Positions 1 to 64,000 of a stretch of 64,000 bases of DNA are shown piece after piece. The stretch's first letter is position 1, and each line of letters opens with the position of its first letter. The notes below the pieces were generated by a model that saw only the letters and a list, made by a program, of their open reading frames with translations, searched no databases and was not told the origin of the DNA. The position numbers and the translations under genes are program-made. The DNA is taken from contig NZ_HE978586.1 in NCBI RefSeq assembly GCF_000311985.1, forward strand, positions 22,913 through 86,912, given 5' to 3'. Origin of the DNA: Kallipyga massiliensis ph2 (lineage in GTDB: Bacteria; Bacillota; Clostridia; Tissierellales; Peptoniphilaceae).

Positions 1-32
1 AATTTCTAAAAACCCTTGAAGAAACAAGGGAG
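1..32 (-). terminator. Second terminator-like hairpin behind the 0-7 kb operon
   Basis: On the minus strand CCCTTG pairs with CAAGGG (13-18 with 25-30) and is followed by a T-rich stretch. It lies just beyond another hairpin, so it may be a back-up terminator. Confidence 0.45.
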
Positions 33-68
33 CAATAAAAAACCGACCTCACAAAAGAGGCCGGCCTG
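33..68 (-). terminator. Intrinsic terminator of the metallophosphoesterase operon
   Basis: CCGGCCTC and GAGGTCGG form an 8-bp stem with one G-U pair (57-64 with 43-50) around a 6-nt loop. On the minus strand a run of T follows, 20 nt after the stop codon of the phosphoesterase gene. Confidence 0.85.
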
Positions 69-86
69 GTTCAACTCCGAATAACA

Positions 87-950
87 TCACCTTGATGATT
101 CGCTAACGAATTCAATATAGACCACTTCCGTAGGATTCCCCAAGCGGGGGATCCCACCCGCCGTATTGGCCAGTCCCCGGCTGACGACCAGGGCGCCATG
201 GGGGCCATGGTGGACCCCCTCCGTGTAGCGGGGGAAAAAGCCCTGGCCGGGAGCGAAGAGACCCCGCATCCGCCCTTTCCAGGGGAAGCGAAACTGGCCC
301 CCATGGGCATGGCCGGACAGGGTGAGGTCGATGGGGCGGTCGGCAAGCTCCTCCGCCCAATATTCAGGATGGTGGGAGAGGAGAATTTTTGGGCCCTCCT
401 CCTTTTCAAAAGCCTCCAGCCAGGAGAGGTCCGGCCGGGGCTCATCTTCCGGCCGGATCAGAAATCGTTTGAAAAAATAAAATCTGCCATACATGGCGGA
501 TTTTTCCTTCTCTTCTACGGCCTCCCGATCCGACCGGAAGGCCAGGGTTCGACCGGAAGTCAGTCCACCGATGACCAGGCCTCCGGTCCGAACATAGGCA
601 TTGTCCAGAACCCGGACGCCTTGGTCCTCCAACTTTTCCAGATCTTTCGCCTCCAGGTAGCGGTCATGGTTTCCCAATGAGCAGAAGGAGGGGGCGATGG
701 CTGAAGCCCGGGATAAAAAAGGGAGGACAGAATGATCCAGCTGTCTTTGAACATCCGACCGGGTTAGTCGGCGACCAAGAAGGAAGTCCCCCGCCATGAG
801 GATGAGGTCGGGGGTTTGGTCCCGGAGGGAGGCCAAGGCCGGAGCCGGGTCGACTAAGTGGAAGTCGGCCAAGAGGGCAAGACGGAGACTTTCCTTCCCT
901 GTAAATTTTTCCAGTTGGGGCAGGGAAATTCGGTAAAAAGTTTGGTCCAT
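87..950 (-). CDS. Calcineurin-like metallophosphoesterase (YkuE type)
   Basis: Predicted two-metal phosphoesterase of 287 residues. The metal-binding blocks are present in order: ADFHLVD near residue 30, MAGDF near 52, LGNHDRY near 93, SHHPEYW near 193 and a C-terminal GHAHGGQ near 214. No signal peptide or membrane segment is visible, so a cytoplasmic or membrane-peripheral location is likely. The start has a strong GGAAAGGAGGAGG site. It is the last gene of an operon whose upstream genes encode a MacB-like transporter, 47 bp away. The substrate cannot be read from the sequence; relatives act on phosphodiesters, nucleotides or lipid phosphates. Confidence 0.85.
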   Translation of the reverse strand: MDQTFYRISLPQLEKFTGKESLRLALLADFHLVDPAPALASLRDQTPDLILMAGDFLLGRRLTRSDVQRQLDHSVLPFLSRASAIAPSFCSLGNHDRYLEAKDLEKLEDQGVRVLDNAYVRTGGLVIGGLTSGRTLAFRSDREAVEEKEKSAMYGRFYFFKRFLIRPEDEPRPDLSWLEAFEKEEGPKILLSHHPEYWAEELADRPIDLTLSGHAHGGQFRFPWKGRMRGLFAPGQGFFPRYTEGVHHGPHGALVVSRGLANTAGGIPRLGNPTEVVYIEFVSESSR

Positions 951-997
951 GCCTCCTCCTTTCCTGATCTTGATGATGGGGAGAATGAAATTAATCC

Positions 998-2380
998 TTA
1001 TTCGGTCCGAATGGCTTCAATGGCCGAAATGTTGGTGGCCCGGCGGGCAGGAAGGTAGCCGGCAAGGAGGCCAACGATGCCGGAAAAGAAAACGGCCATG
1101 AAGGGGAGCCAGACCGGGATATAGGAGATGCCCAGGAATTGACCGCTGTCCAGGTCCAAATTCGCCCCCTGGGAAAGGGCAAAGTTGATAAATAGGTGGT
1201 TGGCCATACGGGAGACCAGGAGGGTGATCAGAATGCCGACAATTCCGCCGATGATTCCGATGAGGGCGGCTTCAAGGAGGAAGAGCTTACGGACGTCCCC
1301 CACTTGGGCGCCAATGACCTTCATGACCCCGATTTCCTTGGTTCGCTCCTGGATGGACATGAGCATGGTGTTGGTGATGCCGATGGCCGCAACAAAGAGG
1401 GCGACCCCGCCGATGGCCCCCAGGACAACCTGGAGAACCAGCATCCCCTGTTGGGCCTGGTCCAGCCCCTCCTTCATGGAAAAGGCCGTGAGATTATACC
1501 TGGCCTTCAGGTCCTCCGTCAAAGACTCCACATCATCCATGCTCTTTGCGATGACGGTGGCCTCGGAGTAATTGTCCCCGGAAGGCCCCTCTCCTCCGCT
1601 CAAGCCACTTAATCCGGCAATCTTCTCCAAAGGAGAGCCGGATGAAGAGGACTTGTCCCACTTCTTCTGGACGGTCTCCGCCAGCTCAAGATCGACGTAA
1701 ATGGAGGGGATGCCTGCACTTGACCCCAACTTTGAGGAAGAATCCAGGCGGCCTCCATAGGAGACGGTCACTTTTTCGGACCCGCCCCCTGTAAATTCAT
1801 CCAAGGGGTTTTCATTCATGGACGTCGGAATAGAGAAGCGAGCCCTCTCCCAGGGAAAGTCCTTAAGCTCCGCTCCGGAAATGGACCTCTGACTGATCTT
1901 GCTGATATCCATGGCCCGGATATTGGAATCGATGACGAAGGCATTCTTTTTCAGGGAAGAGAGGGGCCGACCATTGTCCAGTTTGACCCCCTGCCTGCCC
2001 AGGGCCTGGAAGTCCACGCCGTAAAGACCGCCGAGGATCTCCACCCCCTTCTTATTGGTCTTCAAACGGCTGGACAGGGCGATTTTTCCTAGAACCACGT
2101 CCACACGAGGGTCCTTGTTGATGGCGTCCAGGACCTTTTTGTTGATCTTCCCCCTGCCTTGCCTGCCGGATGAATCCCTGGAAGGATAGAGGGTGATGGA
2201 ATTGAAGGAGACCATTTCATTCAGAAAGTTCTCCTGGGAAATCTGAATCCCATAGCCAAAGGAAAGCATGAGGATAATGGAAAAGATCCCGATGACCACG
2301 GAGAAAATCGTGAGGAAGGCCCGGGACTTCCTCCGAAGGAGGTTTCTCCAGGCCATGGTCATCAAGTCCCTAGTCTTCAT
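998..2380 (-). CDS. MacB/FtsX-family ABC transporter permease
   Basis: Permease of 460 residues with the MacB topology: one membrane helix near residues 20-45, a large extracellular domain of about 270 residues, then three helices near 315-345, 360-395 and 425-450. The C-terminal part carries the family-typical TKEIGVMKVIGA segment before the third helix and the ARRATNISAIEAI ending. It overlaps the upstream CARDB-type gene by 11 bp and shares an operon with an ABC ATPase, so the two are very likely one transporter. Such systems usually export or mechanically release substrates at the cell envelope. The substrate is unknown. Confidence 0.85.
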   Translation of the reverse strand: MKTRDLMTMAWRNLLRRKSRAFLTIFSVVIGIFSIILMLSFGYGIQISQENFLNEMVSFNSITLYPSRDSSGRQGRGKINKKVLDAINKDPRVDVVLGKIALSSRLKTNKKGVEILGGLYGVDFQALGRQGVKLDNGRPLSSLKKNAFVIDSNIRAMDISKISQRSISGAELKDFPWERARFSIPTSMNENPLDEFTGGGSEKVTVSYGGRLDSSSKLGSSAGIPSIYVDLELAETVQKKWDKSSSSGSPLEKIAGLSGLSGGEGPSGDNYSEATVIAKSMDDVESLTEDLKARYNLTAFSMKEGLDQAQQGMLVLQVVLGAIGGVALFVAAIGITNTMLMSIQERTKEIGVMKVIGAQVGDVRKLFLLEAALIGIIGGIVGILITLLVSRMANHLFINFALSQGANLDLDSGQFLGISYIPVWLPFMAVFFSGIVGLLAGYLPARRATNISAIEAIRTE

Positions 2381-4001
2381 CGATCTTCAGCTCCTCGGCC
2401 GAGGCCTTCTTTCCCTTTGACCGGCGACGGATGAGGAGAACGGCCAGGCCCACAAGGGCAAGAAGGATGACCAAGCCAATCGCAGAAAATCCGCCAGTAT
2501 GAGGCTCTTCTTCCTTGGGGGTGATAATTTCCCCGGTAGCCGCATCCACGCTCTCCCCTTCTTTCAGGCGTTCAACCTCATTTTCAAAGGGGACCTTTTC
2601 CTCATGCACTTGGCCCGCTGAATCCTCGTAGGTCAGGACAATTTGGCCGGAAAGACGGTCGGCCTCCTCCGGGATGATTTCCATAGAATAATGGTCGCTC
2701 TGTCCGGAGGGGAAGTTCCCCACAAAATACCGAGTGCTTTCCTTGCTGGTAAAGCCACTGCCTTCCAAATTAACCATGAAATTCGTCAGGTTATCCTTGC
2801 CCGTGTTGTAAAAATCCAGGTCCACCGTCATCGGTTGACCGGAATAAGCTTGCCCAAGAACGGGATCGCCCAAAAGGATTTCCGCCTTTTGCACAACGGG
2901 GATGCCGACGACTTCCTGGGCCGTATATTGGTTGCCCTCCATATCCTCATATTCAAAAGCCAGGTTGACGGAATAGGTTTGTGCCGGGGCTGTCGGTATG
3001 GCTTTTAGAGTAATGGACTGAGAAGAGTGCTTGCCTGCCGCCATCTTTTCAATATAGAAGGTGTTGGAGGAATTGACCGGGATAAAGATGGACCCGGCCT
3101 GGGGACTGGCTCCGCCGGCAGAACTGCCCAACATATCGGAGAGTGCCCCGGATGTGGGACCGGCCCCCTCCGCATTCATGGTGATTTTGATATTCCGGAT
3201 GGCCTTGGATTGGTTGGTGTTGAAAAAATCCAGGTTCAGGGTAAAGTCCTCTCCTGCCCTTGGCATTTCCGGATCAATTTCATAATTGGAAATAATGAGC
3301 TTGGGCTTATTCTTTTCCGTCATGGATCCTCCATTCATCCCCCCCATAGAAGGAAGGTCATTGATGTTGAGGCCCGGCATAGCCGCTTGTCCGCCTATCT
3401 GGGACAAGTCGCCTTTTGACCATCCATTGGATGCAAGTAGACCCTCCAGATCACTCATACTTCCCCTCTTCTTTAATGAACTCTGACCTGTGGCAAGCAT
3501 TCCCTGAAGAGTCTTTATCAGTTCATCTGTGGAGGGAGCTTGTTCCTTCGGGTTGCCTTCGTTTTCTTCGCCTTTTTTCTCTCCTGGTTCATCTTTTTCC
3601 TGAGGCTTAGCTATTTTCTCAAAACAAGATTTTATCAATGCGGAAAGCTGATCTTTATCCAAAGTGACAGAGTTTTTGCAAAGGAAAGTCAGGGGAATAA
3701 GGCTGACCTCCCCTGCCTCCAGCTTCTCTCCAAAAGGAACCAGGCTCTTGATGACCCGGGAAACTTCCTTCTCTGGGTCGATAAAAGTCTTCCCATCGGT
3801 CGGCACTAAACCGACTTGATCCCAGGCCTGAAAATCTAAACCCTCCAAAATCAAACCGGTCTGTCCGGTATTTTTGACCTGGAAAATAGCCAGGTATTCT
3901 TGACCTTTGTCGAGAGTGTCTTGAATCTCCCGGAGATTTCCGGCCTGATCTCGGCAGAAGAATAATATCTTTACAACTTGGATGGGCGTTTTCTCATTCA
4001 T
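2370..4001 (-). CDS. CARDB/COG1361-like anchored protein of an ABC operon
   Basis: A 543-residue protein with beta-rich repeat domains of the CARDB/COG1361 kind (for example around 270-380 and 400-480), a low-complexity acidic K/E-rich stretch near 150-175 and one C-terminal membrane helix near 510-530 followed by a basic tail. The start at 4001 is chosen because AAGGAGG lies just upstream and the ATG overlaps the ATPase stop by 8 bp. Relatives in ABC operons are usually extracellular accessory proteins, yet this start gives no signal peptide. No LPXTG motif is present. Its role is probably as a partner of the MacB-like transporter; that is inference from context. Confidence 0.7.
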   Translation of the reverse strand: MNEKTPIQVVKILFFCRDQAGNLREIQDTLDKGQEYLAIFQVKNTGQTGLILEGLDFQAWDQVGLVPTDGKTFIDPEKEVSRVIKSLVPFGEKLEAGEVSLIPLTFLCKNSVTLDKDQLSALIKSCFEKIAKPQEKDEPGEKKGEENEGNPKEQAPSTDELIKTLQGMLATGQSSLKKRGSMSDLEGLLASNGWSKGDLSQIGGQAAMPGLNINDLPSMGGMNGGSMTEKNKPKLIISNYEIDPEMPRAGEDFTLNLDFFNTNQSKAIRNIKITMNAEGAGPTSGALSDMLGSSAGGASPQAGSIFIPVNSSNTFYIEKMAAGKHSSQSITLKAIPTAPAQTYSVNLAFEYEDMEGNQYTAQEVVGIPVVQKAEILLGDPVLGQAYSGQPMTVDLDFYNTGKDNLTNFMVNLEGSGFTSKESTRYFVGNFPSGQSDHYSMEIIPEEADRLSGQIVLTYEDSAGQVHEEKVPFENEVERLKEGESVDAATGEIITPKEEEPHTGGFSAIGLVILLALVGLAVLLIRRRSKGKKASAEELKIDED

Positions 4002-4746
4002 GGCTGTCCTCCTTGTGACCGGGTTCTTCCTTATTGTACTCATCAGGACTGTGCCGGTGAACCACTTTTTCAATCTTCCCGTCCCTCATGTGGAGGGTTC
4101 GGTCGGCAAAAACCGTCATTTCTTCATCGTGGGTGACCATGACCATGGTCTGGTGATTTTCCTCCATCATGGTCTTCATCAGACCCATGACTTCAAAGGA
4201 GGTCTTTGTGTCCAAATTTCCTGTCGGCTCATCGGCAAAGACCAGGACCGGCTTGCCCACAAAAGCGCGAGCGATGGCCACCCGCTGTTGCTGACCGCCG
4301 GAGAGTTCCTTGGGCCGGTGGTGGAGACGTTCGCCCAAGCCCACACGAATCAAAATTTCTTCCGCAGCCTCTTCCCTGGTTTTTTTATCCACTCCCTTTA
4401 GAATTAAACCCAGACTGACATTCTCCAGAGCGGTCAGGGTGGGAATGAGGTTGTAGGACTGGAAGACAAAACCGACATTCAGGCTCCGAAAAAGGGTGAT
4501 TTCCTCCTCGTCCAGCTTTTCCAGGTGTATTCCTCCGATGATGATCTCTCCCTTATTGGGACGTTCCAACCCGGCCAGGGCGTTGAGGAGGGTGGACTTA
4601 CCGGAACCCGATGGACCCAATAAACAGACCATCTCTCCTTTACCAATATCCAGGTCCACGCCGTCGAGGGCATGAACCTCTTCTTTTCCCATGGTGAAAC
4701 TTTTATGCAGGTCCTTGACCTGGATCAGGCTTTCTTTTCGGTCCAT
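3994..4746 (-). CDS. MacB/LolD-type ABC transporter ATPase
   Basis: ATP-binding subunit of 250 residues. Walker [11 protein letters not shown], the signature [14 protein letters not shown], Walker [13 protein letters not shown] and the H-loop MVTHDEE are all intact. The EPTGNLD variant is typical of MacB/LolD-like ATPases. The ATG at 4746 is preferred over the one at 4773 because ACAGGAGGGCGC precedes it. The gene overlaps the upstream chorismate mutase by 22 bp and is followed by the CARDB protein and permease, so it should energise that transporter. Confidence 0.92.
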
Positions 4747-5030
4747 GCGCCCTCCTGTATTTCCTCCTGGCAAGACCGGGACAGGGCCAAGACTTCCTGA
4801 AAAAAAGCCCGGTAAGCCTCCCGGTCCTCCTCCGGAACTTCCTTCTCATTGTCGGCTAGAAGAGCCTCTTCCCGGTGGCGGTCACGGACAGGGAGGCCCC
4901 GGTCCTTTTTATAGCGGCCGATGGTCCGGGAAACTTCCATCCGGCGGCGGAAGAGATGGGCCATGGCCCGGTCGATCTCTTCGATCTCCTTCCGACCGGC
5001 TTCCAGGACATTTTCCTTCTTTTCTTTCAT
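4725..5030 (-). CDS. AroQ-type chorismate mutase domain protein
   Basis: A 101-residue all-helical protein with the monofunctional AroQ layout: an IEEIDRAMAHLFRRRM helix with the catalytic Arg, the K in GRYKKDRG, and RDRHREEAL. Chorismate mutases convert chorismate to prephenate for Phe and Tyr synthesis. No other aromatic pathway gene lies nearby; it sits between a nucleoside kinase (15 bp upstream) and the ABC operon, which it overlaps. Its place there is odd, and a purely metabolic role is not shown by context. Confidence 0.8.
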   Translation of the reverse strand: MKEKKENVLEAGRKEIEEIDRAMAHLFRRRMEVSRTIGRYKKDRGLPVRDRHREEALLADNEKEVPEEDREAYRAFFQEVLALSRSCQEEIQEGAWTEKKA

Positions 5031-5045
5031 GGTCTCCCCCTTCCA

Positions 5046-6731
5046 TCAGACAATTTTCGACCCGCCAATAAATTCCCGGAGGATGGAGGTGTTGACCACA
5101 TCGGAAATATCCTCCATGGGGAGGAAGTACTTGAGGAGGGCCAGGACGCGGCCGGCCTCCAAATAGGCCGGATCCTCGGGCGGGATGGCCCTGAGGTCCT
5201 CCTCGATGATGAATTTCAGGGCAGCAATCTCATAAATGAAGGAGGAGTTGAAGAGAATATCCGCTTCCTCCTGGTAGGGGAAGATGTTTCGCTTCTCCCC
5301 GGCCCGAACAGAAGGCCAATCCATAATGGTATCCCGGACGGACCTCCCTCGGGAGGCCTTATCCCGGGCCATCCGCCGCATGAGGCGGAGGTCGGTGGTG
5401 TGGATCCGGTTATGGTCATCCAGGTTGATCTGGGTGGTGACGGAGAGGTAGATTCGGAACTTCAACCGGTCGTCCAGGTTTTTCAAGAGGAGGGGGTTGA
5501 GGCCGTGGATCCCTTCGATGATGATGGGATCCCCTTCGCTGAGGGAGAGGGTCTCCTCCAGGGTGATGGACTTTCCGGAGAGAAAATCGAAAATCACCTT
5601 GGGAACCGACTGGCCATGGAGTAGGCGGTCCATGTCTTTTTCAAACCGGTCCAAATCAATGGCATAAATGGATTCAAAGTCGGGTTGTCCATCAGCATCC
5701 AAGGGGGTCTTGTCCCGGTCAACATAGTAATCGTCCATGGAGATTTTGAGGGGGCGGAGGCCCAGGACCCGGAGGTCGTTCATGAGCTTATAGGCGAATG
5801 AGGTTTTTCCGGAGGAGGAAGGGGCGGCAATAAGGATGATCCGCTTGTTCTGCCGAATAATCTCCTGGCCGATCTCCATAATCTTGTGTTGCTGGAGGCC
5901 CTCAGTCATCCGGACCACTTCTCCGATTTTTCCCTGGTCAAGGAGTTGGTTAAGGTCGTAGACGTCTTCGATCTTCTGGAGCTCGGACCAACGCTCGGCC
6001 TCCCGGTAGGTCTCGGACAGCTTGTATTGGGGGGTGAAATTTCGATGGACTCCCCTTTGGTCCCTTTCCGGCCCAAGGAGGACCAGGCCATGTTCAAAGA
6101 GTTCCAGACGGAAGGTGGAGATATAGCCCGTAGAAGGGGCCATATAGCCGTAGAAGGAGTCATAGTAGTCCCCCAGGCGGTAGATGGCGACATGGTCGGC
6201 ATTCAGGTAGTGGAGGAGGTCAGCCTTGTCCTGACGGCCGATTTCCTTGAAAAATTCAATAGCCTCCGGAACCGAGTAGAGCTGGCGTTCGATGGCCATG
6301 TCGGCCTCGACAATCCTGGCCATCTCCTCCTGGATCCGGTCCCGGGTATGGGAGTCCAGGTCCATCCGACGACTCCCCTGGCGGATGGTGCAGTAGGCTC
6401 CTCCGGAGATGGAGTGCTCCACCACCGCCCGAGCCTTGGGAAAGGTCCGGTTGATGGCCAGGATGAAGATGAAGGAGAGGGACCTCATATAAACCCGGTG
6501 TCCGTCCGTATCTGCCGTATCCAGAAGGGTGAAGGCCTCCAGGTCCGGGTCGACCGCTTCAGAGAGCTCATGGAGGACTTGGCCGGTTTTGGCCAGGATG
6601 ACCTGGCCGTCAAATTCATGGGCAAGGTCCCGGGCATAGTCGGCGTAGGAGGCATGGGGTCTCCGAGGGACCTCCAGGGTCGAGGTTCGGGAGGGGGTCT
6701 TTAGGCAAAGGGTCAAGCTGTTCTTGTCCAT
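5046..6731 (-). CDS. Uridine kinase-like nucleoside kinase with N-terminal TGS/ThrRS-like domain
   Basis: A 561-residue protein. The first 270 residues resemble the TGS and second additional domains of threonyl-tRNA synthetase, and the C-terminal half is a P-loop uridine kinase domain with Walker A APSSSGKTSFA near residue 300, the SMDDYYVDR block and IIEGIHGLN. This fused architecture is widespread in Firmicutes and is annotated as a nucleoside kinase; the natural substrate is not settled. It is the first gene of the minus-strand operon that runs to position 36. No clear promoter was found in the 57 bp before it. Confidence 0.85.
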   Translation of the reverse strand: MDKNSLTLCLKTPSRTSTLEVPRRPHASYADYARDLAHEFDGQVILAKTGQVLHELSEAVDPDLEAFTLLDTADTDGHRVYMRSLSFIFILAINRTFPKARAVVEHSISGGAYCTIRQGSRRMDLDSHTRDRIQEEMARIVEADMAIERQLYSVPEAIEFFKEIGRQDKADLLHYLNADHVAIYRLGDYYDSFYGYMAPSTGYISTFRLELFEHGLVLLGPERDQRGVHRNFTPQYKLSETYREAERWSELQKIEDVYDLNQLLDQGKIGEVVRMTEGLQQHKIMEIGQEIIRQNKRIILIAAPSSSGKTSFAYKLMNDLRVLGLRPLKISMDDYYVDRDKTPLDADGQPDFESIYAIDLDRFEKDMDRLLHGQSVPKVIFDFLSGKSITLEETLSLSEGDPIIIEGIHGLNPLLLKNLDDRLKFRIYLSVTTQINLDDHNRIHTTDLRLMRRMARDKASRGRSVRDTIMDWPSVRAGEKRNIFPYQEEADILFNSSFIYEIAALKFIIEEDLRAIPPEDPAYLEAGRVLALLKYFLPMEDISDVVNTSILREFIGGSKIV

Positions 6732-6788
6732 AGGTCGTCCTTTCGTTGTCGGGCAAGTTGTGGAAGGAAGGATCTGATGAAATGGAAA

Positions 6789-8138
6789 CTAAATTTTAAG
6801 GTAAATCCATTTTCCCTGGCGGAAGCGGAAGAAGGAAAAGAGAAAGCGGCAGGTCTGGTCGATGAGGATGGCCCACCAGATCCCGTCCAGGCCCAGGTGG
6901 AAGATCCTAACCAGGAGGATGGTCATGAGGGTCCGGACCAGGGTCACGGAAACCAGGGAGGCCACCAGGGTGAATTTGACATCCCCGGCCGACCGGAGGA
7001 TCCCGTTGTAGATGAGCTGCTGGATCTGAAAGAAGACGATGGCAATGACATAGAGGGAGATGTGGACCCCTACCTCGGCGATGGCGTCATCGGCGAATTG
7101 GAAGTGATAGAAGGCTGGTCCCAGGGCCAGGATGGCCAGGGCGAGGAAGACCGCCAGTCCATAGCCCATATCCCGACAGGCCTTGCCAAAAATGATGGCT
7201 TCCTTTTCCTTGCCGGCCCCCATGGACTTCCCGGCCAGGGTCATGGCGGCAGTCTGCATGCCCAAGCCCAGGGAGAAACCCATGCTGAGAAGGTTCATGT
7301 TGACCTGGTGGACGGCAAAAGCCTCGGTCCCCAGGCCTGCTGCCATGAGGGCAGTGGCCAGGAAGCCCACTCGCATGAGGAGGTTTTCCGCCATGATCGG
7401 GCCGCCCAGGAAAGAGAGAGACCGGAAGGCCTCCCACTTGGGCCGGATCTTCCGGCGGAGGCAGTAGCCCAGGTGGATGTAGGAGTCCCTGTGGGTGACG
7501 GAGAGGGTGGCCATGAGGAAGGAGACAGCCTGGCCGATGATGGTGGCCAGGGCAGCCCCCATGACCCCCAATCGGGGGAAACCCAAGTGGCCATAGATCA
7601 AAAGGTAATTAAAGATGATGTTAACCAGGGAGGAGACCAGGTTGGTGGTAAAGGCGATCCGGGTGTTGCCCGACCCCCTCTGGGCCGCATTGATCACTGT
7701 GGTGAAATTGACGAAGAAGGAGCCTCCGGCGTAGATGTGGAAGTAGGTCACGGCCATATCGTGGGTCTCCCGGTTGGACCCCGCCATTTCCAGGATCCGG
7801 TCGGCAAAGCCTAGGGTGATCAGGGTGATGGCCAGGGAGATACCGGCACAAAGGACTAGGGCGGAGAGGAAGTTGGTGTTGGCCTCCCTCCTATGGCCCT
7901 CCCCCATCCTCCGGGCGACCAGGGCCGATAGGGCGGTAGCGACCGCGATCAGGGGGGTCAGGAGGATGAAATAGGGCTGGTTGGTCAGCCCCGTCGCCGC
8001 CACAGCGGCCGGGCCCAGGCCGGCCACCATCATGGTATCAATCAGGCCGGCCAGGTTGATGAAGAAGGATTCCAGAACCGCCGGCCAGGCCATGGTGTAG
8101 ACCTGCTTATAAAATTTTTTTTCTTGCAAAAACTTCAT
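6789..8138 (-). CDS. MATE family multidrug/cation antiporter
   Basis: A 449-residue membrane protein with about 12 predicted helices in two homologous halves, starting with the MATE-typical MAWPAVLESFF segment and containing a VGFLATALMAAGLGTEAFAVHQ-type repeat in the second half. MATE proteins export cationic drugs or metabolites using Na+ or H+ gradients. The gene is transcribed divergently from the Lit-like gene and is separated by 57 bp from the nucleoside kinase operon, so it may run into that operon. Substrate unknown. Confidence 0.9.
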   Translation of the reverse strand: MKFLQEKKFYKQVYTMAWPAVLESFFINLAGLIDTMMVAGLGPAAVAATGLTNQPYFILLTPLIAVATALSALVARRMGEGHRREANTNFLSALVLCAGISLAITLITLGFADRILEMAGSNRETHDMAVTYFHIYAGGSFFVNFTTVINAAQRGSGNTRIAFTTNLVSSLVNIIFNYLLIYGHLGFPRLGVMGAALATIIGQAVSFLMATLSVTHRDSYIHLGYCLRRKIRPKWEAFRSLSFLGGPIMAENLLMRVGFLATALMAAGLGTEAFAVHQVNMNLLSMGFSLGLGMQTAAMTLAGKSMGAGKEKEAIIFGKACRDMGYGLAVFLALAILALGPAFYHFQFADDAIAEVGVHISLYVIAIVFFQIQQLIYNGILRSAGDVKFTLVASLVSVTLVRTLMTILLVRIFHLGLDGIWWAILIDQTCRFLFSFFRFRQGKWIYLKI

Positions 8139-8164
8139 TCCTCGTCCTTTCTTTTTCCTTCATT

Positions 8165-8173
8165 ATCATACCA
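8165..8173 (-). promoter_or_regulatory. Extended -10 promoter for the MATE gene
   Basis: On the minus strand TGGTATGAT (extended TG-N plus TATGAT) lies 27 nt before the start codon. No good -35 is visible, as often with extended -10 promoters. Confidence 0.45.
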
Positions 8174-8195
8174 CCTTTCCCCTTCCTTGGGGTCC

Positions 8196-8204
8196 TGGTA
8201 CAAT
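8196..8204 (+). promoter_or_regulatory. Extended -10 promoter for the Lit-like gene
   Basis: TGGTACAAT (extended TG-N plus TACAAT) lies 32 nt before the start codon, back to back with a similar element for the divergent MATE gene. Confidence 0.45.
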
Positions 8205-8235
8205 AAAGCAGGTGAACTGAAAAAAAGGAGTCACA

Positions 8236-8886
8236 ATGAAAAAAACATCTTTTTCCAAACAGGCTCTCCTGACCCTAGCCTTGACCTGGGGCCTATTTGC
8301 CTTTGCTTTGATCTTGTCCATGGCCCAGACCTGGACCTACCCTCTTTTTTCCGACCAAAAAATCAATTCCCATGCCCTGACCGAAACTACCATCCAGAAG
8401 AACTACGAGGGCCTCATCCGCTACTGTCTGGACCCCGGCCATAATAGGCTGACCTTCCGGGGCCTGACCCAATCCCGGCCTGCCCTCACCCACTTTGCCG
8501 AGGTCAAGGTCATCTTCCAGGTCATCCTTTGGACCGGCCTGGCCTGCCTCCTCCTCTCTCTAATTATTGGAATCCGGGCCTACAAAAAAAGAGACCTCCG
8601 CTTCCTTCCCTGGACCTTCCGCCTCTCTCTGAGCCTTCCCTTCCTCTTGAGCCTCCCCCTGGTCTTTTTCTTTGACCGGGCTTTTGTCCTCTTCCATCAG
8701 CTGGCCTTTTCCAACAACTATTGGATCTTTGACCCCGCCACCGACCCCATCATCAACTATCTGCCGGAGACCTTCTTTCAGAACATGGTCTTCCTGATTG
8801 TAGGGATCTGGGTCTTCCTTCTCCTCATTCTCCGCTTTGGGATTCAGCCCTATTTGCGGAAAAAACTGGAAAGAAATTATTCATAA
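8236..8886 (+). CDS. lit: Lit-like lipoprotein intramolecular transacylase (DUF1461/TIGR01906)
   Basis: A 216-residue membrane protein with four predicted helices (about 10-32, 95-115, 125-147, 185-208). The extracytoplasmic block contains LFHQLAFSNNYWIFDP and DPIINYLPETFF, the conserved His/Trp/Asp-Pro pattern of the DUF1461 family. Members characterised in Enterococcus and Bacillus (Lit) move an acyl chain from the lipid to the N-terminus of lipoproteins, giving lyso-form lipoproteins that are less visible to TLR2. The start follows AAAAAAGGAG and a bidirectional terminator ends the gene. Identity to the family is clear; the activity is inferred. Confidence 0.8.
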   Translation: MKKTSFSKQALLTLALTWGLFAFALILSMAQTWTYPLFSDQKINSHALTETTIQKNYEGLIRYCLDPGHNRLTFRGLTQSRPALTHFAEVKVIFQVILWTGLACLLLSLIIGIRAYKKRDLRFLPWTFRLSLSLPFLLSLPLVFFFDRAFVLFHQLAFSNNYWIFDPATDPIINYLPETFFQNMVFLIVGIWVFLLLILRFGIQPYLRKKLERNYS

Positions 8887-8904
8887 AAACTGTTTTTAGA
8901 ATAA

Positions 8905-8940
8905 TAAAATGCCCCCGACAACCGTCGGGGGCATGATTTT
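8905..8940. terminator. Bidirectional terminator between lit and the XRE gene
   Basis: A perfect 9-bp stem GCCCCCGAC/GTCGGGGGC (8911-8919 with 8924-8932) with an AACC loop. T-rich tails are present on both strands, so it serves both convergent genes. Confidence 0.9.
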
Positions 8941-9572
8941 TAATTCTTTTTACCGCTGCCTTTCTCCACCAGTGCGGAAAGTCCGGCTGCTATAATGAAA
9001 TAGAGAAAGAGGATTATCCCTTCTAAAACAAAGGTATTGATGGGCCGGGGATAGAAATTGATCAGATTCATCACCAGAAGCCGGACCGGGAAATAGCTGC
9101 CTAACCAGGCGGATATTTTATAGAAGCGCTTCCGAAACAAGATCAGTCGCTCATTATTCTCATGGACTCTTTTTCCCCAACCATATTCAAACCCTCCGAT
9201 GATTGCAATAAATGGGATGAGGCTGATTAGGCTTAACCCGGCACTTTGCAGAATCATGATCGACGTAAATTGAAGAATCAAACTCATGATTTCTAATGCA
9301 ATGAAAAGGACCATCATCTGATGAACCCGGTCACTTTCTTTGTCCTGAAGGATCGGCAAGTCATCATCACTTTGATAATCGTCATTGAGGAGATAATCAC
9401 TAGTAACGTGAAATAACTTGCTTAGTTGAAGGATATTGCCGGCATCAGGCATGGCTGTTCCGACTTCCCACCGAGATATAGCCTGTCTCGATACCTTCAT
9501 TTTTTCAGCCAGTTCTTCTTGTGACATTCCATGAGACTTTCTCAGTCTCACGATCTTATCCGATAATTTCAT
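8940..9572 (-). CDS. XRE-family regulator with membrane C-terminus
   Basis: A 210-residue protein. Residues 5-60 form a Cro/C1-type helix-turn-helix (MSQEELAEKMKVSRQAISRW). After an acidic linker, the rest contains about four hydrophobic segments (near 85-130 and 150-205). Such membrane-linked XRE proteins are common in Firmicutes as presumed stress-sensing autoregulators. The start has AAGGAGG at proper spacing. It has no operon partner: lit converges on it and a ferritin terminator lies upstream. Target genes are unknown. Confidence 0.8.
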   Translation of the reverse strand: MKLSDKIVRLRKSHGMSQEELAEKMKVSRQAISRWEVGTAMPDAGNILQLSKLFHVTSDYLLNDDYQSDDDLPILQDKESDRVHQMMVLFIALEIMSLILQFTSIMILQSAGLSLISLIPFIAIIGGFEYGWGKRVHENNERLILFRKRFYKISAWLGSYFPVRLLVMNLINFYPRPINTFVLEGIILFLYFIIAAGLSALVEKGSGKKN

Positions 9573-9754
9573 AGGAAATCCTCCTTTTTCGTTTTTATTC
9601 TAGTGAGGATTCCTTTCGAACACCAGCACCTAGACTTTACAATTCCGCAACATGTCTTTCCATTGGGTCCTTTAGCCGATTATAGCAGAGAATGACATCA
9701 CTCTTTCAATTCATGAAGCATTAATTGATCACAATAAGTGACTTCCCCAATAAA

Positions 9755-9792
9755 AAGAGCGGGTATCCCTTTTACCGGATCCCCGCTTTTTC
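9755..9792 (-). terminator. Terminator of the aldolase-ferritin operon
   Basis: AGCGGGGATCC and GGATACCCGCT form a stem with one mismatch. On the minus strand CTTTTTATT follows, 33 nt past the ferritin stop. A T-run also exists on the plus strand. Confidence 0.8.
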
Positions 9793-9822
9793 TATGACTA
9801 ATTCTTTCTGCAGAATCTCTAC

Positions 9823-10323
9823 CTAGCTTCTCTTTCCGAGAATGCCGTCCACCTTAAAGAGGGCAGCCTTATCATCGCCGGCCATCTTGAAGAGGTCGAT
9901 GATCCCGCGGAAGTGGTCTTCTTCCTCATTCTGCTCATCCACATACTTTCTCAGGAAATTCTCCACCCGGTAATTCTTTTCTTCAATGGCCATCTGGAGC
10001 ATTTCAAGGATGGAGGCGGTGATTTCCTTCTCATGGGCCAGGCCGGCTTCCCAAACAGCCAGCGGAGAATCATACTGGGCCTTGACTTTTTCCATGGGGA
10101 AAAGCTCAACGTGTTCATCCAGTTCCTGGACCACATCAATGAAGTCTTCCGCATGATGAATTTCTTCGTGGGTCTGGAGGGTCATCCAATGGGTGGCTCC
10201 GGGAAGGCCCAGGTCCTTCAGGTAAATCCGCATCCCGTTGTAGATATAGGCGGACTGGAGTTCCATCTGAATCTGCTTATTGAAAGCAGCAAGCAACTGA
10301 TCTGACATTTTAAGTTCTAACAT
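9823..10323 (-). CDS. ftnA: Non-heme ferritin
   Basis: A 166-residue bacterial ferritin that stores iron as a mineral core. Ferroxidase ligands are visible: the Glu in MELQSAYIY, HEEIHHAEDF, the mid-protein Glu in AHEKEITA, and the Gln/Glu cluster DEQNEEEDHF. The length matches the FtnA family. The ATG follows AAAGGAATACAA. It starts only 30 nt after the aldolase gene and no promoter is visible between them, so the two are probably co-transcribed. Confidence 0.92.
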   Translation of the reverse strand: MLELKMSDQLLAAFNKQIQMELQSAYIYNGMRIYLKDLGLPGATHWMTLQTHEEIHHAEDFIDVVQELDEHVELFPMEKVKAQYDSPLAVWEAGLAHEKEITASILEMLQMAIEEKNYRVENFLRKYVDEQNEEEDHFRGIIDLFKMAGDDKAALFKVDGILGKRS

Positions 10324-10353
10324 TTGTATTCCTTTCTAAGAAATCCCTACATC

Positions 10354-11241
10354 CTACTGAATAGAGGCCTGATAAATATTCTCGATCGCCTCATCCAATT
10401 TTGCATCAAATTCGTCATCACTCTGCTGAGCGGACAGGTCGTTTAAGAGGGCACGAGAGAAAGAAGCAATCATGCCGGAGTTCTTGGACAGCAATTCATT
10501 GGCTTCATCAATCGGATAGCCACCGGAAAGAGCAACCACCCGGACAACCTGGGGATGCTTGGCCAATTCATCATAGAAGCCCTCTTTGGTCGGCAGGGAG
10601 AACTTGAACATAATCTGGTATTTTTCAGGCAGGGCCTCCAGGTTCTTCTGGATCTCCTCCAGCATCATCTCTTCGGCTTCCGCCTTATCGGGGATGGTGA
10701 TGGTCACTTCAGGCTCAAGAATGGGAACCAGGCCGCCATCAAAAATCTTCTTCCCCACTTCAAACTGTTGGCGAATGATTTCAGCAATCCCTTCCCGATT
10801 GGCCGCACCAATGACGGAACGCATCTTGGTTCCAAAAACCTTGTGTTCATTGGCTTCTTTGATCTCCTCATCCAGGCTCTTAATCGGCTTCATAAGCTGG
10901 CAGCCATTTTTTTCGGCTTCCATTCCCTCATCCACCTTCAAGAAGGGGACAATGCCTTTTTCTTCCCAAAGATATTCCGCAGCATACTTGCCTTCAATTT
11001 TGGAATTCATGGTCTTGCGGAAAAGGATGGCCCCTAAAATACGTTCATTGGTAAAGACCTTGCTGGTGATAATCCGTGACCGCATCTCATGGATCAGGTT
11101 GAACATTTCCTCTTCAGAGGAATACTGGTCTTCATTAATTCCGTAGTGTTTTAAGGCTTTCGGTGTGGATCCGCCGGATTGGTCCAAAGCGGCAATAAAG
11201 CCCTTCCCATTTTTCATCTGGTCCAACATTTTTTCATTCAT
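10354..11241 (-). CDS. fda: Class I fructose-bisphosphate aldolase
   Basis: A 295-residue glycolytic/gluconeogenic aldolase that splits fructose 1,6-bisphosphate into two triose phosphates. It is the short bacterial class I type: AALDQSGGSTPKAL at the N-terminus, FLKVDEG near 100, and a Schiff-base Lys in IMFKFSLPT near 215. ALSGGYP is the phosphate-binding part. It is the first gene of the aldolase-ferritin operon, preceded by GGAGAGGAG and a clear promoter. Confidence 0.93.
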   Translation of the reverse strand: MNEKMLDQMKNGKGFIAALDQSGGSTPKALKHYGINEDQYSSEEEMFNLIHEMRSRIITSKVFTNERILGAILFRKTMNSKIEGKYAAEYLWEEKGIVPFLKVDEGMEAEKNGCQLMKPIKSLDEEIKEANEHKVFGTKMRSVIGAANREGIAEIIRQQFEVGKKIFDGGLVPILEPEVTITIPDKAEAEEMMLEEIQKNLEALPEKYQIMFKFSLPTKEGFYDELAKHPQVVRVVALSGGYPIDEANELLSKNSGMIASFSRALLNDLSAQQSDDEFDAKLDEAIENIYQASIQ

Positions 11242-11300
11242 CAGTCGTTCTCCTCTCCGATCAATATGAGTAATTCAGTGCCCTCATCAAATTCTTTTTT

Positions 11301-11330
11301 ATTATACCCAAGGCGGCCCAGGCCTACCAA
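11301..11330 (-). promoter_or_regulatory. Promoter of the aldolase-ferritin operon
   Basis: On the minus strand TTGGTA, an 18-nt spacer and TATAAT, 60 nt before the start codon. The -10 is preceded by CTTGGG, a box also seen before two other genes in this window. Confidence 0.65.
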
Positions 11331-11348
11331 TTAGATTGATAAACAAAG

Positions 11349-11388
11349 AAACCCGCCCCGAATGGATTCGTCGGGACGGATTTCATCA
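11349..11388 (-). terminator. Terminator of the 355-residue membrane protein gene
   Basis: A 13-bp stem with two imperfect pairs (11371-11383 with 11349-11361) around a 9-nt loop, followed on the minus strand by TTTCTTTGTTT. Confidence 0.8.
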
Positions 11389-11403
11389 TGTCTCAATTAA
11401 CTA

Positions 11404-12471
11404 TTAAGAGAGAACTCGTTCAGATCCTCGAGTTGTTTTCACACCGACCACAGAACCGAAAACCGAGACGACCAGGGCAAGAAGAAGACCAATGAATGCC
11501 CAAACAGCAGCAGATGAAGCGGCATTGGTGGCCTCATTGGTGGTTTCTGCCACCTCCTGACTGGCTTGTTCGACCTTGGCAGGAACTTCATCAAGCGCCT
11601 TCTGAAGATCGCCAAGGCGTGCTTCAGCCTGGCCCTGTGCATCTTTCAGATCCTTCTCGATCTTGTCAACCTGAGATTCTACTTCTTCCTGAGACATTTC
11701 CGTATTGGCCGCCACAGCTTTCGTCAAGTCTTCACGGTCAACGGAAGTGGTAATGGTCTCAATCCGCTTCTGAATGGATGTAGAAAGATCTTTCAAGGCG
11801 GGCTTGAGTTGGTCCGGATCCTTCTTTACCGTATCAATAGCGGCTTGGACTTCTTCCTTCACTTCATCCATCTGCCCCTGGAGATAACCCGGCTGAAGTT
11901 CTTTCACGTCGGTGTCCTTGAGGAACTTTTCCGCATTCCCCTGAACCTTATCCGTATCTACGGAAAGGTCAAGGTCAAGTTCACCAAGTGCCTTATTTGC
12001 CGCTTCTCCACCCAGCTCAACAGCACTTCCTACACCGGAAGCTACGCCACCGGCAACATCACCGGCAACGCCGAGAGCGGAGCCGACCACACGACCGGCC
12101 ATACCTAAAGCACTGGCAGCACCGGTAATAATGAGGACCAGGCTAATAACGACCGCAAGAGCCCAGGTCAGAAAGCCGTGGATTCCACCGGCATAACGAC
12201 TGGCAAGGCCCGAGATAAAACCACCAACAAACATGGAAATCACTAAGGAGAGGACAAAGAAAATCATTGTTCCGGTCCCCACACCTTCCATGGGATTTGC
12301 TGAAGTCGGATCGAACATTCCCAGGCCGAAAGCCGTTGTTAAAAGATTAAGCAATAAAAAGCTGGCAAAAAAAGCAATGGTTCCCGCAAATACTGAACCC
12401 CAAGAAAGATTCTTCCCGGCTTCATCCGCCATGAAATGGCGCTGCCAAAAATTTTGATTTTGTTGAGTCAT
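11404..12471 (-). CDS. Membrane protein with long amphipathic helical domain
   Basis: A 355-residue protein of unknown function. It has three hydrophobic helices in the first 130 residues (about 25-48, 68-90, 98-122), a Gly/Ala-rich hinge near 125-160, about 150 residues of charged amphipathic helix (apolipoprotein- or YtxH-like) and a final helix near 320-345. It begins with FWQRHFMADEAGKNLSWGSV, a soluble tail before the first helix. The upstream region has a CTTGGGTATA box shared with the aldolase and GlsB genes, hinting at a stress-envelope role; that is inference only. Confidence 0.6.
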   Translation of the reverse strand: MTQQNQNFWQRHFMADEAGKNLSWGSVFAGTIAFFASFLLLNLLTTAFGLGMFDPTSANPMEGVGTGTMIFFVLSLVISMFVGGFISGLASRYAGGIHGFLTWALAVVISLVLIITGAASALGMAGRVVGSALGVAGDVAGGVASGVGSAVELGGEAANKALGELDLDLSVDTDKVQGNAEKFLKDTDVKELQPGYLQGQMDEVKEEVQAAIDTVKKDPDQLKPALKDLSTSIQKRIETITTSVDREDLTKAVAANTEMSQEEVESQVDKIEKDLKDAQGQAEARLGDLQKALDEVPAKVEQASQEVAETTNEATNAASSAAVWAFIGLLLALVVSVFGSVVGVKTTRGSERVLS

Positions 12472-12576
12472 AATTCCTCCAAACGTAATTTAATTATTTA
12501 CTGATCCTTACATTAGGTGAAAGGACAGCGTGCAACAAAAATAAGGAAATAAGTTTCCTCATTCGATAGATTTATC

Positions 12577-12586
12577 TATACCCAAG
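12577..12586 (-). promoter_or_regulatory. CTTGGGTATA box, possible -10 region
   Basis: CTTGGGTATA on the minus strand, about 105 nt upstream of the membrane-protein start, preceded by AATTTA. It matches boxes at 11303-11312 and 20074-20083. No convincing -35. Confidence 0.35.
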
Positions 12587-12724
12587 TAAATTGCTCTCTA
12601 TTCAGAAAAACATGGTTAATACAAAAAAATATGATCAACTGGTAAAGATGATTGAGGCGATGGGGTAAGAATGAATGCGGTAATATGCCCGCTAATGAAG
12701 GAATGGAAAAGAAAGGAAGGCAAA

Positions 12725-13228
12725 ATGATTACTTTAGATCAAGTTGAACGACTGATGGAAGAAACAGGTGCCGGATACGAACTCTCTGCCTGGGCTCTAA
12801 AAGAAGCCGGCGGTGACATGAGCCTGGCGAAAGAATATGTGGAAAAGGCCAGAAAGATCCCTGTCCCCAACAAAGAACAAGAGAGGAACGAAAAAAGAAG
12901 CGAGGGGGAGAAAGAAGACAAAATCACCCTTGATGCCATCATTTCTACGATTCGTGATGCTTTCCATACCTTAAATGCAACCAACCTCATCGTTCGCAAG
13001 GGAGAAAAAGAAATCCTCAATATTGCCTCCAGTTTAGGTGCCATTGGAGCCATCGTCCTCCCCCAGCTGGCCTTATTGGGTATCGGCGCGGCCATTCTGA
13101 CTGACTACGAAATCATCGTTCGGCTCAAAGACGGCCGGGAAGTAAACATCAACCGGAAGGTGAAAGATGAGGCCCACAATATCAAGCGGTCCTGGGATTA
13201 CTATATCGACATCCACAAGGAAGATTGA
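12725..13228 (+). CDS. DUF4342 protein with N-terminal UBA/TS-N-like domain
   Basis: A 167-residue protein. The first 45 residues look like a UBA/TS-N three-helix domain (EETGAGYELSAWALKEAGGD), followed by a charged linker. The C-terminal part carries the DUF4342 fold, with one hydrophobic stretch (near 100-125) and a basic end. The ATG at 12725 is chosen because AAAGGAAGG precedes it; an upstream ATG at 12671 has no such site. Function is unknown. It is a single-gene unit with its own terminator. Confidence 0.7.
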   Translation: MITLDQVERLMEETGAGYELSAWALKEAGGDMSLAKEYVEKARKIPVPNKEQERNEKRSEGEKEDKITLDAIISTIRDAFHTLNATNLIVRKGEKEILNIASSLGAIGAIVLPQLALLGIGAAILTDYEIIVRLKDGREVNINRKVKDEAHNIKRSWDYYIDIHKED

Positions 13229-13253
13229 ACCTGATCAATCAGCAAATCACAAA

Positions 13254-13288
13254 AATAGCAGGGCCAAAAATTGCCCTGCTATTTTTTA
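13254..13288 (+). terminator. Terminator of the DUF4342 gene
   Basis: An 8-bp GC-rich stem AGCAGGGC/GCCCTGCT, extended by A-T pairs, with an 8-nt loop and ATTTTTTAG behind it. Confidence 0.88.
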
Positions 13289-13297
13289 GAATAATAA

Positions 13298-13416
13298 AAT
13301 TGTCAGGGTTGGAAACCCTGATATTTTAGCGAATGAAAAGTTTATCAGGGTCGGAAGCCCTGCTTATTTAGCAAAACGACAGAGTGTCAGGGGCGAAAGA
13401 CCTCTCGGCTCTTCCA
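13298..13416. repeat. Short array of CAGGGT-type hairpin repeats (3 units)
   Basis: Three hairpins start at about 13300, 13341 and 13386: TCAGGGTT-GGAA-ACCCTGA, TCAGGGTC-GGAA-GCCCTG and a degenerate third copy. Their period is 41-45 bp. The same family forms the larger array at 58050-58475. It lies between convergent genes. Confidence 0.75.
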
Positions 13417-13427
13417 CCCAGCCAACC

Positions 13428-14333
13428 CTATTCCCGATACTTATCCAGGTCATCCTCGGTCAGTCCCAGGTCGTCCATGAGGCTTTCCTTGGCACCAGCG
13501 AGAAGAGCTTCCTCTTCCTTGGCCAGTTTGGGATAGGTCATATCCAGCTTTTGGAAGAATTCCTTGAGGATTTCCGAGACGACGTAGCGGGTGTACCACT
13601 TCCGGTCGGCCGGGATGATGAACCAGGGAGCCCCATCGGTTGACGTCTCTTCCATGAGCTCCTCATAAATCTTTTGGTATTCCTTCCAGTACTTCCTCTC
13701 CCGGATGTCCGAAGAGGAGAACTTCCAGTTTTTGTTGGGCTGGACCACCCGCTCCAGGAGGCGCTCGGCCTGCTCATCCTTGGAGACGTGGAGGAAGAAC
13801 TTCAAGATATGGAAGCCGTTTTCTTCGAGATATTCTTCCCAGTTCCGGATCTGCTTGTAGCGACGGGACCAGATTTTTTTATCCACCAGGTCTTCCGGAA
13901 GTTGGGACCCCTCCAAAAGGTTGTGGACCCGGGTGACCAGGACATCCTCATAGTGGGACCGGTTAAAAACCGCTACCTCCCCCCGCCGGGGCAGGGCCTG
14001 GTTGCACCGCCAGAGGTAGTCGTGGTCCTGCTCATCGGCTGTGGGCTCATCGAAGGGGATAACCTTGAGTCCCTGGGGATTGATATAGGTCAAGACCTTT
14101 TTAATTAATCCATCTTTCCCCGCGGCATCCATGGCCTGGATGACGATGATGAGGCCATGCTGGTTGTCGGCATACATGACTTCCTGGGCCTCCCGGAAAG
14201 CCTCCCCGTTGGCCGGAAGAAGATGGTCATAGACTTCTTCTTTTGTCAGATCTCCTTTATAGGAGGTGTCCCATTTTTTCAGGTCGACCTTGTCGCCCTC
14301 TTTCACGCGAAATTGATCCCACATTGTAGACAT
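13428..14333 (-). CDS. ppk2: Polyphosphate kinase 2 family protein
   Basis: A 301-residue PPK2 that transfers phosphate between polyphosphate and nucleotides. Walker A is MDAAGKDG near residues 68-75, the DEPTADEQDHDYLWR lid motif is present, and Walker B/substrate residues lie in FNRSHYEDVL near 125. The single kinase domain length fits class I or III PPK2, which make NTP/NDP from polyphosphate; the exact nucleotide preference cannot be read. Its leader, about 80 nt from the proposed promoter, contains a strong hairpin. Confidence 0.9.
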   Translation of the reverse strand: MSTMWDQFRVKEGDKVDLKKWDTSYKGDLTKEEVYDHLLPANGEAFREAQEVMYADNQHGLIIVIQAMDAAGKDGLIKKVLTYINPQGLKVIPFDEPTADEQDHDYLWRCNQALPRRGEVAVFNRSHYEDVLVTRVHNLLEGSQLPEDLVDKKIWSRRYKQIRNWEEYLEENGFHILKFFLHVSKDEQAERLLERVVQPNKNWKFSSSDIRERKYWKEYQKIYEELMEETSTDGAPWFIIPADRKWYTRYVVSEILKEFFQKLDMTYPKLAKEEEALLAGAKESLMDDLGLTEDDLDKYRE

Positions 14334-14354
14334 AAGACCTTCCTTTCCGATTGC

Positions 14355-14392
14355 AGAAAAGGACCCCTCCTTCCGGGATGGGGTCCCCTTTT
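14355..14392. terminator. Bidirectional terminator-like hairpin inside the PPK2 leader
   Basis: GGACCCC/GGGGTCC (14361-14367 with 14380-14386), with A and T runs on both sides. On the minus strand it lies after the ABC operon stop and after the proposed PPK2 promoter. It could end ABC transcription, attenuate ppk2, or both. Confidence 0.75.
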
Positions 14393-14413
14393 TTGACGTC
14401 CACTCTTTTTCTC

Positions 14414-14442
14414 AGTATACCAAATTGAAAGGTCTTTGGAAA
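14414..14442 (-). promoter_or_regulatory. Promoter candidate for ppk2
   Basis: On the minus strand TTTCCA, a 17-nt spacer ending in TGG, then TATACT (extended -10), between the ABC permease stop and the ppk2 start. Confidence 0.5.
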
Positions 14443-14454
14443 TCCATTTCTTCC

Positions 14455-15636
14455 CTATTTTTGGGGGCGGAGGCGGTAGCGGCGGAGGATCAGGGTGAGG
14501 ACAAAATAAGCCGCCATCATGAGGACCATGACCAGGATCGATCGCTCAAAGGAAGCAACCTGGTCCGGGCCGAAGCGGGTAGACTGGACCGAATCAGAAA
14601 TGGCTTCAATGTTCCAATAGGTTGGAAAAATGGAGGACATGGCGTGGAGCCTGGTATCCACAAAGGACCGGTCGATGAAGACTCCGGAAGCGAAGGCAAC
14701 CAGGAGGGTGAAGATGGTCTGAAAGAACTTGAAGGACCTCTTTTGGAAGAGGAGGTAGATACAGAAGAGGGAGAGGCTGGTGGCGGACAGCATATGGACA
14801 AAGGAGGATAGGAGGGCCCAGCGAATCTGGGGACGTCCATAGAGGTCGACGGATCCCTCGATTACGGTCAGGGAAACCAGGAGGATTAGCCAGAGAATCG
14901 ACATGAGGAGGAAAGAAGCCAGGAGGAGCTCGCCTAAGGTCCGGACTTCCGAATATCCCGACATTTGTATCCTTCTTCGGACCGTGTCCTTTTCAATCTC
15001 CATGATGGCAATGCCCAAAAAGGACAGGGCCATGGACAGGATCCCATAGTCCATGAAGCCCAGGGGGCCCATAAAGGCCACCGCCTTGGCATCGTTGCGA
15101 CCCTCTTCGTCAAGGATCTTGCCCAGGGGTTTGGAATCGGCAATTTTCAAGGTCTGACGGATGGCATAGTCTTCCCCATCGGCATCCAGAGGGTCCTTTT
15201 GAGTGGCTTGAAACACCCTAATTAAAGAAAGGTATTGTTCCGCCTGGGCCTGGACCAGGACCTGGTTTTTCTCATAAAGGTTGCCCACCACTTCAAGGGA
15301 AGGCTGGTCCCCTTTGTAGAAGCGGTCTGAAAATCCCTTGGGGATGATGAGGCCCAGGTCAAATTCATAGTTATAAGCCCCGTCGACCATCTCCTGACGG
15401 GTCAGGGTCTTATCGATGACGGTGTCCTTCATCCGGTAAAGGTCGACCAGTCCTTTGGAAAGCGGGGTTTGGTCCTGGTCGTCAATGACAATTTTCGCCT
15501 GGGTATATTCCACCACCTTGTCCTGCTTGGTCACCTTGGTGGTCAAAAATACCAGGGAAAGGAAGAGGACAAAATAGAGGAAAAAGACCCCTTTATTGCG
15601 GGAGACGATTTTGAAAAAGAGCTTAAAGATTTTCAT
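14455..15636 (-). CDS. ABC-2 type permease (second subunit)
   Basis: A 393-residue permease with one N-terminal helix (about 13-30), an extracytoplasmic domain of roughly 150 residues and five to six helices from about 190 to the end (FMDYGILSMALSFLGIAIM opens this part). This is the YhgE/DrrB-like ABC-2 layout. It overlaps the preceding permease by 14 bp, so a heterodimeric transporter is likely. The substrate is unknown; drug or lipid export is typical. Confidence 0.85.
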   Translation of the reverse strand: MKIFKLFFKIVSRNKGVFFLYFVLFLSLVFLTTKVTKQDKVVEYTQAKIVIDDQDQTPLSKGLVDLYRMKDTVIDKTLTRQEMVDGAYNYEFDLGLIIPKGFSDRFYKGDQPSLEVVGNLYEKNQVLVQAQAEQYLSLIRVFQATQKDPLDADGEDYAIRQTLKIADSKPLGKILDEEGRNDAKAVAFMGPLGFMDYGILSMALSFLGIAIMEIEKDTVRRRIQMSGYSEVRTLGELLLASFLLMSILWLILLVSLTVIEGSVDLYGRPQIRWALLSSFVHMLSATSLSLFCIYLLFQKRSFKFFQTIFTLLVAFASGVFIDRSFVDTRLHAMSSIFPTYWNIEAISDSVQSTRFGPDQVASFERSILVMVLMMAAYFVLTLILRRYRLRPQK

Positions 15637-16786
15637 ATTTTTTCCTCCTCACAAAGACCAGGGTTAAGAGAAAGAGGACCAGGCAGACCAGGGAAAGGCG
15701 GCTGATGGTGGCCAGATAGCGGTCGGTCGGCCCTTCCAACTTGAGAATATAGAGCCCTCGGGAGACGATGCCGATGGGGTTGACCGACTGGATCACGGAG
15801 AGAATGGGATTTTTTTGCACGATAGGGATGATCCCCTCCCCCATCATGCCGGAGAGAAAGCCGAAGAAAAGGGGGAGGCCGATGCCCAGGGCGTTGCTCA
15901 GCTTCTGATTTTTCCCCAGAAGACTTCCGGCTACCGTCCCAAAGAGGATGGCGGCCGCCGTTCCCAGCCATAGGAGGATGAGGTTTTCGATATGGTGGCC
16001 TCCATAATCAAGACCCAAAAATTGCGAGTAATAATAAGCGACGGTGGTGATGATCATTTGAAAAAAGATCAAGGGAACCAGGTCCGTGAGAAAAAGGATC
16101 CATTTGGACTTAGGACCGGCCAAGCGGCGGAGGGCCAGCTGGGTCTGGTTGGCCTCAACCTGGGAAGCTACCTGCAATCCCACATGGATGGGGAAAAAGG
16201 AGAGATAGGCCAGGGCGGCGAAGAAGTATTGGTAGAAGGCTTCCACTCCCTTTTGTTGGGAAATGACCTTAACCCCTTGGAATGCCTGATCCTCTTTCAT
16301 CCCTTGGGCCATGGACCTATCCGGCATGGCCAAGTGACCATCCCGAATGCCTTCAGATATAGCTTCTTCCAAAGCGGGGATGGCGTTCATCTGTTGGACC
16401 ACCTCCCTAACCACGGTTGCGGGATAGGGATTGGAGTAACCCAGGAGAAAGTCCCACTTCCGCATTCCCTTTTCTTCCACGGGGTAGACCAGGGCCTTAA
16501 TCTCATCCTCCCGCAAGGCATCCTTTAGGACCTTTAAGTCCTTATCTGTTTTCTTAACCTCAACAAAGTCAATGCTTTCAAAGACGTCGGCGACTTTTTG
16601 GTCCGCCTCTTCCTGGACCACGATGCCCAGTTCAATGGTGGGAAAACGGGTGGAATCCTTACTGGCCAGGTTGCCCAAGGCAAAATAAAAGATGGTGAAG
16701 TAGGCCAGGGGGAAGATGATTGACCAGATAATATAGTCCTTACTTCGCAGGAAAGTTTTCACACTGTAGGACATCATTCTAAGCAT
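15623..16786 (-). CDS. ABC-2 type permease (first subunit)
   Basis: A 387-residue permease with one N-terminal helix, an external domain and about six C-terminal helices, homologous in layout to the next gene. The ATG at 16786 is chosen because GGAAAGGAG precedes it and it overlaps the ATPase stop by 8 bp. It is part of the operon ATPase-permease-permease that faces a two-component system, a common arrangement for peptide or drug resistance pumps. Confidence 0.85.
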   Translation of the reverse strand: MLRMMSYSVKTFLRSKDYIIWSIIFPLAYFTIFYFALGNLASKDSTRFPTIELGIVVQEEADQKVADVFESIDFVEVKKTDKDLKVLKDALREDEIKALVYPVEEKGMRKWDFLLGYSNPYPATVVREVVQQMNAIPALEEAISEGIRDGHLAMPDRSMAQGMKEDQAFQGVKVISQQKGVEAFYQYFFAALAYLSFFPIHVGLQVASQVEANQTQLALRRLAGPKSKWILFLTDLVPLIFFQMIITTVAYYYSQFLGLDYGGHHIENLILLWLGTAAAILFGTVAGSLLGKNQKLSNALGIGLPLFFGFLSGMMGEGIIPIVQKNPILSVIQSVNPIGIVSRGLYILKLEGPTDRYLATISRLSLVCLVLFLLTLVFVRRKKYENL

Positions 16787-17753
16787 GGTTACGAAGCTCC
16801 TTTCCGGTGATTTCCAGGAAGACATCGTTGAGGGAAGGACGGCGGGAAGTGACGGAAAGCGGGTTGATCCCTTCCTCCTCCATCCGGTGGATCAGGCTCA
16901 TGAGCCGGTCGGATCCGGCCTTCATCTTTAGGCTGAGTTTGCCTTCATGGAAAGATGACGTGAGGACCTCGGGATCCTGGCTAACCTCATCAACAAAGCC
17001 TTGGGGCAAATCGAAAGAGACGACTTCGATGGTCTCCCCGATCGAGGACATGGCTAAAACGTCATCGATGGTTCCCTGGGCAATGACCTGGCCGTGGTCC
17101 AGTATGGCCAGGCGATCGCAGAGGAATTCCACCTCCTCCATGTAGTGGGTGGTATAGACCACGGTCACCCCCCGGCGGTTGAGCTCCTTAATCCCTTCCA
17201 GGATCTGGTTTCTGGACTGAGGGTCAACGGCCACGGTCGGCTCATCCAAAAAGATGAGCTTGGGCTGGTGGGCGATCCCGCAGGCCAGGTTGAGCCGACG
17301 CTTGAGCCCGCCGGAAAGCTGGGCCGGACGGAATTTCCGGAAATCCTCCAGGTGGACAAAGGCGATGGCGGCATCCACCAATTCCCGCCTCTTCTTGGCA
17401 TCGGAAATATAGAGGCCACAGAAAAGGTCGATGTTTTCAAAAACCGTCAGCTCCTCATAGAGGGCGATCTCCTGGGGGACCAGGCCGATGTCCTTTTTGA
17501 TCGCTAAGGCATCCGGATGCATGGGCTGGCCAAAAATCCGGATCTTCCCGTGGTCGTAGGAGAGAAGCGACAAGACGGAATGGATGAGGGTGGACTTGCC
17601 GGACCCGTTGGGTCCCAGGAGTCCAAAGATCTCCCCCTCTTGGATGGTTAAAGACAGGTGGTTGATGGCCACCAGCTCCTTGTAGCGTTTGACCAAATCC
17701 TCAATTTCAATGGCCTTAGTTGATTCTTCGGGATGGTTAACGGCTTCCTTCAT
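16779..17753 (-). CDS. ABC-2 exporter ATPase
   Basis: A 324-residue ATPase with Walker A GPNGSGKSTL, the degenerate signature LSGGLKRRLNLACGIAH, Walker B LIFLDEPTVAVDP and H-loop TTHYMEE. It has the C-terminal extension of DrrA/CcmA-type exporters. The ATG at 17753 follows AAAGGGGGCAAGG, whereas 17774 has no site. It is the first gene of an operon divergent from a sensor kinase. Confidence 0.9.
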   Translation of the reverse strand: MKEAVNHPEESTKAIEIEDLVKRYKELVAINHLSLTIQEGEIFGLLGPNGSGKSTLIHSVLSLLSYDHGKIRIFGQPMHPDALAIKKDIGLVPQEIALYEELTVFENIDLFCGLYISDAKKRRELVDAAIAFVHLEDFRKFRPAQLSGGLKRRLNLACGIAHQPKLIFLDEPTVAVDPQSRNQILEGIKELNRRGVTVVYTTHYMEEVEFLCDRLAILDHGQVIAQGTIDDVLAMSSIGETIEVVSFDLPQGFVDEVSQDPEVLTSSFHEGKLSLKMKAGSDRLMSLIHRMEEEGINPLSVTSRRPSLNDVFLEITGKELRNHA

Positions 17754-17851
17754 CCTTGCCCCCTTTATGCTCATAATTTGTTGACGGTGGATTCATGGTC
17801 ATTATATCGAGGCTCCACACCCCCTGCCCAGTTCAAAAGGTCACAAAAGGG

Positions 17852-17881
17852 TGTGACAAATGTCAGGTCTTTTCGTAAAAT
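17852..17881 (+). promoter_or_regulatory. Promoter of the two-component system, with nested palindromes
   Basis: GTGACA (17853-17858), a 17-nt spacer and TAAAAT (17876-17881). The -35 lies inside TGACA-AA-TGTCA (17854-17865) and beside TCACA-N6-TGTGA (17841-17856), a plausible response-regulator site. This supports the kinase start at 17920 over 17860. Confidence 0.55.
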
Positions 17882-17919
17882 ACTGGTGTAGGGTCTTGAG
17901 AAGAAAGAGAGAAGAAGCC

Positions 17920-19014
17920 ATGAAGAAAAGCTTATTTGCCTGGTTAATCGTTATGTTTTTATCCCTTAGCTCTTCTTTTCTCCTCTCTTCCACACCCCCT
18001 TCCATGGCCTTTCTTTATGGTCTGACCCTGGCCTCCGGCCTCCTTTTTTATGCCGGTCAATGGCTTTCTCTCCCCTCCCCGGCCCCCCACCTGGCCTATC
18101 TTGCCCTTCTTGGCCTGGCCGTCCCCTTTCCTTCCTGCCTGGCCCTCCTCCCCTCCCTCCCCTTCCTGGTCCCCCTAGGAAAACTTCCCCTGATCTTCTT
18201 TGCCCTGGGCTTCTTCTTCCACCTGGCCCACCCCCTTGCCTACCTCTATTGGTTCCTCCTCACCCTCACCGCCCACTATCTTCACCGGGAGGCCGTGGAA
18301 AGTCAGGAAAGGAAGGATCGGCTCCTGGCCATGGTGGATGACTACGAAGGCCGGATCCGCCGACTCCAGACTGCCTACCTGGAAAGCCAAACCCGGTCCC
18401 TGGTCAACAAGCGTAATGCCGTCCTTGAGGAGCGGAACCGGATCGCCCGAGAAATCCATGATTCGGTGGGGCACCAGCTTACCGGGACCATCCTCCAATT
18501 GGCGGCTCTGGAGGCAACAATGGATGACCCCTCCTCCCTCGCCGGAGTCCGCAAGCAGGTGGAAGGGGCCCTGGACCAGGTCCGGCGGTCGGTCCATGCC
18601 ATGCGGGACCAATCTCTCTCCATCGAAAGCCAACTCCAGAAACTGGCGGAAAACTACACCTTCTGTCCCGTCCACCTGGATATAAAAATCCAGGACCAGC
18701 CCGGCCCCTCCCTCCACTATTTCATCCTTCTTTCGGCCAGCGAAGCCCTTCAAAACACGGCCAAGCACTCCCGGGCCAGTCGATTTGACCTGAATCTCAA
18801 GCAATACAACGACCAATACCTCCTCCTTCTCTGGGATAACGGAAGGCGGGAGGGTGAAAAAGAAAAAGAGCCCGGCAATTCCGGTATGGGCCTTTTGTCC
18901 ATGAAGGAAGGGGTTCTTTCTCTTGGTGGCAGCATGAAAATCAACCAGGAGAACGGCTTCCACATCTTCATCCAGGTCCCCCGGGAAGAGTCCCCGGGAA
19001 AGGAGATCCTATGA
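17920..19014 (+). CDS. Sensor histidine kinase, NarL/LiaS class (HisKA_3)
   Basis: A 364-residue membrane kinase. Four to five hydrophobic helices fill residues 5-130, a short coiled coil follows, and the dimerisation/phosphoacceptor helix has RIAREIHDSVGHQL with the phospho-His. The ATP-binding domain shows SASEALQNTAKHS (N box), WDNG and GNSGMGLLSM (G box). The sensor has almost no external loop, so membrane stress or intramembrane sensing is likely. The start at 17920 fits the promoter. It overlaps the response regulator gene by 4 bp (ATGA). Confidence 0.9.
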   Translation: MKKSLFAWLIVMFLSLSSSFLLSSTPPSMAFLYGLTLASGLLFYAGQWLSLPSPAPHLAYLALLGLAVPFPSCLALLPSLPFLVPLGKLPLIFFALGFFFHLAHPLAYLYWFLLTLTAHYLHREAVESQERKDRLLAMVDDYEGRIRRLQTAYLESQTRSLVNKRNAVLEERNRIAREIHDSVGHQLTGTILQLAALEATMDDPSSLAGVRKQVEGALDQVRRSVHAMRDQSLSIESQLQKLAENYTFCPVHLDIKIQDQPGPSLHYFILLSASEALQNTAKHSRASRFDLNLKQYNDQYLLLLWDNGRREGEKEKEPGNSGMGLLSMKEGVLSLGGSMKINQENGFHIFIQVPREESPGKEIL

Positions 19015-19658
19015 TTCGTATTGTGATTGTTGATGACGACCCCATCGTCTGCCAAAGCCTATCCCTCATTGCAGAATCCCAATCAAAGAAGGAAGGTCTC
19101 CCTATCCGGGTTGTGGCCCAGGGAAGGGACGGGAAGGAGGCAATCGGCCTCTATGAGGCCCACCGACCGGACCTCCTCCTCATGGACATCCGGATGAAGG
19201 ATATGGACGGGCTGGAAGCCTGCCGGCTCATCCGAGAAAAAGACCCCGAGGCCAAGGTCCTCTTCCTGACCACCTTCCTGGATGATGATTACATCATCCA
19301 AGCCCTCCGCTTGGGTGCCAGGGGCTACCTGGTTAAGTCGGATGTCCGGGGCCTCCTTCCTGCCATTTATGCGATTCAAGAGGGCTCCCGGGTTTTCGGG
19401 GATGCCATTGCCGAAAAAATCCCCGACCTGATCAACCATGTTCCTAACCGCCTTGAGCAAAGGCCTTTTTTTCACGACCTGACTGAAAAAGAGTGGGAAT
19501 TGGTGGAAATGGTTGCCCAGGGAAAAAATAACAAAGAAATGGCTCAAGCCCTTTTTCTTTCGGAGGGAACCATAAGAAATTACCTCTCCATTATCTTGGA
19601 GAAATTAGACCTTCGTGACCGAACCCAGTTGGCTGTTGCTTATTATAAAGAACAATAA
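19011..19658 (+). CDS. NarL/FixJ-family response regulator
   Basis: A 215-residue regulator. The receiver domain has the acidic pocket DDD near residue 10, the phospho-acceptor Asp in LLLMDIRM near 57 and the switch Lys in YLVKSD. The C-terminal LuxR-type helix-turn-helix contains LTEKEWELVEMVAQGKNNKE and LFLSEGTIRNYLS. It is translationally coupled to the kinase. The divergent ABC-2 operon is the obvious target; the palindromes at 17841-17865 are candidate binding sites. Confidence 0.92.
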   Translation: MIRIVIVDDDPIVCQSLSLIAESQSKKEGLPIRVVAQGRDGKEAIGLYEAHRPDLLLMDIRMKDMDGLEACRLIREKDPEAKVLFLTTFLDDDYIIQALRLGARGYLVKSDVRGLLPAIYAIQEGSRVFGDAIAEKIPDLINHVPNRLEQRPFFHDLTEKEWELVEMVAQGKNNKEMAQALFLSEGTIRNYLSIILEKLDLRDRTQLAVAYYKEQ

Positions 19659-19697
19659 AAAAAGCCGGCAACCCAAAGAGGGATGCCGGCTTTTCTA
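19657..19697. terminator. Bidirectional terminator between response regulator and glsB
   Basis: AAAAGCCGGCA/TGCCGGCTTTT (8-bp GC core 19663-19670 with 19684-19691), with A/T tails on both sides, between convergent genes. Confidence 0.9.
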
Positions 19698-19707
19698 CCG
19701 GTTCGAT

Positions 19708-19956
19708 TTACTTGCGGATGGCCTTGTAGATGAAAAGGCAAACACAAGAACCGACGAGGGCAACGAGGAAGGACCAGATGGAGAATCCCTGAACTCCGGT
19801 CTTACCGATAGCAGACATAATCCAACCACCGACTACACCACCGAGGATACCGACGAGAATGTTGGCCATCCCGCCCATTTCAGCATCCATGCCCATAATC
19901 TTTGAGCCGATCCAACCGGCTAAAGCACCAATAATAATCCAAGATAAAAGTCCCAT
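19708..19956 (-). CDS. GlsB/YeaQ/YmgE-family stress membrane protein
   Basis: An 82-residue protein with three hydrophobic helices and the family pattern GLLSWIIIGALAGWIGSK and GGVVGGWI. This transglycosylase-associated family is part of the envelope stress response in enterococci (GlsB) and other bacteria, although the molecular role is not known. The ATG at 19956 follows GGAGGTAAGT. The long leader carries two perfect hairpins and a CTTGGGTATAAT promoter box. Confidence 0.88.
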   Translation of the reverse strand: MGLLSWIIIGALAGWIGSKIMGMDAEMGGMANILVGILGGVVGGWIMSAIGKTGVQGFSIWSFLVALVGSCVCLFIYKAIRK

Positions 19957-19983
19957 ACTTACCTCCAAATCTTTTTTCACCCT

Positions 19984-20064
19984 TGAGGAAAAATCCTCAA
20001 ATTCCAAATCGATTCAACAATCAATAAATAATAACCCTTACAAAAGTTCCTTCTCTTTTGTAAG
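19984..20064 (-). ncRNA. Structured leader of glsB (two hairpins)
   Basis: Within the leader a perfect 10-bp stem CTTACAAAAG/CTTTTGTAAG (20055-20064 with 20037-20046) is followed by a perfect 7-bp stem TTGAGGA/TCCTCAA (19995-20001 with 19984-19990). Neither has a real U-tract, so they look like leader or mRNA-stability structures. Confidence 0.5.
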
Positions 20065-20071
20065 CTTTATT

Positions 20072-20083
20072 ATTATACCCAAG
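20072..20083 (-). promoter_or_regulatory. Promoter -10 region of glsB with CTTGGG box
   Basis: CTTGGGTATAAT on the minus strand, about 115 nt before the start codon. It matches the element before the aldolase operon and the box at 12577. The -35 is weak. Confidence 0.5.
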
Positions 20084-20124
20084 CAATTCACTCTTAATAG
20101 ATTTTTTTCAAAATGCCCGGGTAA

Positions 20125-20163
20125 AAAAAAAGAGGACCGGGAGATTATTCCTCCCGGTCCTCT
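20125..20163 (-). terminator. Terminator that overlaps the end of the YkvI-type gene
   Basis: A perfect 12-bp stem GAGGACCGGGAG/CTCCCGGTCCTC (20151-20162 with 20132-20143), then nine T residues on the minus strand. The 5' arm encodes the last residues and the TAA stop lies in the loop. Confidence 0.92.
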
Positions 20164-21386
20164 TCTTTTTCTTCTTCAACCAAATCCCGGACTGTCTCTC
20201 GGACTTCCCGGTCATCCAGGTTGGATTTTCGGATAAGAAAGTTGAGAATTCGATATTCTCGACGGTTTAAGGATTGGTTGTCATCGAAGTGCTTTTTACT
20301 CAGGTCCATGATGAGGGACCGTCGTCCCGTCTCCACCCGGATGGTCCCCCGATGGGACATCCAGGCCCAAACCACTACGCCGATGAGGAGCAGGCCGATA
20401 TAGCCCAGCATGGGATACATGTAGGCGATGAGGGTCTTGAAGCCCACAAAGGAGAGGGCAAAGCCGACAAGGACCAGGCCGATCAGGACCAGGGAAAACC
20501 TCCGGGGCCGGTCACCGGAGAAACGGCGGGCAAGGGCGTAGTAGAGGCCCATGGCGGTGTTGAAGATCATGGCATAGATGACCAGGGACATCAGAAAGCC
20601 CAGGATGGGTGAGATTTCTTCCACCAGTTTCAACATGGGGATATCGGATCCCATGACCTGATCCAGGCGTACATACAAAACCATGGCAATGACAATCCCG
20701 ATCAGGCCGACAATCAGACCACCAACCAGACCTCCCCGGCCGGCTTCCTTGAGATGGAAGGCATTTCCGCCCAGGACAATGGCCATAGAAGCTCCGGTAA
20801 TGAAGCACATGGAAAAGTAGTTGATGACCGAAACCCAGATGTTGGGCAGGGTGGTGGGTAGGCTCCTGGCCAGGGCCTCATTGGCAAAAAAATCCCCTTC
20901 TAAATGGAGGAAAGTATGGATGGCCGCCAGGCCGATAAAGCCGATAACGAGGATGGTGAAAGAGCCGATGATGGCTTGGACCTTGTCGAAGTCCAGGTGG
21001 CCCACCAGGATGACCAGGCCCGCACATAGGGCCGAGCCCAGCCAAACCGGTAGGCCGAATTGCTGGTTGAGATTGGCTCCTGCCCCGGCAATCATGACGA
21101 AGCCGATGACAAAGCAGGTGAGGACCAGGGCCAGGTCAAGGAAGCGGTTGATCCAGGGATGGGTGATCTCCTGGAGAACCTCATCGTGCTCCGAAGCCTG
21201 AAAGTAGGACCCCAGCTGGAGGATCATGGCTCCGAGAAAGGTGTGCAAGAAGCCGACCACGATGATGCCGACGAGGCCGGCCTTTCCGAAGGCCGTAAAA
21301 TATTGGAGGAGTTCCTGGCCGGAAGCCAGGCCCGCTCCGGTTAAAACGCCCACATAGGCGAAAGCAATAGATAAACTCCTAGTCAT
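20145..21386 (-). CDS. YkvI-family membrane transporter
   Basis: A 413-residue protein with about 10 helices in the LeuT/APC-like YkvI family; the first helix contains AFAYVGVLTGAGLASGQE, with the unwound GAGLASGQE segment. The last 55 residues are a charged cytoplasmic tail. The substrate is unknown; amino acids are a reasonable guess from the fold. The gene starts 28 nt after the mnmA stop and ends in its own strong terminator, so it may be co-transcribed with mnmA. Confidence 0.8.
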   Translation of the reverse strand: MTRSLSIAFAYVGVLTGAGLASGQELLQYFTAFGKAGLVGIIVVGFLHTFLGAMILQLGSYFQASEHDEVLQEITHPWINRFLDLALVLTCFVIGFVMIAGAGANLNQQFGLPVWLGSALCAGLVILVGHLDFDKVQAIIGSFTILVIGFIGLAAIHTFLHLEGDFFANEALARSLPTTLPNIWVSVINYFSMCFITGASMAIVLGGNAFHLKEAGRGGLVGGLIVGLIGIVIAMVLYVRLDQVMGSDIPMLKLVEEISPILGFLMSLVIYAMIFNTAMGLYYALARRFSGDRPRRFSLVLIGLVLVGFALSFVGFKTLIAYMYPMLGYIGLLLIGVVVWAWMSHRGTIRVETGRRSLIMDLSKKHFDDNQSLNRREYRILNFLIRKSNLDDREVRETVRDLVEEEKEEDREE

Positions 21387-21413
21387 GAAAACTCCTGACG
21401 TTCGAGGGACAAT

Positions 21414-22487
21414 TTACTGAATGATGGTTCCCCCACCGAGGACGTAGTCCCCGTCATAAAAGACGGCGGCCTGGCCGGGGGTGACGGCCCGCTGGGGCCG
21501 GTCAAAATCCAGGGTCACGGCTCCGTCTTCCAGGGGGATAACCCGGCAGGCCTCCTCCTGCTGGCGGTAGCGGAGTTTGGCCTTGCAGGTGAAGGGAATT
21601 GAGGGGGCCTTTCCGCTGATCCAGTGGACCCCTTCCACCAGAACCCGGCTGGAAAAGAGGTCCTCCCGGTGACCCAGGATGACCCGGTTGTTCAGGGGGT
21701 CAATGGAGAGGACATAGAGGGGTTTGGCCGAAGCGATGCCTAGACCCCGCCTTTGGCCGATGGTGTAGTGGATGATCCCCTTGTGGCGGCCCAGGACCTC
21801 TCCTTCCTTGGTCACGAAATCCCCTTCGGGATAGGTCCGTCCGGTCCGCTCTTCGATGACCCGGGCGTAATCCCCATCGGGGACGAAGCAGATATCCATG
21901 GAATCCGGCTTATCCGCATTGATAAAGCCGGCTCGATCGGCGATGACCCGGGTTTGGCTTTTGGACATCCCGCCCAAGGGAAAGAGGGTGTGGGCCAGCT
22001 GGTCCTGGGTCAGGTTATAAAGGACGTAGGACTGGTCCTTAGAGGGATCCGCTGCCTTCTTAAGGAAGAAGGCCCCTTCCCTTTCCTCCACCTGGGCATA
22101 GTGGCCCGTGACCAGGTAGTAGAGGCCCAGGTCCCGGGCCTTTTGGTGGAGGCGGTCGAACTTCATGAACTTGTTGCATCGGACACAGGGGTTGGGGGTC
22201 CGACCCGCCTCATAGGCTTCGATAAAGGGGTCAATGATCTTTTCTTCAAAATCATCCATGAAGTTAAAGACATGATAAGGGATGCCCAGCTTGTCGGCGA
22301 TGGCCTCCGCATCCTCAATATCCTTAGGCGAGGAGCAGAGATGGACCTTGGAAAAGGTCAGCTCCCCCTGGTTGTGGAGGCGCATGGTCCCCCCCACGCA
22401 GTCATAGCCTTGTTCTTTCATTAAATAGGCCGCGACCGAGGAGTCCACCCCCCCGGACATGGCGATCAGTGCTGATTGTTGATTCAT
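21414..22487 (-). CDS. mnmA: tRNA-specific 2-thiouridylase MnmA
   Basis: A 357-residue enzyme that thiolates U34 of tRNA-Lys, -Glu and -Gln using ATP. The PP-loop AMSGGVDSS lies at residues 9-17, the catalytic Cys pair appears in NPCVRCN (near 100) and DICFVPDG (near 200), and the C-terminal beta-barrel domains are complete. The ATG at 22487 with AAAAGAGAA upstream gives the family length; an open frame upstream has no homologous residues. Confidence 0.95.
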   Translation of the reverse strand: MNQQSALIAMSGGVDSSVAAYLMKEQGYDCVGGTMRLHNQGELTFSKVHLCSSPKDIEDAEAIADKLGIPYHVFNFMDDFEEKIIDPFIEAYEAGRTPNPCVRCNKFMKFDRLHQKARDLGLYYLVTGHYAQVEEREGAFFLKKAADPSKDQSYVLYNLTQDQLAHTLFPLGGMSKSQTRVIADRAGFINADKPDSMDICFVPDGDYARVIEERTGRTYPEGDFVTKEGEVLGRHKGIIHYTIGQRRGLGIASAKPLYVLSIDPLNNRVILGHREDLFSSRVLVEGVHWISGKAPSIPFTCKAKLRYRQQEEACRVIPLEDGAVTLDFDRPQRAVTPGQAAVFYDGDYVLGGGTIIQ

Positions 22488-22536
22488 GACATTCTCTTTT
22501 CCAACAGAAGCGGGCTTGGTCTGGGTGGAAATCTTT

Positions 22537-23004
22537 TTATCCTTCCAGGTTACCCAGGAGGGAGACCATCTCCATGGCGGACATGGCAGCGTCGTAGCCC
22601 TTGTTCCCGGCCTTGGTCCCGGCTCTTTCAATAGCTTGCTCAATGTTCTCTGTGGTCACGACACCAAAAGCGACAGGGATCTCCGTTTGGAGTCCCACCT
22701 GGGCCACACCCTTGGCGACTTCGTTGCAGACGTAGTCATAGTGGGAGGTGGCTCCCCGGATCACGGCGCCCAGACAGATGACCGCATCATACTTACCCGA
22801 TTTAGCCATCTTCTTGGCAGCCAGAGGAATTTCAAAAGCTCCGGGCACCCAGGCCATATCAATATCTTCTTCGTTCACGTCATGGCGTTGGAGGGCATCA
22901 ACTGCCCCCGACAGTAGCTTGGAGGTGATAAATTCATTAAAACGGGCAACCACAATACCAAACTTTTTTCCTTTGACAACATAGGATCCTTCATACACTC
23001 TCAT
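22537..23004 (-). CDS. ribH: 6,7-dimethyl-8-ribityllumazine synthase
   Basis: A 155-residue enzyme that condenses 5-amino-6-ribitylaminouracil with dihydroxybutanone phosphate. Substrate and phosphate residues are present: [31 protein letters not shown] (with the catalytic His) and [11 protein letters not shown]. It is the last riboflavin gene of the operon, 92 nt after ribBA. Confidence 0.95.
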
Positions 23005-23096
23005 CTTTTTTCTCCTTGGCCCTCGGCCGGTTCATGATCTGACTCCATGGATCCCGGCCTGTCCGGCCGGAGTCCTATTCTCTCCCATTACTATCT

Positions 23097-24359
23097 TTAT
23101 AAGTCCAGGATATGTCCCATCCTGTCTCTTTTTGTCTCCAAATAGAACTTATCCGTCTCATTGGCATGGATTTGGATGGGGACCCGCTCCTCAATTTCCA
23201 GGCCATATTCCTCCAGCTGGTAGACCTTGTCGGGGTTGTTGGTCATGAGGCGGAGGGTCTTGCAACCCAGGTCATGAAGGATCTGGGCCCCGATGTAGTA
23301 CTCACGGGCATCGGCCGGGAAGCCCAGGGCCAGGTTGGCATCGTAGGTGTCCATCCCTTCATCCTGGAGGGCATAGGCCTTGAGCTTGTTGAGCAGGCCG
23401 ATCCCCCGCCCTTCCTGGCGCATGTAAAGGACAACCCCCCGACCTTCCTTGCTGACCATTTCCATGGCGTGGGCCAGCTGGTCCCCGCAGTCGCACCGCA
23501 TGGACCCGAAAGCATCCCCGGTCAGGCATTCGGAGTGGACCCGGCAGAGGACATCCTTGCCGTCCCCGATCTCCCCCTTGACCAGGGCCACGTGGTGTTC
23601 CCCGTTCAGGAGGTTCCGGTAGCCCAGGGCCCGGAAGTCCCCGTGCTTGGTAGGGAGGGTGGCGTCGGCGATGCATTCAACAAAGGATTCATTCCGCTTC
23701 CGGTATTCCTGGATCTCCTTGATGGAAATGACCGTCAAGCCATGATCCTCAGCGAAATCCACCAACTCCCGGGTCCGCATCATGGTCCCGTCTTCCCGCA
23801 TGATTTCGCAGCAAAGACCCACTTCCTTGAGACCGGCCATCCGGAGGAGGTCAACCGTGGCTTCGGTGTGGCCATCCCGCTCCATGACTCCGTGAGGCTT
23901 GGAGAGGAGGGGGAACATATGGCCCGGCCGACGGAAGTCCTGGGGCTTGGACTCGGGATCGGCTACCTTCCTGGCCGTATAGGCCCGCTCTTCCGCCGAG
24001 ATCCCGGTCGTCGTATCCACATGGTCAATGGAAACGGTGAAAGCCGTCTCATGGTTATCCGTGTTATCGGTGACCATCTGGGGAAGGAGGAGGCGGTTGA
24101 CGTATTCCTTGGACATGGGCATACAGATCAGACCCTTGGCATAGGAAGCCATGAAGTTCATATTCTCCGTGGTGCAGGATTCTGCTGCGCAGACCAAATC
24201 TCCCTCATTCTCCCGGTCGGGATCATCGATGACCAGGATGATCTTTCCTTCCCGCAAATCCTTCAAGGCCTCATCCACCTTGGTCAGGCTCTTCTTCACA
24301 TCTTTAATCGGCTCCTCATCGAAGCGGTTCATATCAACATCGACATGGTGATCAACCAT
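23097..24359 (-). CDS. ribBA: Bifunctional DHBP synthase / GTP cyclohydrolase II
   Basis: A 420-residue fusion supplying both riboflavin precursors. The N-terminal half makes 3,4-dihydroxy-2-butanone 4-phosphate (DDPDRENEGDL metal and substrate motif, TGISAEERA, GHTEATVDL). The C-terminal half opens GTP (zinc Cys in SECLTGDAFGSMRCDCG and EGRGIGLLNK). The start follows GAGAGGG. Both active sites look intact. Confidence 0.95.
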   Translation of the reverse strand: MVDHHVDVDMNRFDEEPIKDVKKSLTKVDEALKDLREGKIILVIDDPDRENEGDLVCAAESCTTENMNFMASYAKGLICMPMSKEYVNRLLLPQMVTDNTDNHETAFTVSIDHVDTTTGISAEERAYTARKVADPESKPQDFRRPGHMFPLLSKPHGVMERDGHTEATVDLLRMAGLKEVGLCCEIMREDGTMMRTRELVDFAEDHGLTVISIKEIQEYRKRNESFVECIADATLPTKHGDFRALGYRNLLNGEHHVALVKGEIGDGKDVLCRVHSECLTGDAFGSMRCDCGDQLAHAMEMVSKEGRGVVLYMRQEGRGIGLLNKLKAYALQDEGMDTYDANLALGFPADAREYYIGAQILHDLGCKTLRLMTNNPDKVYQLEEYGLEIEERVPIQIHANETDKFYLETKRDRMGHILDL

Positions 24360-24417
24360 TTCATTCCCTCTCTTTCACTCTTCTTTCAGCCTTGGTCCGG
24401 GGACCGGCCGCCTTTTC

Positions 24418-25074
24418 CTAAAATCCGTTCCGCAAAAGGAATTCCCGGGTCAGGTTTGATCCCCCCTCCCCGCCTCCTTCTCCTGCGGCTTTTGATAAAA
24501 ATTTTTCCACATACTTGGCTACCATATCGCACTCCAGGTTGACCGGGTCCCCCTTCTTCTTGTATTGGAGGTTGGTTTCCTTGAGGCTGTGGGGGATCAG
24601 GGAGACCTGGAAGCGGTCCGCCCCTACCGTGGCCACCGTCAAGGATACCCCGTCAATGGCGATCGATCCCTTTTCTACAATATAGCGGAGGATGTCCGGC
24701 CCGGTTCCGATGGTGACCCAAAGGGCATTGTCGTCTTCCTCCAAGGCCATAATTTCCCCCGTCCCGTCGATGTGTCCGGAGACCATGTGGCCTCCAAAGC
24801 GTCCATTGGCTACCATGGCCCGCTCCAAGTTAACCGGAGATCCCACCTTGAGGCTTTGGAAGGCCGTTCGGTTGAGGGTCTCATGCATGACATCGGCCCG
24901 GAATGAACTGGATGAAAAGCCGGTAACGGTCAGGCAGATCCCGTTGGTAGCAATGGAATCCCCCACCTGAACGTCCTCCAGGACCTTCTTGGCCGCGATC
25001 TCCAGCTCCGCCGAGGCCCGGCCCCGGCGGATGGCCTTGATCCGGCCGATTTCTTCGATTATTCCGGTGAACAT
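24418..25074 (-). CDS. ribE: Riboflavin synthase alpha chain
   Basis: A 218-residue enzyme that dismutates two lumazines to riboflavin. It begins with the signature MFTGIIEEIG and has the two lumazine-binding barrels, the second announced by MVSGHIDGTGEI. It overlaps the end of ribD by 16 bp, suggesting translational coupling. Confidence 0.95.
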   Translation of the reverse strand: MFTGIIEEIGRIKAIRRGRASAELEIAAKKVLEDVQVGDSIATNGICLTVTGFSSSSFRADVMHETLNRTAFQSLKVGSPVNLERAMVANGRFGGHMVSGHIDGTGEIMALEEDDNALWVTIGTGPDILRYIVEKGSIAIDGVSLTVATVGADRFQVSLIPHSLKETNLQYKKKGDPVNLECDMVAKYVEKFLSKAAGEGGGEGGSNLTREFLLRNGF

Positions 25075-26168
25075 GACAACCTGCTTTCTATAACCAGGTC
25101 CGGTCCCATTTGTTGGACCTCATGGAATTCCAGGGGAAGGGCTTGGGCGATTTTCTCCAGGCCCAATCCCCCGACCGGGGTCTTGGCCTCCCTCCCTCCC
25201 AGGAGCTTGGGAGCAACAATGGTGTAGACCTTTTGGACAAGGGCGGGTTTATCCAGGAAGGAGGCGTGGACCTCCGACCCTCCTTCCACCAGGAGGGAGT
25301 CGATTCCCTCTTTTCCTAACCGGTCCAGGAGGTCCCCCAGAGGGATCCGGCCTTCCTCTTCGGGGAAAGCCAGGACCCGGACCCCTGCCTTTTCCAAAGC
25401 TTCCTTCTTGTCCGGAGGAGCTCCTTCCAGGCAGGCCAGGATGGTGGGAACCTCTTTGGCCGTCTTGATCAATTGGGATTCCATGGAGATCCGGAGGTCC
25501 GAATCCAGGATGACCCGTACCGGGCTCCTCCCCCCTTCCAGGCGGCAGGTCAGAAGGGGATCATCGACCAGGACCGTCCCAATGCCTACCAAAATCCCCC
25601 GGTAACGGTGGCGGAGGCCATGAACCCAGCGGTTGGCCTCTATGGAGGAAATCCCCCGGGAGTCCCCCGTCCGGCTGGCAATCTTCCCGTCCAGGGTCAT
25701 GGCGTATTTCAGGGCGACGTAGGGACGCCCGGATTGGATGTAGTGGAAGAAGATCTCGTTGAGGCCGTCACACTCTTCCTTGAGGAAGCCCCGATGGACC
25801 TCCACCCCCGCCTCTTCCAGGATCCGGAAGCCCTTGCCGGCCACCTTGGGGTTGGGGTCATCCGACCCGCAGACCAGGCGAGCGATCCCGGCTTCCATGA
25901 GGGCTTCCGTGCAAGGGGGCTGGCTTCCCGTATGGCAGCAGGGCTCCAGGGTGACGTAGATGGTCGCCCCCCGGGGGTCCTCCCCCCTCTCCCGGCAGTC
26001 CTTGAGGGCCTCCCTTTCCGCATGGAGGTCCCTATGGCGGTGGTGGTAGCCCTCGCCAATCACCCGGCCCTCCTTGACCAGGACGGCCCCCACCAGGGGG
26101 TTGGGCGAGACCCAGCCCACTCCCTTTTGGGCCAATTCGATGGCCCGCTTCATATACTTTTCTTCCAA
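25059..26168 (-). CDS. ribD: Bifunctional riboflavin deaminase/reductase RibD
   Basis: A 369-residue enzyme catalysing deamination and reduction after the RibA step. The deaminase zinc site is HAEREAL and PCCHTGSQPPC; the reductase domain begins at VALKYAMTLDGKIA. A TTG start at 26168 is chosen: AAAGGAGG lies just before it and the protein then opens with MEEKYMKRAIELA, as family members do. An ATG at 26153 has no site of its own. An open frame further upstream runs through the riboswitch and is not coding. Confidence 0.93.
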   Translation of the reverse strand: MEEKYMKRAIELAQKGVGWVSPNPLVGAVLVKEGRVIGEGYHHRHRDLHAEREALKDCRERGEDPRGATIYVTLEPCCHTGSQPPCTEALMEAGIARLVCGSDDPNPKVAGKGFRILEEAGVEVHRGFLKEECDGLNEIFFHYIQSGRPYVALKYAMTLDGKIASRTGDSRGISSIEANRWVHGLRHRYRGILVGIGTVLVDDPLLTCRLEGGRSPVRVILDSDLRISMESQLIKTAKEVPTILACLEGAPPDKKEALEKAGVRVLAFPEEEGRIPLGDLLDRLGKEGIDSLLVEGGSEVHASFLDKPALVQKVYTIVAPKLLGGREAKTPVGGLGLEKIAQALPLEFHEVQQMGPDLVIESRLSCSPE

Positions 26169-26184
26169 GGGTCCTCCTTTCAAT

Positions 26185-26212
26185 AAAAAACGCCCGAGAA
26201 TCCTCTCGGGCG
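26185..26212 (-). terminator. Second terminator before ribD, next to the ribosome-binding site
   Basis: A perfect 9-bp stem CGCCCGAGA/TCTCGGGCG (arms 26204-26212 and 26191-26199) with six T behind it. The T run ends about 5 nt before AAAGGAGG of ribD, so this hairpin could control transcription and ribosome access. Confidence 0.85.
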
Positions 26213-26276
26213 TCATCGTTGCTTTTTGCATGGCGACTTTTGCATGGCGAGGCTTATGCCTCTCATGGGGCCCCAT

Positions 26277-26300
26277 AAAAAAACGGAATCCGAAGATTCC
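26277..26300 (-). terminator. First terminator of the FMN riboswitch
   Basis: A 6-bp stem GGAATC/GATTCC closed by a TTCG tetraloop, then G and seven T, directly downstream of the aptamer. Confidence 0.85.
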
Positions 26301-26315
26301 AGAGCAGGGGGCATC

Positions 26316-26428
26316 CCCATCTTCTTCCATCCAGACTGTACTGTCGGCTTCGGAATTTCACCGAATCGGCCTCTCGGCTCGCGGGCTCTACCGCCGGTGG
26401 GGACTTCCACCCCGCCCTGAAGAATATT
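26316..26428 (-). promoter_or_regulatory. FMN riboswitch aptamer (RFN element)
   Basis: The conserved RFN blocks are present on the minus strand in order: TCTTCAGGGCGGGGTG, CCCCACCGGCGGTAG, AGCCCGCGAGC, GATTCGGTG, AATTCCGAAGCCGACAGT, AGTCTGGATGGAAGAAGA. P1 closes through TCTTC/GAAGA. FMN binding should favour termination at one or both hairpins before ribD. Confidence 0.96.
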
Positions 26429-26494
26429 GGATTTGTATCATGTATAGTCTAGTCTTTTCCTCAGAGATTGTCAATGTTTGTTGGGATGGTGGTC

Positions 26495-26900
26495 GTCGTG
26501 TTGGTTGGGCATATTTGGACCAACCAACACGATGTTTTGCGGGAGATTTATGGGAAGAATAGTGGTGGTTGGGCGTTTTTGGACAAATCAACACTATGTT
26601 TTGGGGGTGATTTGGGGGGAAGAATAGTGGTGGTTGGCCGTTTCTGAGCAAATCAACACTATGTTTTTGGAGAGATATGGGAGAAGAATAGTGGTGGTTG
26701 GCCGTTTTTGGGCAAATCAACACTATCTTTTGTGGAAGATTTGGGAGAAGAATAGTGGTGGTTGGCCGTTTTTTGACCAATCAACACTATGTTTTTGAGG
26801 GAAGAATAGTGTTGATTGGCCATTTTTAGGCATATCAACACTATTGCCTATAAAAAGATCTAGTGGTGGTTTGTCCATTTTGGGGGAACCAACACGAACA
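26495..26900. repeat. Array of seven AGTGTTGGTT-type hairpin repeats
   Basis: Seven imperfect inverted repeats start near 26497, 26560, 26625, 26689, 26753, 26807 and 26861 (period 54-65 bp). Each has 12-13 bp arms of the type ATAGTGTTGGTTG/CAACCAACACTAT around a 12-13 nt T-rich loop. G-rich spacers resemble one another. The first unit has CGTG/CACG at its base where the others have AGTG/CACT, a paired change. No protein reading is credible. Confidence 0.88.
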
Positions 26901-26919
26901 ACAAGACAAAATAATCGTA

Positions 26920-26948
26920 TTGACTCATAAAATCGTATAATCCATAAT
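26920..26948 (+). promoter_or_regulatory. Promoter of the PepSY lipoprotein gene
   Basis: TTGACT, a 17-nt spacer and CATAAT (26943-26948), about 63 nt before the start codon and directly after the hairpin array. Confidence 0.6.
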
Positions 26949-27011
26949 CGTGTACTAATATCTAAACTTGGGTAGGTATAGCAAGAATCATAAATAAGAA
27001 AGGATGATTGA

Positions 27012-27593
27012 ATGAAGAAATTAATTGTATTGTTCGCCCTGGCCCTAGGATTGGTAGGCTGCCAGAAGCCAGCTGATACTCCCAACCCAGCGGAGGCGAG
27101 TACCCAGGCAGAAAGTCAGACAGAAAGCCAGATGGAAAGCCAGGCAGAAAGCCAGACAGACGATGATATGATCAGCTTAGCTGATGCCGTAAAGGTATTT
27201 ACAGACAAGTACCCCGGCGCAAGCATCGAGGATATCAGCTTTGAAAAGGAAATGAAAAGCGCCCAATATAAAATTGAAGGCTTTGATGAGACCCATGAGT
27301 ATGATTTAAGCATTTCCGCTAAGGATGGATCGATTGTCAAGGAAGAGGACGAAAAAGACCGCACTTCAGAAAATAAGGCGATCGATTTATCTTTACTATC
27401 AAAAGTTGACGAGCTCATTGAAAATGCCATTCAAGACGCAGGCCAAGAGTATTCCTTGGATTCCTATTCGGTTGATTTTGAGGAAAGCGGATCCTACAAT
27501 CAACTGGATATCGAGGTGAAAACCAAGGACGGTAAAGACATCGAATATGAATACAATTTGGAAACCAGTGAATTGGTAAAAAAAGATAGCTAG
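27012..27593 (+). CDS. PepSY-domain lipoprotein
   Basis: A 193-residue secreted lipoprotein. The signal peptide ends in the lipobox LVGC (Cys 17). Residues 30-50 are a 4-residue repeat (ESQT/ESQM/ESQA) encoded by 12-bp DNA repeats at about 27107-27160, which could vary in copy number. Two PepSY-like modules follow (about 55-110 and 130-190); PepSY domains usually inhibit proteases or sense extracellular conditions. The gene is monocistronic, with a promoter and terminator of its own. Function beyond the domain is unknown. Confidence 0.8.
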   Translation: MKKLIVLFALALGLVGCQKPADTPNPAEASTQAESQTESQMESQAESQTDDDMISLADAVKVFTDKYPGASIEDISFEKEMKSAQYKIEGFDETHEYDLSISAKDGSIVKEEDEKDRTSENKAIDLSLLSKVDELIENAIQDAGQEYSLDSYSVDFEESGSYNQLDIEVKTKDGKDIEYEYNLETSELVKKDS

Positions 27594-27599
27594 CAATCT

Positions 27600-27628
27600 T
27601 CCCCCAGAAATGGGGGACGTTTTTTTTG
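27600..27628 (+). terminator. Terminator of the PepSY lipoprotein gene
   Basis: CCCCC/GGGGG stem with a 6-nt loop, then ACG and eight T (27620-27627). Confidence 0.88.
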
Positions 27629-27660
27629 CAAATATTGAAATACGGATTCAATAATAGATC

Positions 27661-27696
27661 CCTTATTTCAACTTATTAACTTAACTTGAAATAAGG
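27661..27696. repeat. Inverted repeat over the mcrC stop codon
   Basis: Perfect 11-bp arms CCTTATTTCAA/TTGAAATAAGG (27661-27671 and 27686-27696). The T-tract is weak, so this may be an inefficient terminator or an mRNA-end structure. Confidence 0.55.
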
Positions 27697-28742
27697 AAGT
27701 CCTCCACGATTTGATCCAATTGTCCGGCAATCTCCCGAAAATCCACATTCAGGTCCAGGGTTTTGGCTCCGATCCGGTTGCCACCGATGTCAAAAAGGCA
27801 GTCCGGTGTGAGGGCCTCATTTGTCTTGGCATAGAGAATGAGGCCCGCCACATTCCCGGTCCTCTCCTTGTCCTGGTTCTTTACATAGGTATAAATTTGA
27901 TAGAGATTGGTTGAATGAAGGCTCCGCTTATCGTACCGGATCTGCATGGTCTTACTGTAGTATTTGGCATCAATAATGAGGATTTTCTCCCCCATCCGGA
28001 GGAAGACGTCTGTCTGCATACGAGGCAAGAAGCGGACCATGGAGGGTTCCTCTTCGCCGGATAGGTCCCACTTGACTTGTCCCGCTTTGACCTCGGTCAA
28101 GTAGGCATGGTGGCAGTGGTAGTATTCCAGGATAAAGCGCTCATAGAGTTGGGCCATATGGTCATCGGAGAAGGTCATGAGGCGGTAGTCCCCCTTGTCC
28201 GTGGTCTGAACCATCCCGTCCAGGACAAAGTAGCAAATATTGATGAGGAGCTCATAGCTTCCATTGTTCCGAAGGTATTGGAGCCTTGACCAGGCGATTT
28301 CCGACGGGTCCACCAAATCAACCCGGTCAAAGAAAACGAGGATTTTCATGAGTGCCCGCTTCCTCTCTACATCAACCCCCTCATCCCGGACCAGGTAATG
28401 GAGGGTGGTCTTCAGGATCCGGTTGTAGAGGTTGTTTTCCGACAGTTCATCAAATTCGCAGGCCAGGTCCTGCTTCCGCTGGATCCTATTCCGGATGGTT
28501 CCGGCGACATCCAGCTTCCCTCGCATGACCGTAAGGTCCTCCTCCTTGCCGGTGTACTCCAGGTAGAGCCCCTGCTTGACCTGCCTTCCCAGACCCTTGG
28601 CAAGGATGGCGGCAAAGAGGTCCTGGGCATGGTCAAAAGGCTCGGAGGCCAGGCTATCATAGTTGGAATTCCTAAGGACCTGGAAGGCATAGGACAGCAT
28701 ATAGTAAATATTCTTGATGAAGATGGTCTTATCCTTAGTCAT
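27681..28742 (-). CDS. mcrC: McrC-like nuclease subunit of a 5-methylcytosine restriction system
   Basis: A 353-residue protein with the McrC layout: an N-terminal domain, then a PD-(D/E)xK nuclease core seen as MQTDVFLRMG and ILIIDAKYYSK near residues 255-285. McrC associates with the GTPase McrB and cuts DNA carrying modified cytosine. ATG at 28742 overlaps the McrB stop by 8 bp (ATGACTAA). The subunit itself looks complete, but its partner is shortened, so the system may be inactive or altered in target recognition. Confidence 0.85.
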   Translation of the reverse strand: MTKDKTIFIKNIYYMLSYAFQVLRNSNYDSLASEPFDHAQDLFAAILAKGLGRQVKQGLYLEYTGKEEDLTVMRGKLDVAGTIRNRIQRKQDLACEFDELSENNLYNRILKTTLHYLVRDEGVDVERKRALMKILVFFDRVDLVDPSEIAWSRLQYLRNNGSYELLINICYFVLDGMVQTTDKGDYRLMTFSDDHMAQLYERFILEYYHCHHAYLTEVKAGQVKWDLSGEEEPSMVRFLPRMQTDVFLRMGEKILIIDAKYYSKTMQIRYDKRSLHSTNLYQIYTYVKNQDKERTGNVAGLILYAKTNEALTPDCLFDIGGNRIGAKTLDLNVDFREIAGQLDQIVEDFLISS

Positions 28743-29877
28743 CAAAGACCCCACGCAAGTTCATTTCCCACCGCTCCCGCTTGGCCGGCTCATCAAACCA
28801 GTATTCGCTGAGCATGGGGATCAGGTCAAAATCCACAAGCGACCGGATCCACTCCTCATCAGCGCCCACTTCTTCCCGTCCACAGAAGTAGCTGTGACCA
28901 ATCCGGAAGCCGGGCCCCAGGGACCGGTCTTCCGCAATCTCTTCATTCAAGATTTTGACCTGGTTAATCAGCCGATCAAAGGTCCTGTTTGCCAATGCCC
29001 TCTGATACTTGGTGAAGCCCTCGGAATCAAATCCCGGTCCCAGGTCAAAGAAGCTGAACCGCCGGCGGAGGGCATAGTCGATCATGGCCAGGCTCCGGTC
29101 GGCCGTATTCATCATGCCGATGAGATAGAGGTTGTCCGGGACGGAAAAAGGCGAGCCGCTATAAGCCAGGGTGATTGCCTTCCCCCTGTAGTCCCTTTCG
29201 ATGAGCATGAGTAGTTCGCCAAAAATCTTACTCATGTTCCCCCGGTTGATTTCATCAATAATGAAAAAATATTCCTGATCCGGGTGACTGGCCGCCATCT
29301 GACAGAAGCGGTAGAAGATCCCATCGGTCAGCTTGAAGCCCGCCCCATCCGGCCGGTAACCCATGACAAAGTCCTCATAGGAATAATTCTGGTGGAACTG
29401 GACCATCTCGATCCGGGACTCATCCACCTGGCCCATCATGGCATAGGCCAGCTTTTTGGCCGTGAAGGTCTTCCCCACCCCCGGTGGCCCCTGGAGGATC
29501 ACATTCATTTTATTTCGAACCAGGGCTTCCAGAGAATCATAGCGGTCCGCTGTCATATAGACCTCATCCAGGAAATCTTCTTTTGTATATACCTTCCCAC
29601 TGAAAACCTTCTCATTGAGAACTGTCTCTTGAAGGGAATTCTCTTCCCGGTAGAAATTGGCCAGATAATAGCCGAAATCAATTGTCGCTGTCCTCATGGC
29701 CGGATCCGGATAGCAAGAGGGAGTTAAAGCTTGGCGGATCATAGCTTTCAGGTCCTCATCCGCAGACAGGGCTTGGCAGATCTCATCATACATCTCAAAA
29801 GTCTGGCATTCCAACGACAAACACAAGCAGGCCATCTGGCAATGCAACAGGCACGGCAAGAAAAACTCTCCCTGCAA
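28735..29877 (-). pseudogene. mcrB: McrB AAA+ GTPase, N-terminally truncated
   Basis: About 380 residues with a full motor domain: Walker A GPPGVGKTFTAKK, Walker B FFIIDEINRGNMSKI and the sensor region GMMNTADRSLAMIDYALRRR. McrB proteins normally carry an N-terminal DNA-recognition domain of 150-300 residues, which is absent. The frame opens at a TTG without a ribosome-binding site, and the sequence directly upstream (29885-30066) is a recombinase remnant on the other strand. It therefore seems cut by insertion of the adjacent element. Translation could still begin at an internal Met near 29793. Confidence 0.7.
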
Positions 29878-29884
29878 AAACGGA

Positions 29885-30066
29885 ATGCATCTTACTGATG
29901 AAGAGCTAAAAGCTGCCGTCCTTTATGCGACCAACAAGCTCATAGAGAATAAAGATGAGATTCTTAATAGCTTTCAAGAGATTGGAACAGAGCTTCTGTG
30001 CTCTTGTAGATCACATCACGGTATTCAGCAAAGAAGATATCCGCATAACCTTCAGAAACGGCAGCG
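29885..30066 (+). pseudogene. Serine recombinase remnant, left edge of unit A
   Basis: The translation DEELKAAVLYATNKLIENKD matches the region after the zinc ribbon of large serine recombinases. A frame change follows, then a 76-bp stretch (29987-30062) nearly identical to 37461-37536 that encodes the recombinase C-terminus (SFCALVDHITVFSKED) in another frame. Only this fragment is left. Confidence 0.7.
29987..30062 (+). repeat. 76-bp direct repeat, copy 1
   Basis: By eye, it differs from 37461-37536 at one position (C/T near 30014). It is recombinase 3'-end sequence and marks the left side of unit A. Confidence 0.85.
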
Positions 30067-30086
30067 AGATTTGCGCTTAGCCGCCG

Positions 30087-31535
30087 TTATTTCATCATCT
30101 GCTCAAAATAAGAAATGAGCTTATGATATTCTGCCGTCTGTAAATCAAGTTTCTCATATCCATCTTGTTTGATCAGAAGGACCGTCCGGCAGACTTTCAG
30201 TAATAGTTCGATGTCATGCGTAATAATAAGTGTCGGGCGACCTTTGGCAAGTTCAAAGATAAGCTCGGCGATTTTATCCATGTGCATGTAATCCAAACCG
30301 CTGGTCGGCTCATCCAAAATAAGAATTTGCTTTTCACTCAAAAAAGCATTGGCGAGAGCCAGCCTTTGCTTTTGCCCGCCGGATAAGTTTTGCGGATGCT
30401 CGCTGCGTTTATTCCAAAGATCAATATGCTTAATGATCCAAGAGACCTCTGCCAAATAAGCATCGCTTATTTTTTTGCCGTTCGCGAGCGCCTCGTTTTC
30501 TACGGTATCAAAAAACAGCTGGTAGTCTACATCCTGCATCATGTAGTAGGCATTTTTCAGTCGTTCTCGCTGAGTTTTTCCCCATGAAATATTTTGCTTC
30601 TTGCCGGCAAGTCCGCAGAGAACACGACCTAAACTGCTTTTTCCGATACCATTTGTGCCGACAATCCCCATGATTTCATCGGAATGTAAGTCAAAGGATA
30701 AATTCGAGATGAGTTCTTTTTTGCCTACAGAGACATGAACATCCTTCGCAGAAAAAACACGCTCACCTGTCTTTGTCGTGTTGTGCGGAACAAGTGCGGA
30801 AAAATCTATCGTTCGAAGTCCCAAGTCTTTGCAATCGGATGATTTCAGTTCGCCCGCATCAAATTCTTTGATAAAAGTTCCGTCTTTCATGACATAGAGC
30901 TTATCGTAGAGATCCTCCAAAAAATATAGTCGGTGTTCGGCGATGATGATGGTTCTACCCGATGCTTTGAGCAATTTCAGGATGCCTTGCAAATCTCGGA
31001 TACCTTCTTGATCAAGGGAAGCTGAAGGCTCATCAAAGAAAATAATCTTTGTGTCATAAACTAAGGTAGAGGCAATAGCTACCCGCTGTTTTTCTCCGCC
31101 GGAAAGTTCATTCAAATTTTTATCCATTAAGTGAGCAATGCTCATGTACTCAAAAGCTTTCTTCACCCGTTTTCTCAGTTCCGCCTGCGGCATGCCGAGG
31201 TTCTCTCCGACAAGGGCGACCTCATCTTCTGCCTTGCGGGTAAAGAATTGATCGGATGGATTTTGAAATACGTTGCCGATGACCTTAGCCAAGGTACCCG
31301 TCTTAAAATCATGCAGATTTTGATCCAATAATGTGACTTTGCCATCCAGTGTGCCTTCATACTGATCCGGTATGAGTCCGTTCATCACTCTGGTAAGCGT
31401 TGTTTTTCCGCAGCCGGAATTACCGGTGAGTACGACCAGTTTTCCCGGTGCGATCGCAAAATGAATAGCATGCAAAGATGACTTTTCTGCTCCTTGATAG
31501 GTGAAGCGCTCAATATTGACTTTCATGATGTCCAT
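30087..31535 (-). CDS. ECF transporter double ATPase (EcfA-EcfA'), unit A
   Basis: A 482-residue protein with two ABC domains. The first has GNSGCGKTTL, LSGGEKQRVAIASTL and IIFFDEPSASLD; the second has GTNGIGKSSLGRVL, LSGGQKQRLALANAF and LILDEPTSGLD. This fused arrangement energises ECF-type importers together with EcfT. The chosen ATG follows GGGAG at 7 nt; a second ATG at 31526 overlaps the EcfT stop. It is the last gene of the minus-strand cargo of unit A. Confidence 0.9.
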   Translation of the reverse strand: MDIMKVNIERFTYQGAEKSSLHAIHFAIAPGKLVVLTGNSGCGKTTLTRVMNGLIPDQYEGTLDGKVTLLDQNLHDFKTGTLAKVIGNVFQNPSDQFFTRKAEDEVALVGENLGMPQAELRKRVKKAFEYMSIAHLMDKNLNELSGGEKQRVAIASTLVYDTKIIFFDEPSASLDQEGIRDLQGILKLLKASGRTIIIAEHRLYFLEDLYDKLYVMKDGTFIKEFDAGELKSSDCKDLGLRTIDFSALVPHNTTKTGERVFSAKDVHVSVGKKELISNLSFDLHSDEIMGIVGTNGIGKSSLGRVLCGLAGKKQNISWGKTQRERLKNAYYMMQDVDYQLFFDTVENEALANGKKISDAYLAEVSWIIKHIDLWNKRSEHPQNLSGGQKQRLALANAFLSEKQILILDEPTSGLDYMHMDKIAELIFELAKGRPTLIITHDIELLLKVCRTVLLIKQDGYEKLDLQTAEYHKLISYFEQMMK

Positions 31536-32221
31536 AGTGCAACTCCCAAAAGCGCCACGCCGGCAAACAGGCTGATGCCATCTGCGAATTTAAAGCGCAT
31601 ATCATAATAACTGGTTTTTTCTCCTTCATACTCGATACCTTTGGCAATAATTGAAGAGACAAGCGTTTCGCTGACATGCAGACACTTATATACCAAAGGA
31701 ACAAAGTACAGCTCAAAAGTGCGGACGGGATGCAAAAGGGAAGCATGAAAGCCGCGGATTTTCATACCGTTTCGAATCTCATGCAAGCGCAGGCCAATTT
31801 CATCCATAAAACGCAAAGCTGCAATCATGGCTACACTAACGGTGTTGGGCATATGAAGCTTGCGAAAACAGGCTAAGATTTTCGATGGGCTGGTAAGAAT
31901 CAATACAATGCCAATATTAAAGATCGGTATGAAGCGGGTAATGAGTGCAAAAAGTCCTATAAAAATGCCTGTGACATATCCCAAATCAGCGAAGGCCAAA
32001 AAATACATCATGCCATAGGAAACAGAAAAAACAATAATCTGTCTAAGGAAGAGACCTGTCGAGGCATTTAAAGCAATCAACAACGTCAGAACAAGCACAG
32101 CCCAATAGACCGTTTGATTGCCAAAAAAGACTTGGAAGGACACCAGAATCGTAAGCGCGAAGAGCGTATACGGATGCAGCTGTCCTTCCTCCTTTTTCTT
32201 TAGAGCTGATTTCTTTATCAT
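31523..32221 (-). CDS. ECF transporter transmembrane protein EcfT, unit A
   Basis: A 232-residue membrane protein with about five helices and the cytoplasmic coupling helices typical of EcfT, including the short Arg-Gly type motif in NGMKIRGFHAS and the related AKGIEYEG. It couples the double ATPase to the substrate-binding S component encoded just upstream, which it overlaps by 1-4 bp. Confidence 0.85.
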   Translation of the reverse strand: MIKKSALKKKEEGQLHPYTLFALTILVSFQVFFGNQTVYWAVLVLTLLIALNASTGLFLRQIIVFSVSYGMMYFLAFADLGYVTGIFIGLFALITRFIPIFNIGIVLILTSPSKILACFRKLHMPNTVSVAMIAALRFMDEIGLRLHEIRNGMKIRGFHASLLHPVRTFELYFVPLVYKCLHVSETLVSSIIAKGIEYEGEKTSYYDMRFKFADGISLFAGVALLGVALWTS

Positions 32222-32802
32222 CAGCTAAGCCTGCTTTGTTTACTATTCTTTTCAAAAAACTTGTTATTGATGAAAAGCCCGAAGCGGCCGGCGATAAGCT
32301 CCAAAACAATGTTTACCAAAACGCAAATCACTATTACATTTCCGGTATAGCTGGCCACCATCATTTGCGCTTGCTCTAAACTCATGCTGCTGACAAAGCG
32401 TGCAATGTTTTCGGCACCCAACAACACAACAAATAGAATCGGATGCATGGCGTAAATAAACATTGATGCGCTGAAAGCCATGGCAATACGGTTTTTATTG
32501 CTGTAATCACCTACAATCAGTTCAGCTATGATACCGGCAACAACACAAATCGGTGTTGCAATCCAATAGCCCATTGCAATGTATAAGAGACCGATAATCA
32601 GCCAAAAGAGAAACGATGCACCTCGTTTTTGCACCTTGCGTGCCATGATGACATAGACCGGTGCAACAAAGAAAGCACCAAATCCTGCGGATACATAAAG
32701 TGAAACCACGCCTAAAAGTCCCGTCAGCATACCGATGCCCATAGCCAGAACAAAGCCAATGACTCCAAGCACTGCAATTTGTACCACATTTTTAAGTTTC
32801 AT
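32221..32802 (-). CDS. ECF S component, Trep_Strep (TIGR02185) type, unit A
   Basis: A 193-residue protein with about six hydrophobic helices, translated from ATG after AAGGAGG. Position directly before EcfT and the double ATPase, size and topology identify it as an S component; the likely subgroup is Trep_Strep, often found next to YbtP/YbtQ-like pairs. S components bind the imported small molecule. Linkage to exporter-fold importers suggests a metal chelate or metallophore, but this is inferred. Confidence 0.7.
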   Translation of the reverse strand: MKLKNVVQIAVLGVIGFVLAMGIGMLTGLLGVVSLYVSAGFGAFFVAPVYVIMARKVQKRGASFLFWLIIGLLYIAMGYWIATPICVVAGIIAELIVGDYSNKNRIAMAFSASMFIYAMHPILFVVLLGAENIARFVSSMSLEQAQMMVASYTGNVIVICVLVNIVLELIAGRFGLFINNKFFEKNSKQSRLS

Positions 32803-32823
32803 AAAATCCTCCTTAAATGTTTT

Positions 32824-34554
32824 TTATATCTTCCAAGACTCAGCCGTTTTCCGAGCCTGAAGGAACCTGGAATAAATACCGTCTTTGGCGGCAAGTTCGT
32901 TATGTGTGCCACTCGCCACTACTTTGCCTTCATCAATCACTAAAATTTGATCGGCGTTTTCAACTGTTTTCAAGCGATGAGCAATCATAATGATGGTTTT
33001 ATCTTTCATTAAGCTGTTCATAGCCTGCTGAAGCTTATCTTCGTTTTCCGGATCGACATTGGCTGTTGCTTCATCGAATATGATGATGGGCGCATCTTTG
33101 AGGATGGCTCTTGCAATAGAGATACGCTGTTTTTCACCACCAGAAAGAGATGCACCGCCTTCTCCGATTACCGTTTTATAGCCTTCCGGCAAACTCATGA
33201 TAAAATCATGGCAAGCTGCTTTTTGAGCAGCTTGAACGACTTCTTCATGCGTGGCATTCATGTTTCCAAATTTGATATTGTTTTCAATGGTGTCTTGGAA
33301 CAAATAGACGCTTTGGAACACCATAGAGATCTGATCCATCAAAGAAGTCAACGTATAGTCCCGAATATCATGTCCTCCAATTTTGATGCTTCCTGCATTG
33401 ACATCCCAGAAACGGGCAATTAAATTACAAACCGTTGTTTTCCCGGATCCAGAAGGGCCTACGATGGCCGTGGTTGTTTTTGCCGGAACGGTAAAGCTTA
33501 CATCATGCAAAATTTCTTTGCTTCCATACGAAAAGTCAATATTTGCTACCTTTATGGAGGCTTTTTTCGGACGGATGTCTTCACCATGAATATCCATAAC
33601 CGGCATCTGTTTTAGGTTTTCTACCTGATCAATAGAACTGGATACCACACGCAAAACAGCCATAGATGAACCGGCGGAATCAATCTGGGCAAAAATCATA
33701 AAGGAAATGATAACGGACATCAGAGCATTTTCCGGAATCATAGCTCCTTGCACGTAAAGGTAAATAGCTACAACGATAATCAAAATGCTAAAGAGCTTAA
33801 GCACAAAATCCTGGGCCATATTGTAAGGCGTAAACATTTTTTCAATAGCAAGGTTGGTCTTCTTGTTACGACGAATTGCCGCATGAACCTTTTTATCACC
33901 TTTCCCTGTCAGATTAAAGGATTTAATAATGGACATTCCCTTAATCTGTTCAAGGACGGCTTCCACCAGTTCTGCTTGCGCTTCTTGGCGTTTCGGTGCA
34001 AGATGCGCCGTCTTTTTCTCCATCGCCGAGGTAACCCACAAATAAATCAGTGTACCGACAATAACGATGAGACCGATACGCCAATCCCAGATCAAGGTTA
34101 TTAAAGTAAACACAAAAGCATTGAGAAAGCCTCCCATGATATTGATCAGCACAACCGGAGCTGTGTTTTCTACATCACCGAGAACCGTAGTAAGCGTTCC
34201 TACAATATTGCCGGTGTTTGCTTCATCAAAATAACCCATAGGCACGGTCTTCATTTTGTTTGCGACCGCAAGTCTCTGCCGAGCCACCATGAAGTAGCCG
34301 GCATGTGTTTGCTCGAGCTGAGCAAAGTAGTTGGTAAGAGCACGTCCGAAGATGCTGATAAGGAGAAAAAGGAGTGCCAAAAGAGCAGGGTTTATGCCGA
34401 TATCTTTTCCCAGCATCCCTACGATGACAAAGTAAACAGCACCAATTTGAAACATATAGAAAATAGCAAAAAGAAAGGAAACGGCGATGGACTTTCTAAT
34501 ATTGCCCTGTTCCTCTCCGGCAAAATGTCCTATTTTTTTCAGTGCGTTCAACAT
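32824..34554 (-). CDS. Exporter-fold ABC protein, YbtQ/IrtB-like, unit A
   Basis: A 576-residue half transporter: six helices (residues 20-310), then an ABC domain with GPSGSGKTTVCNL, LSGGEKQRISIARAIL, IIFDEATANVDPENE and IAHRLKT. It starts one base after its partner gene stops, so they should form a heterodimer. In Yersinia (YbtPQ), mycobacteria (IrtAB) and the equibactin locus such pairs import siderophores despite the exporter fold. No siderophore synthesis genes are nearby. Confidence 0.88.
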   Translation of the reverse strand: MLNALKKIGHFAGEEQGNIRKSIAVSFLFAIFYMFQIGAVYFVIVGMLGKDIGINPALLALLFLLISIFGRALTNYFAQLEQTHAGYFMVARQRLAVANKMKTVPMGYFDEANTGNIVGTLTTVLGDVENTAPVVLINIMGGFLNAFVFTLITLIWDWRIGLIVIVGTLIYLWVTSAMEKKTAHLAPKRQEAQAELVEAVLEQIKGMSIIKSFNLTGKGDKKVHAAIRRNKKTNLAIEKMFTPYNMAQDFVLKLFSILIIVVAIYLYVQGAMIPENALMSVIISFMIFAQIDSAGSSMAVLRVVSSSIDQVENLKQMPVMDIHGEDIRPKKASIKVANIDFSYGSKEILHDVSFTVPAKTTTAIVGPSGSGKTTVCNLIARFWDVNAGSIKIGGHDIRDYTLTSLMDQISMVFQSVYLFQDTIENNIKFGNMNATHEEVVQAAQKAACHDFIMSLPEGYKTVIGEGGASLSGGEKQRISIARAILKDAPIIIFDEATANVDPENEDKLQQAMNSLMKDKTIIMIAHRLKTVENADQILVIDEGKVVASGTHNELAAKDGIYSRFLQARKTAESWKI

Positions 34555-34555
34555 G

Positions 34556-36301
34556 TTATTTACCTCCTTTCGCGCCTACATGAGCAAGCCACATACTTTG
34601 ATAGAGCTTTGACTCTTCAAGCAGCTCTTGATGTGTGCCATGATTTTCGATTTTTCCTTCTTCTATGACGAAGATTTGATCGGCTCCCGTGATGGTGGAA
34701 AGTCTATGAGCGATTGCGATAACGGTCTTCCCCGCAACAAGTTGTCCCAGTGCTTGCTGCATCAGCACTTCATTCTCGGGATCAATGTATGCTGTTGCTT
34801 CGTCGAAAATGACAATCGGGGCATCTTTAAGCATGGCGCGCGCAATAGAAATCCGCTGACGCTCACCTCCAGAAAGATGAGTGCCTCCTTCTCCTGCAAT
34901 CGTGTCATAACCGTTTTCCAGATTCTCAATAAAGTCATGACAGCCCGAAAGCTTCGCAATGTGCTCCACGTCTTCATCCGTAGCACTCAAGCAACCCATG
35001 CGAATGTTGTTGCGAATGCTTTCGTTAAAGAGAAAATTATCCTGAGATACAAAGGAAACGCTGTTATAGAGTTGTTCTAAGGGAACCTTTTTCGCATTGA
35101 TGCCACCGATAGCGATGCTTCCTTTTTCCACATCCCAATAGCCGGCTATCAGTTTTGCTAAGGTCGATTTGCCGCCGCCGGATGGACCTACAAATGCATT
35201 AAAGCTCCCGTCTTTTATGCTTAAAGAAACATCATGAATAATTTCTTTGGCATCTTCACCGGATTCATAGGAAAAAGAAACATGATCGAGAACAATGTCG
35301 TGTTTGTTGAACGATATCGGGTGTTTTTCATGCTGCTGTTCTTCGGCAGCTAAGAGCGCATCAATCTGACCAACAACCGTTCCCACCCGAGCCAAACTGT
35401 CCACAAAATTCATGGCAGCCATCAAAAGGCCCGAAAGGGAGAAAGAGAGGATCACCGTCGTCAGAAATGTGCCTCCGTCCAAACTTCCACTTTGATAAAA
35501 AAGATATCCTGCCGGCAAAACAGCAAGCAGAGTTGTAGGAATTATCGATTTAGACAGCGACATTAAGAACTGAACGCTTTTCATCCAGTCGTAGTAGTAT
35601 TGGGCATTTGCGAGAATTTTCTCGGAAAACTTGTGATAGCTGCTCTCTCCTTGATTGAAAGCTTTAATAACTTCAATGCCTCCGGCATATTCCGCAATAG
35701 CGGCATTCATCTGAGCGCCAACCTGGACCGAGCCGGCATATTGCTTGCCGTAGCTTTTCATAATGATACTCATAAAAAACATTCCGATCGGGATGGATAC
35801 CAAAGATAACAGTGCCATGCGCCAGTCCAGTACAATGAGATAAATCAAAATACAGAGCGGCCCCACCATATTTGCCGTCATTTCCGGAATAAGATGAGCA
35901 ACCGGACGCTCCAAACTTTCCACCTGATCTACAATGAGCTGCTTCCATTCACCGCTGGGTGTCGCTGTTACTTTCCCCAGCGAGAGTTTTGGAAGCTTGT
36001 GCAGCATTTTTTCGCGCAGTTCCTGTAAAAGTTCAAAAGTGACTTTATGGGAAACGGAAAGCGACAGTGAATATAGAACGGATTTCACGGCATAGCCTAA
36101 AAACCCGACAACGCAGGCTTTCATATAAGCACTGAAGTCTGTCACACCATTAAATAAGTTTGTCAGAACCTGTCCCGCAGCCACGTAGGGAACGATACCA
36201 CCTAAAACTCCAAGTACCGCAAGACTCACAGAGAGTTTTAGTCCGGCGTGCTGACTGGCAGCCAGTTCCCACAGACGCTTTATGGGACTTTGTTTTTTCA
36301 T
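34556..36301 (-). CDS. Exporter-fold ABC protein, YbtP/IrtA-like, unit A
   Basis: A 581-residue half transporter with six helices and an ABC domain: GPSGGGKSTLAKL, LSGGERQRISIARAML, VIFDEATAYIDPENE and IAHRLST. The Walker A variant with GGGKS is shared with the corresponding subunit of unit B (41535-43322), supporting a common origin. The upstream 73 bp holds a TetR operator. Confidence 0.88.
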   Translation of the reverse strand: MKKQSPIKRLWELAASQHAGLKLSVSLAVLGVLGGIVPYVAAGQVLTNLFNGVTDFSAYMKACVVGFLGYAVKSVLYSLSLSVSHKVTFELLQELREKMLHKLPKLSLGKVTATPSGEWKQLIVDQVESLERPVAHLIPEMTANMVGPLCILIYLIVLDWRMALLSLVSIPIGMFFMSIIMKSYGKQYAGSVQVGAQMNAAIAEYAGGIEVIKAFNQGESSYHKFSEKILANAQYYYDWMKSVQFLMSLSKSIIPTTLLAVLPAGYLFYQSGSLDGGTFLTTVILSFSLSGLLMAAMNFVDSLARVGTVVGQIDALLAAEEQQHEKHPISFNKHDIVLDHVSFSYESGEDAKEIIHDVSLSIKDGSFNAFVGPSGGGKSTLAKLIAGYWDVEKGSIAIGGINAKKVPLEQLYNSVSFVSQDNFLFNESIRNNIRMGCLSATDEDVEHIAKLSGCHDFIENLENGYDTIAGEGGTHLSGGERQRISIARAMLKDAPIVIFDEATAYIDPENEVLMQQALGQLVAGKTVIAIAHRLSTITGADQIFVIEEGKIENHGTHQELLEESKLYQSMWLAHVGAKGGK

Positions 36302-36337
36302 GTTTTCACCTCCTCACGATCACATATAAAGCAAATT

Positions 36338-36354
36338 AGATAACTAAGTTATCT
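36338..36354. promoter_or_regulatory. TetR operator copy 2, before the ABC genes
   Basis: AGATAACT-A-AGTTATCT, a perfect 17-bp palindrome between the tetR stop and the first ABC gene. Its core is identical to the operator in the tetR promoter. Confidence 0.8.
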
Positions 36355-36374
36355 CTTGGATAAAAAATATAGAG

Positions 36375-37013
36375 CTACGGGCTGCGATACTTTTCCCAAC
36401 CCGCATTGAAAAAAGTAGACATCGTCTTTGCCATACTGAGAAGCTGTTCTTTATCGGATGCGTGTACAACGAGTTCAGAGATGGCGTTGAAAAATGCATG
36501 ATTGATGATATGAACACTTTGCTTGGTCATAATGGAATCCGCGTTTTCTTTCCCATGGATCATCTCTAAAATCGACCAGTCATTACGATCCTCAATTTCG
36601 ATGATCTTATCTAAGAAATACTCATACTTTGTGCCATAGGATTTAAAAATAAGAAGCTCAAAGATATCTTTATGTGCATAGAAAAACTCAACACTTTTAA
36701 GCGTCCCTTCTTGTTTGAGTTCAAGAACTTTTAAGATTTTTTCTTTGGGAACGGGAAATTCCGTGCCGTAGGTGGAAAAACTTTCTTTTTCGTAGTAGTT
36801 ATAAATTTCATTGATCTTATCTGCTAAAGGCTCTACCAACTTTGCAAACAAATCTTCCTTATCTGTAAAATGCTTATAGAAAGCTCCTGTTGTCACGCCA
36901 GCTGATTTACAAATTCTTCTCATATTTGCTTTTTCATAGCCTTCCTCCAAGAAGGCATCCAGACCACTTTTTAGTATGTTGGCATGAGTTTCTTCAAAAT
37001 TACCTGTAGTCAT
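36375..37013 (-). CDS. TetR-family repressor of unit A
   Basis: A 212-residue TetR regulator. The N-terminal helix-turn-helix is in MRRICKSAGVTTGAFYKHF near residues 30-50; the rest is a ligand-binding helical domain. The ATG at 37013 follows GGGAGG. Two identical-core palindromes, one over its own promoter and one before the ABC genes, predict autoregulation and control of the whole minus-strand cargo. Confidence 0.92.
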   Translation of the reverse strand: MTTGNFEETHANILKSGLDAFLEEGYEKANMRRICKSAGVTTGAFYKHFTDKEDLFAKLVEPLADKINEIYNYYEKESFSTYGTEFPVPKEKILKVLELKQEGTLKSVEFFYAHKDIFELLIFKSYGTKYEYFLDKIIEIEDRNDWSILEMIHGKENADSIMTKQSVHIINHAFFNAISELVVHASDKEQLLSMAKTMSTFFNAGWEKYRSP

Positions 37014-37038
37014 AGATCCTCCCATCAAAAATAGTTCT

Positions 37039-37065
37039 TGTTTAGATAACTAAGTTATCTAAACA
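37039..37065. promoter_or_regulatory. TetR operator copy 1, over the tetR start region
   Basis: TGTTTAGATAACT, a central A and AGTTATCTAAACA form a perfect 27-bp palindrome. It begins at the -10 and covers the likely transcription start. Confidence 0.88.
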
Positions 37066-37092
37066 TTACACCCAGCTGTTGCTATCTGTCAA
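37065..37092 (-). promoter_or_regulatory. Promoter of tetR and unit A cargo
   Basis: On the minus strand TTGACA (37092-37087), a 16-nt spacer and TGTAAT (37070-37065). The 27-bp operator follows directly. Confidence 0.7.
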
Positions 37093-37175
37093 GAGAAATA
37101 TTTTTACGTCAATAATTATGACCAGAAGAAGACCTGGTTTTATATGATCGTGATGCTATTTGTCCTCTCGAATTG

Positions 37176-37280
37176 TTTTCGTGCCCCCATGCCTATTTTT
37201 CGTACCCCTGAGTATGAGTTTCGTACCCTAAGCGGCTGTGCCGTTAAAATGTATCAAATATGGCGTTTTGTTCTCAAAGA
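37176..37280. repeat. Element right-end repeat, copy 1 (right edge of unit A)
   Basis: Positions 37197-37262 are identical to 45194-45259 and similarity extends to 37280. Three CGTACCC-type boxes start at 37180, 37201 and 37222, 21 bp (two helical turns) apart, resembling recombinase- or transposase-binding sites. Confidence 0.85.
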
Positions 37281-37584
37281 TGCCCTTGACGGAAAAATAG
37301 AGCTTATCGTCACCAAATCGGTCTAGCGTTTTGCCAGAAATACCGTGGACAGCTTAACCACCATCCGAAAGCTCAAAAAGATGCAGGCAACCAAAGCCGA
37401 TATCAAGTTCTGCCTGAAGCAGCTACAAAAACAAGACAGGCTTCTGCAAACATTCGACGAACAGAGCTTCTGTGCTCTTGTAGATCATATCACGGTATTC
37501 AGCAAAGAAGATATCCGCATAACCTTCAGAAACGGCTCAGAAATCAAGGCCTATAAAATGTCCGAATGGAGCTTTTTATTTTAA
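37270..37584 (+). pseudogene. Serine recombinase pseudogene, left edge of unit B
   Basis: In one frame the translation gives ALDGKIELIVTKSV, a TAG stop at 37324-37326, then RFARNTVDSLTTIRKLK, which is the conserved catalytic-domain segment with Ser replaced by the stop. It then jumps directly to the C-terminal part (FCALVDHITVFSKEDIRI), so several hundred central residues are missing. The gene is dead, with a nonsense codon and a large internal deletion. It belongs to large serine recombinases of mobile elements. Confidence 0.85.
37461..37536 (+). repeat. 76-bp direct repeat, copy 2
   Basis: Nearly identical to 29987-30062, lying in the C-terminal codons of the recombinase pseudogene. Confidence 0.85.
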
Positions 37585-37631
37585 TCGGAGTTGAATGAAA
37601 TGCCCTTAAAGAAGTTTAATCAAATGTGCTA

Positions 37632-37649
37632 AGTTAGCTTATCCTAACT
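37632..37649. promoter_or_regulatory. DtxR-like palindrome before unit B cargo
   Basis: AGTTAG-N6-CTAACT lies 18 nt before the first cargo start codon. The spacing and TTAG/CTAA content recall DtxR/IdeR boxes. No dtxR gene is in the window, so the regulator would be encoded elsewhere. Confidence 0.4.
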
Positions 37650-37666
37650 CAATGGAGGTTAATCGT

Positions 37667-38257
37667 ATGAAAAAATCATCTGGAATTAAAGCAAAAGATT
37701 TGATCACCACAGGTATTTTTACTGCCATTATGTTTGCTCTTTGCATGGCAGTAGCAATGCTGGGTTACATGCCAATATTTATTCCGCTTTTAGGCATCAT
37801 CGTGCCACTTATTGACGGTATTCCCTATGTGTTGTTTGTGAGCAAAACGAAAAAGTTTGGGCTTATAACCATTATGGGATTTTTGCTTGGACTACTAATC
37901 GGGGTCATGGGAATGGGCGTATATGCACCCTTCACCGGACTTATCGCGGGCCTTTTAGCGGATTCGTTATTAAAATCCTCGGATTATTCCAGTGCAAAAA
38001 AAGTAATTCTCAGCAAAGGTATTTTTTCAATATGGCTGATCGGCAACTATATTCCTATTGTTATTAGCCGTGATGCTTATTATCAAGATTTAGCACAAGG
38101 CGGTTATGGAAAGGCCTATGCGGATGCACTTATGAAGCTTATTCCGGACTGGAGTTTGATCCCATTACTTGTAGGCATATTTATCGCGGGCATCCTTGGT
38201 GCTTTGATTGGACGTTCCCTTCTAAAAAAGCAGTTCGAACGCGCCGGGATTGTCTAA
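37667..38257 (+). CDS. ECF S component, Trep_Strep (TIGR02185) type, unit B
   Basis: A 196-residue protein with about six helices (ITTGIFTAIMFALCMAVAML opens the first). The ATG at 37667 follows GGAGG at 8 nt. It heads the plus-strand cargo and precedes EcfT by 6 nt. It is only distantly similar to the unit A counterpart, so the two units probably recognise different ligands. Confidence 0.75.
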   Translation: MKKSSGIKAKDLITTGIFTAIMFALCMAVAMLGYMPIFIPLLGIIVPLIDGIPYVLFVSKTKKFGLITIMGFLLGLLIGVMGMGVYAPFTGLIAGLLADSLLKSSDYSSAKKVILSKGIFSIWLIGNYIPIVISRDAYYQDLAQGGYGKAYADALMKLIPDWSLIPLLVGIFIAGILGALIGRSLLKKQFERAGIV

Positions 38258-38263
38258 TCCATC

Positions 38264-38992
38264 ATGCAGCCTATTCAAACGCGATCAAAAAAAGAATTTC
38301 TTGATCCTCGAACAAAAATACTTCTTGTCTTTACCATCGCTGCTGTCGTTGTGGGAGGAGGACATGGATATTGGCTGGCTCCGATTCGAATACTCCTTAT
38401 ATCCGTTCCCTTTATACTGTTTCTTATTGAAAGCAAGTGGAAATATGCCGCCATATATGCCATTTTATTCATAGCGGCCTATGTAGGGCAGATATATTTT
38501 TTACCGCTCGTTACCGGATTTTTAGGTTTTCTGTTGGTGGCTTTTTGCGGTATTTTTGTTCGCATGATGCCGGGGCTTGCCATGGGTGCCTATTTGCTCA
38601 GCTCAACGAAAATCAGCGAGTTTATGGCAGCAATGGAACGCATGCGTGTTCCTGCCCAGATTACGATTCCACTTTCCGTTGTTTTTCGCTTTTTTCCTAC
38701 CATCCTGGAAGAGTATCACGCCATAGCCGATGCAATGAAAATGAGAGGCATCTCTTTAAGTGGTTCAAAACCGTGGAAAACTGTGGAATATCGTCTGGTC
38801 CCGCTGATGGTGTCCTGCGTGAAAATCGGTGACGAACTTTCCGCATCTGCTTTAACACGTGGCTTAGGCGCGCCGATTAGGCGCACCAATGTCTGTAAAA
38901 TTGGATTCCATTTGCAGGATATACTCTTTCTGATGCTTTGCCTGGTTAGCTTGTGTGTACTTATCTTTTATAAGATCGGAGGTTCGTCATGA
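38264..38992 (+). CDS. ECF transporter transmembrane protein EcfT, unit B
   Basis: A 242-residue protein with DPRTKILL at the N-terminus, four to five helices, and the cytoplasmic Arg-Gly coupling motifs in DAMKMRGIS and SALTRGLGAP. It overlaps the double ATPase gene by 4 bp (ATGA). Confidence 0.88.
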   Translation: MQPIQTRSKKEFLDPRTKILLVFTIAAVVVGGGHGYWLAPIRILLISVPFILFLIESKWKYAAIYAILFIAAYVGQIYFLPLVTGFLGFLLVAFCGIFVRMMPGLAMGAYLLSSTKISEFMAAMERMRVPAQITIPLSVVFRFFPTILEEYHAIADAMKMRGISLSGSKPWKTVEYRLVPLMVSCVKIGDELSASALTRGLGAPIRRTNVCKIGFHLQDILFLMLCLVSLCVLIFYKIGGSS

Positions 38993-40458
38993 TAGAAATA
39001 AGAAATTTTTCTTTTTCCTATACATCCTCTGACCAAAGTACACTTAAAAATATCAATCTGAGAATCCCTGACGGTCAATGCGTTCTTTTAACGGGAATGT
39101 CCGGATGCGGTAAGACGACCATAATACGAGCTTTAAATGGACTTATTCCTCATTACTATGAAGGAAAAAGTTTGGGAAGTGTATCTGTTTTTGGTAAAAG
39201 TCCACAAACGCTTGCTCTATATGAACTCGCGCCGATTGTTGGCTGCGTATTTCAAAATCCCCGCAGCCAGTTTTTTAATGTAGATACGGATAGTGAACTG
39301 GTTTTTGCCTGTGAAAATTTAGGTATGTCAAAAGAAGATATTCGATTGCGCTTTAACAAAATCGTATCCTCTTTGCATATTGAGAGATTGATGGGAAAGA
39401 GTTTGTTTCATCTTTCTTCCGGAGAAAAACAAAAAATTGCTTGCGCCTCTGTGGCTGTGCTTTCTCCCAATCTTGTTCTTATGGATGAGCCAAGTGCTAA
39501 TCTTGATTTTTCCGCTATCGCAAATTTGCAAGGGATGATACAATTTTGGAAAGATGAGGGAAAAACAATCATTATTGCCGAGCATCGCATCCATTATTTA
39601 AAAAATTTAGTGGATCGTGTGATATTGCTTGATGACGGCGAGATGATCGGAGACTATCAAGGCGTTAACTTTTTCGAGTTACCGAGTTCGTTTTATGAAA
39701 CGCATGGGATACGTATTCCGGACATAAAACAACTTTCATTTGGAGCTTTCGATCCATTATCGCCGACGAAAGATTTTTTAGAGCTTTACGATGTGAATTT
39801 TTCCTACCACAATACGCAAAGCGTATTGAATATTCCGAAATTTCAACTTCCTCTGGGAAGGGCAACAGCTCTCATAGGTTCAAACGGTGCTGGCAAGTCC
39901 ACTTTTGCCAAACTTCTTTGCGGACTGGTGAAAAAAGATAAAAGCAAACTAATCTATAAAAACAAGACTTTTCCACCTAAAAAAAGACGTGATCTGACCT
40001 ATCTTGTGCAACAGGAAGTGAATCATCAGTTGTTTACAGAAACGGTTATGGAAGAGCTTTTGATTTCTCAGGAAGAAGAAAATCATACTGTAGCCGAGGC
40101 AATACTCCAAGAACTCCATCTGGATGGCTTTAAAGATGAACATCCCATGTCTCTTTCAGGAGGGCAAAAGCAGCGTGTTGCAGTAGCCTCCGCTCTGATG
40201 AGCAATCGAGATGTTTTAATCTTTGATGAGCCGACCAGTGGTCTTGATTTGGAAAACATGCAGCGTTTTGCACAAATTATAAAGAGAATAATTCTTTTAG
40301 GAAAAACATGCTTAATTATTACTCATGATCCGGAGTTTATCGCTCTTGCCTGTCAGCATATTGTTGAAATGAAAGATGGGCAGATTAAGGAGCAATATGA
40401 TTTGAACCAGACGACAGTACAGAAATTGCAGAATTTTTTTAGAGAGGAGGTTTCATGA
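38989..40458 (+). CDS. ECF transporter double ATPase (EcfA-EcfA'), unit B
   Basis: A 489-residue protein with two ABC domains. The first has GMSGCGKTTIIRAL and a slightly altered signature LSSGEKQKIACASVAV, with LVLMDEPSANLD; the second has GSNGAGKSTFAKLL, LSGGQKQRVAVASALM and LIFDEPTSGLD. Replacement of the second Gly in the first signature by Ser is unusual and suggests an asymmetric ATPase pair. It overlaps AraC by 4 bp. Confidence 0.9.
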   Translation: MIEIRNFSFSYTSSDQSTLKNINLRIPDGQCVLLTGMSGCGKTTIIRALNGLIPHYYEGKSLGSVSVFGKSPQTLALYELAPIVGCVFQNPRSQFFNVDTDSELVFACENLGMSKEDIRLRFNKIVSSLHIERLMGKSLFHLSSGEKQKIACASVAVLSPNLVLMDEPSANLDFSAIANLQGMIQFWKDEGKTIIIAEHRIHYLKNLVDRVILLDDGEMIGDYQGVNFFELPSSFYETHGIRIPDIKQLSFGAFDPLSPTKDFLELYDVNFSYHNTQSVLNIPKFQLPLGRATALIGSNGAGKSTFAKLLCGLVKKDKSKLIYKNKTFPPKKRRDLTYLVQQEVNHQLFTETVMEELLISQEEENHTVAEAILQELHLDGFKDEHPMSLSGGQKQRVAVASALMSNRDVLIFDEPTSGLDLENMQRFAQIIKRIILLGKTCLIITHDPEFIALACQHIVEMKDGQIKEQYDLNQTTVQKLQNFFREEVS

Positions 40459-41417
40459 CAATGAACGCCTTAGGCAATATGGGAGATAATATCAAAATGC
40501 AGAAACGAGAAGATGGCAGTTCTATCTTTTTTTTGCATGATGAAACCGGCTCGGGGACGATGACTTGCTACTCCCTTTTCGAAGGCGTCTTTGTACTTTT
40601 TAATGACTTTCATCTCAAAACTTGTTACTCAGCTTTCAAGCCACATCAATCGATGTTTACCATTGATTACTGTAAAGAAGGAAGAATAGAAAATAGCATT
40701 CATCCGGAAAAGTACACTTATATCAGTGCTGGTGATTTGCAGATGGAAGTACGCACCCAGCATTACGGAGAGTTTTACTTTCCACTTAAACACTATCATG
40801 GAATCACAATCAGCATTCTCTTTCCACAGGGTTCTGAAACGATAAGGACATTATTAAACGGATTTCCGGTTGATGTGGAAAATTTGAAAAACAAATTCTG
40901 TAGAAAATCAAAAGCCTATGAAACATTTATTATGCGTTCCAATCCACAAACGAACCATATCTTAGCCGAAATTTATCAAATTCCTGAAAAAGATAGAGTT
41001 CCTTATCTGAAAATTAAGGTATTAGAACTTCTTCTTTATTTGGATGGTATGGATATTTCTTTGGCAAAACAACAAAACGACTTTTTAAATTTCGCCCAAG
41101 TTACTAAGATCAAATCTTTGGAAAAAAGGTTAACTTCACATCTTGACCGATTTTATACGTTAACCGAATTTTCGAGTTTCATTGATATGCCACTCACATC
41201 TATGAAAAAAGCGTTCAAAATTATTTATGGAAAATCGATTTATGCCTATATGAAAGAGTATCGCGTTAATGCAGCGGCTTTGCTCTTACAAGATTCATCG
41301 AAGAGCATACTTGAAATTGCGAATGATTTAGGCTACCAAAACCCATCCAAATTTTCAGCTGCCTTCAAGTCCCTTCGTGGTTTAACGCCACGAGACTATA
41401 GAAAAACTCTTGTCTGA
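40455..41417 (+). CDS. AraC-family regulator of unit B (YbtA-like position)
   Basis: A 320-residue regulator. The C-terminal 100 residues hold two helix-turn-helix motifs, ending in LEIANDLGYQNPSKFSAAFK and GLTPRDYRK. The N-terminal 200 residues are a ligand-sensing domain. The start follows GAGGAGG. AraC regulators beside YbtP/YbtQ-like transporters (YbtA in Yersinia) activate them when the siderophore is taken up; the same logic is inferred here. Confidence 0.88.
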   Translation: MTMNALGNMGDNIKMQKREDGSSIFFLHDETGSGTMTCYSLFEGVFVLFNDFHLKTCYSAFKPHQSMFTIDYCKEGRIENSIHPEKYTYISAGDLQMEVRTQHYGEFYFPLKHYHGITISILFPQGSETIRTLLNGFPVDVENLKNKFCRKSKAYETFIMRSNPQTNHILAEIYQIPEKDRVPYLKIKVLELLLYLDGMDISLAKQQNDFLNFAQVTKIKSLEKRLTSHLDRFYTLTEFSSFIDMPLTSMKKAFKIIYGKSIYAYMKEYRVNAAALLLQDSSKSILEIANDLGYQNPSKFSAAFKSLRGLTPRDYRKTLV

Positions 41418-41465
41418 ACGGGGCTGTTTTCCCATTAGAGGGTGGAATGGACCACACCTTATTTC

Positions 41466-41516
41466 ATAAACTGCTTTAGAGAATACGTTGAATTCTCTTC
41501 GACCAAAACAGTTTAG
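41466..41516 (+). promoter_or_regulatory. Nested hairpin between araC and the ABC pair
   Basis: AGAGAAT/ATTCTCT (41478-41484 and 41492-41498) is enclosed by AAACTG/CAGTTT. It sits just before a GAGGTG site and a TTG start, so it could be a processing or translational control structure, or an AraC site. Confidence 0.45.
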
Positions 41517-41534
41517 AAATGAGGTGTTTTTATT

Positions 41535-43322
41535 TTGAAAATCAAAAAAAGAATATTGCCGATTGTTCTGTCTTTTGCAGACAGTGCAAAACCACAGTTT
41601 ATACTATCTATTCTATTTGCCGTGCTAAGCGTTTTCTGTGGTTTTTTGCCTTATTTTGGGATCTATCAAGTCCTTCTTGTGTTTTTTTCAAAAGTACAAG
41701 ATAGCAGTCAAATTTCTGTGCATTCACTTGTCCCTTGGTTCCTTTTGTGCGTCGCAGGATATGGCCTTAAAGTCTTGTTTCACACAATCTCAACGAATCG
41801 GTCTCATCATGCCGCCTATCATATTCTTAAAAATATACGAAGCCGACTGACCGATAAATTAATGCGATTGCCGCTTGGAACTGTAACAGGAAAAACCGCC
41901 GGTGAACTCAAGAGCATTATTGTTGACCGTGTAGAAACGATTGAATTACCTTTGGCACACTTGATACCGGAAGGCTTATCGAATCTGATTTTTCCTGTTA
42001 TCGTATTTATTTTCATGCTGGCATGGAATTGGAAAGTCGCATTGGCATCTGTTGCCTGCATTCCTTTTGGTGTGCTCGCTTATGCGATCGTCATGAAGAC
42101 ATTTAACAGCAAATATGACAGCTATATGAAAGCTGCTAAAAAAGTGGACAGTGTGATTGTGGAATATGTGGAAGGCATTGAGGTTGTCAAGGCTTTTAAT
42201 CAATCCAGTAAATCCTATAAAAAATATACGAATGCAATCACGTCCTTTAAAGATTTTACTTTAGATTGGTTTCGCTCCACTTGGCCGCTGATGAATTTTG
42301 CAGCGGCGATACTGCCGAGCACACTGTTAGGCATTCTTCCGGCAGGTATCTTGCTTTATGCTACAGGAAATCTAACACCTGCTGAACTAACGCTTACCAT
42401 CATCCTTTCCTTAAGTCTGGTAGGCCCCGTTTCATACTTTACGACAGCTGTCAACAGCTATAAATCCATTGAATACGCTCTGCTGGATGTTCAGAAAATC
42501 TTAGACTTGCAAGAGCTTCCGGAAGAAAAAGAGTCGAAAAAACTGTCCGGTTATGACATCTCATATAAGGATGTCACATTTTCTTATGAAGAGGCTCAAG
42601 CACCTGTCGTCAAAGATTTTTCTTTAGAAATACCCGAGGAATCTTTCGTAGCTTTGGTAGGTCCTTCCGGCGGAGGAAAATCTACCTTATCTCGATTGCT
42701 TTTACGTTTTTGGGATGTGAATCAAGGATGTATTTGTATCGGAGGAAAGGATATACGCTCTTTGCCACTTGGACAACTCTCAGGACTCATCAGCTATGTT
42801 TCTCAGGATAATTTTCTTTTCAATATGTCCCTTTTTGAAAATATCCGCGTAGGCAATCCGGCCGCAACAAAAGAAGAGGTGTTTCAGGCTGCTCATATGG
42901 CACAATGCGAAGAGTTTATTTCACGTTTAGAAGAAGGTTGGGACACGCCGGCTGGAGAAGCGGGGGATAAACTGTCAGGCGGTGAAAAACAGCGTATAGC
43001 GATTGCCAGGGCAATACTAAAAGATGCCCCTATCGTTGTTTTGGATGAAGCAACCGCATTTACTGATCCGGAAAATGAACTTCAACTCCAAAAATCGATT
43101 AATGAACTAACGCGTGGCAAGACGCTGTTAGTGATTGCCCATAGGCTTTCTACGATAAAAAATGCCGACAAAATCGTTGTTTTGCAGGAAGGCACAAAAG
43201 TGACGGAAGGAACGCAGAATGAACTTCTGAAGGCTTGCCCCCTTTACCGCTCCATGTGGGAAGCACATGTTGGTGCCAAAGCATGGGCGGCATCCAATCA
43301 AGAGAAAGGAGCGGATAAATAA
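41535..43322 (+). CDS. Exporter-fold ABC protein, YbtP/IrtA-like, unit B
   Basis: A 595-residue half transporter with six helices in residues 15-310 and an ABC domain: GPSGGGKSTLSRLL, LSGGEKQRIAIARAIL, VVLDEATAFTDPENE, IAHRLST. It begins at TTG, 9 nt after GAGGTG; no ATG is available nearby. It is the counterpart of 34556-36301 in unit A, sharing the GGGKS Walker A. Its stop is followed directly by the partner's start. Confidence 0.87.
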   Translation: MKIKKRILPIVLSFADSAKPQFILSILFAVLSVFCGFLPYFGIYQVLLVFFSKVQDSSQISVHSLVPWFLLCVAGYGLKVLFHTISTNRSHHAAYHILKNIRSRLTDKLMRLPLGTVTGKTAGELKSIIVDRVETIELPLAHLIPEGLSNLIFPVIVFIFMLAWNWKVALASVACIPFGVLAYAIVMKTFNSKYDSYMKAAKKVDSVIVEYVEGIEVVKAFNQSSKSYKKYTNAITSFKDFTLDWFRSTWPLMNFAAAILPSTLLGILPAGILLYATGNLTPAELTLTIILSLSLVGPVSYFTTAVNSYKSIEYALLDVQKILDLQELPEEKESKKLSGYDISYKDVTFSYEEAQAPVVKDFSLEIPEESFVALVGPSGGGKSTLSRLLLRFWDVNQGCICIGGKDIRSLPLGQLSGLISYVSQDNFLFNMSLFENIRVGNPAATKEEVFQAAHMAQCEEFISRLEEGWDTPAGEAGDKLSGGEKQRIAIARAILKDAPIVVLDEATAFTDPENELQLQKSINELTRGKTLLVIAHRLSTIKNADKIVVLQEGTKVTEGTQNELLKACPLYRSMWEAHVGAKAWAASNQEKGADK

Positions 43323-45071
43323 ATGTTTACCATGATCAAACGTATCGTTGATTGGACAGGTTCTTATAAAAAAAGATTTTACTGGGGCATCGTCTGGTCG
43401 TTATTAGAGAATTTCTTTATTGCTTTTCCCTTGATGGGAGCGGCTTATGTTCTGAACCTTATGCTGCAGGATACGGCAGGGCTCAGGAGTTTGCACACAA
43501 AGGAAGCTTTATGGGCGCTTTTGTTTATGGTTTTCTGTGTTTTAGGTCGTTTCTTCTTCTCCTATCTGCGGGCTGTTTTTCAAGAAAGCATTGCTTATGA
43601 AAAAACAGCCGAGGAGCGCATCGAGATAGGCGATATATTAAAGCGAGTTTCCCTTGGCTTTTTTGATCGTCACAAGACCGGTGAAATTGCGGGAGCAGTT
43701 ACAACCGACTTATCTACTTTGGAATTGTATGCCATGAAGATGACGGATACGGTTATCGGAGCTTATTTGCAGACTCTTGCCATGATTCTATGCATCCTTT
43801 TTTTCTCATGGAAAGTGGCAACTGTTGCTTTAGTGGGTGTATTATGCTCTGCATTTTTCCAGCGCCGACTGGTGAAAGATAGCCGGGCAAACACAGCGGT
43901 GCGCCAGAAAGCCAATGATAGCATGATTAATGCAACACTCCAATTTATCCGTGGAATAACGGTTATTAAATCGTATGGGAGAACAGGAAGCGCCGTTGCG
44001 GAACTACAAAAATCTTTTTCCGATCAACGTGACATCAACATCAAAATAGAAAATGCTTACATGTGGACGAACGGTCTTTATCAGTTAAGCCTAAAATTGA
44101 CCTCCGTAGCAATCGCTTTTATGGTATGCCTTCAAACCATTCACGGTGAAATTTCTCTGCCTATCATGCTCATGATAGTGATCTTTTCATTTGTTATGTT
44201 TGCTCGTTTGGAAACGGTAACCGATGCTTCTCACACCTTGGAAATGATGCGAGCAGCGCTGGACAAACTTCAAACAATTAAGACGGCAAACTATATCGAC
44301 GAAGATTCAAAAGACATTGTTTTAAACAATTTTGACATTTCTTATCAGAACGTATCTTTCGCTTACGATCACAAAAATGTTATCGAGAATGTGAGCTTTT
44401 CTCTTCCCGAAAATTCAACTTTAGCCATCGTGGGACCCTCCGGTTCCGGTAAAACAACGCTCTGTAATTTGCTTGCCAGATTCTATGATGTCAATCATGG
44501 GTCTATTTCTATCGATGGACATGATATCAGAGAAATGACTTGTGATACTCTGCTGCAATATATTTCGATCGTTTTTCAGCACGTCTATCTGTTTCATGAC
44601 ACGATATTGAACAACATTCGTTTCGGCAGACCGGAAGCCAGCATCGAGGAGATTAAAGAAGCTGCCAAAAAGGCGGCTTGTCATGAATTTATTGAGAATT
44701 TACCAAACGGCTATAACACGATGCTTGGCGAAGGCGGATCGACACTTTCAGGAGGAGAAAAACAACGCTTATCCATTGCTCGTGCCATACTAAAAGATGC
44801 ACCTATCGTTATATTAGATGAAGCAACTGCCAGTGTTGATCCTGAAAACGAGCATTTCATTCAACAAGCCATATCCGCCTTGGTCAAAGGAAAAACATTG
44901 ATCGTTATTGCCCACAGGCTAAACACAATACAGTTTGCTGACAATATATTAGTTATAGACCAAGGAAAGCTGGTACAGCAGGGAACGCATGAACAGTTAA
45001 TAGAAGAAGAAGGAATATATAAAGATTTCCAGAAAATACTCAATAAGACAAGTAACTGGCAACTCAGTTGA
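43323..45071 (+). CDS. Exporter-fold ABC protein, YbtQ/IrtB-like, unit B
   Basis: A 582-residue half transporter with six helices and GPSGSGKTTLCNLLARF, LSGGEKQRLSIARAIL, VILDEATASVDPENE and IAHRLNT. It starts at the base after the stop of its partner, so a heterodimer is expected. It is the last gene of unit B and closely resembles 32824-34554 in motif order and ending (SNWQLS versus AESWKI). Confidence 0.88.
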   Translation: MFTMIKRIVDWTGSYKKRFYWGIVWSLLENFFIAFPLMGAAYVLNLMLQDTAGLRSLHTKEALWALLFMVFCVLGRFFFSYLRAVFQESIAYEKTAEERIEIGDILKRVSLGFFDRHKTGEIAGAVTTDLSTLELYAMKMTDTVIGAYLQTLAMILCILFFSWKVATVALVGVLCSAFFQRRLVKDSRANTAVRQKANDSMINATLQFIRGITVIKSYGRTGSAVAELQKSFSDQRDINIKIENAYMWTNGLYQLSLKLTSVAIAFMVCLQTIHGEISLPIMLMIVIFSFVMFARLETVTDASHTLEMMRAALDKLQTIKTANYIDEDSKDIVLNNFDISYQNVSFAYDHKNVIENVSFSLPENSTLAIVGPSGSGKTTLCNLLARFYDVNHGSISIDGHDIREMTCDTLLQYISIVFQHVYLFHDTILNNIRFGRPEASIEEIKEAAKKAACHEFIENLPNGYNTMLGEGGSTLSGGEKQRLSIARAILKDAPIVILDEATASVDPENEHFIQQAISALVKGKTLIVIAHRLNTIQFADNILVIDQGKLVQQGTHEQLIEEEGIYKDFQKILNKTSNWQLS

Positions 45072-45172
45072 AGAAATTTATTTTAATTTAGCAACTTCAA
45101 TTATTATGAAAAGGGGGACTCCTGCATGCTCATGTTTGCAGTCAGTCCCTTTTGTTTTAGGGTTAGCGCATT

Positions 45173-45277
45173 AGTTTTCGTACCCCTTGCTCATTTTCGT
45201 ACCCCTGAGTATGAGTTTCGTACCCTAAGCGGCTGTGCCGTTAAAATGTATCAAATATGTTGTTTTGTTCTCATAGA
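45173..45277. repeat. Element right-end repeat, copy 2 (right edge of unit B)
   Basis: The same 66-bp core as 37197-37262, 7,997 bp away, with CGTACCC-type boxes at 45179, 45198 and 45219. It abuts the truncated hsdM gene, marking the right border of the inserted block. Confidence 0.85.
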
Positions 45278-45969
45278 CCTTGTTGATTTCCGTCTTCCCC
45301 ACTGTCCCAATCCGGGTGAGGAGCTCGGATACGTCCGCTGGGGTGAAGAATTCCCCACCTGACTTCCCCGCATTGGAAGCATACATGGTCATGAGGTATT
45401 CGTAGGCATCACCGAAGGCATCGGTGACATGGCTCTTCACCTGACCAAGATTCATATCTGCCACCCCATCCAGGAGCTTGCAGAGCTTCTCATTCCTCTT
45501 GGCCACAGTGGAGCCCAGCTTATTGTTATTCACATCAAAGTCATCGAAGAGGCCAGAAAAGTTGCTTTCCGACTCATTCCCTTGGGCCGACTCTTCAATG
45601 GAGTGGAAGATTTTTTCCAAGGTCTCGTTGAGGTTGTCATCCCCTTTGGCTCGGACCCGGACATTGCAGAATATCTGGGAGGGATAGATAAAGAAGCCCT
45701 TCTCCTCTACCAGGCCTTGCCTGGCCTCCTCCGCCTCTTCATCTGACATCTGGGCATAGTCAAAGTCAGGTTTGCCGGCAGCGACCTCCCCTTCATTAAT
45801 GTAGTTGGTGATGTTTTCCGAAATATAGCGATAGAACATGGTTCCAAGGACATAATTCTTTAAGTCCCAACCATCCACGTCACCCCTGAGCTCATCAGCA
45901 ATGGCCCAGATAGCCCGGTGGAGTTTCCCCCCCCCCCCGCTCCTCTTGTCTTCGATTCTCGATGGCCAC
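45278..45969 (-). pseudogene. hsdM: Type I restriction methyltransferase HsdM, 3'-truncated, with G12 tract
   Basis: The translation contains DGWDLKNYVLGTMFYRYIS, GGEFFTPADVSELLTRI and TEINKVY, all characteristic of HsdM. It is cut just before the expected DPxCGSG SAM-binding motif, where the element end begins. The true start seems to be GTG at 45969 (AIENRRQEER), after AAAGGAAAAGACAA. A run of 12 C (45927-45938; G12 in the gene) then shifts the frame; 11 or 8 G would join it to LHRAIWAIADELRG. The gene is thus truncated and also off-frame, with a classic phase-variable tract. Confidence 0.8.
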
Positions 45970-46118
45970 TTGTCTTTTCCTTTCCAAAATTCGTATTTTG
46001 CAAAGGATTCCTATGATCATATGGGTTGATCACAGTATCCTTGTTTTATGAGACTTATCCTGATTTTCGATAATACAATCGACACCAGAAGTATCTAAAA
46101 AACCAAAGAAATTGTCAA

Positions 46119-46150
46119 AGAAAAGGCCCACTAGGAAGTGGGCGTTTTGG
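46119..46150. terminator. Hairpin with terminator features
   Basis: GCCCACT-AGGA-AGTGGGC followed by GTTTT on the plus strand, and by CTTTTCTTTG on the minus strand. No gene end is close by, so it may be a leftover. Confidence 0.5.
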
Positions 46151-46154
46151 GGGA

Positions 46155-46486
46155 GTAGTGTTGGTTGAGGTTTTTTAGCAAACCACCACTATAGCAATTA
46201 GGGGTGAAATAGTGTTGGTTTGCTATTTTTCGACAATCAACACTATATTTTTGAGGGCTTCATAGTGTTGATTTGGCATTTTATCAAAGCCAACACTATT
46301 CTTTTCATCCGAAACGCTATTCTTTATTCGGAAAAGTAATGTCTATTCTCAATTTTCAGCAAACTAACACTATAGATCATTCAAAATGTGTAGTGGTAGT
46401 TTGCCTTTTTTTTTGAAAACAACCACTATTGACTAGGCAAAAGCCATAGAGTTGATTCTACGTTTTTGACGAATCAACTCTATATT
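46155..46486. repeat. Second array of AGTGTTGGTT-type hairpin repeats (5 clear units, 1 degenerate)
   Basis: Hairpins start near 46156, 46209, 46262, 46391 and 46448, with one decayed copy near 46340. Arms follow the consensus of the 26495-26900 array. The last unit has TAGAGTTGATTC/GAATCAACTCTA, in which the T-to-A change of one arm is matched in the other. Spacers are AT-rich here instead of G-rich. Confidence 0.85.
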
Positions 46487-46745
46487 GAAGTGAATAAGTT
46501 TCCTATTAGCTTAAAGAAGTATCAATATAGAACTTTTTATCTTAGTTTTATAAAAATTAAACCTATTATAAAACTTTCTGTTACGAAAAGGATGCCATTA
46601 GTCAAATCATTGATAAGAGTAGTCGCCTTTAGCATAATTCACTTTAAGGTTATTTCCCTTTTCCCTATCTGTATTTATACCTATTCTGAAACCGAAATTC
46701 TTCTTATAAAATTAGATCAAGGCAATTAATCTTGTTAATCAAATC
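46487..46745. other. AT-rich stretch without a supported gene
   Basis: About 260 bp of AT-rich DNA between the hairpin array and the exonuclease stop codon. A plus-strand open frame of 87 codons lacks a ribosome-binding site and family resemblance. Nothing functional is seen. Confidence 0.5.
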
Positions 46746-47648
46746 TTATTCATCTAATAAATCATAAAAAGTCTTCTCGTCAATGATTTCAATGTCTTGA
46801 CCGTCAAGCTTTAGCTTTTCAGCCTTTTTATGTTTATTGGATTTCTTGCCTTTTAGAATAGCATGATAGTCGTTATCACCCAAGATTAAATAATTCGTCT
46901 GCTTGTTTACTCCTGCATCTAAAATGCCACCAAGGTCTACTACAATTTGCATAGCATCCTTACGCCGCATTTCCTCAAGTTTCCCAGTAAAAACAACATG
47001 TTTATTAAAGAAAAAACCATCTTCGTTAATATCTACTTCAGTGGGCTTAATCGCCTTGATATTAATTCCTCTACCCCCATTTTTGCTATATGCCCATAAA
47101 TCTTCAATACTTAGATTTCTGGTTGCCATACTTGCTTTAATAGCATCATATAATTCTTTAGTTGAAATGCAGTCTGATAAGGCACGATGTTCATTGTTAT
47201 GCAGGTCTAAATATTGGGTTAAATCGCATAGACGATGTCGCTTAAGCTCGGGATATAACTTTCGTGCGAATTGCATCGTGTCCATATATTGGTTAGGAAG
47301 TTCTGCGTTAAATCCTTTCTTTATAAATCGCATATCAAAAGGGGTGTTGTGACCAAGAATAATATCATTGCCTATAAACGTAAGTACCTCTTCTTTTACT
47401 TTAATTATAGGAGGCATCCCTTCTAACATTTCGTTTGTAATTCCAGTAAATTGTGTAATAAAATCATCTATTTCGAAGCTGGGTTTAATCAATTGACTAT
47501 AACGATTAGTTATCTCATTATTCCTAACTTTTAAGATCCCAATTTCTATGATTTCGTCATAGTAAGCAGATAATCCCGTTGTTTCCGTATCTAACACACA
47601 ATAATCATTAATGATCTGCTTAGTGTAGTTTTTATTAGCACTGGACAT
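46746..47648 (-). CDS. DnaQ-like 3'-5' exonuclease fused to a BRCT domain
   Basis: A 300-residue protein. The exonuclease fold has VLDTETTGL (ExoI, DxE), GHNTPFDMRFI (ExoII) and HRALSDCIST (ExoIII, HxAxxD). After a linker, residues 215-300 form a BRCT domain (KHVVFTGKLEEMRRKDA, NYLILGDND). This pairing occurs in Firmicutes and resembles Pol III epsilon-like nucleases with a DNA-ligase-type BRCT. Function in DNA repair or mobile DNA processing is inferred. ATG at 47648 follows AAGGGGG. The gene is AT-rich, like the island. Confidence 0.88.
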   Translation of the reverse strand: MSSANKNYTKQIINDYCVLDTETTGLSAYYDEIIEIGILKVRNNEITNRYSQLIKPSFEIDDFITQFTGITNEMLEGMPPIIKVKEEVLTFIGNDIILGHNTPFDMRFIKKGFNAELPNQYMDTMQFARKLYPELKRHRLCDLTQYLDLHNNEHRALSDCISTKELYDAIKASMATRNLSIEDLWAYSKNGGRGINIKAIKPTEVDINEDGFFFNKHVVFTGKLEEMRRKDAMQIVVDLGGILDAGVNKQTNYLILGDNDYHAILKGKKSNKHKKAEKLKLDGQDIEIIDEKTFYDLLDE

Positions 47649-47990
47649 AAAAGCCACCCCCTTATTATTAAGAATTATCCCCTAGATCACTAACTACAAT
47701 TATATTAAATAAGTTTATCTTCAACAGCAAAAAGCACATCAATAGATTGCTGAGAACCTTCATTTTATCCAGTCATGTTTATAGTCTATTAAGCAATGCT
47801 TAAACACCCTGCTTCTCCCACTCGACTTCCGAACATAACAAATCAAACCTTAGGCAAGCTGCCAACTTCTATTAGTGTGCTGGAATAAATTCCCTCTCTT
47901 CTCAAGGAGAGCTTTCTATTCAGACCCTTTTCGACGATTATATCGTAATACTCATAACTGGGTCCCACTTTCCGGATGTAAGACTTTAAA
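47649..47990. other. Intergenic region without a recognised feature
   Basis: About 340 bp with no convincing gene on either strand. It lies between the exonuclease start and the terminator of a broken acetamidase gene and may be decayed coding DNA. Confidence 0.5.
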
Positions 47991-48022
47991 AGAAAACCGT
48001 AGTAGAAACTACGGTTTGATTT
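47990..48022 (-). terminator. Terminator behind the acetamidase fragment
   Basis: A perfect 9-bp stem AAACCGTAG/CTACGGTTT (47994-48002 and 48009-48017), with TCTTTT following on the minus strand. Confidence 0.75.
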
Positions 48023-48049
48023 CTGTATTCAATTGACCAAATTCCTAAA

Positions 48050-48448
48050 TTATAGAGACTGAAGCAACTTTTCCAAACTCAACACTTCTTGTAAAATGCT
48101 GGCTCGATAGGTCTTCATTGGATTGACCAGTTGAGAAACTTCTAAATCCACCGCCAATGAGCCGATGATATACGCCTCTTCAAAAGAGATATTCAGCGCC
48201 TTGGCAATGTGATGAATGTCGACTTCCGCCGCCTTGAAAGATGCTTCGTCACCGGTCTCTCCGGAGGCAAGGAAAGAAATTCTCCCATCATGAGCAAGGA
48301 AAGGCCATTCCACACCTTTCCCTTTTTTTATTAGTTCAAAGCCTACCCTTACATCCCCTTTTGTTTCCAAGGCCGCAAAGGACATCTCCCCATCACCCAT
48401 GCAAGCGTGGCAGTCCCCAGGGGCAAACATGGCCCCATCTTGGCCGTC
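48050..48448 (-). pseudogene. Acetamidase/formamidase, C-terminal fragment
   Basis: Roughly 130 residues matching only the C-terminal half of the acetamidase/formamidase family, recognised by GAMFAPGDCHACMGDGE near its beginning. The family is normally about 300 residues. Upstream the frame runs into the end of the next gene on the same strand, so the N-terminal half is lost. It is likely a deletion product at the island border. An internal Met could start a short peptide, but the active-site half is incomplete. Confidence 0.75.
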
Positions 48449-48456
48449 GTTTTTTA

Positions 48457-48774
48457 TTATTTTCTTCGTGAAATCAAACTCCCCAAAAAGCTTCCCACCA
48501 GAGCAAGAAAGCCATAGGCCGGACCATATATGATGGCGGTTTCATTAAAGAAGGTAAATACAGCGGGAAGGAAGACTACCAGGACCAGTAAGGGATAGAG
48601 CCAGTCCCAAGAGTGTTTCATCCCATAAAACTCGGATGAAACAAGGATGATGGCGGGGATGGCCACCAGGAGGATGGCCATCCCACTTCCGGTATCGATG
48701 ATAAAAAGGGGCAGGACATAAAAGGCCAGGATAGCAACCAGTAGATAGGGGACCATGGGTCGGAGTCTATTCAT
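48457..48774 (-). CDS. Small multi-span membrane protein
   Basis: A 105-residue protein with about four hydrophobic helices and a GSFLGSLISRRK ending. ATG at 48774 follows TTGAGGT at 8 nt. It is not recognised as a known family. GC content fits the backbone. It is divergent from the Fic gene, and its stop lies almost on the acetamidase remnant. Confidence 0.6.
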   Translation of the reverse strand: MNRLRPMVPYLLVAILAFYVLPLFIIDTGSGMAILLVAIPAIILVSSEFYGMKHSWDWLYPLLVLVVFLPAVFTFFNETAIIYGPAYGFLALVGSFLGSLISRRK

Positions 48775-48881
48775 GAGCAATACCTCAACTTTCTTTCAGT
48801 TCGTCGTATATCTTTCACTGTTTCTTTATTTTATCATTCTTCGTCCTGGAGACTCCTTTTTTAGAGAAGAATACAGAAATC

Positions 48882-48946
48882 ATCTTTACTTAGATATGCA
48901 AAAATCTTTACTTACATAGGGTGTTCTGAGAAAAAAAGTAAAGATC
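48882..48946. promoter_or_regulatory. Iterated sites upstream of the Fic gene
   Basis: ATCTTTACTTA at 48882 and again at 48904 (22 bp apart), with the inverse AGTAAAGAT at 48938-48946, just before the Fic ribosome-binding site CAGGAGG. A candidate binding region for the N-terminal HTH of the Fic protein. Confidence 0.5.
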
Positions 48947-48958
48947 AGGAGGCATAGC

Positions 48959-49870
48959 ATGTATAACTACGATGGTTTATATGAATTATTAAAGCAGAGG
49001 AACTTGAACAAGTCCGACCTTGTCGACCTGCTTCATATCTCCTCAAGGACCATTGCCAAGATTTCAAAAGATGAACCGCTTTCCCCCTTTGTCATTAAGA
49101 AATTAACCAACTTTTTCTCCTGCGAAGAAAGTGATATTTATATCATAGTTACCGATAACCCCCTCCTTCAGCAACTTAAGGACGAAAAAAACCATAGAAT
49201 TTCCGGCGGATTCTACCACGAACTTCAAATACGCATGACCTACAATTCGAACCATATCGAAGGAAGCACGTTGAGCGAAGAACAAACGAGACGGATCTTT
49301 GAGACGAGCACCCTTGACGGTAGCGATGGCCTTCCTGTGGATGATATCATCGAAACGGTGAATCACTTTCGAGCTATTGATTACTGTATTGATATCGCCG
49401 AAGAGCCCTTGACGGAAGAAATCATCAAAAAACTCCACTATCTTGTAAAGCGAGGAACAAAAGATGAGACTCTGTCCTGGTTTCAGGTTGGGGAATATAA
49501 AAGCCGCCCAAATGTTGTTGGAGGAATGGAAACCTCCTCTCCTGAGGATGTCGCATCCGATATGAAAGCCCTACTGGCGGCATACCATAAAAAGAAAAAA
49601 ATCTCCCTGGAAGAGATCATTGATTTCCATTTTCGATTCGAAGGCATCCATCCCTTTCAGGAAGGGAATGGCCGTGTTGGTCGGTTGATTGCCTTTAAGG
49701 AATGCCTCCACCATAAGCTGGTCCCCTTTATCATCGAGGACCGAAAAAAATACTTCTATTATCGTGGTTTGCGAGAATACCTGACCGATCCCGGATACCT
49801 AATTGGCACCTGTTATGATGGACAAGATACCGTAAGAGGCATGCTTGAACTTTTTGACATGAAAAATTAA
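48959..49870 (+). CDS. Fic-domain protein with N-terminal helix-turn-helix
   Basis: A 303-residue protein. Residues 1-65 resemble a Cro/C1-type HTH (NKSDLVDLLHISSRTIAKI). The catalytic Fic motif HPFQEGNGRVGR begins at His 231 and is intact, so AMP or another nucleotide moiety could be transferred to a target. SNHIEG at 97-102 matches the (S/T)xxxE(G/N) inhibitory motif of class II Fic proteins, meaning built-in autoinhibition. The HTH and iterated sites upstream suggest autoregulation. The protein target is unknown. Its stop overlaps the convergent gene by 4 bp. Confidence 0.9.
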   Translation: MYNYDGLYELLKQRNLNKSDLVDLLHISSRTIAKISKDEPLSPFVIKKLTNFFSCEESDIYIIVTDNPLLQQLKDEKNHRISGGFYHELQIRMTYNSNHIEGSTLSEEQTRRIFETSTLDGSDGLPVDDIIETVNHFRAIDYCIDIAEEPLTEEIIKKLHYLVKRGTKDETLSWFQVGEYKSRPNVVGGMETSSPEDVASDMKALLAAYHKKKKISLEEIIDFHFRFEGIHPFQEGNGRVGRLIAFKECLHHKLVPFIIEDRKKYFYYRGLREYLTDPGYLIGTCYDGQDTVRGMLELFDMKN

Positions 49871-50832
49871 ATCTGCCCCATAAAATCTTCTTTCACTTGG
49901 ATCAAGCTCAGGGCCATGGTAAAGGCCCAGAGGCAGAGGGCAAAAAGTCCATAGAGGGGCCGGGCAGCAAAAATACCCAGGGAGGTCAGGGCCAGGAAGC
50001 AGTAGCCATAGAGGGCCATCCAAAAGAGGATGAGGACCTTGTCCTTTTTCCCCTGCCAGGAGATCCTGTGAGCTTGGTCTTTTAGGATGACCAGGATCTT
50101 CCCCAGGATGGCCAGCCAAAGGGCCACAAAGGCGAGAAAGCTGGTCCATTCATCGGAAATCCCGTCCAAATAGAGGGCGATACCTGAGGCCAGGGCAACA
50201 AAAATGACCGCTCCCCATCCGATGAGGACCACCCGGAGGGCCATCATGAGGATACTCTGCCATCTTGACCGACCGGTCTCCCCTCCTCCATGACCCCCTA
50301 AGGCCTTTTTCTTTAAGCGGTCCTCATGGCGGAGGGTCAGGTAGATGAGGGCCGGCGTTTCGAAGAGATAGCCCAGGAAGTTGACCCAGATGATGCTCAT
50401 CCACATATGGTGGTTGATGTCCAGGTTGATGGGCCGACCGTCCCAGACCCAGAAGCCGCCACTTAAGCGGATGGCGGCAACATCCAGGAGGAGGTCCATG
50501 GAGACGACCAGCCAGCCGGAGATGAGGGCGGTCGTCAGATGGCTGCCATTGAATTTTCCGGCAATCCGGAGGGCGCATACCGCTACCCCGCCCCACATGA
50601 GGCCTCCGAAGAAGGGGAATTGGTAGGGCGGGATGCCGATGGAGAGGTAGTAGAGGTCGCTGTAGTGGTAGATGTCCGTCAGGCGGACGGCGCCCAGCTC
50701 CAGGGTAAAGCCGGCCAGGGCGCCGGACAAAAAGACCTGGAGTTCCTTCCAATCCCTTGCTTTGATGATGTCCACAAGAAGGATGGCGGTCAGGGCGTAA
50801 CAAAGAAGTTCAAAAGCGTTAATCCAGTTCAT
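49867..50832 (-). CDS. Multi-span membrane protein, possibly DUF422/carotenoid-biosynthesis-like
   Basis: A 321-residue protein with about eight helices. LVVSMDLLLDVAAIRLSGGF and WVWDGRP weakly resemble the Asp-rich helix of the carotenoid hydratase-like DUF422 family. Several His residues cluster in LDINHHMW. The assignment is tentative and no pigment genes are nearby. It is convergent with the Fic gene and is separated from the symporter gene by a terminator. Confidence 0.45.
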   Translation of the reverse strand: MNWINAFELLCYALTAILLVDIIKARDWKELQVFLSGALAGFTLELGAVRLTDIYHYSDLYYLSIGIPPYQFPFFGGLMWGGVAVCALRIAGKFNGSHLTTALISGWLVVSMDLLLDVAAIRLSGGFWVWDGRPINLDINHHMWMSIIWVNFLGYLFETPALIYLTLRHEDRLKKKALGGHGGGETGRSRWQSILMMALRVVLIGWGAVIFVALASGIALYLDGISDEWTSFLAFVALWLAILGKILVILKDQAHRISWQGKKDKVLILFWMALYGYCFLALTSLGIFAARPLYGLFALCLWAFTMALSLIQVKEDFMGQI

Positions 50833-50867
50833 CAGTCAGCTCCCGGGGGTTCAATAGGGTTCGCGAT

Positions 50868-50900
50868 AAAAAAGGAGAGGGGTGTCCCCCTCTCCGCTTG
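50868..50900 (-). terminator. Terminator of the alanine symporter gene
   Basis: A perfect 9-bp stem GGAGAGGGG/CCCCTCTCC (50874-50882 and 50887-50895), then TTTTTTATC on the minus strand. Confidence 0.9.
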
Positions 50901-50908
50901 ATGAAATA

Positions 50909-52273
50909 TTAAAGGTCGATGGATTTCCCGGCTCCGGCCTTGACGACGATGCCGGATAGGGCGAGGAGGGCCAGGAGGTTGGGAACGACCATGAGGCCGT
51001 TGAAGAGGTCGGCCAGGTTCCAAACCAGGTCCACCTTAAGGGTGGAACCGATGATAATGCAGATGACGACCAGGAGGGCGAAGGGCTTGCGGGCACCCAG
51101 GCCGAAGAGGTACTTGATGTTCTGCTCGGCAAAGAAGTACCAGGAGATGATGGTGGAGAAGGCGAAGAAGAGGAGGGTGATGGCAATAAAGGCAGGGCCG
51201 GCCTTCTCTCCGATGGCGCCGGAAAAGGCATGCTGGGCCACGGTCACGCCGGTGGTTCCCTGGGCGATCATGTCGGGAAGGATCCCGGAGGAAAGGATGA
51301 CCAAGGCGGTCATAGTCAGGACGATGAAGGTGTCGAAGAAGACACCGATGATGGCCACTTCGCCCTGGTCCGTCGGACGGTCCACCTTGGCGATAGCGTG
51401 GGCGTGGGGGGTGGACCCCATACCGGCCTCATTGGAGAAGAGGCCACGGGCGACGCCGTAACGCATGGCTTGGGTGATAGCGATCCCGATCACACCTCCG
51501 GTGACTGCATAGGGGGTGAAGGCGTAGGTGAAGATGGACCCGATGGCGGGAAGGAGGTTGTCTCTGAAGAGGATGAGGCAGAGGGTTCCGCCCACCAGGT
51601 AGAGAACGGCCATGATGGGGACCACCTTCTCCGTAAAGGCGGCAATCCGGGAGATTCCGCCGATGAAGATAAAGGCGGCAATAAGGGCAACAATGACGCC
51701 TATGGCCAGTTTGGGTATGCCGAAGGCATGGTAGAAGGCATCGGAGATAGAGTTGGACTGGACGATATTCCCCATGAGGCCCAGGGCCAGGATAATGAGG
51801 ATGGAAAAGGCGACAGAAAGAATCTTGCCCAACTTTCCTCGGAAGGCTTTGGTGATGTAGTAGACCGGTCCGCCGATGACAGCCCCTGATTCGTCCTTGG
51901 TCTTGGTGATCTGGGCCAGAGTGGCCTCGGAATAGATGGTAGCCATGCCGAAGAAGGCGGCAACCCACATCCAAAAGATGGCACCGGGGCCTCCGGAGAC
52001 CAGGGCGGTCACGCAGCCCACGATATTTCCCGTCCCTACCTGGGCGGAGATGGCGGTGGCCAGGGCCTGGAAGGAAGACATCCCCTCTTCCCCGGCTTGG
52101 TCGCCGAAGAACTTCAGTCCACCGAAGACATGGCGCCAACCGGCCCCGAAGCGGCGGATTTGGACGAAGCCGGTCCGGATGGAGAAGAAGACTCCGGATC
52201 CGACCAGGAGGAACATGAGTACGAGCCAAACATAGTCATCAACCAAAACGACAATATCATTGAGCTTATCCAT
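50909..52273 (-). CDS. Alanine/glycine:cation symporter (AGCS family)
   Basis: A 454-residue transporter with about 11 helices. AGCS signatures are present: GTGNIVGCVTALVSGGPG near residue 80 and SNEAGMGSTPHAHA near 290. It imports alanine or glycine with Na+. The start follows GTGGAG. It is monocistronic, with a strong terminator. Confidence 0.93.
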   Translation of the reverse strand: MDKLNDIVVLVDDYVWLVLMFLLVGSGVFFSIRTGFVQIRRFGAGWRHVFGGLKFFGDQAGEEGMSSFQALATAISAQVGTGNIVGCVTALVSGGPGAIFWMWVAAFFGMATIYSEATLAQITKTKDESGAVIGGPVYYITKAFRGKLGKILSVAFSILIILALGLMGNIVQSNSISDAFYHAFGIPKLAIGVIVALIAAFIFIGGISRIAAFTEKVVPIMAVLYLVGGTLCLILFRDNLLPAIGSIFTYAFTPYAVTGGVIGIAITQAMRYGVARGLFSNEAGMGSTPHAHAIAKVDRPTDQGEVAIIGVFFDTFIVLTMTALVILSSGILPDMIAQGTTGVTVAQHAFSGAIGEKAGPAFIAITLLFFAFSTIISWYFFAEQNIKYLFGLGARKPFALLVVICIIIGSTLKVDLVWNLADLFNGLMVVPNLLALLALSGIVVKAGAGKSIDL

Positions 52274-52332
52274 AAATTACTCCACTTCGGTTTTCGTAGA
52301 AATTTCTACACAAGAAAGGGCCAACACTTGCT

Positions 52333-52641
52333 TTAATAGCGACGGACCAGCTTACAGGAAAGTTCCAGAAACTCGGCCAGGATTTCCTGGTTGTCTCCAA
52401 AGAGGTCCCAGAGTCCATCTTCCGAAAGGACGCCACAGAAGACATCTTCAGGAACCTTGCCCTGGTCATAGGCGGCCAGGTCATCCTGGTATTCCTTTGA
52501 CCCATAGTAGTGGTCCAAGTCCTTGTAATTTTCCTCAAAGGAATCCCTGAACTTTTCCAAAAGTCCTAAAAGCTGGTTGGTCACCTCCTGGTGACGGTTC
52601 ATCTTTTCTTCCATCATCTTGATGCGTTCGACTGAATCCAT
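52333..52641 (-). CDS. DUF4298 domain protein
   Basis: A 102-residue soluble helical protein with the DUF4298 pattern (LDHYYGSKEYQDDLAAYDQG and CGVLSEDGLWDLFGDN). ATG at 52641 follows AAAGGAG; an upstream in-frame start has no site. It lies 87 nt behind an ABC exporter gene. Function unknown. Confidence 0.75.
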   Translation of the reverse strand: MDSVERIKMMEEKMNRHQEVTNQLLGLLEKFRDSFEENYKDLDHYYGSKEYQDDLAAYDQGKVPEDVFCGVLSEDGLWDLFGDNQEILAEFLELSCKLVRRY

Positions 52642-52728
52642 ATCCGAGCTCCTTTCAAGGCCAAATAAAAATAAGATACTTCCCATTCTACCTTATTCCG
52701 TCAGAAAATGCCCGAAATTTGACGAAAA

Positions 52729-54378
52729 TTAGTCTTTAAGGAGCTTGGGTGCCAGGAAATAGATGGAAAAGCCGGCCAAAAGGAGGAAGGCGGTCAGGAT
52801 GGCAATGGAGACCAGGCCGAATGTCCGGGCGGAAATAACCTGGGGCAGGTTGGGAAAGACAAAGAAGACCAGGACATAGAGAAGGAGGGAGAAGATGGGC
52901 TTAAGGAAGCCCAAACGGGATCCCTTGCGGTCGGGTTGGAAGAGGTAGTAGGTGAAGTAGGGATAGATGGTGAAAAAGGCTCCCCAAAGGAGGGTGATCA
53001 TGAGGACGGAGGTCAGAGGGAAAGCGGGGCCTAGCTTCAAGGACAGGCCCACTTCCAAGGAAGCCATAACCAGGACCGGGGGGAGGTTCATCAGGGCGGT
53101 GGACCGGAGGCGGTAGAAAAAGACACGGAGAAGGACATCCCCCTCCTTGTAAAAGCCATAGTGATTGAGGGGCCAGTCCCACTCCTTGTAGATCAGGTTG
53201 GTAAGTTGGGAGTGGTTAAAAACCATGTAGGAGACGAAGGGGAGGAAGAAAGGGATAATATCCGCAAATTCTCCCAAGACCCCTAGATCCATCCGAAAGA
53301 CCAGGAAGCTGCCAAGAAGGGCTAAAACCCCTGATTTAATGAGGATCGGGCGGAGGAGCTTTTTCCGGAAGCGGTGGAAGAAAACCCGGTTGATGTAGGC
53401 ATAGCCGGTGACCCCGGATCCCACCGGAAGGGCCATCTCCCCCTCTTGGGCACTCAGGCTGACCCGGACCTTTTTTTCCGTGATCTCTTCCACCTGTTTA
53501 TCCAAGTCGGAAGAAGCCTGACGGATTGTCTCCACCAGGTCCTCATGGGACCCATGGCCGAAGGCCCGACGAAAGGAAAGAAGGCAGGCCGGGAGAGAAA
53601 GGATGAGGGTCCAGGGAAGGAGGCCCGCCCAGTCGATGGCGAAAAGAGAGGTCGATACCAGGATAACCAGTAAAAAGAGGAGGTAGGCGGCCCAGAAGCG
53701 CTTGAAGGACATGAAGGATTTGCCCCTTCTTGCAAAAAAATCCACCATGGGCTCTTCCAAGGCAAGTTGGAAAAGGGAGAAGGTGAGTCCGATCATGACC
53801 CCTTTTCCAAAAGTGAATCCCGGAAAGAAGTGACCCAGGAGGCCAAAGAAAAGGCTCCGGTAGACCAGGTTCATGAGGGGACGGATCCGGGTGTATTCCG
53901 GATAGAGGACCTCCATCCGGTCTCGGTAGATGTCCAGATAATTGGGAAAAACACGAAAGTTATTCACCAGGACCGAGTCGAGGATGGCAATAAGGCCATA
54001 GGCCAAAAGAACCAGGCCGGCCTTATTCGAAGCGGGAATCTTTTCCCCGGTCAGGGCCAGGGGCAGGTCGGTCTTGCCCAAAAGGCGAAAAAGAGGGTCT
54101 CCGAACTGGGAGACCAGCATGCTGACAATGAAGAGGGCGATCAGGGTCCCGACCATAAATTTCAGGCCGGCAAATAGGGGATTGAGAACAATGAAGGCTT
54201 TTTTCAAGCCATAGAATTCATAGGAGGAGCCCAGGCGGGGACCGATGAGGGGGATCTTCCTCATGAGGTGGACAAAAAGATTGACATTCTCATGGGTGGA
54301 AATCTTTTTGTGGGTCTTGTAGGAGGTCCAAGCCGGCCCCAGGGAAGGGAGCGTTTGGACTTGGCTATTCTCCATCAT
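52729..54378 (-). CDS. ABC exporter membrane subunit (multi-span, EcsB-like)
   Basis: A 549-residue membrane protein with about 12-14 hydrophobic segments from residue 50 onward and no ABC domain. It overlaps the end of the adjacent ATPase gene by 14 bp, which defines it as the permease. The ATG at 54378 is chosen because AGGAGG lies 6 nt upstream. An EcsA/EcsB-like exporter is plausible, but the family match is weak and the substrate unknown. Confidence 0.7.
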   Translation of the reverse strand: MMENSQVQTLPSLGPAWTSYKTHKKISTHENVNLFVHLMRKIPLIGPRLGSSYEFYGLKKAFIVLNPLFAGLKFMVGTLIALFIVSMLVSQFGDPLFRLLGKTDLPLALTGEKIPASNKAGLVLLAYGLIAILDSVLVNNFRVFPNYLDIYRDRMEVLYPEYTRIRPLMNLVYRSLFFGLLGHFFPGFTFGKGVMIGLTFSLFQLALEEPMVDFFARRGKSFMSFKRFWAAYLLFLLVILVSTSLFAIDWAGLLPWTLILSLPACLLSFRRAFGHGSHEDLVETIRQASSDLDKQVEEITEKKVRVSLSAQEGEMALPVGSGVTGYAYINRVFFHRFRKKLLRPILIKSGVLALLGSFLVFRMDLGVLGEFADIIPFFLPFVSYMVFNHSQLTNLIYKEWDWPLNHYGFYKEGDVLLRVFFYRLRSTALMNLPPVLVMASLEVGLSLKLGPAFPLTSVLMITLLWGAFFTIYPYFTYYLFQPDRKGSRLGFLKPIFSLLLYVLVFFVFPNLPQVISARTFGLVSIAILTAFLLLAGFSIYFLAPKLLKD

Positions 54379-55093
54379 GGCCATCCTCCTGACTCTTCTC
54401 TTCTTGGAGAAGGGCGATGATCTTGTCTTCAAAGCCTTCCTCCCGGGCCATTTTTTCCTCCACGTCGTGGAGGGTTTTGCCGTGAAGGAGGATGATCCGG
54501 TCACAGAGGTCTTGGGCCAGCTGGAGGATGTGGGTGGAAAAGATCATGATGTGGTCCTCTTTGATGGACCGGATGATCTTCTTCATTTCCAGCTGAACGA
54601 CGACATCCAGGGAGGTCAGGGGTTCATCCATGAGGATGATCTTGGGGCGGAGGATGAGGAACATGAGCATCTGGAGCTTATTCTTCATCCCGGTTGAATA
54701 GTCCTGGATCAGGCGGAGGGCATCCGCCCGGTCCAGGCTGACTTGGGCAAGGTAGTCTTCGATGGAAGCCGGCTCTTGAATCCGGTCGGCATTGGCTTCG
54801 ATGAAGAATTTGAGGAATTCGTAGCCCGTCAGAAATTCCGGAAGTTCGGGCTCCGCCACCATCATAAAGACGTCGGAAGAGGTCAGGGGCCTTCTCTCCC
54901 CACCTTCTTCCAAAAGAATCTCTCCCCCATCCCGGCGGATCTGGCCGGAGATAACGTTAAAAAGGGTGGTCTTCCCCGACCCGTTCCGGCCCAGGAGGGC
55001 GTACAGGCAGTTTTGTTCGAAAATGTAGTTGATCCCCTCCAGGACTTCCTTGCCCGGAAAGGACTTGCTGACTTCTTGCAAAATTAACTTCAT
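54365..55093 (-). CDS. ABC exporter ATPase
   Basis: A 242-residue ATPase with GRNGSGKTTLFNVI, DYSTGMKNKLQMLMFLI as a relaxed signature and IILMDEPLTSLD. The STGMKNKL signature is seen in ABC-2-type exporters. It follows glmS after 8 nt and is coupled to the large membrane subunit. Confidence 0.88.
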   Translation of the reverse strand: MKLILQEVSKSFPGKEVLEGINYIFEQNCLYALLGRNGSGKTTLFNVISGQIRRDGGEILLEEGGERRPLTSSDVFMMVAEPELPEFLTGYEFLKFFIEANADRIQEPASIEDYLAQVSLDRADALRLIQDYSTGMKNKLQMLMFLILRPKIILMDEPLTSLDVVVQLEMKKIIRSIKEDHIMIFSTHILQLAQDLCDRIILLHGKTLHDVEEKMAREEGFEDKIIALLQEEKSQEDGHDGE

Positions 55094-55101
55094 GAATCTT
55101 C

Positions 55102-56937
55102 CTATTCTACAGTGACGGACTTAGCCAGGTTTCTGGGCTTGTCCACATCCAGTCCACGGTTAACAGAAATATAGTAGGCCAGGAGCTGGAAGGGGATGAT
55201 GGCCAAAGAGGTAACGATATGGGGGTCGGTCTCGGGGATGGTGATTCGATAGTCGGCATCCACCCCCTTGTCCTCTCCTTCCATGGTCAGGCCCAGGAGG
55301 AGGGCTCCCCGGGACCGGGTTTCCACCAGGTTGGACCAGGTCTTTTCCATGACCCGGGGTTGGGTCAGGGATCCCACAACCAGGGTGTCTTCCTCAACCA
55401 AAGAAATGGTCCCATGCTTGAGCTCACCGGCCGCATAGGCCTCGGAGTGGATATAGGAAATTTCCTTCATCTTGAGAGAGGCTTCCATGGCAATGGCATA
55501 GTCGATCCCCCGGCCGATGTAGAAGATGTGCTTATCGCCCACCAGCTGGGTGGCCAGGTACTGGATATCCTCATGTTCCGCCAGGATCCGGTCCATCTGG
55601 CCCGGGAGAGCTTCCAGGGCATCCAGGATGGGCCGGACATCTTCCATCTGTCCCCTAGCCTGGGCCAGGGCTAAGCCCAGGAGGTAGCAGACGACCAGCT
55701 GGGCGGAATAGGCCTTGGTGGTGGCGACGGCGATCTCCGGGCCCGCTTTGGTATAGAGGACCCCATCGGCTTCCCGGGCGATGGAGGAACCAATCACGTT
55801 GATGATCCCCAGAGTGGGCACGCCCTGAGCCTTGGCTTCTCGGAGGGCCGCCAGGGAGTCGGCCGTCTCCCCGGATTGGGAGATGACCACAACCAGGGTC
55901 TTGTCCGTCAAAATAGGCCGGCGGTAGCGGAATTCCGAGGCCATCTCCACCCGGACGGGAACCCGGACCCAATCCTCGATCAGGTATTGGGCCGCCATCC
56001 CCACGTGGTAGGAGGATCCGCAGGCCACGATCTGGACCTGGTCCAGGGAGGCCAGGAAGTCTGAAGTCAAGTTGGATGCAGCTTCGGTCAGGTCAACCTT
56101 TCCTCCCCGAACATAGGCATGGAGGGTGTCCCGGACAGCCCGGGGTTGCTCGAAGATTTCCTTGAGCATGAAGTGGGGAAAGCCTCCCTTTTCCGCCGCC
56201 TGGGCATCCCAGTCAATGTGGACCGGGTCCTTATGGATTTCCTCTTCATAGACGTTGTAGAAGCGAATCTCCCCCTTTCTTAAGAGGCAGATTTCCATAT
56301 CGTCAATATAGTAGACTTCCCGAGAATGGCTGAGGATGGCCGGAACGTCGGAGCCCAGGTAGGCCCCGTCTTCCGCCTGGGCCACCACCATGGGGGAATC
56401 CTTCCGGGCAGCATAGATCTCCCCCGGCCGGTCGGAGAAGAGGAGGGCCAGAGCATAGCTTCCCTGCATGAGGAGCATGGCCTTGGCGAGGACATGGAGT
56501 GGTCCCTCTTTTTCCTCATGGAGGAGGGAGTGGACCAATTTGATGGCCACCTCGGTATCGGTCTGGGACTCAAAGGTGTAGCCCTTCCCCTCCAGCATGG
56601 TCTTGAGTTCCTGGTAGTTCTCGATGATCCCGTTGTGGACTCCAACTACCTGGCCGTCCCCGGAGCTGTGGGGGTGGGCATTGACCTCATCCGGGCTCCC
56701 ATGAGTCGCCCACCGGGTGTGACCGATCCCTGTATAGCCCGGCAGGAGGTCTCCGCCTTGGGTCTGGTCAACGAGGGCCTGGACCCGGCCAACGGTCTTG
56801 GCCGTTTGGATCTTTCCATCCTCCCCTTCGACCGCTATGCCTACGGAATCATATCCGCGGTATTCCAATTTTTTCAGTCCATCCAGAAGGATGGGGCCGA
56901 CTTGATTCTTTCCGGTGTACGCAACAATCCCACACAT
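55102..56937 (-). CDS. glmS: Glutamine-fructose-6-phosphate aminotransferase
   Basis: A 611-residue enzyme making glucosamine 6-phosphate, the entry to peptidoglycan amino-sugar synthesis. The class II glutaminase domain starts with MCGIVAY (catalytic Cys 2). Two SIS isomerase domains follow (SQSGETADS; AAGELKHG) and it ends in NLAKSVTVE. The gene sits 15 nt behind the YcxB-like gene. No glmS ribozyme was recognised upstream, because a coding gene occupies that place. Confidence 0.97.
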   Translation of the reverse strand: MCGIVAYTGKNQVGPILLDGLKKLEYRGYDSVGIAVEGEDGKIQTAKTVGRVQALVDQTQGGDLLPGYTGIGHTRWATHGSPDEVNAHPHSSGDGQVVGVHNGIIENYQELKTMLEGKGYTFESQTDTEVAIKLVHSLLHEEKEGPLHVLAKAMLLMQGSYALALLFSDRPGEIYAARKDSPMVVAQAEDGAYLGSDVPAILSHSREVYYIDDMEICLLRKGEIRFYNVYEEEIHKDPVHIDWDAQAAEKGGFPHFMLKEIFEQPRAVRDTLHAYVRGGKVDLTEAASNLTSDFLASLDQVQIVACGSSYHVGMAAQYLIEDWVRVPVRVEMASEFRYRRPILTDKTLVVVISQSGETADSLAALREAKAQGVPTLGIINVIGSSIAREADGVLYTKAGPEIAVATTKAYSAQLVVCYLLGLALAQARGQMEDVRPILDALEALPGQMDRILAEHEDIQYLATQLVGDKHIFYIGRGIDYAIAMEASLKMKEISYIHSEAYAAGELKHGTISLVEEDTLVVGSLTQPRVMEKTWSNLVETRSRGALLLGLTMEGEDKGVDADYRITIPETDPHIVTSLAIIPFQLLAYYISVNRGLDVDKPRNLAKSVTVE

Positions 56938-56952
56938 AGGCGATGGGCCTCC

Positions 56953-57432
56953 TCAATCTTCTTTTTTCTGTATTTTTTCTTCAATAAAGGCCGGGAAGTC
57001 CTCCTCCCGTCCTTGGATAAAGTGATTTTTCTTCACCAAAAGGCTGCCCTTGGATCTAAGCTGGAGGCAGTAGAGGGAGGAAGTCTCCTTCAGTCCTTTG
57101 AACTGTTGGTAATCCAAGTCAATGTGGGAAGCCCGGCTTTCCACCCGGATCTTCTCCCCAAAGAAAATGGTGGTCTCCGAGGGATCCAGGTCCATGCTGG
57201 TTGAAAATTCTTTTAAGGTCAGTAATGGAGTCAGGAAGGCGGTAATAAGGGCGAGCAAACCGGCCGTCCCCACGACATAGCGGACCGGGCCTTCCATGAG
57301 GAAGTAGCTGGCGATCCCCACCAAACCCACCACGGGCCCCCAGGTGATGACCGGCTTGGCCAGGACCCTCATGACATACTCCTTCTTATCCGTGGGGGTC
57401 AGGGTGAAGCGGTTGACAAAGCGGGTTTCCAT
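56953..57432 (-). CDS. YcxB-like membrane protein
   Basis: A 159-residue protein with two helices (about 32-52 and 57-77) and a C-terminal soluble part typical of YcxB-like C-terminal domains (SRASHIDLDYQQFKGLKET). The ATG overlaps the nitroreductase stop (TGATG). Function unknown; co-transcription with nitroreductase and glmS is likely. Confidence 0.65.
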   Translation of the reverse strand: METRFVNRFTLTPTDKKEYVMRVLAKPVITWGPVVGLVGIASYFLMEGPVRYVVGTAGLLALITAFLTPLLTLKEFSTSMDLDPSETTIFFGEKIRVESRASHIDLDYQQFKGLKETSSLYCLQLRSKGSLLVKKNHFIQGREEDFPAFIEEKIQKKED

Positions 57433-57932
57433 CAAATCCACCGGGTTCTTTCCCGATAATCCCTTGGCTCCTTGGGCCCCTTATCCTCCTCGGGATGGCC
57501 GATGGCGATGACCGATTCCACATTCCACCGGTCATCCAGGCCCAGAATCTCATGGACCCTCTCCTGGCCTCCCTCGGCCGAATTGACATTGATCCAGCAG
57601 GCGCCCAGACCTGAATCAGCCACCTTCAAGAGGGCGTAAGTCGTGGCAATGCAGGCATCCTGGCGGTGGGTCTTGGGGGCCAATTCCCTGTCTGAGAGAA
57701 CGCATAGAGCGAGCTTGGCCTCCTTCAATGGAGCTGCCCCGGTGGGCTTGAAGGTGGATAATTTCCGGATGGTCTCCGGATCCTCCACCGCGATCAAACG
57801 AATATCGTCCTCATTCCGACCGGTGGGGGCATAAAAAACAGCTTTACAAATATCTTCAACCATATCCCTTGAAACAGGCTGGTCGGTAAATTTCCGGATG
57901 GACCGGCGTTTTTCTATCAAATCCTGAAACAC
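57432..57932 (-). CDS. Nitroreductase family protein
   Basis: A 166-residue FMN-dependent oxidoreductase with the family start IEKRRSIRKFTDQPVS, YAPTGRNEDD and a C-terminal VIAIGHPEE block. Small members act on quinones, nitro compounds or flavins. It heads the glmS operon. FMN for the enzyme would come from the rib operon of this window. Confidence 0.88.
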   Translation of the reverse strand: MFQDLIEKRRSIRKFTDQPVSRDMVEDICKAVFYAPTGRNEDDIRLIAVEDPETIRKLSTFKPTGAAPLKEAKLALCVLSDRELAPKTHRQDACIATTYALLKVADSGLGACWINVNSAEGGQERVHEILGLDDRWNVESVIAIGHPEEDKGPKEPRDYRERTRWI

Positions 57933-58049
57933 ATCTTATCCTTTCTATCCACAAAAGACGGGGATGACCACCCCCTTCTTCATTTCCAGTACTTATTATA
58001 ACAGGGAAGATGGACCTTTCATGAAGGAGAAAGAAAAAAATGAGCTTGG

Positions 58050-58475
58050 CGGGGTGGCTACCCTGGCTAACCGCATAAATAAGCCACAGCCAGGGTGAGG
58101 TTTCCCTGGCAGATGGCAAAAATGAGGCTCAGCCAGGGTTGGGCTACGAGGCTAGGCCACCCTGATCATCTTGTGATTCAGCGAATTGTCAGGGTCGTTG
58201 ACCCTGACAAATTTTTCTCCTGAGGAATTAACAGGGTTCCCAACCCTGATAATCTCACCTTTTTCTCCAATAGCAGGGTGATTTTTTACCCTGTCATTCT
58301 TTCAATTCCTGCAATAATCAGGGTTTTTATCCTGCTATTCTGACGATCCGGCAAATTATCAGGGTGATTTTCGACCCTGCCATTCTCATCACTCGGTAAA
58401 TTATCAGGGTTTCAGGCCCTGATAATGATGAGCTTTTCGATATTATCAGGGTCGGGACGCTTCCGTAGGGTAAAC
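58050..58475. repeat. Array of CAGGGT-type hairpin repeats (about 10 units)
   Basis: Hairpins of the form CAGGGT-loop-ACCCTG recur at about 58190, 58232, 58275, 58319, 58360, 58405 and 58447 (period 41-45 bp), with three more divergent copies before 58190. Examples are GTCAGGGTC-GTT-GACCCTGAC (58188-58208), CAGGGTT-CCC-AACCCTG and TATCAGGG-TTTCAGG-CCCTGATA. Loops differ strongly while arms keep pairing. The family recurs at 13298-13416. Confidence 0.88.
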
Positions 58476-58514
58476 CACCCTAGATCGGATAGTAGCAAAC
58501 AAGGCAAAATAAAA

Positions 58515-58556
58515 TGGAGCTATGGCAGAAGAGCTAGCTCTTTTGCCATAACCCCA
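58515..58556 (-). terminator. Palindromic hairpin behind the P-type ATPase gene
   Basis: TATGGCAGAAGAGC and GCTCTTTTGCCATA (58521-58534, 58537-58550) pair with one mismatch around TA. On the minus strand a T-rich stretch begins 6 nt later. Probably the ATPase terminator. Confidence 0.6.
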
Positions 58557-58607
58557 TTTCATATTGATTTGACCACCTTAAAAACGGTAGGACCGGGCTC
58601 AACCACC

Positions 58608-60548
58608 CTAGAGCCGGTAGGCCCGGACGGCGTTGAGGACGGCCAAGAGGGCTACGCCCACATCGGCGAAGACGGCTCCCCACATGGTGGTCAGGCCGAA
58701 GACGGCCAGAACCAGGAAGAGGGCCTTGACCCCCAGGGAGAGGATGATGTTTTCCATGACAATCCGCCGGGTCTTCTGGGCCAGTTGGAGGAGGGTGACC
58801 AGCTTCATGGGCTGGTCGGTCATGATGACGACGTCGGCGGCTTCTATGGCCGCATCCGAGCCCAGTCCCCCCATGGCAATGCCCACATCAGCCCGGGCTA
58901 GGACCGGGGCATCGTTGATTCCATCGCCCACGAAGGCAATCTTGCCTTGTCGGTCGGCCTTCTGGAGCTTCTCGAAATGGCGGACCTTTTCTTCAGGAAG
59001 GAGGTCACCGTATACCCGGTCTATGCCCAGGTCCTTTCCAATGGCTTGGCCCACCTTCTCCCCATCCCCGGTCAGGAGGACGGTCTTTTCCACCCCGGCC
59101 TGCTTGATGCCTTGAATCGCTTGGCCGGCCCCTTCCTTCACTTGGTCGGAAATGAGGATGTGGCCCAAGTACTTTCCATCTTGGGCCAGGTAAACCAGAC
59201 TGCCCACATCCTCAACCGGTTGGAAGGAAATTCCCTTTTCCTCCATGAGCTTGGCATTGCCGGCCAAGACCTCCCGGCCATCGACCATGGCCACCATCCC
59301 CCGACCGGTCAGCTCCCGTACCTGGTCCGGATGGTCTTCCGGCCCTTGGCCCCCCATTGCCTCATAAGCCTGGAGAATGGATTGGGCAATGGGATGGTTG
59401 GAAGCGACCTCCACTCGGGAAGCCAGGCCAAGAAGGTCCTTTTCCGTAAGGCCTTCGACCGGGCGGACCTCACGAACCTCAAAGCTCCCTTGGGTCAGGG
59501 TCCCCGTCTTATCGAAGACCATGGTCTTGACCTGGTAGAGGGTCTCTAGGAAGTTTCCTCCCTTGATCAGGATCCCCTCGCGGGCAGCCCCGCCCAAACC
59601 GGCAAAATAGCCCAAGGGAACCGAGAGAACCAGGGCACAGGGGCAGGAGATAACCAGGAAGATCAGGGCCCGGTAGATGGAGTCCCGGAAGGAGAAGGAC
59701 GGAAAGAGGAGGGGAAGAAGGAGGGCCAGGGCAAGGGCACTCAAGACCACAACAGGGGTATAGTAACGGGCAAATTTGCTGATGAAGCGCTCCGTGGGCG
59801 CCTTCCTGGCTGAGGCATCTTCCACCATATTCAGGACTCGGGCCAAGGCTGAGTCCTCAAAAGGACGAAGGGTTTCCACTGTGACCACCCCCTCCTTATT
59901 GATATAGCCGGAGAGGAGGTCATCCCCCTCCTTCAGGTGGATGGGGGTGGGTTCCCCCGTCAAGGCTGCCGTATCCATATAAGTAGATCCTTCGAGGATC
60001 CGCCCGTCAACCGGGACCCTTTCCCCTGATTTGACCAGGATGATGTCCCCGGGAACCAGATCCTTGGGGTCCAGGTCCTCCACTCCATCGTCGGTCTTTC
60101 GGTGGGCCACATCCGCCCGGAGGTCCAGGGCTTCCTTGATCGACCGTCTGGAGGAGTCCACCGCCTTATCCTGGAGGACCTCCCCCACCGTATAAAAGAG
60201 CATGACCGCTACGGCTTCAGGATATTGTCCAATGGCGAAGGCTCCGATGGAGGCCAGGGCCATGAGGAAGTGTTCCGAAAAAACCTGGCCATGAAGGATG
60301 GACTCCAGGGCCATCTTGAGGATGGGGGCCGCCAGTATGACGTAGGAGACCAGGAAGAGGACCAGGGCCGGAGTCTTGGCCTCCATTCGGTTGGCTACCA
60401 GGGCGCATACAAAAACCAGGGCTCCTATGACCAGCATTTTGGGATCCATTTCTTCCTCATGGTCATGGCCATGGCCATGACCATGGTCTTCTTCAATCGT
60501 GCAGGATCCGCAAGATACCGGATCCTTCCTCTTTTTTTCCTTATCCAT
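58608..60548 (-). CDS. Heavy-metal P1B-type ATPase (Zn/Cd/Co exporter type)
   Basis: A 646-residue pump with six to eight helices, the ion-site motif SCPCALVLSVPLG, phosphorylation site FDKTGTLTQGS and hinge GDGINDAPVLARADVGIAMG. There is no N-terminal HMA domain; instead residues 11-35 hold a CGSC motif and a His-rich stretch (HGHGHGHDH) likely to bind metal. CPC plus a His-rich N-terminus fits Zn/Cd export, though other divalent metals are possible. Its promoter overlaps an SmtB/ArsR-type palindrome. Confidence 0.92.
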   Translation of the reverse strand: MDKEKKRKDPVSCGSCTIEEDHGHGHGHDHEEEMDPKMLVIGALVFVCALVANRMEAKTPALVLFLVSYVILAAPILKMALESILHGQVFSEHFLMALASIGAFAIGQYPEAVAVMLFYTVGEVLQDKAVDSSRRSIKEALDLRADVAHRKTDDGVEDLDPKDLVPGDIILVKSGERVPVDGRILEGSTYMDTAALTGEPTPIHLKEGDDLLSGYINKEGVVTVETLRPFEDSALARVLNMVEDASARKAPTERFISKFARYYTPVVVLSALALALLLPLLFPSFSFRDSIYRALIFLVISCPCALVLSVPLGYFAGLGGAAREGILIKGGNFLETLYQVKTMVFDKTGTLTQGSFEVREVRPVEGLTEKDLLGLASRVEVASNHPIAQSILQAYEAMGGQGPEDHPDQVRELTGRGMVAMVDGREVLAGNAKLMEEKGISFQPVEDVGSLVYLAQDGKYLGHILISDQVKEGAGQAIQGIKQAGVEKTVLLTGDGEKVGQAIGKDLGIDRVYGDLLPEEKVRHFEKLQKADRQGKIAFVGDGINDAPVLARADVGIAMGGLGSDAAIEAADVVIMTDQPMKLVTLLQLAQKTRRIVMENIILSLGVKALFLVLAVFGLTTMWGAVFADVGVALLAVLNAVRAYRL

Positions 60549-60589
60549 ATCAATCCTCCTATCTCAAAGAATTTAAAATTGATTTTATC

Positions 60590-60609
60590 ATTTGCTCAAA
60601 TGTTCATAT
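60590..60609. promoter_or_regulatory. SmtB/ArsR-like operator of the P-ATPase gene
   Basis: Read on the minus strand ATATGAACA-TT-TGAGCAAAT, a 9-2-9 imperfect palindrome of the zinc-sensor type, lying at the expected transcription start. No ArsR-family gene is in the window. Confidence 0.5.
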
Positions 60610-60613
60610 GTAT

Positions 60614-60642
60614 ATCATAATCATTCTATTTGGAAATTTCAA
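60614..60642 (-). promoter_or_regulatory. Promoter of the P-ATPase gene
   Basis: TTGAAA, a 17-nt spacer and TATGAT on the minus strand, about 65 nt before the start codon. Confidence 0.75.
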
Positions 60643-60802
60643 TAGGAAAAATTCATTTTCTTCAAAAAATACAGGAAAATTTTCGGATATCCATCCCCCA
60701 TTCGCCTTTCGAAATATCCTGTGATAAGATAAAAAGGTGGTTTTAAAGCTTCGTATGTAATATTTCGTAATAATTTTTAGAAAGCAAATCTTTGAGGTAA
60801 AA

Positions 60803-61465
60803 ATGATTGTCCGTTTCAAGCGTCACCTGCGCCTAAATAACCTGGATCTTTTTCTCATGACCCTGGGTGCCTTTATCATGGCCTTCACCCTAGTCAACAT
60901 CCACATCCCCTCCAAAATCACCGAAGGCGGGGTCATTGGCATCGCCATCCTGGCCAAGTCGATCTTCGGGATCAATCCTGCTATCGTCTCCTTTGTCATT
61001 GATGCCCTCCTCTATGGGCTGGGTTTTCTTCTTTTAAAGAAAGGCTTCCTGGGTCGTTCCCTCTTAGCCTCCTTTACCATGGCTGTCTTCTATGCCCTCT
61101 TCCTGGAAATCGGCCCCATCCTTCCCTCCTTCGAGAACCAGCCTGCCCTGGCCGCCATCTTCGGAGGAATCGGGATCGGTTTGGGCTGCGGATTGGTTAT
61201 CACCCGGGGATCCGCCGCCGGTGGAGATGACTCCTATGCCCTCATCATGAAAAAATACACCCACCTTTCCATCGCCCAGGCCTACTTCCTGTCGGACTTT
61301 ATCGTCCTCCTGGTTTCGGTCTTTATCTACCTCCCCTGGCCCAATTTTTTCTGGTCCATCTTCTCCACTTTGATTTCCTCCAACCTCATCTCGGTGGTAG
61401 AGACTCGTTTTCCCAAGCCGGCCCACCTCCAGCAGGCCGATTCCACGGTTTCTGCCGTCAACTAG
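60803..61465 (+). CDS. YitT-family membrane protein (DUF161)
   Basis: A 220-residue protein with five helices and the YitT pattern (PSKITEGGVIGIAIL near the N-terminus, ITRGSAAGGDDSYALIM in the middle). It is short because the C-terminal DUF2179 domain of longer members is missing. Function is unknown; some relatives affect metal or compound transport. The start follows GAGGTAAAA. Confidence 0.85.
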   Translation: MIVRFKRHLRLNNLDLFLMTLGAFIMAFTLVNIHIPSKITEGGVIGIAILAKSIFGINPAIVSFVIDALLYGLGFLLLKKGFLGRSLLASFTMAVFYALFLEIGPILPSFENQPALAAIFGGIGIGLGCGLVITRGSAAGGDDSYALIMKKYTHLSIAQAYFLSDFIVLLVSVFIYLPWPNFFWSIFSTLISSNLISVVETRFPKPAHLQQADSTVSAVN

Positions 61466-61577
61466 GCCGATTGTCTTCTTTCAAAACCCGAAAAACGGCC
61501 TCCCAACGGAGATGGAAAACGCTTAATTATCAATTTTCTTTATTTTTTCCGAATAAATATTGAGATTTTTCTCCTAA

Positions 61578-61602
61578 TAAATGGTAAAATAGGCGTATTC
61601 TT
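61578..61602 (+). promoter_or_regulatory. Extended -10 region for the transporter-amidohydrolase pair
   Basis: TGGTAAAAT (61584-61592, an extended -10) lies about 35 nt before the start codon; a possible TTGAGA -35 is 19 nt upstream. Confidence 0.45.
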
Positions 61603-61622
61603 TATTTAAGGAGGGAGATTTT

Positions 61623-62837
61623 ATGTTACCTTTATACGCCATGCTTTTTGTCCTCATCGTCTACTTCATTGGCGACCTGGTGGCCAGCTTAACCAAGTCA
61701 CTGGTCCCGTCGCTCTTTACCTGTTCCGTCCTCTTCTTGCTTTCCTTCTGGTCGGGATTGGTCCCCAACACCCTGTTTGTTGACTCCACCATGGCCGTCT
61801 TTGGTCCGACCATAATGACCATGCTCCTGGTCCACATGGGGTCCATGCTCAACCTCAACCAGCTCATCCAACAATGGAAGACCGTCCTGATCGGGGCCGC
61901 CGGCATCGTCGGCGTCGCTATCCTTCTCTTCCTGGTCGGCAAGCCCATTGTTGGCGAGGAAACGGTCCTTGTGGCTGCTCCCCCCATCTCGGGCGGGGTC
62001 ATTGCCGGCCTCCAGATGTCCAAGGCTGCCGAAGCCATCAACCGGCCCGACCTCCAGCTCATGGCCTCCCTCCTCGTTGTTATCCAAGGCTTTGTCGGCT
62101 ATCCTCTGGCTTCCTTCTTCCTCCGCCAGGAGGGACGGAAGGTGGTTGAAGCCCACCGCCATGGCCACGTCTTTGAGGAAATCGAAGACGTGGAGATCGT
62201 CGAGAAGCCTTCCATCTTTAAACTTCCGGACCGCTTCCGGACGGCCAACTACTACCTGGCAAAAACGGCAGCTATTGCCGCCCTGGCTGTTTTTCTTTCC
62301 AGCTCTTCCAAGTCCATTGCGACCGGGATCGGATGGTTGGATGTCCTCCTTCACCTGGACGCCAACGTTCTGGGCCTGATCTTCGGTATCTTAGCCGCCC
62401 ATTTCAACATCCTGGAGCGCCAACCCCTGGTCAAGGGAAATTCCTTCGGCCTGGGCATGGCCACCCTGACCATCCTCATCTTCATGGGCCTGGCCAATGC
62501 CCAACCCCAGGACATCCTTTCCCTGGCCGGCCCCCTGGTCATCTGCCTGATTCTGGGTGCCATCGGGATCATCATTCTGGCCGGGATCATGGGCAAGATC
62601 CTCAAGGTCTCCCCCTGGATGTCCTTCGCCATCGGGATCACCGCCCTCTTCGGCTTCCCGGGAACTTACGTTGTCTCCAATGAAGTGGCCTCTGCCCTGG
62701 CCGCCAATGAGGAAGAAAAGAAGGTCATCCTGGGCCAGATCCTTCCCAAGATGCTGGTGGCCGGTTTCGTCACCGTATCCATCGGCTCCGTTGTTTTAGC
62801 CGGCTTCCTCTCCAACCTCCTGGTTCCCGGTATGTAA
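61623..62837 (+). CDS. Multi-span membrane transporter, family uncertain
   Basis: A 404-residue protein with about 10-11 helices in two halves, containing VAAPPISGGVIAGLQMS and FGFPGTYVVSNEVASALAA. The repeat halves and GxPxT-type segments resemble secondary carboxylate/amino-acid transporters such as the ESS/GltS group, but I cannot assign the family. The AAGGAGGGAG site is strong. It is followed after 24 nt by an amidohydrolase gene, so it probably moves the substrate or product of that enzyme. Confidence 0.6.
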   Translation: MLPLYAMLFVLIVYFIGDLVASLTKSLVPSLFTCSVLFLLSFWSGLVPNTLFVDSTMAVFGPTIMTMLLVHMGSMLNLNQLIQQWKTVLIGAAGIVGVAILLFLVGKPIVGEETVLVAAPPISGGVIAGLQMSKAAEAINRPDLQLMASLLVVIQGFVGYPLASFFLRQEGRKVVEAHRHGHVFEEIEDVEIVEKPSIFKLPDRFRTANYYLAKTAAIAALAVFLSSSSKSIATGIGWLDVLLHLDANVLGLIFGILAAHFNILERQPLVKGNSFGLGMATLTILIFMGLANAQPQDILSLAGPLVICLILGAIGIIILAGIMGKILKVSPWMSFAIGITALFGFPGTYVVSNEVASALAANEEEKKVILGQILPKMLVAGFVTVSIGSVVLAGFLSNLLVPGM

Positions 62838-62861
62838 CAAGAGTAAATGAAAGGAATTTCT

Positions 62862-64000
62862 ATGACCATCAAAGACCGCTTGCCGGAAATTAAAGACTAT
62901 GTCGTGGCCATGCGTCGCTACTTCCACCAACATCCCGAACTTTCCTTTGAGGAAGTGGAAACGACCAAAACCATCGCCAAGGAATTGGACAAGATGGGGA
63001 TCCCCTATGAGTTCTCCCAGGAAGATCCCGGGGTCGGTCTGGTCGCCCTCATCGATTCCGGTCGGCCGGGGAAGGCTCTGGCCCTCCGGGCCGACATCGA
63101 TGCCCTGACGGTCTTTGAAAAGAATGAGGTTCCCTATAAATCCCGGGTAGAAGGGAAGATGCACGCCTGCGGCCACGATGGACATACCGCCATCCTTCTG
63201 GGTGCGGCCAAGCTTCTAAACGAATGCCGAGATGAATTTGACGGAAAAATTTACCTCATCTTCCAGCCGGCGGAGGAACTGGGCCTGGGGTCCAAGTACA
63301 TGATGCGCCAGGGTCATTGGCTGGAGGAAGTGGACAATATCTTCGGGGCCCACGTCTGGGTCCACCTCCCGGTCGGCACCGTCTCCGTGGAAGCCGGCGA
63401 ACGGATGGCCGCCGGGGATATGTTCGAGATCAAAATCCACGGGAAGTCAGCCCATGGGTCTGAGCCCCAGTCCTCGGTGGATGCCGTCCTTGTGGGCTCT
63501 GCCGTCGTCCAGGCCCTCCAGGCCATGGTCTCCCGGACCTACTCCCCCCTGGACTCCGTCGTGGTCAGTGTGGGGACCTTCGAGGCGGGAACTCGGTTTA
63601 ACATTATCGCCGGCGAGGCCCGGCTCACCGGAACCTGCCGCTACTTCACCCAGGAAATCGCCGACCGGATCGACATCGACATGGACCGGATCATCAAGGG
63701 GGTCTGCGAGGCCTATGGGGCAAGCTATGAGCTTGAATATAATAAGGTCATGGGCCCTCTGGCCAATGACCCCGCTTCATCGGAAATCGCAGAAGGGGCT
63801 GTCCGCAAGGTCCTGGGACCGGATGCCCTAGTCAAGATGAAGAAGGTGACGGGTGGGGAGGATTTCTCCTGGTATCTCAAGGAAAAGCCCGGCTGCTTCG
63901 CTTTCATCGGGGTTGGAAACCCGGACAAGGGAGCCTCTTACTCCCACCACTCCGACCACTTTGATATGGATGAGGATGCTTTAGCCGGGGGTGCCGGGGT
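62862..64000 (+). CDS. M20-family amidohydrolase, incomplete at the window end
   Basis: At least 379 residues; the gene runs past position 64000. Metal-binding motifs include RADIDAL near 77, MHACGHDGHTA (Cys 103, His 105) and PAEELGLGSKYM near 136, with a dimerisation domain (GKSAHGSEPQ) in the middle. This matches the M20D group (hippurate, indole-acetyl amino acid or N-acetyl-amino-acid hydrolases). The ATG follows AAAGGAA. The paired transporter upstream suggests uptake and deacylation of an N-acyl amino acid or a dipeptide. Confidence 0.88.
   Translation, partial: MTIKDRLPEIKDYVVAMRRYFHQHPELSFEEVETTKTIAKELDKMGIPYEFSQEDPGVGLVALIDSGRPGKALALRADIDALTVFEKNEVPYKSRVEGKMHACGHDGHTAILLGAAKLLNECRDEFDGKIYLIFQPAEELGLGSKYMMRQGHWLEEVDNIFGAHVWVHLPVGTVSVEAGERMAAGDMFEIKIHGKSAHGSEPQSSVDAVLVGSAVVQALQAMVSRTYSPLDSVVVSVGTFEAGTRFNIIAGEARLTGTCRYFTQEIADRIDIDMDRIIKGVCEAYGASYELEYNKVMGPLANDPASSEIAEGAVRKVLGPDALVKMKKVTGGEDFSWYLKEKPGCFAFIGVGNPDKGASYSHHSDHFDMDEDALAGGAG

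What the first reader, a model, noticed from the sequence alone, without database searches (positions are those of the whole stretch)
46155..46486. Second array of the same hairpin family, at the island's other side
Units share the consensus of array 1, with independent compensatory changes (TAGAGTTGATTC/GAATCAACTCTA) and very different spacers. The two arrays bracket the lipoprotein, restriction fragments and both transport units. They may mark integration or recombination hot spots, or be footprints of a structured-repeat element.
Basis: partly seen in the sequence, partly recalled or inferred. Interest (0 to 1): 0.7.

Follow-up and report, generated by a model that had tools for sequence, protein, structure and literature searches.

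The report
Helix-phased palindrome arrays between genes
This is one of about 23 clusters of short mirror-image DNA sites scattered between the genes of a gut anaerobe and its closest relatives; their letters and their spacing, in steps of one turn of the double helix, look preserved for an unidentified DNA-binding protein rather than for RNA folding.

Summary
The array is real: six palindromic units at 46156-46482, of the same family as array 1 (seven units, 26496-26897); dinucleotide shuffles give 0-1 unit per 64 kb. The host genome (probably Kallipyga massiliensis) holds about 100 units in 23 intergenic clusters. Only two of 39 genera in its family have them, and none of 397 other genomes of the phylum.

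Three results decide what they are. Unit starts lie 53-55, 63-66 or 74 bp apart, never 57-62, so spacers change by one helical turn. Between orthologous arrays the 11-bp arms are 94% identical, against 81% for spacers and 78% for centres, with few length changes. The variable arm letters do not covary between the two arms (243 units). These are helix-phased half-sites for a double-stranded-DNA-binding protein, not RNA hairpins. No RAYT transposase gene exists; the binder is unknown.

The hot-spot idea has moderate support: gene-content breakpoints fall at 15 of 18 arrays against 12 of 33 other long intergenic gaps, though a first analysis was not significant.

The parts
46156..46191 (-). array 2 unit 1 (36 bp palindrome, arms TAGTGTTGGTT / AACCACCACTA)
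46210..46245 (-). array 2 unit 2
46263..46298 (-). array 2 unit 3
46337..46372 (-). array 2 unit 4, decayed left arm, preceded by a 38-bp spacer (spacer class about two turns longer)
46391..46428 (-). array 2 unit 5 (38 bp, longest centre)
46447..46482 (-). array 2 unit 6, with the same rare letter change in both arms (TAGAGTTGATT / AATCAACTCTA)
26496..26897 (-). array 1, seven units at 26496, 26560, 26625, 26689, 26753, 26807, 26861; orthologous in G001 C1:52491-52892 with matching spacings

Best explanation
Each array is a row of 36-38 bp palindromic binding sites. A site is two 11-bp half-sites (TAGTG[T/G]TG[G/A]TT and its mirror image) around a 13-16 bp variable, AT-centred core. Sites are set 54 bp apart, or one or two helical turns further. 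The most likely mechanism is that a sequence-specific, probably dimeric, double-stranded-DNA-binding protein of this lineage sits on each palindrome. Neighbouring dimers then contact each other on a fixed face of the helix and build an oriented nucleoprotein patch at about 20 intergenic places on the chromosome. Since flanking genes share no theme and arrays occur between divergent, convergent and co-directional genes, a chromosome-structural role (nucleoid organisation, topology or segregation) is more likely than control of particular promoters. Shown: the family, the quantised spacing, selective conservation of arms and spacing, lack of arm-to-arm covariation, intergenic placement, and in two species a polarity that flips at the origin. 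Inferred: the protein, its dimerisation and cooperativity, and the chromosomal role.
For: Spacing: 193 neighbouring pairs in four genomes fall at 52-56 (137), 63-66 (51) or 74 (2) bp; none at 57-62 or 67-73; three larger gaps of 88, 96 and 190. The 27-29 and 37-38 bp spacers come in several unrelated sequence families, so the lengths are not one inherited spacer. Orthologous arrays: arms 94.0% identical, spacers 81.2%, cores 78.0% (arms vs spacers p = 3e-18; pairs not fully independent); in most pairs unit and spacer lengths align with almost no gaps, the gaps coming mainly from missing whole units. Arm letters at positions 6 and 9 are independent between the two arms in 243 distinct units (p = 0.12 and 1.0), and pairing over 69 units is 77.0% against 76.9% in shuffles. 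Polarity follows replication direction in 15 of 16 multi-unit arrays of G000 and 11 of 11 of G001 on the contig that carries dnaA/parB. Flanking genes are mixed housekeeping genes.
Against: No binding protein has been identified; ParB copy number and tyrosine recombinases do not single out array-bearing genomes. Polarity is confounded with gene direction, the C2:17020 array gives opposite polarity by arms and by core, and G036 arrays near its parB contig do not clearly obey it. Tandem duplication can copy one spacing many times, so the number of independent spacing events is smaller than 193. The frequent breakpoints at arrays would fit a recombination role as well.
Confidence: 0.6

Rival explanations
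1. Recombination or integration target arrays: a recombinase, transposase or plain homologous recombination acts on the repeats, so that genes are gained and lost beside them, as proposed for the NIME/dRS3 arrays of Neisseria.
For: Breakpoints at 15/18 arrays versus 12/33 other long intergenic regions. Examples: a 5.7-kb block 35 bp from the array at C2:17020, absent in two sister species at the same junction; 5.4 kb directly beside the array at C2:179560, in place of two units; 1.08 kb in G001 26 bp from array 1; array 2 conserved only through its first unit. Dispersed arrays share sequence, e.g. 80% over 370 bp between G000 C1:358k and G001 C2:966k.
Against: The inserted blocks examined carry cargo genes and no integrase or transposase in the ORFs found. 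The tyrosine recombinases of G000 lie at C1:1248723, C1:1298709 and C2:280295, away from any array. The first, length-matched test was not significant. One apparent insertion inside an array is an assembly gap. Helical phasing and arm-only conservation are not needed for homologous recombination.
Confidence: 0.2
2. REP/BIME-like mobile palindromes spread as hairpins by an IS200/IS605-type (RAYT) transposase.
For: Size, copy number, intergenic placement and clustering resemble REPs and BIMEs (PMC2817692, PMC3733652).
Against: No Y1_Tnp/RAYT gene in G000 while the control search rings in E. coli; no GTAG or CGTC tag as a constant end; no arm covariation, whereas palindromy is reported as preserved in REPs (PMC2817692); positions conserved between species; most flanks share no common ends.
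Confidence: 0.08
3. Transcribed RNA hairpins (mRNA stability, attenuation or termination).
For: Polarity agrees with both flanking genes in 29 of 36 co-directional settings, orthologues included; arms can pair.
Against: No covariation; column 6 is mispaired in 41 of 69 aligned units. Spacer steps of 10-11 bp have no meaning in RNA. Arrays also lie between divergent genes. No Rfam match at the arrays.
Confidence: 0.06
4. Neutral minisatellite that drifts by tandem duplication.
For: Unit numbers change between species (e.g. 5 vs 2 units at G000 C1:394146 and its counterpart).
Against: Arms are far more conserved than spacers between orthologues; several unrelated spacer families have the same quantised lengths.
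Confidence: 0.04

Closest known systems
NIME / dRS3 arrays of Neisseria
   Same: Intergenic arrays of short inverted-repeat units with variable filler, many per genome, linked to genome rearrangements (PMC9778887, PMC3898611)
   Different: dRS3 is 20 bp, ATTCCC(N8)GGGAAT, separated by RS elements of 30-160 bp; here arms are 11 bp with other letters and spacers come in steps of one helical turn; no phage integrated at a unit was found
BIME-2 (REP arrays of enterobacteria)
   Same: Tandem clusters of palindromes between genes that bind host proteins (gyrase, IHF) (PMC2817692)
   Different: REPs in BIMEs alternate in orientation and are tied to RAYT transposases; here units run head to tail, no RAYT gene is present and there is no GTAG tag
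Chromosomal binding-site sets such as parS, Noc, SlmA or RacA sites (from own knowledge, not tested by sequence)
   Same: Palindromic dsDNA sites, scattered or origin-biased, acting in chromosome organisation
   Different: Those sites are short single palindromes; here there are long phased arrays of 1-8 sites with an unknown binder

Membership tests
REP/BIME | RAYT (Y1 transposase) gene in the genome | tested here: not met
   PF01797: 0 in G000, positive control in E. coli
REP/BIME | unpaired GTAG or CGTC tag at one end (PMC3733652) | tested here: not met
   Unit ends are symmetric TAGTG...CACTA; spacers vary
REP/BIME | stem preserved by complementary changes | tested here: not met
NIME/dRS3 | 20-bp ATTCCC(N8)GGGAAT repeats | tested here: not met
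   unit consensus
NIME/dRS3 | association with genome rearrangement | tested here: inconclusive
   positive, not significant
CRISPR array | near-identical repeats with unique spacers of constant length (about 26-40 bp) and cas genes | tested here: not met
   Units within an array differ in the core; most spacers are 17-18 bp; cas genes not searched
Integron attC array | attC core sites (RYYYAAC/GTTRRRY) separated by gene cassettes | tested here: not met
   GTTGGTT does not fit GTTRRRY; units are separated by 17-38 bp without genes; IntI not searched separately
MITE / transposon-end array | common outer boundaries with terminal repeats | tested here: not met
   Array flanks are mostly unrelated; a few pairs share flanks
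Phased protein-binding array | site spacing in steps of one helical turn | tested here: met
Phased protein-binding array | a protein that binds the sites | not testable with these tools
   needs pull-down or ChIP

The most novel reading that the evidence does not exclude
A lineage-specific chromosome-organising system: an unknown dimeric DNA-binding protein assembles on helix-phased, replication-oriented arrays spread over the origin-near part of the chromosome and shapes the nucleoid or its segregation, in only two genera of the family.
Probability: 0.25. Interest if true: 0.75.

Novelty: new variant of a known kind. Interest (0 to 1): 0.52.

Why it matters
Dispersed palindromic repeats in bacteria are usually filed as mobile hairpins. 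Here the sequence itself argues for something else: arms and helical spacing are kept, spacer letters and stem pairing are not. If a dedicated protein polymerises on these arrays, it would be a new chromosome-structuring or boundary element in a group with little cell biology, and spacing quantisation could be used to find phased protein arrays in other genomes. It also makes testable whether such arrays focus gene gain and loss.

Tried and rejected
RNA hairpin family: Rfam finds only an FMN riboswitch in the window and covariation is absent. REP/RAYT: no RAYT gene. Phage or plasmid origin: no BLAST match of array 1; two viral contigs hold one single unrelated palindrome each, the same locus in both. 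Tyrosine recombinase next to arrays: none in G000. Extra ParB/Noc-like protein: ParB counts are ordinary. Gene theme beside arrays: none. A 280-aa gene between two arrays was looked at as a possible binder; it has no Pfam or NCBIfam match. 'Insertion' inside the array at C1:1050k is a run of N and was withdrawn. A published description was sought by sequence strings and by words: none found.

Full report
OBSERVATION. The array at 46155-46486 is real. Six units of 36-38 bp lie at 46156, 46210, 46263, 46337 (decayed left arm), 46391 and 46447. Array 1 has seven units at 26496-26897. A two-arm scan finds exactly these 13 units in the window; 20 dinucleotide shuffles give none in 18 cases and one in two. 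The unit is TAGTG[T/G]TG[G/A]TT, 13-16 variable bases with an A- or T-run in the centre, then the mirror-image arm.

HOST AND SPREAD. The genome has 1,770,670 bases in 3 contigs. This fits Kallipyga massiliensis ph2T (1,770,679 bp, 3 scaffolds; PMC3910704); the identification is an inference. A covariance model finds about 85 distinct units in 23 clusters of the own genome, and a two-arm scan of the fetched stretches gives 101 units there, 73 in G001, 27 in G002 (same genus) and 54 in G036 (another genus). A strict pattern matches 4 of 130 genomes of the family, in 2 of 39 genera, and none of 397 other genomes drawn from the phylum. Array 1 has no match in the phage or plasmid collections.

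SPACING. Over 193 neighbouring pairs, start-to-start distances are 52-56 bp (137), 63-66 (51) and 74 (2); 57-62 and 67-73 are empty; three larger gaps are 88, 96 and 190. Spacers are thus nearly all 17-18, 27-29 or 37-38 bp. The long spacers belong to several sequence families with no evident likeness (for example TTTTTTGCTCTAAACTACTCCC-, CTGTGGCATGGAGAAGGGTGGCTCATGG, TTCTTCCCCCCAAATCACCCCCAAAACA, GAGAAGCCGGCCGCAAGATGGCCAAAGGC), so the lengths arose more than once. A circular statistic on the gaps peaks near 10.8 bp, broadly (R = 0.93). Steps of one helical turn are the signature of proteins that must face each other on double-stranded DNA.

CONSERVATION. In ten comparisons of orthologous arrays the arms are 94.0% identical, spacers 81.2%, cores 78.0%; in most pairs the lengths align almost without gaps, gaps coming mainly from missing whole units. 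The comparisons share some sequences, so the p-value (3e-18) is optimistic, but the arms exceed the spacers in each of the ten. Selection therefore holds the arms and the spacing, not the spacer letters.

NOT AN RNA STEM. On 69 aligned units, pairing equals that of shuffled partners (77.0% vs 76.9%) and column 6 is mispaired in 41. In 243 distinct units the letters at arm positions 6 and 9 are independent between the two arms (p = 0.12 and 1.0). Each arm carries either allowed letter whatever the other arm carries.

PLACEMENT AND POLARITY. Arrays are intergenic, beside mixed genes (acetate kinase, seryl-tRNA synthetase, hybrid cluster protein, transporters, surface proteins and others), in divergent, convergent and co-directional settings. 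dnaA lies at C1:414274 and parB at C1:403165. By the A-rich core strand, 15 of 16 multi-unit arrays on that contig point away from the origin, and 11 of 11 in G001 with parB at C2:382579. Gene direction is mostly the same, so transcription and replication cannot be fully separated; one array (C2:17020) is ambiguous, and in G036 arrays on its parB contig do not clearly follow the rule. Arrays are commoner within 320 kb of the origin (16 of 19 clusters in 44% of the contig), although several belong to one crowded region.

GENE CONTENT AT ARRAYS. Against G001 the transport block of the window (28757-45239) is missing, and its ends are not at the arrays. The array 1 position, unit number and spacings are conserved in G001, so the arrays did not come with the island. 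Breakpoints of gene content nevertheless often lie at arrays: 5.7 kb beside the array at C2:17020 with the same junction in G001 and G002, 5.4 kb beside C2:179560, 1.08 kb beside array 1 in G001, and different DNA beyond the first unit of array 2. Counted with arrays masked from gene calling, 15 of 18 array regions hold a breakpoint; in the length-matched set (250-1500 bp) it is 13 of 16 against 12 of 33 other intergenic regions (p = 0.005), and 16 of 55 breakpoints in non-coding DNA lie within 40 bp of an array against 15% expected (p = 0.007). The first version of the test, with spurious small ORFs hiding arrays, gave p = 0.06 overall and 0.5 length-matched. I take this as suggestive. No integrase or transposase was found in the inserted blocks examined, and the tyrosine recombinases of the genome lie elsewhere.

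INTERPRETATION. The best reading is a set of phased half-site arrays for a lineage-specific double-stranded-DNA-binding protein, probably with a chromosome-level role. The protein and its function are inferred. REP/BIME membership fails on the transposase, the tag and the stem; NIME/dRS3 is the closest published analogue in form and in its link to rearrangement (PMC9778887, PMC3898611) but has other sequences and filler lengths. Insertion sequences that target palindromic repeats are also known (PMC1525189), so an insertion-target role would not be new in kind. No earlier description of this family was found in the paper library, which does not hold most subscription papers.

LIMITS. One genome per species; drafts with gaps; only selected stretches read; gene calls are ORF-based; orthologous arrays are not independent data points.

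Noticed in passing
window 32824-34554 (and neighbouring genes): A transporter protein 99% identical in Peptoniphilus, Murdochiella, Levyella, Aedoeadaptatus and also Atopobium minutum (another phylum): a very recently transferred block.
   Followed up: partly
window 45928-45938: A run of about ten C (G on the gene strand) close to the start of an hsdM fragment (45225-45878, minus strand); possibly a phase-variable restriction-modification gene.
   Followed up: no
window 26315-26428: An FMN riboswitch ends 66 bp from array 1, so array 1 lies just upstream of the riboflavin genes.
   Followed up: no
L080:8493-8505, L080:8872-8884, L081:807-819: Another repeat (ATCAAAGTTAGGG with GCCGTCGGCGG... 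sequence) flanks the arrays at G000 C1:358k on both sides and at 368k, as direct copies.
   Followed up: partly
L087:11727-12581 (G000 C1:1053990-1055196): An rve-type integrase gene (IS-like block), 99.5% identical to a copy in G001, lies between two short arrays.
   Followed up: no
L087 (C1:1050536-1052150) and L088 (C2:21504-22912): Runs of N beside or inside arrays: the draft assembly breaks at these repeats.
   Followed up: yes
L118:505-539, L119:12164-12198: The same single 35-bp palindrome with matching arms occurs right after a stop codon in two viral contigs, without an array; probably chance or a terminator.
   Followed up: partly
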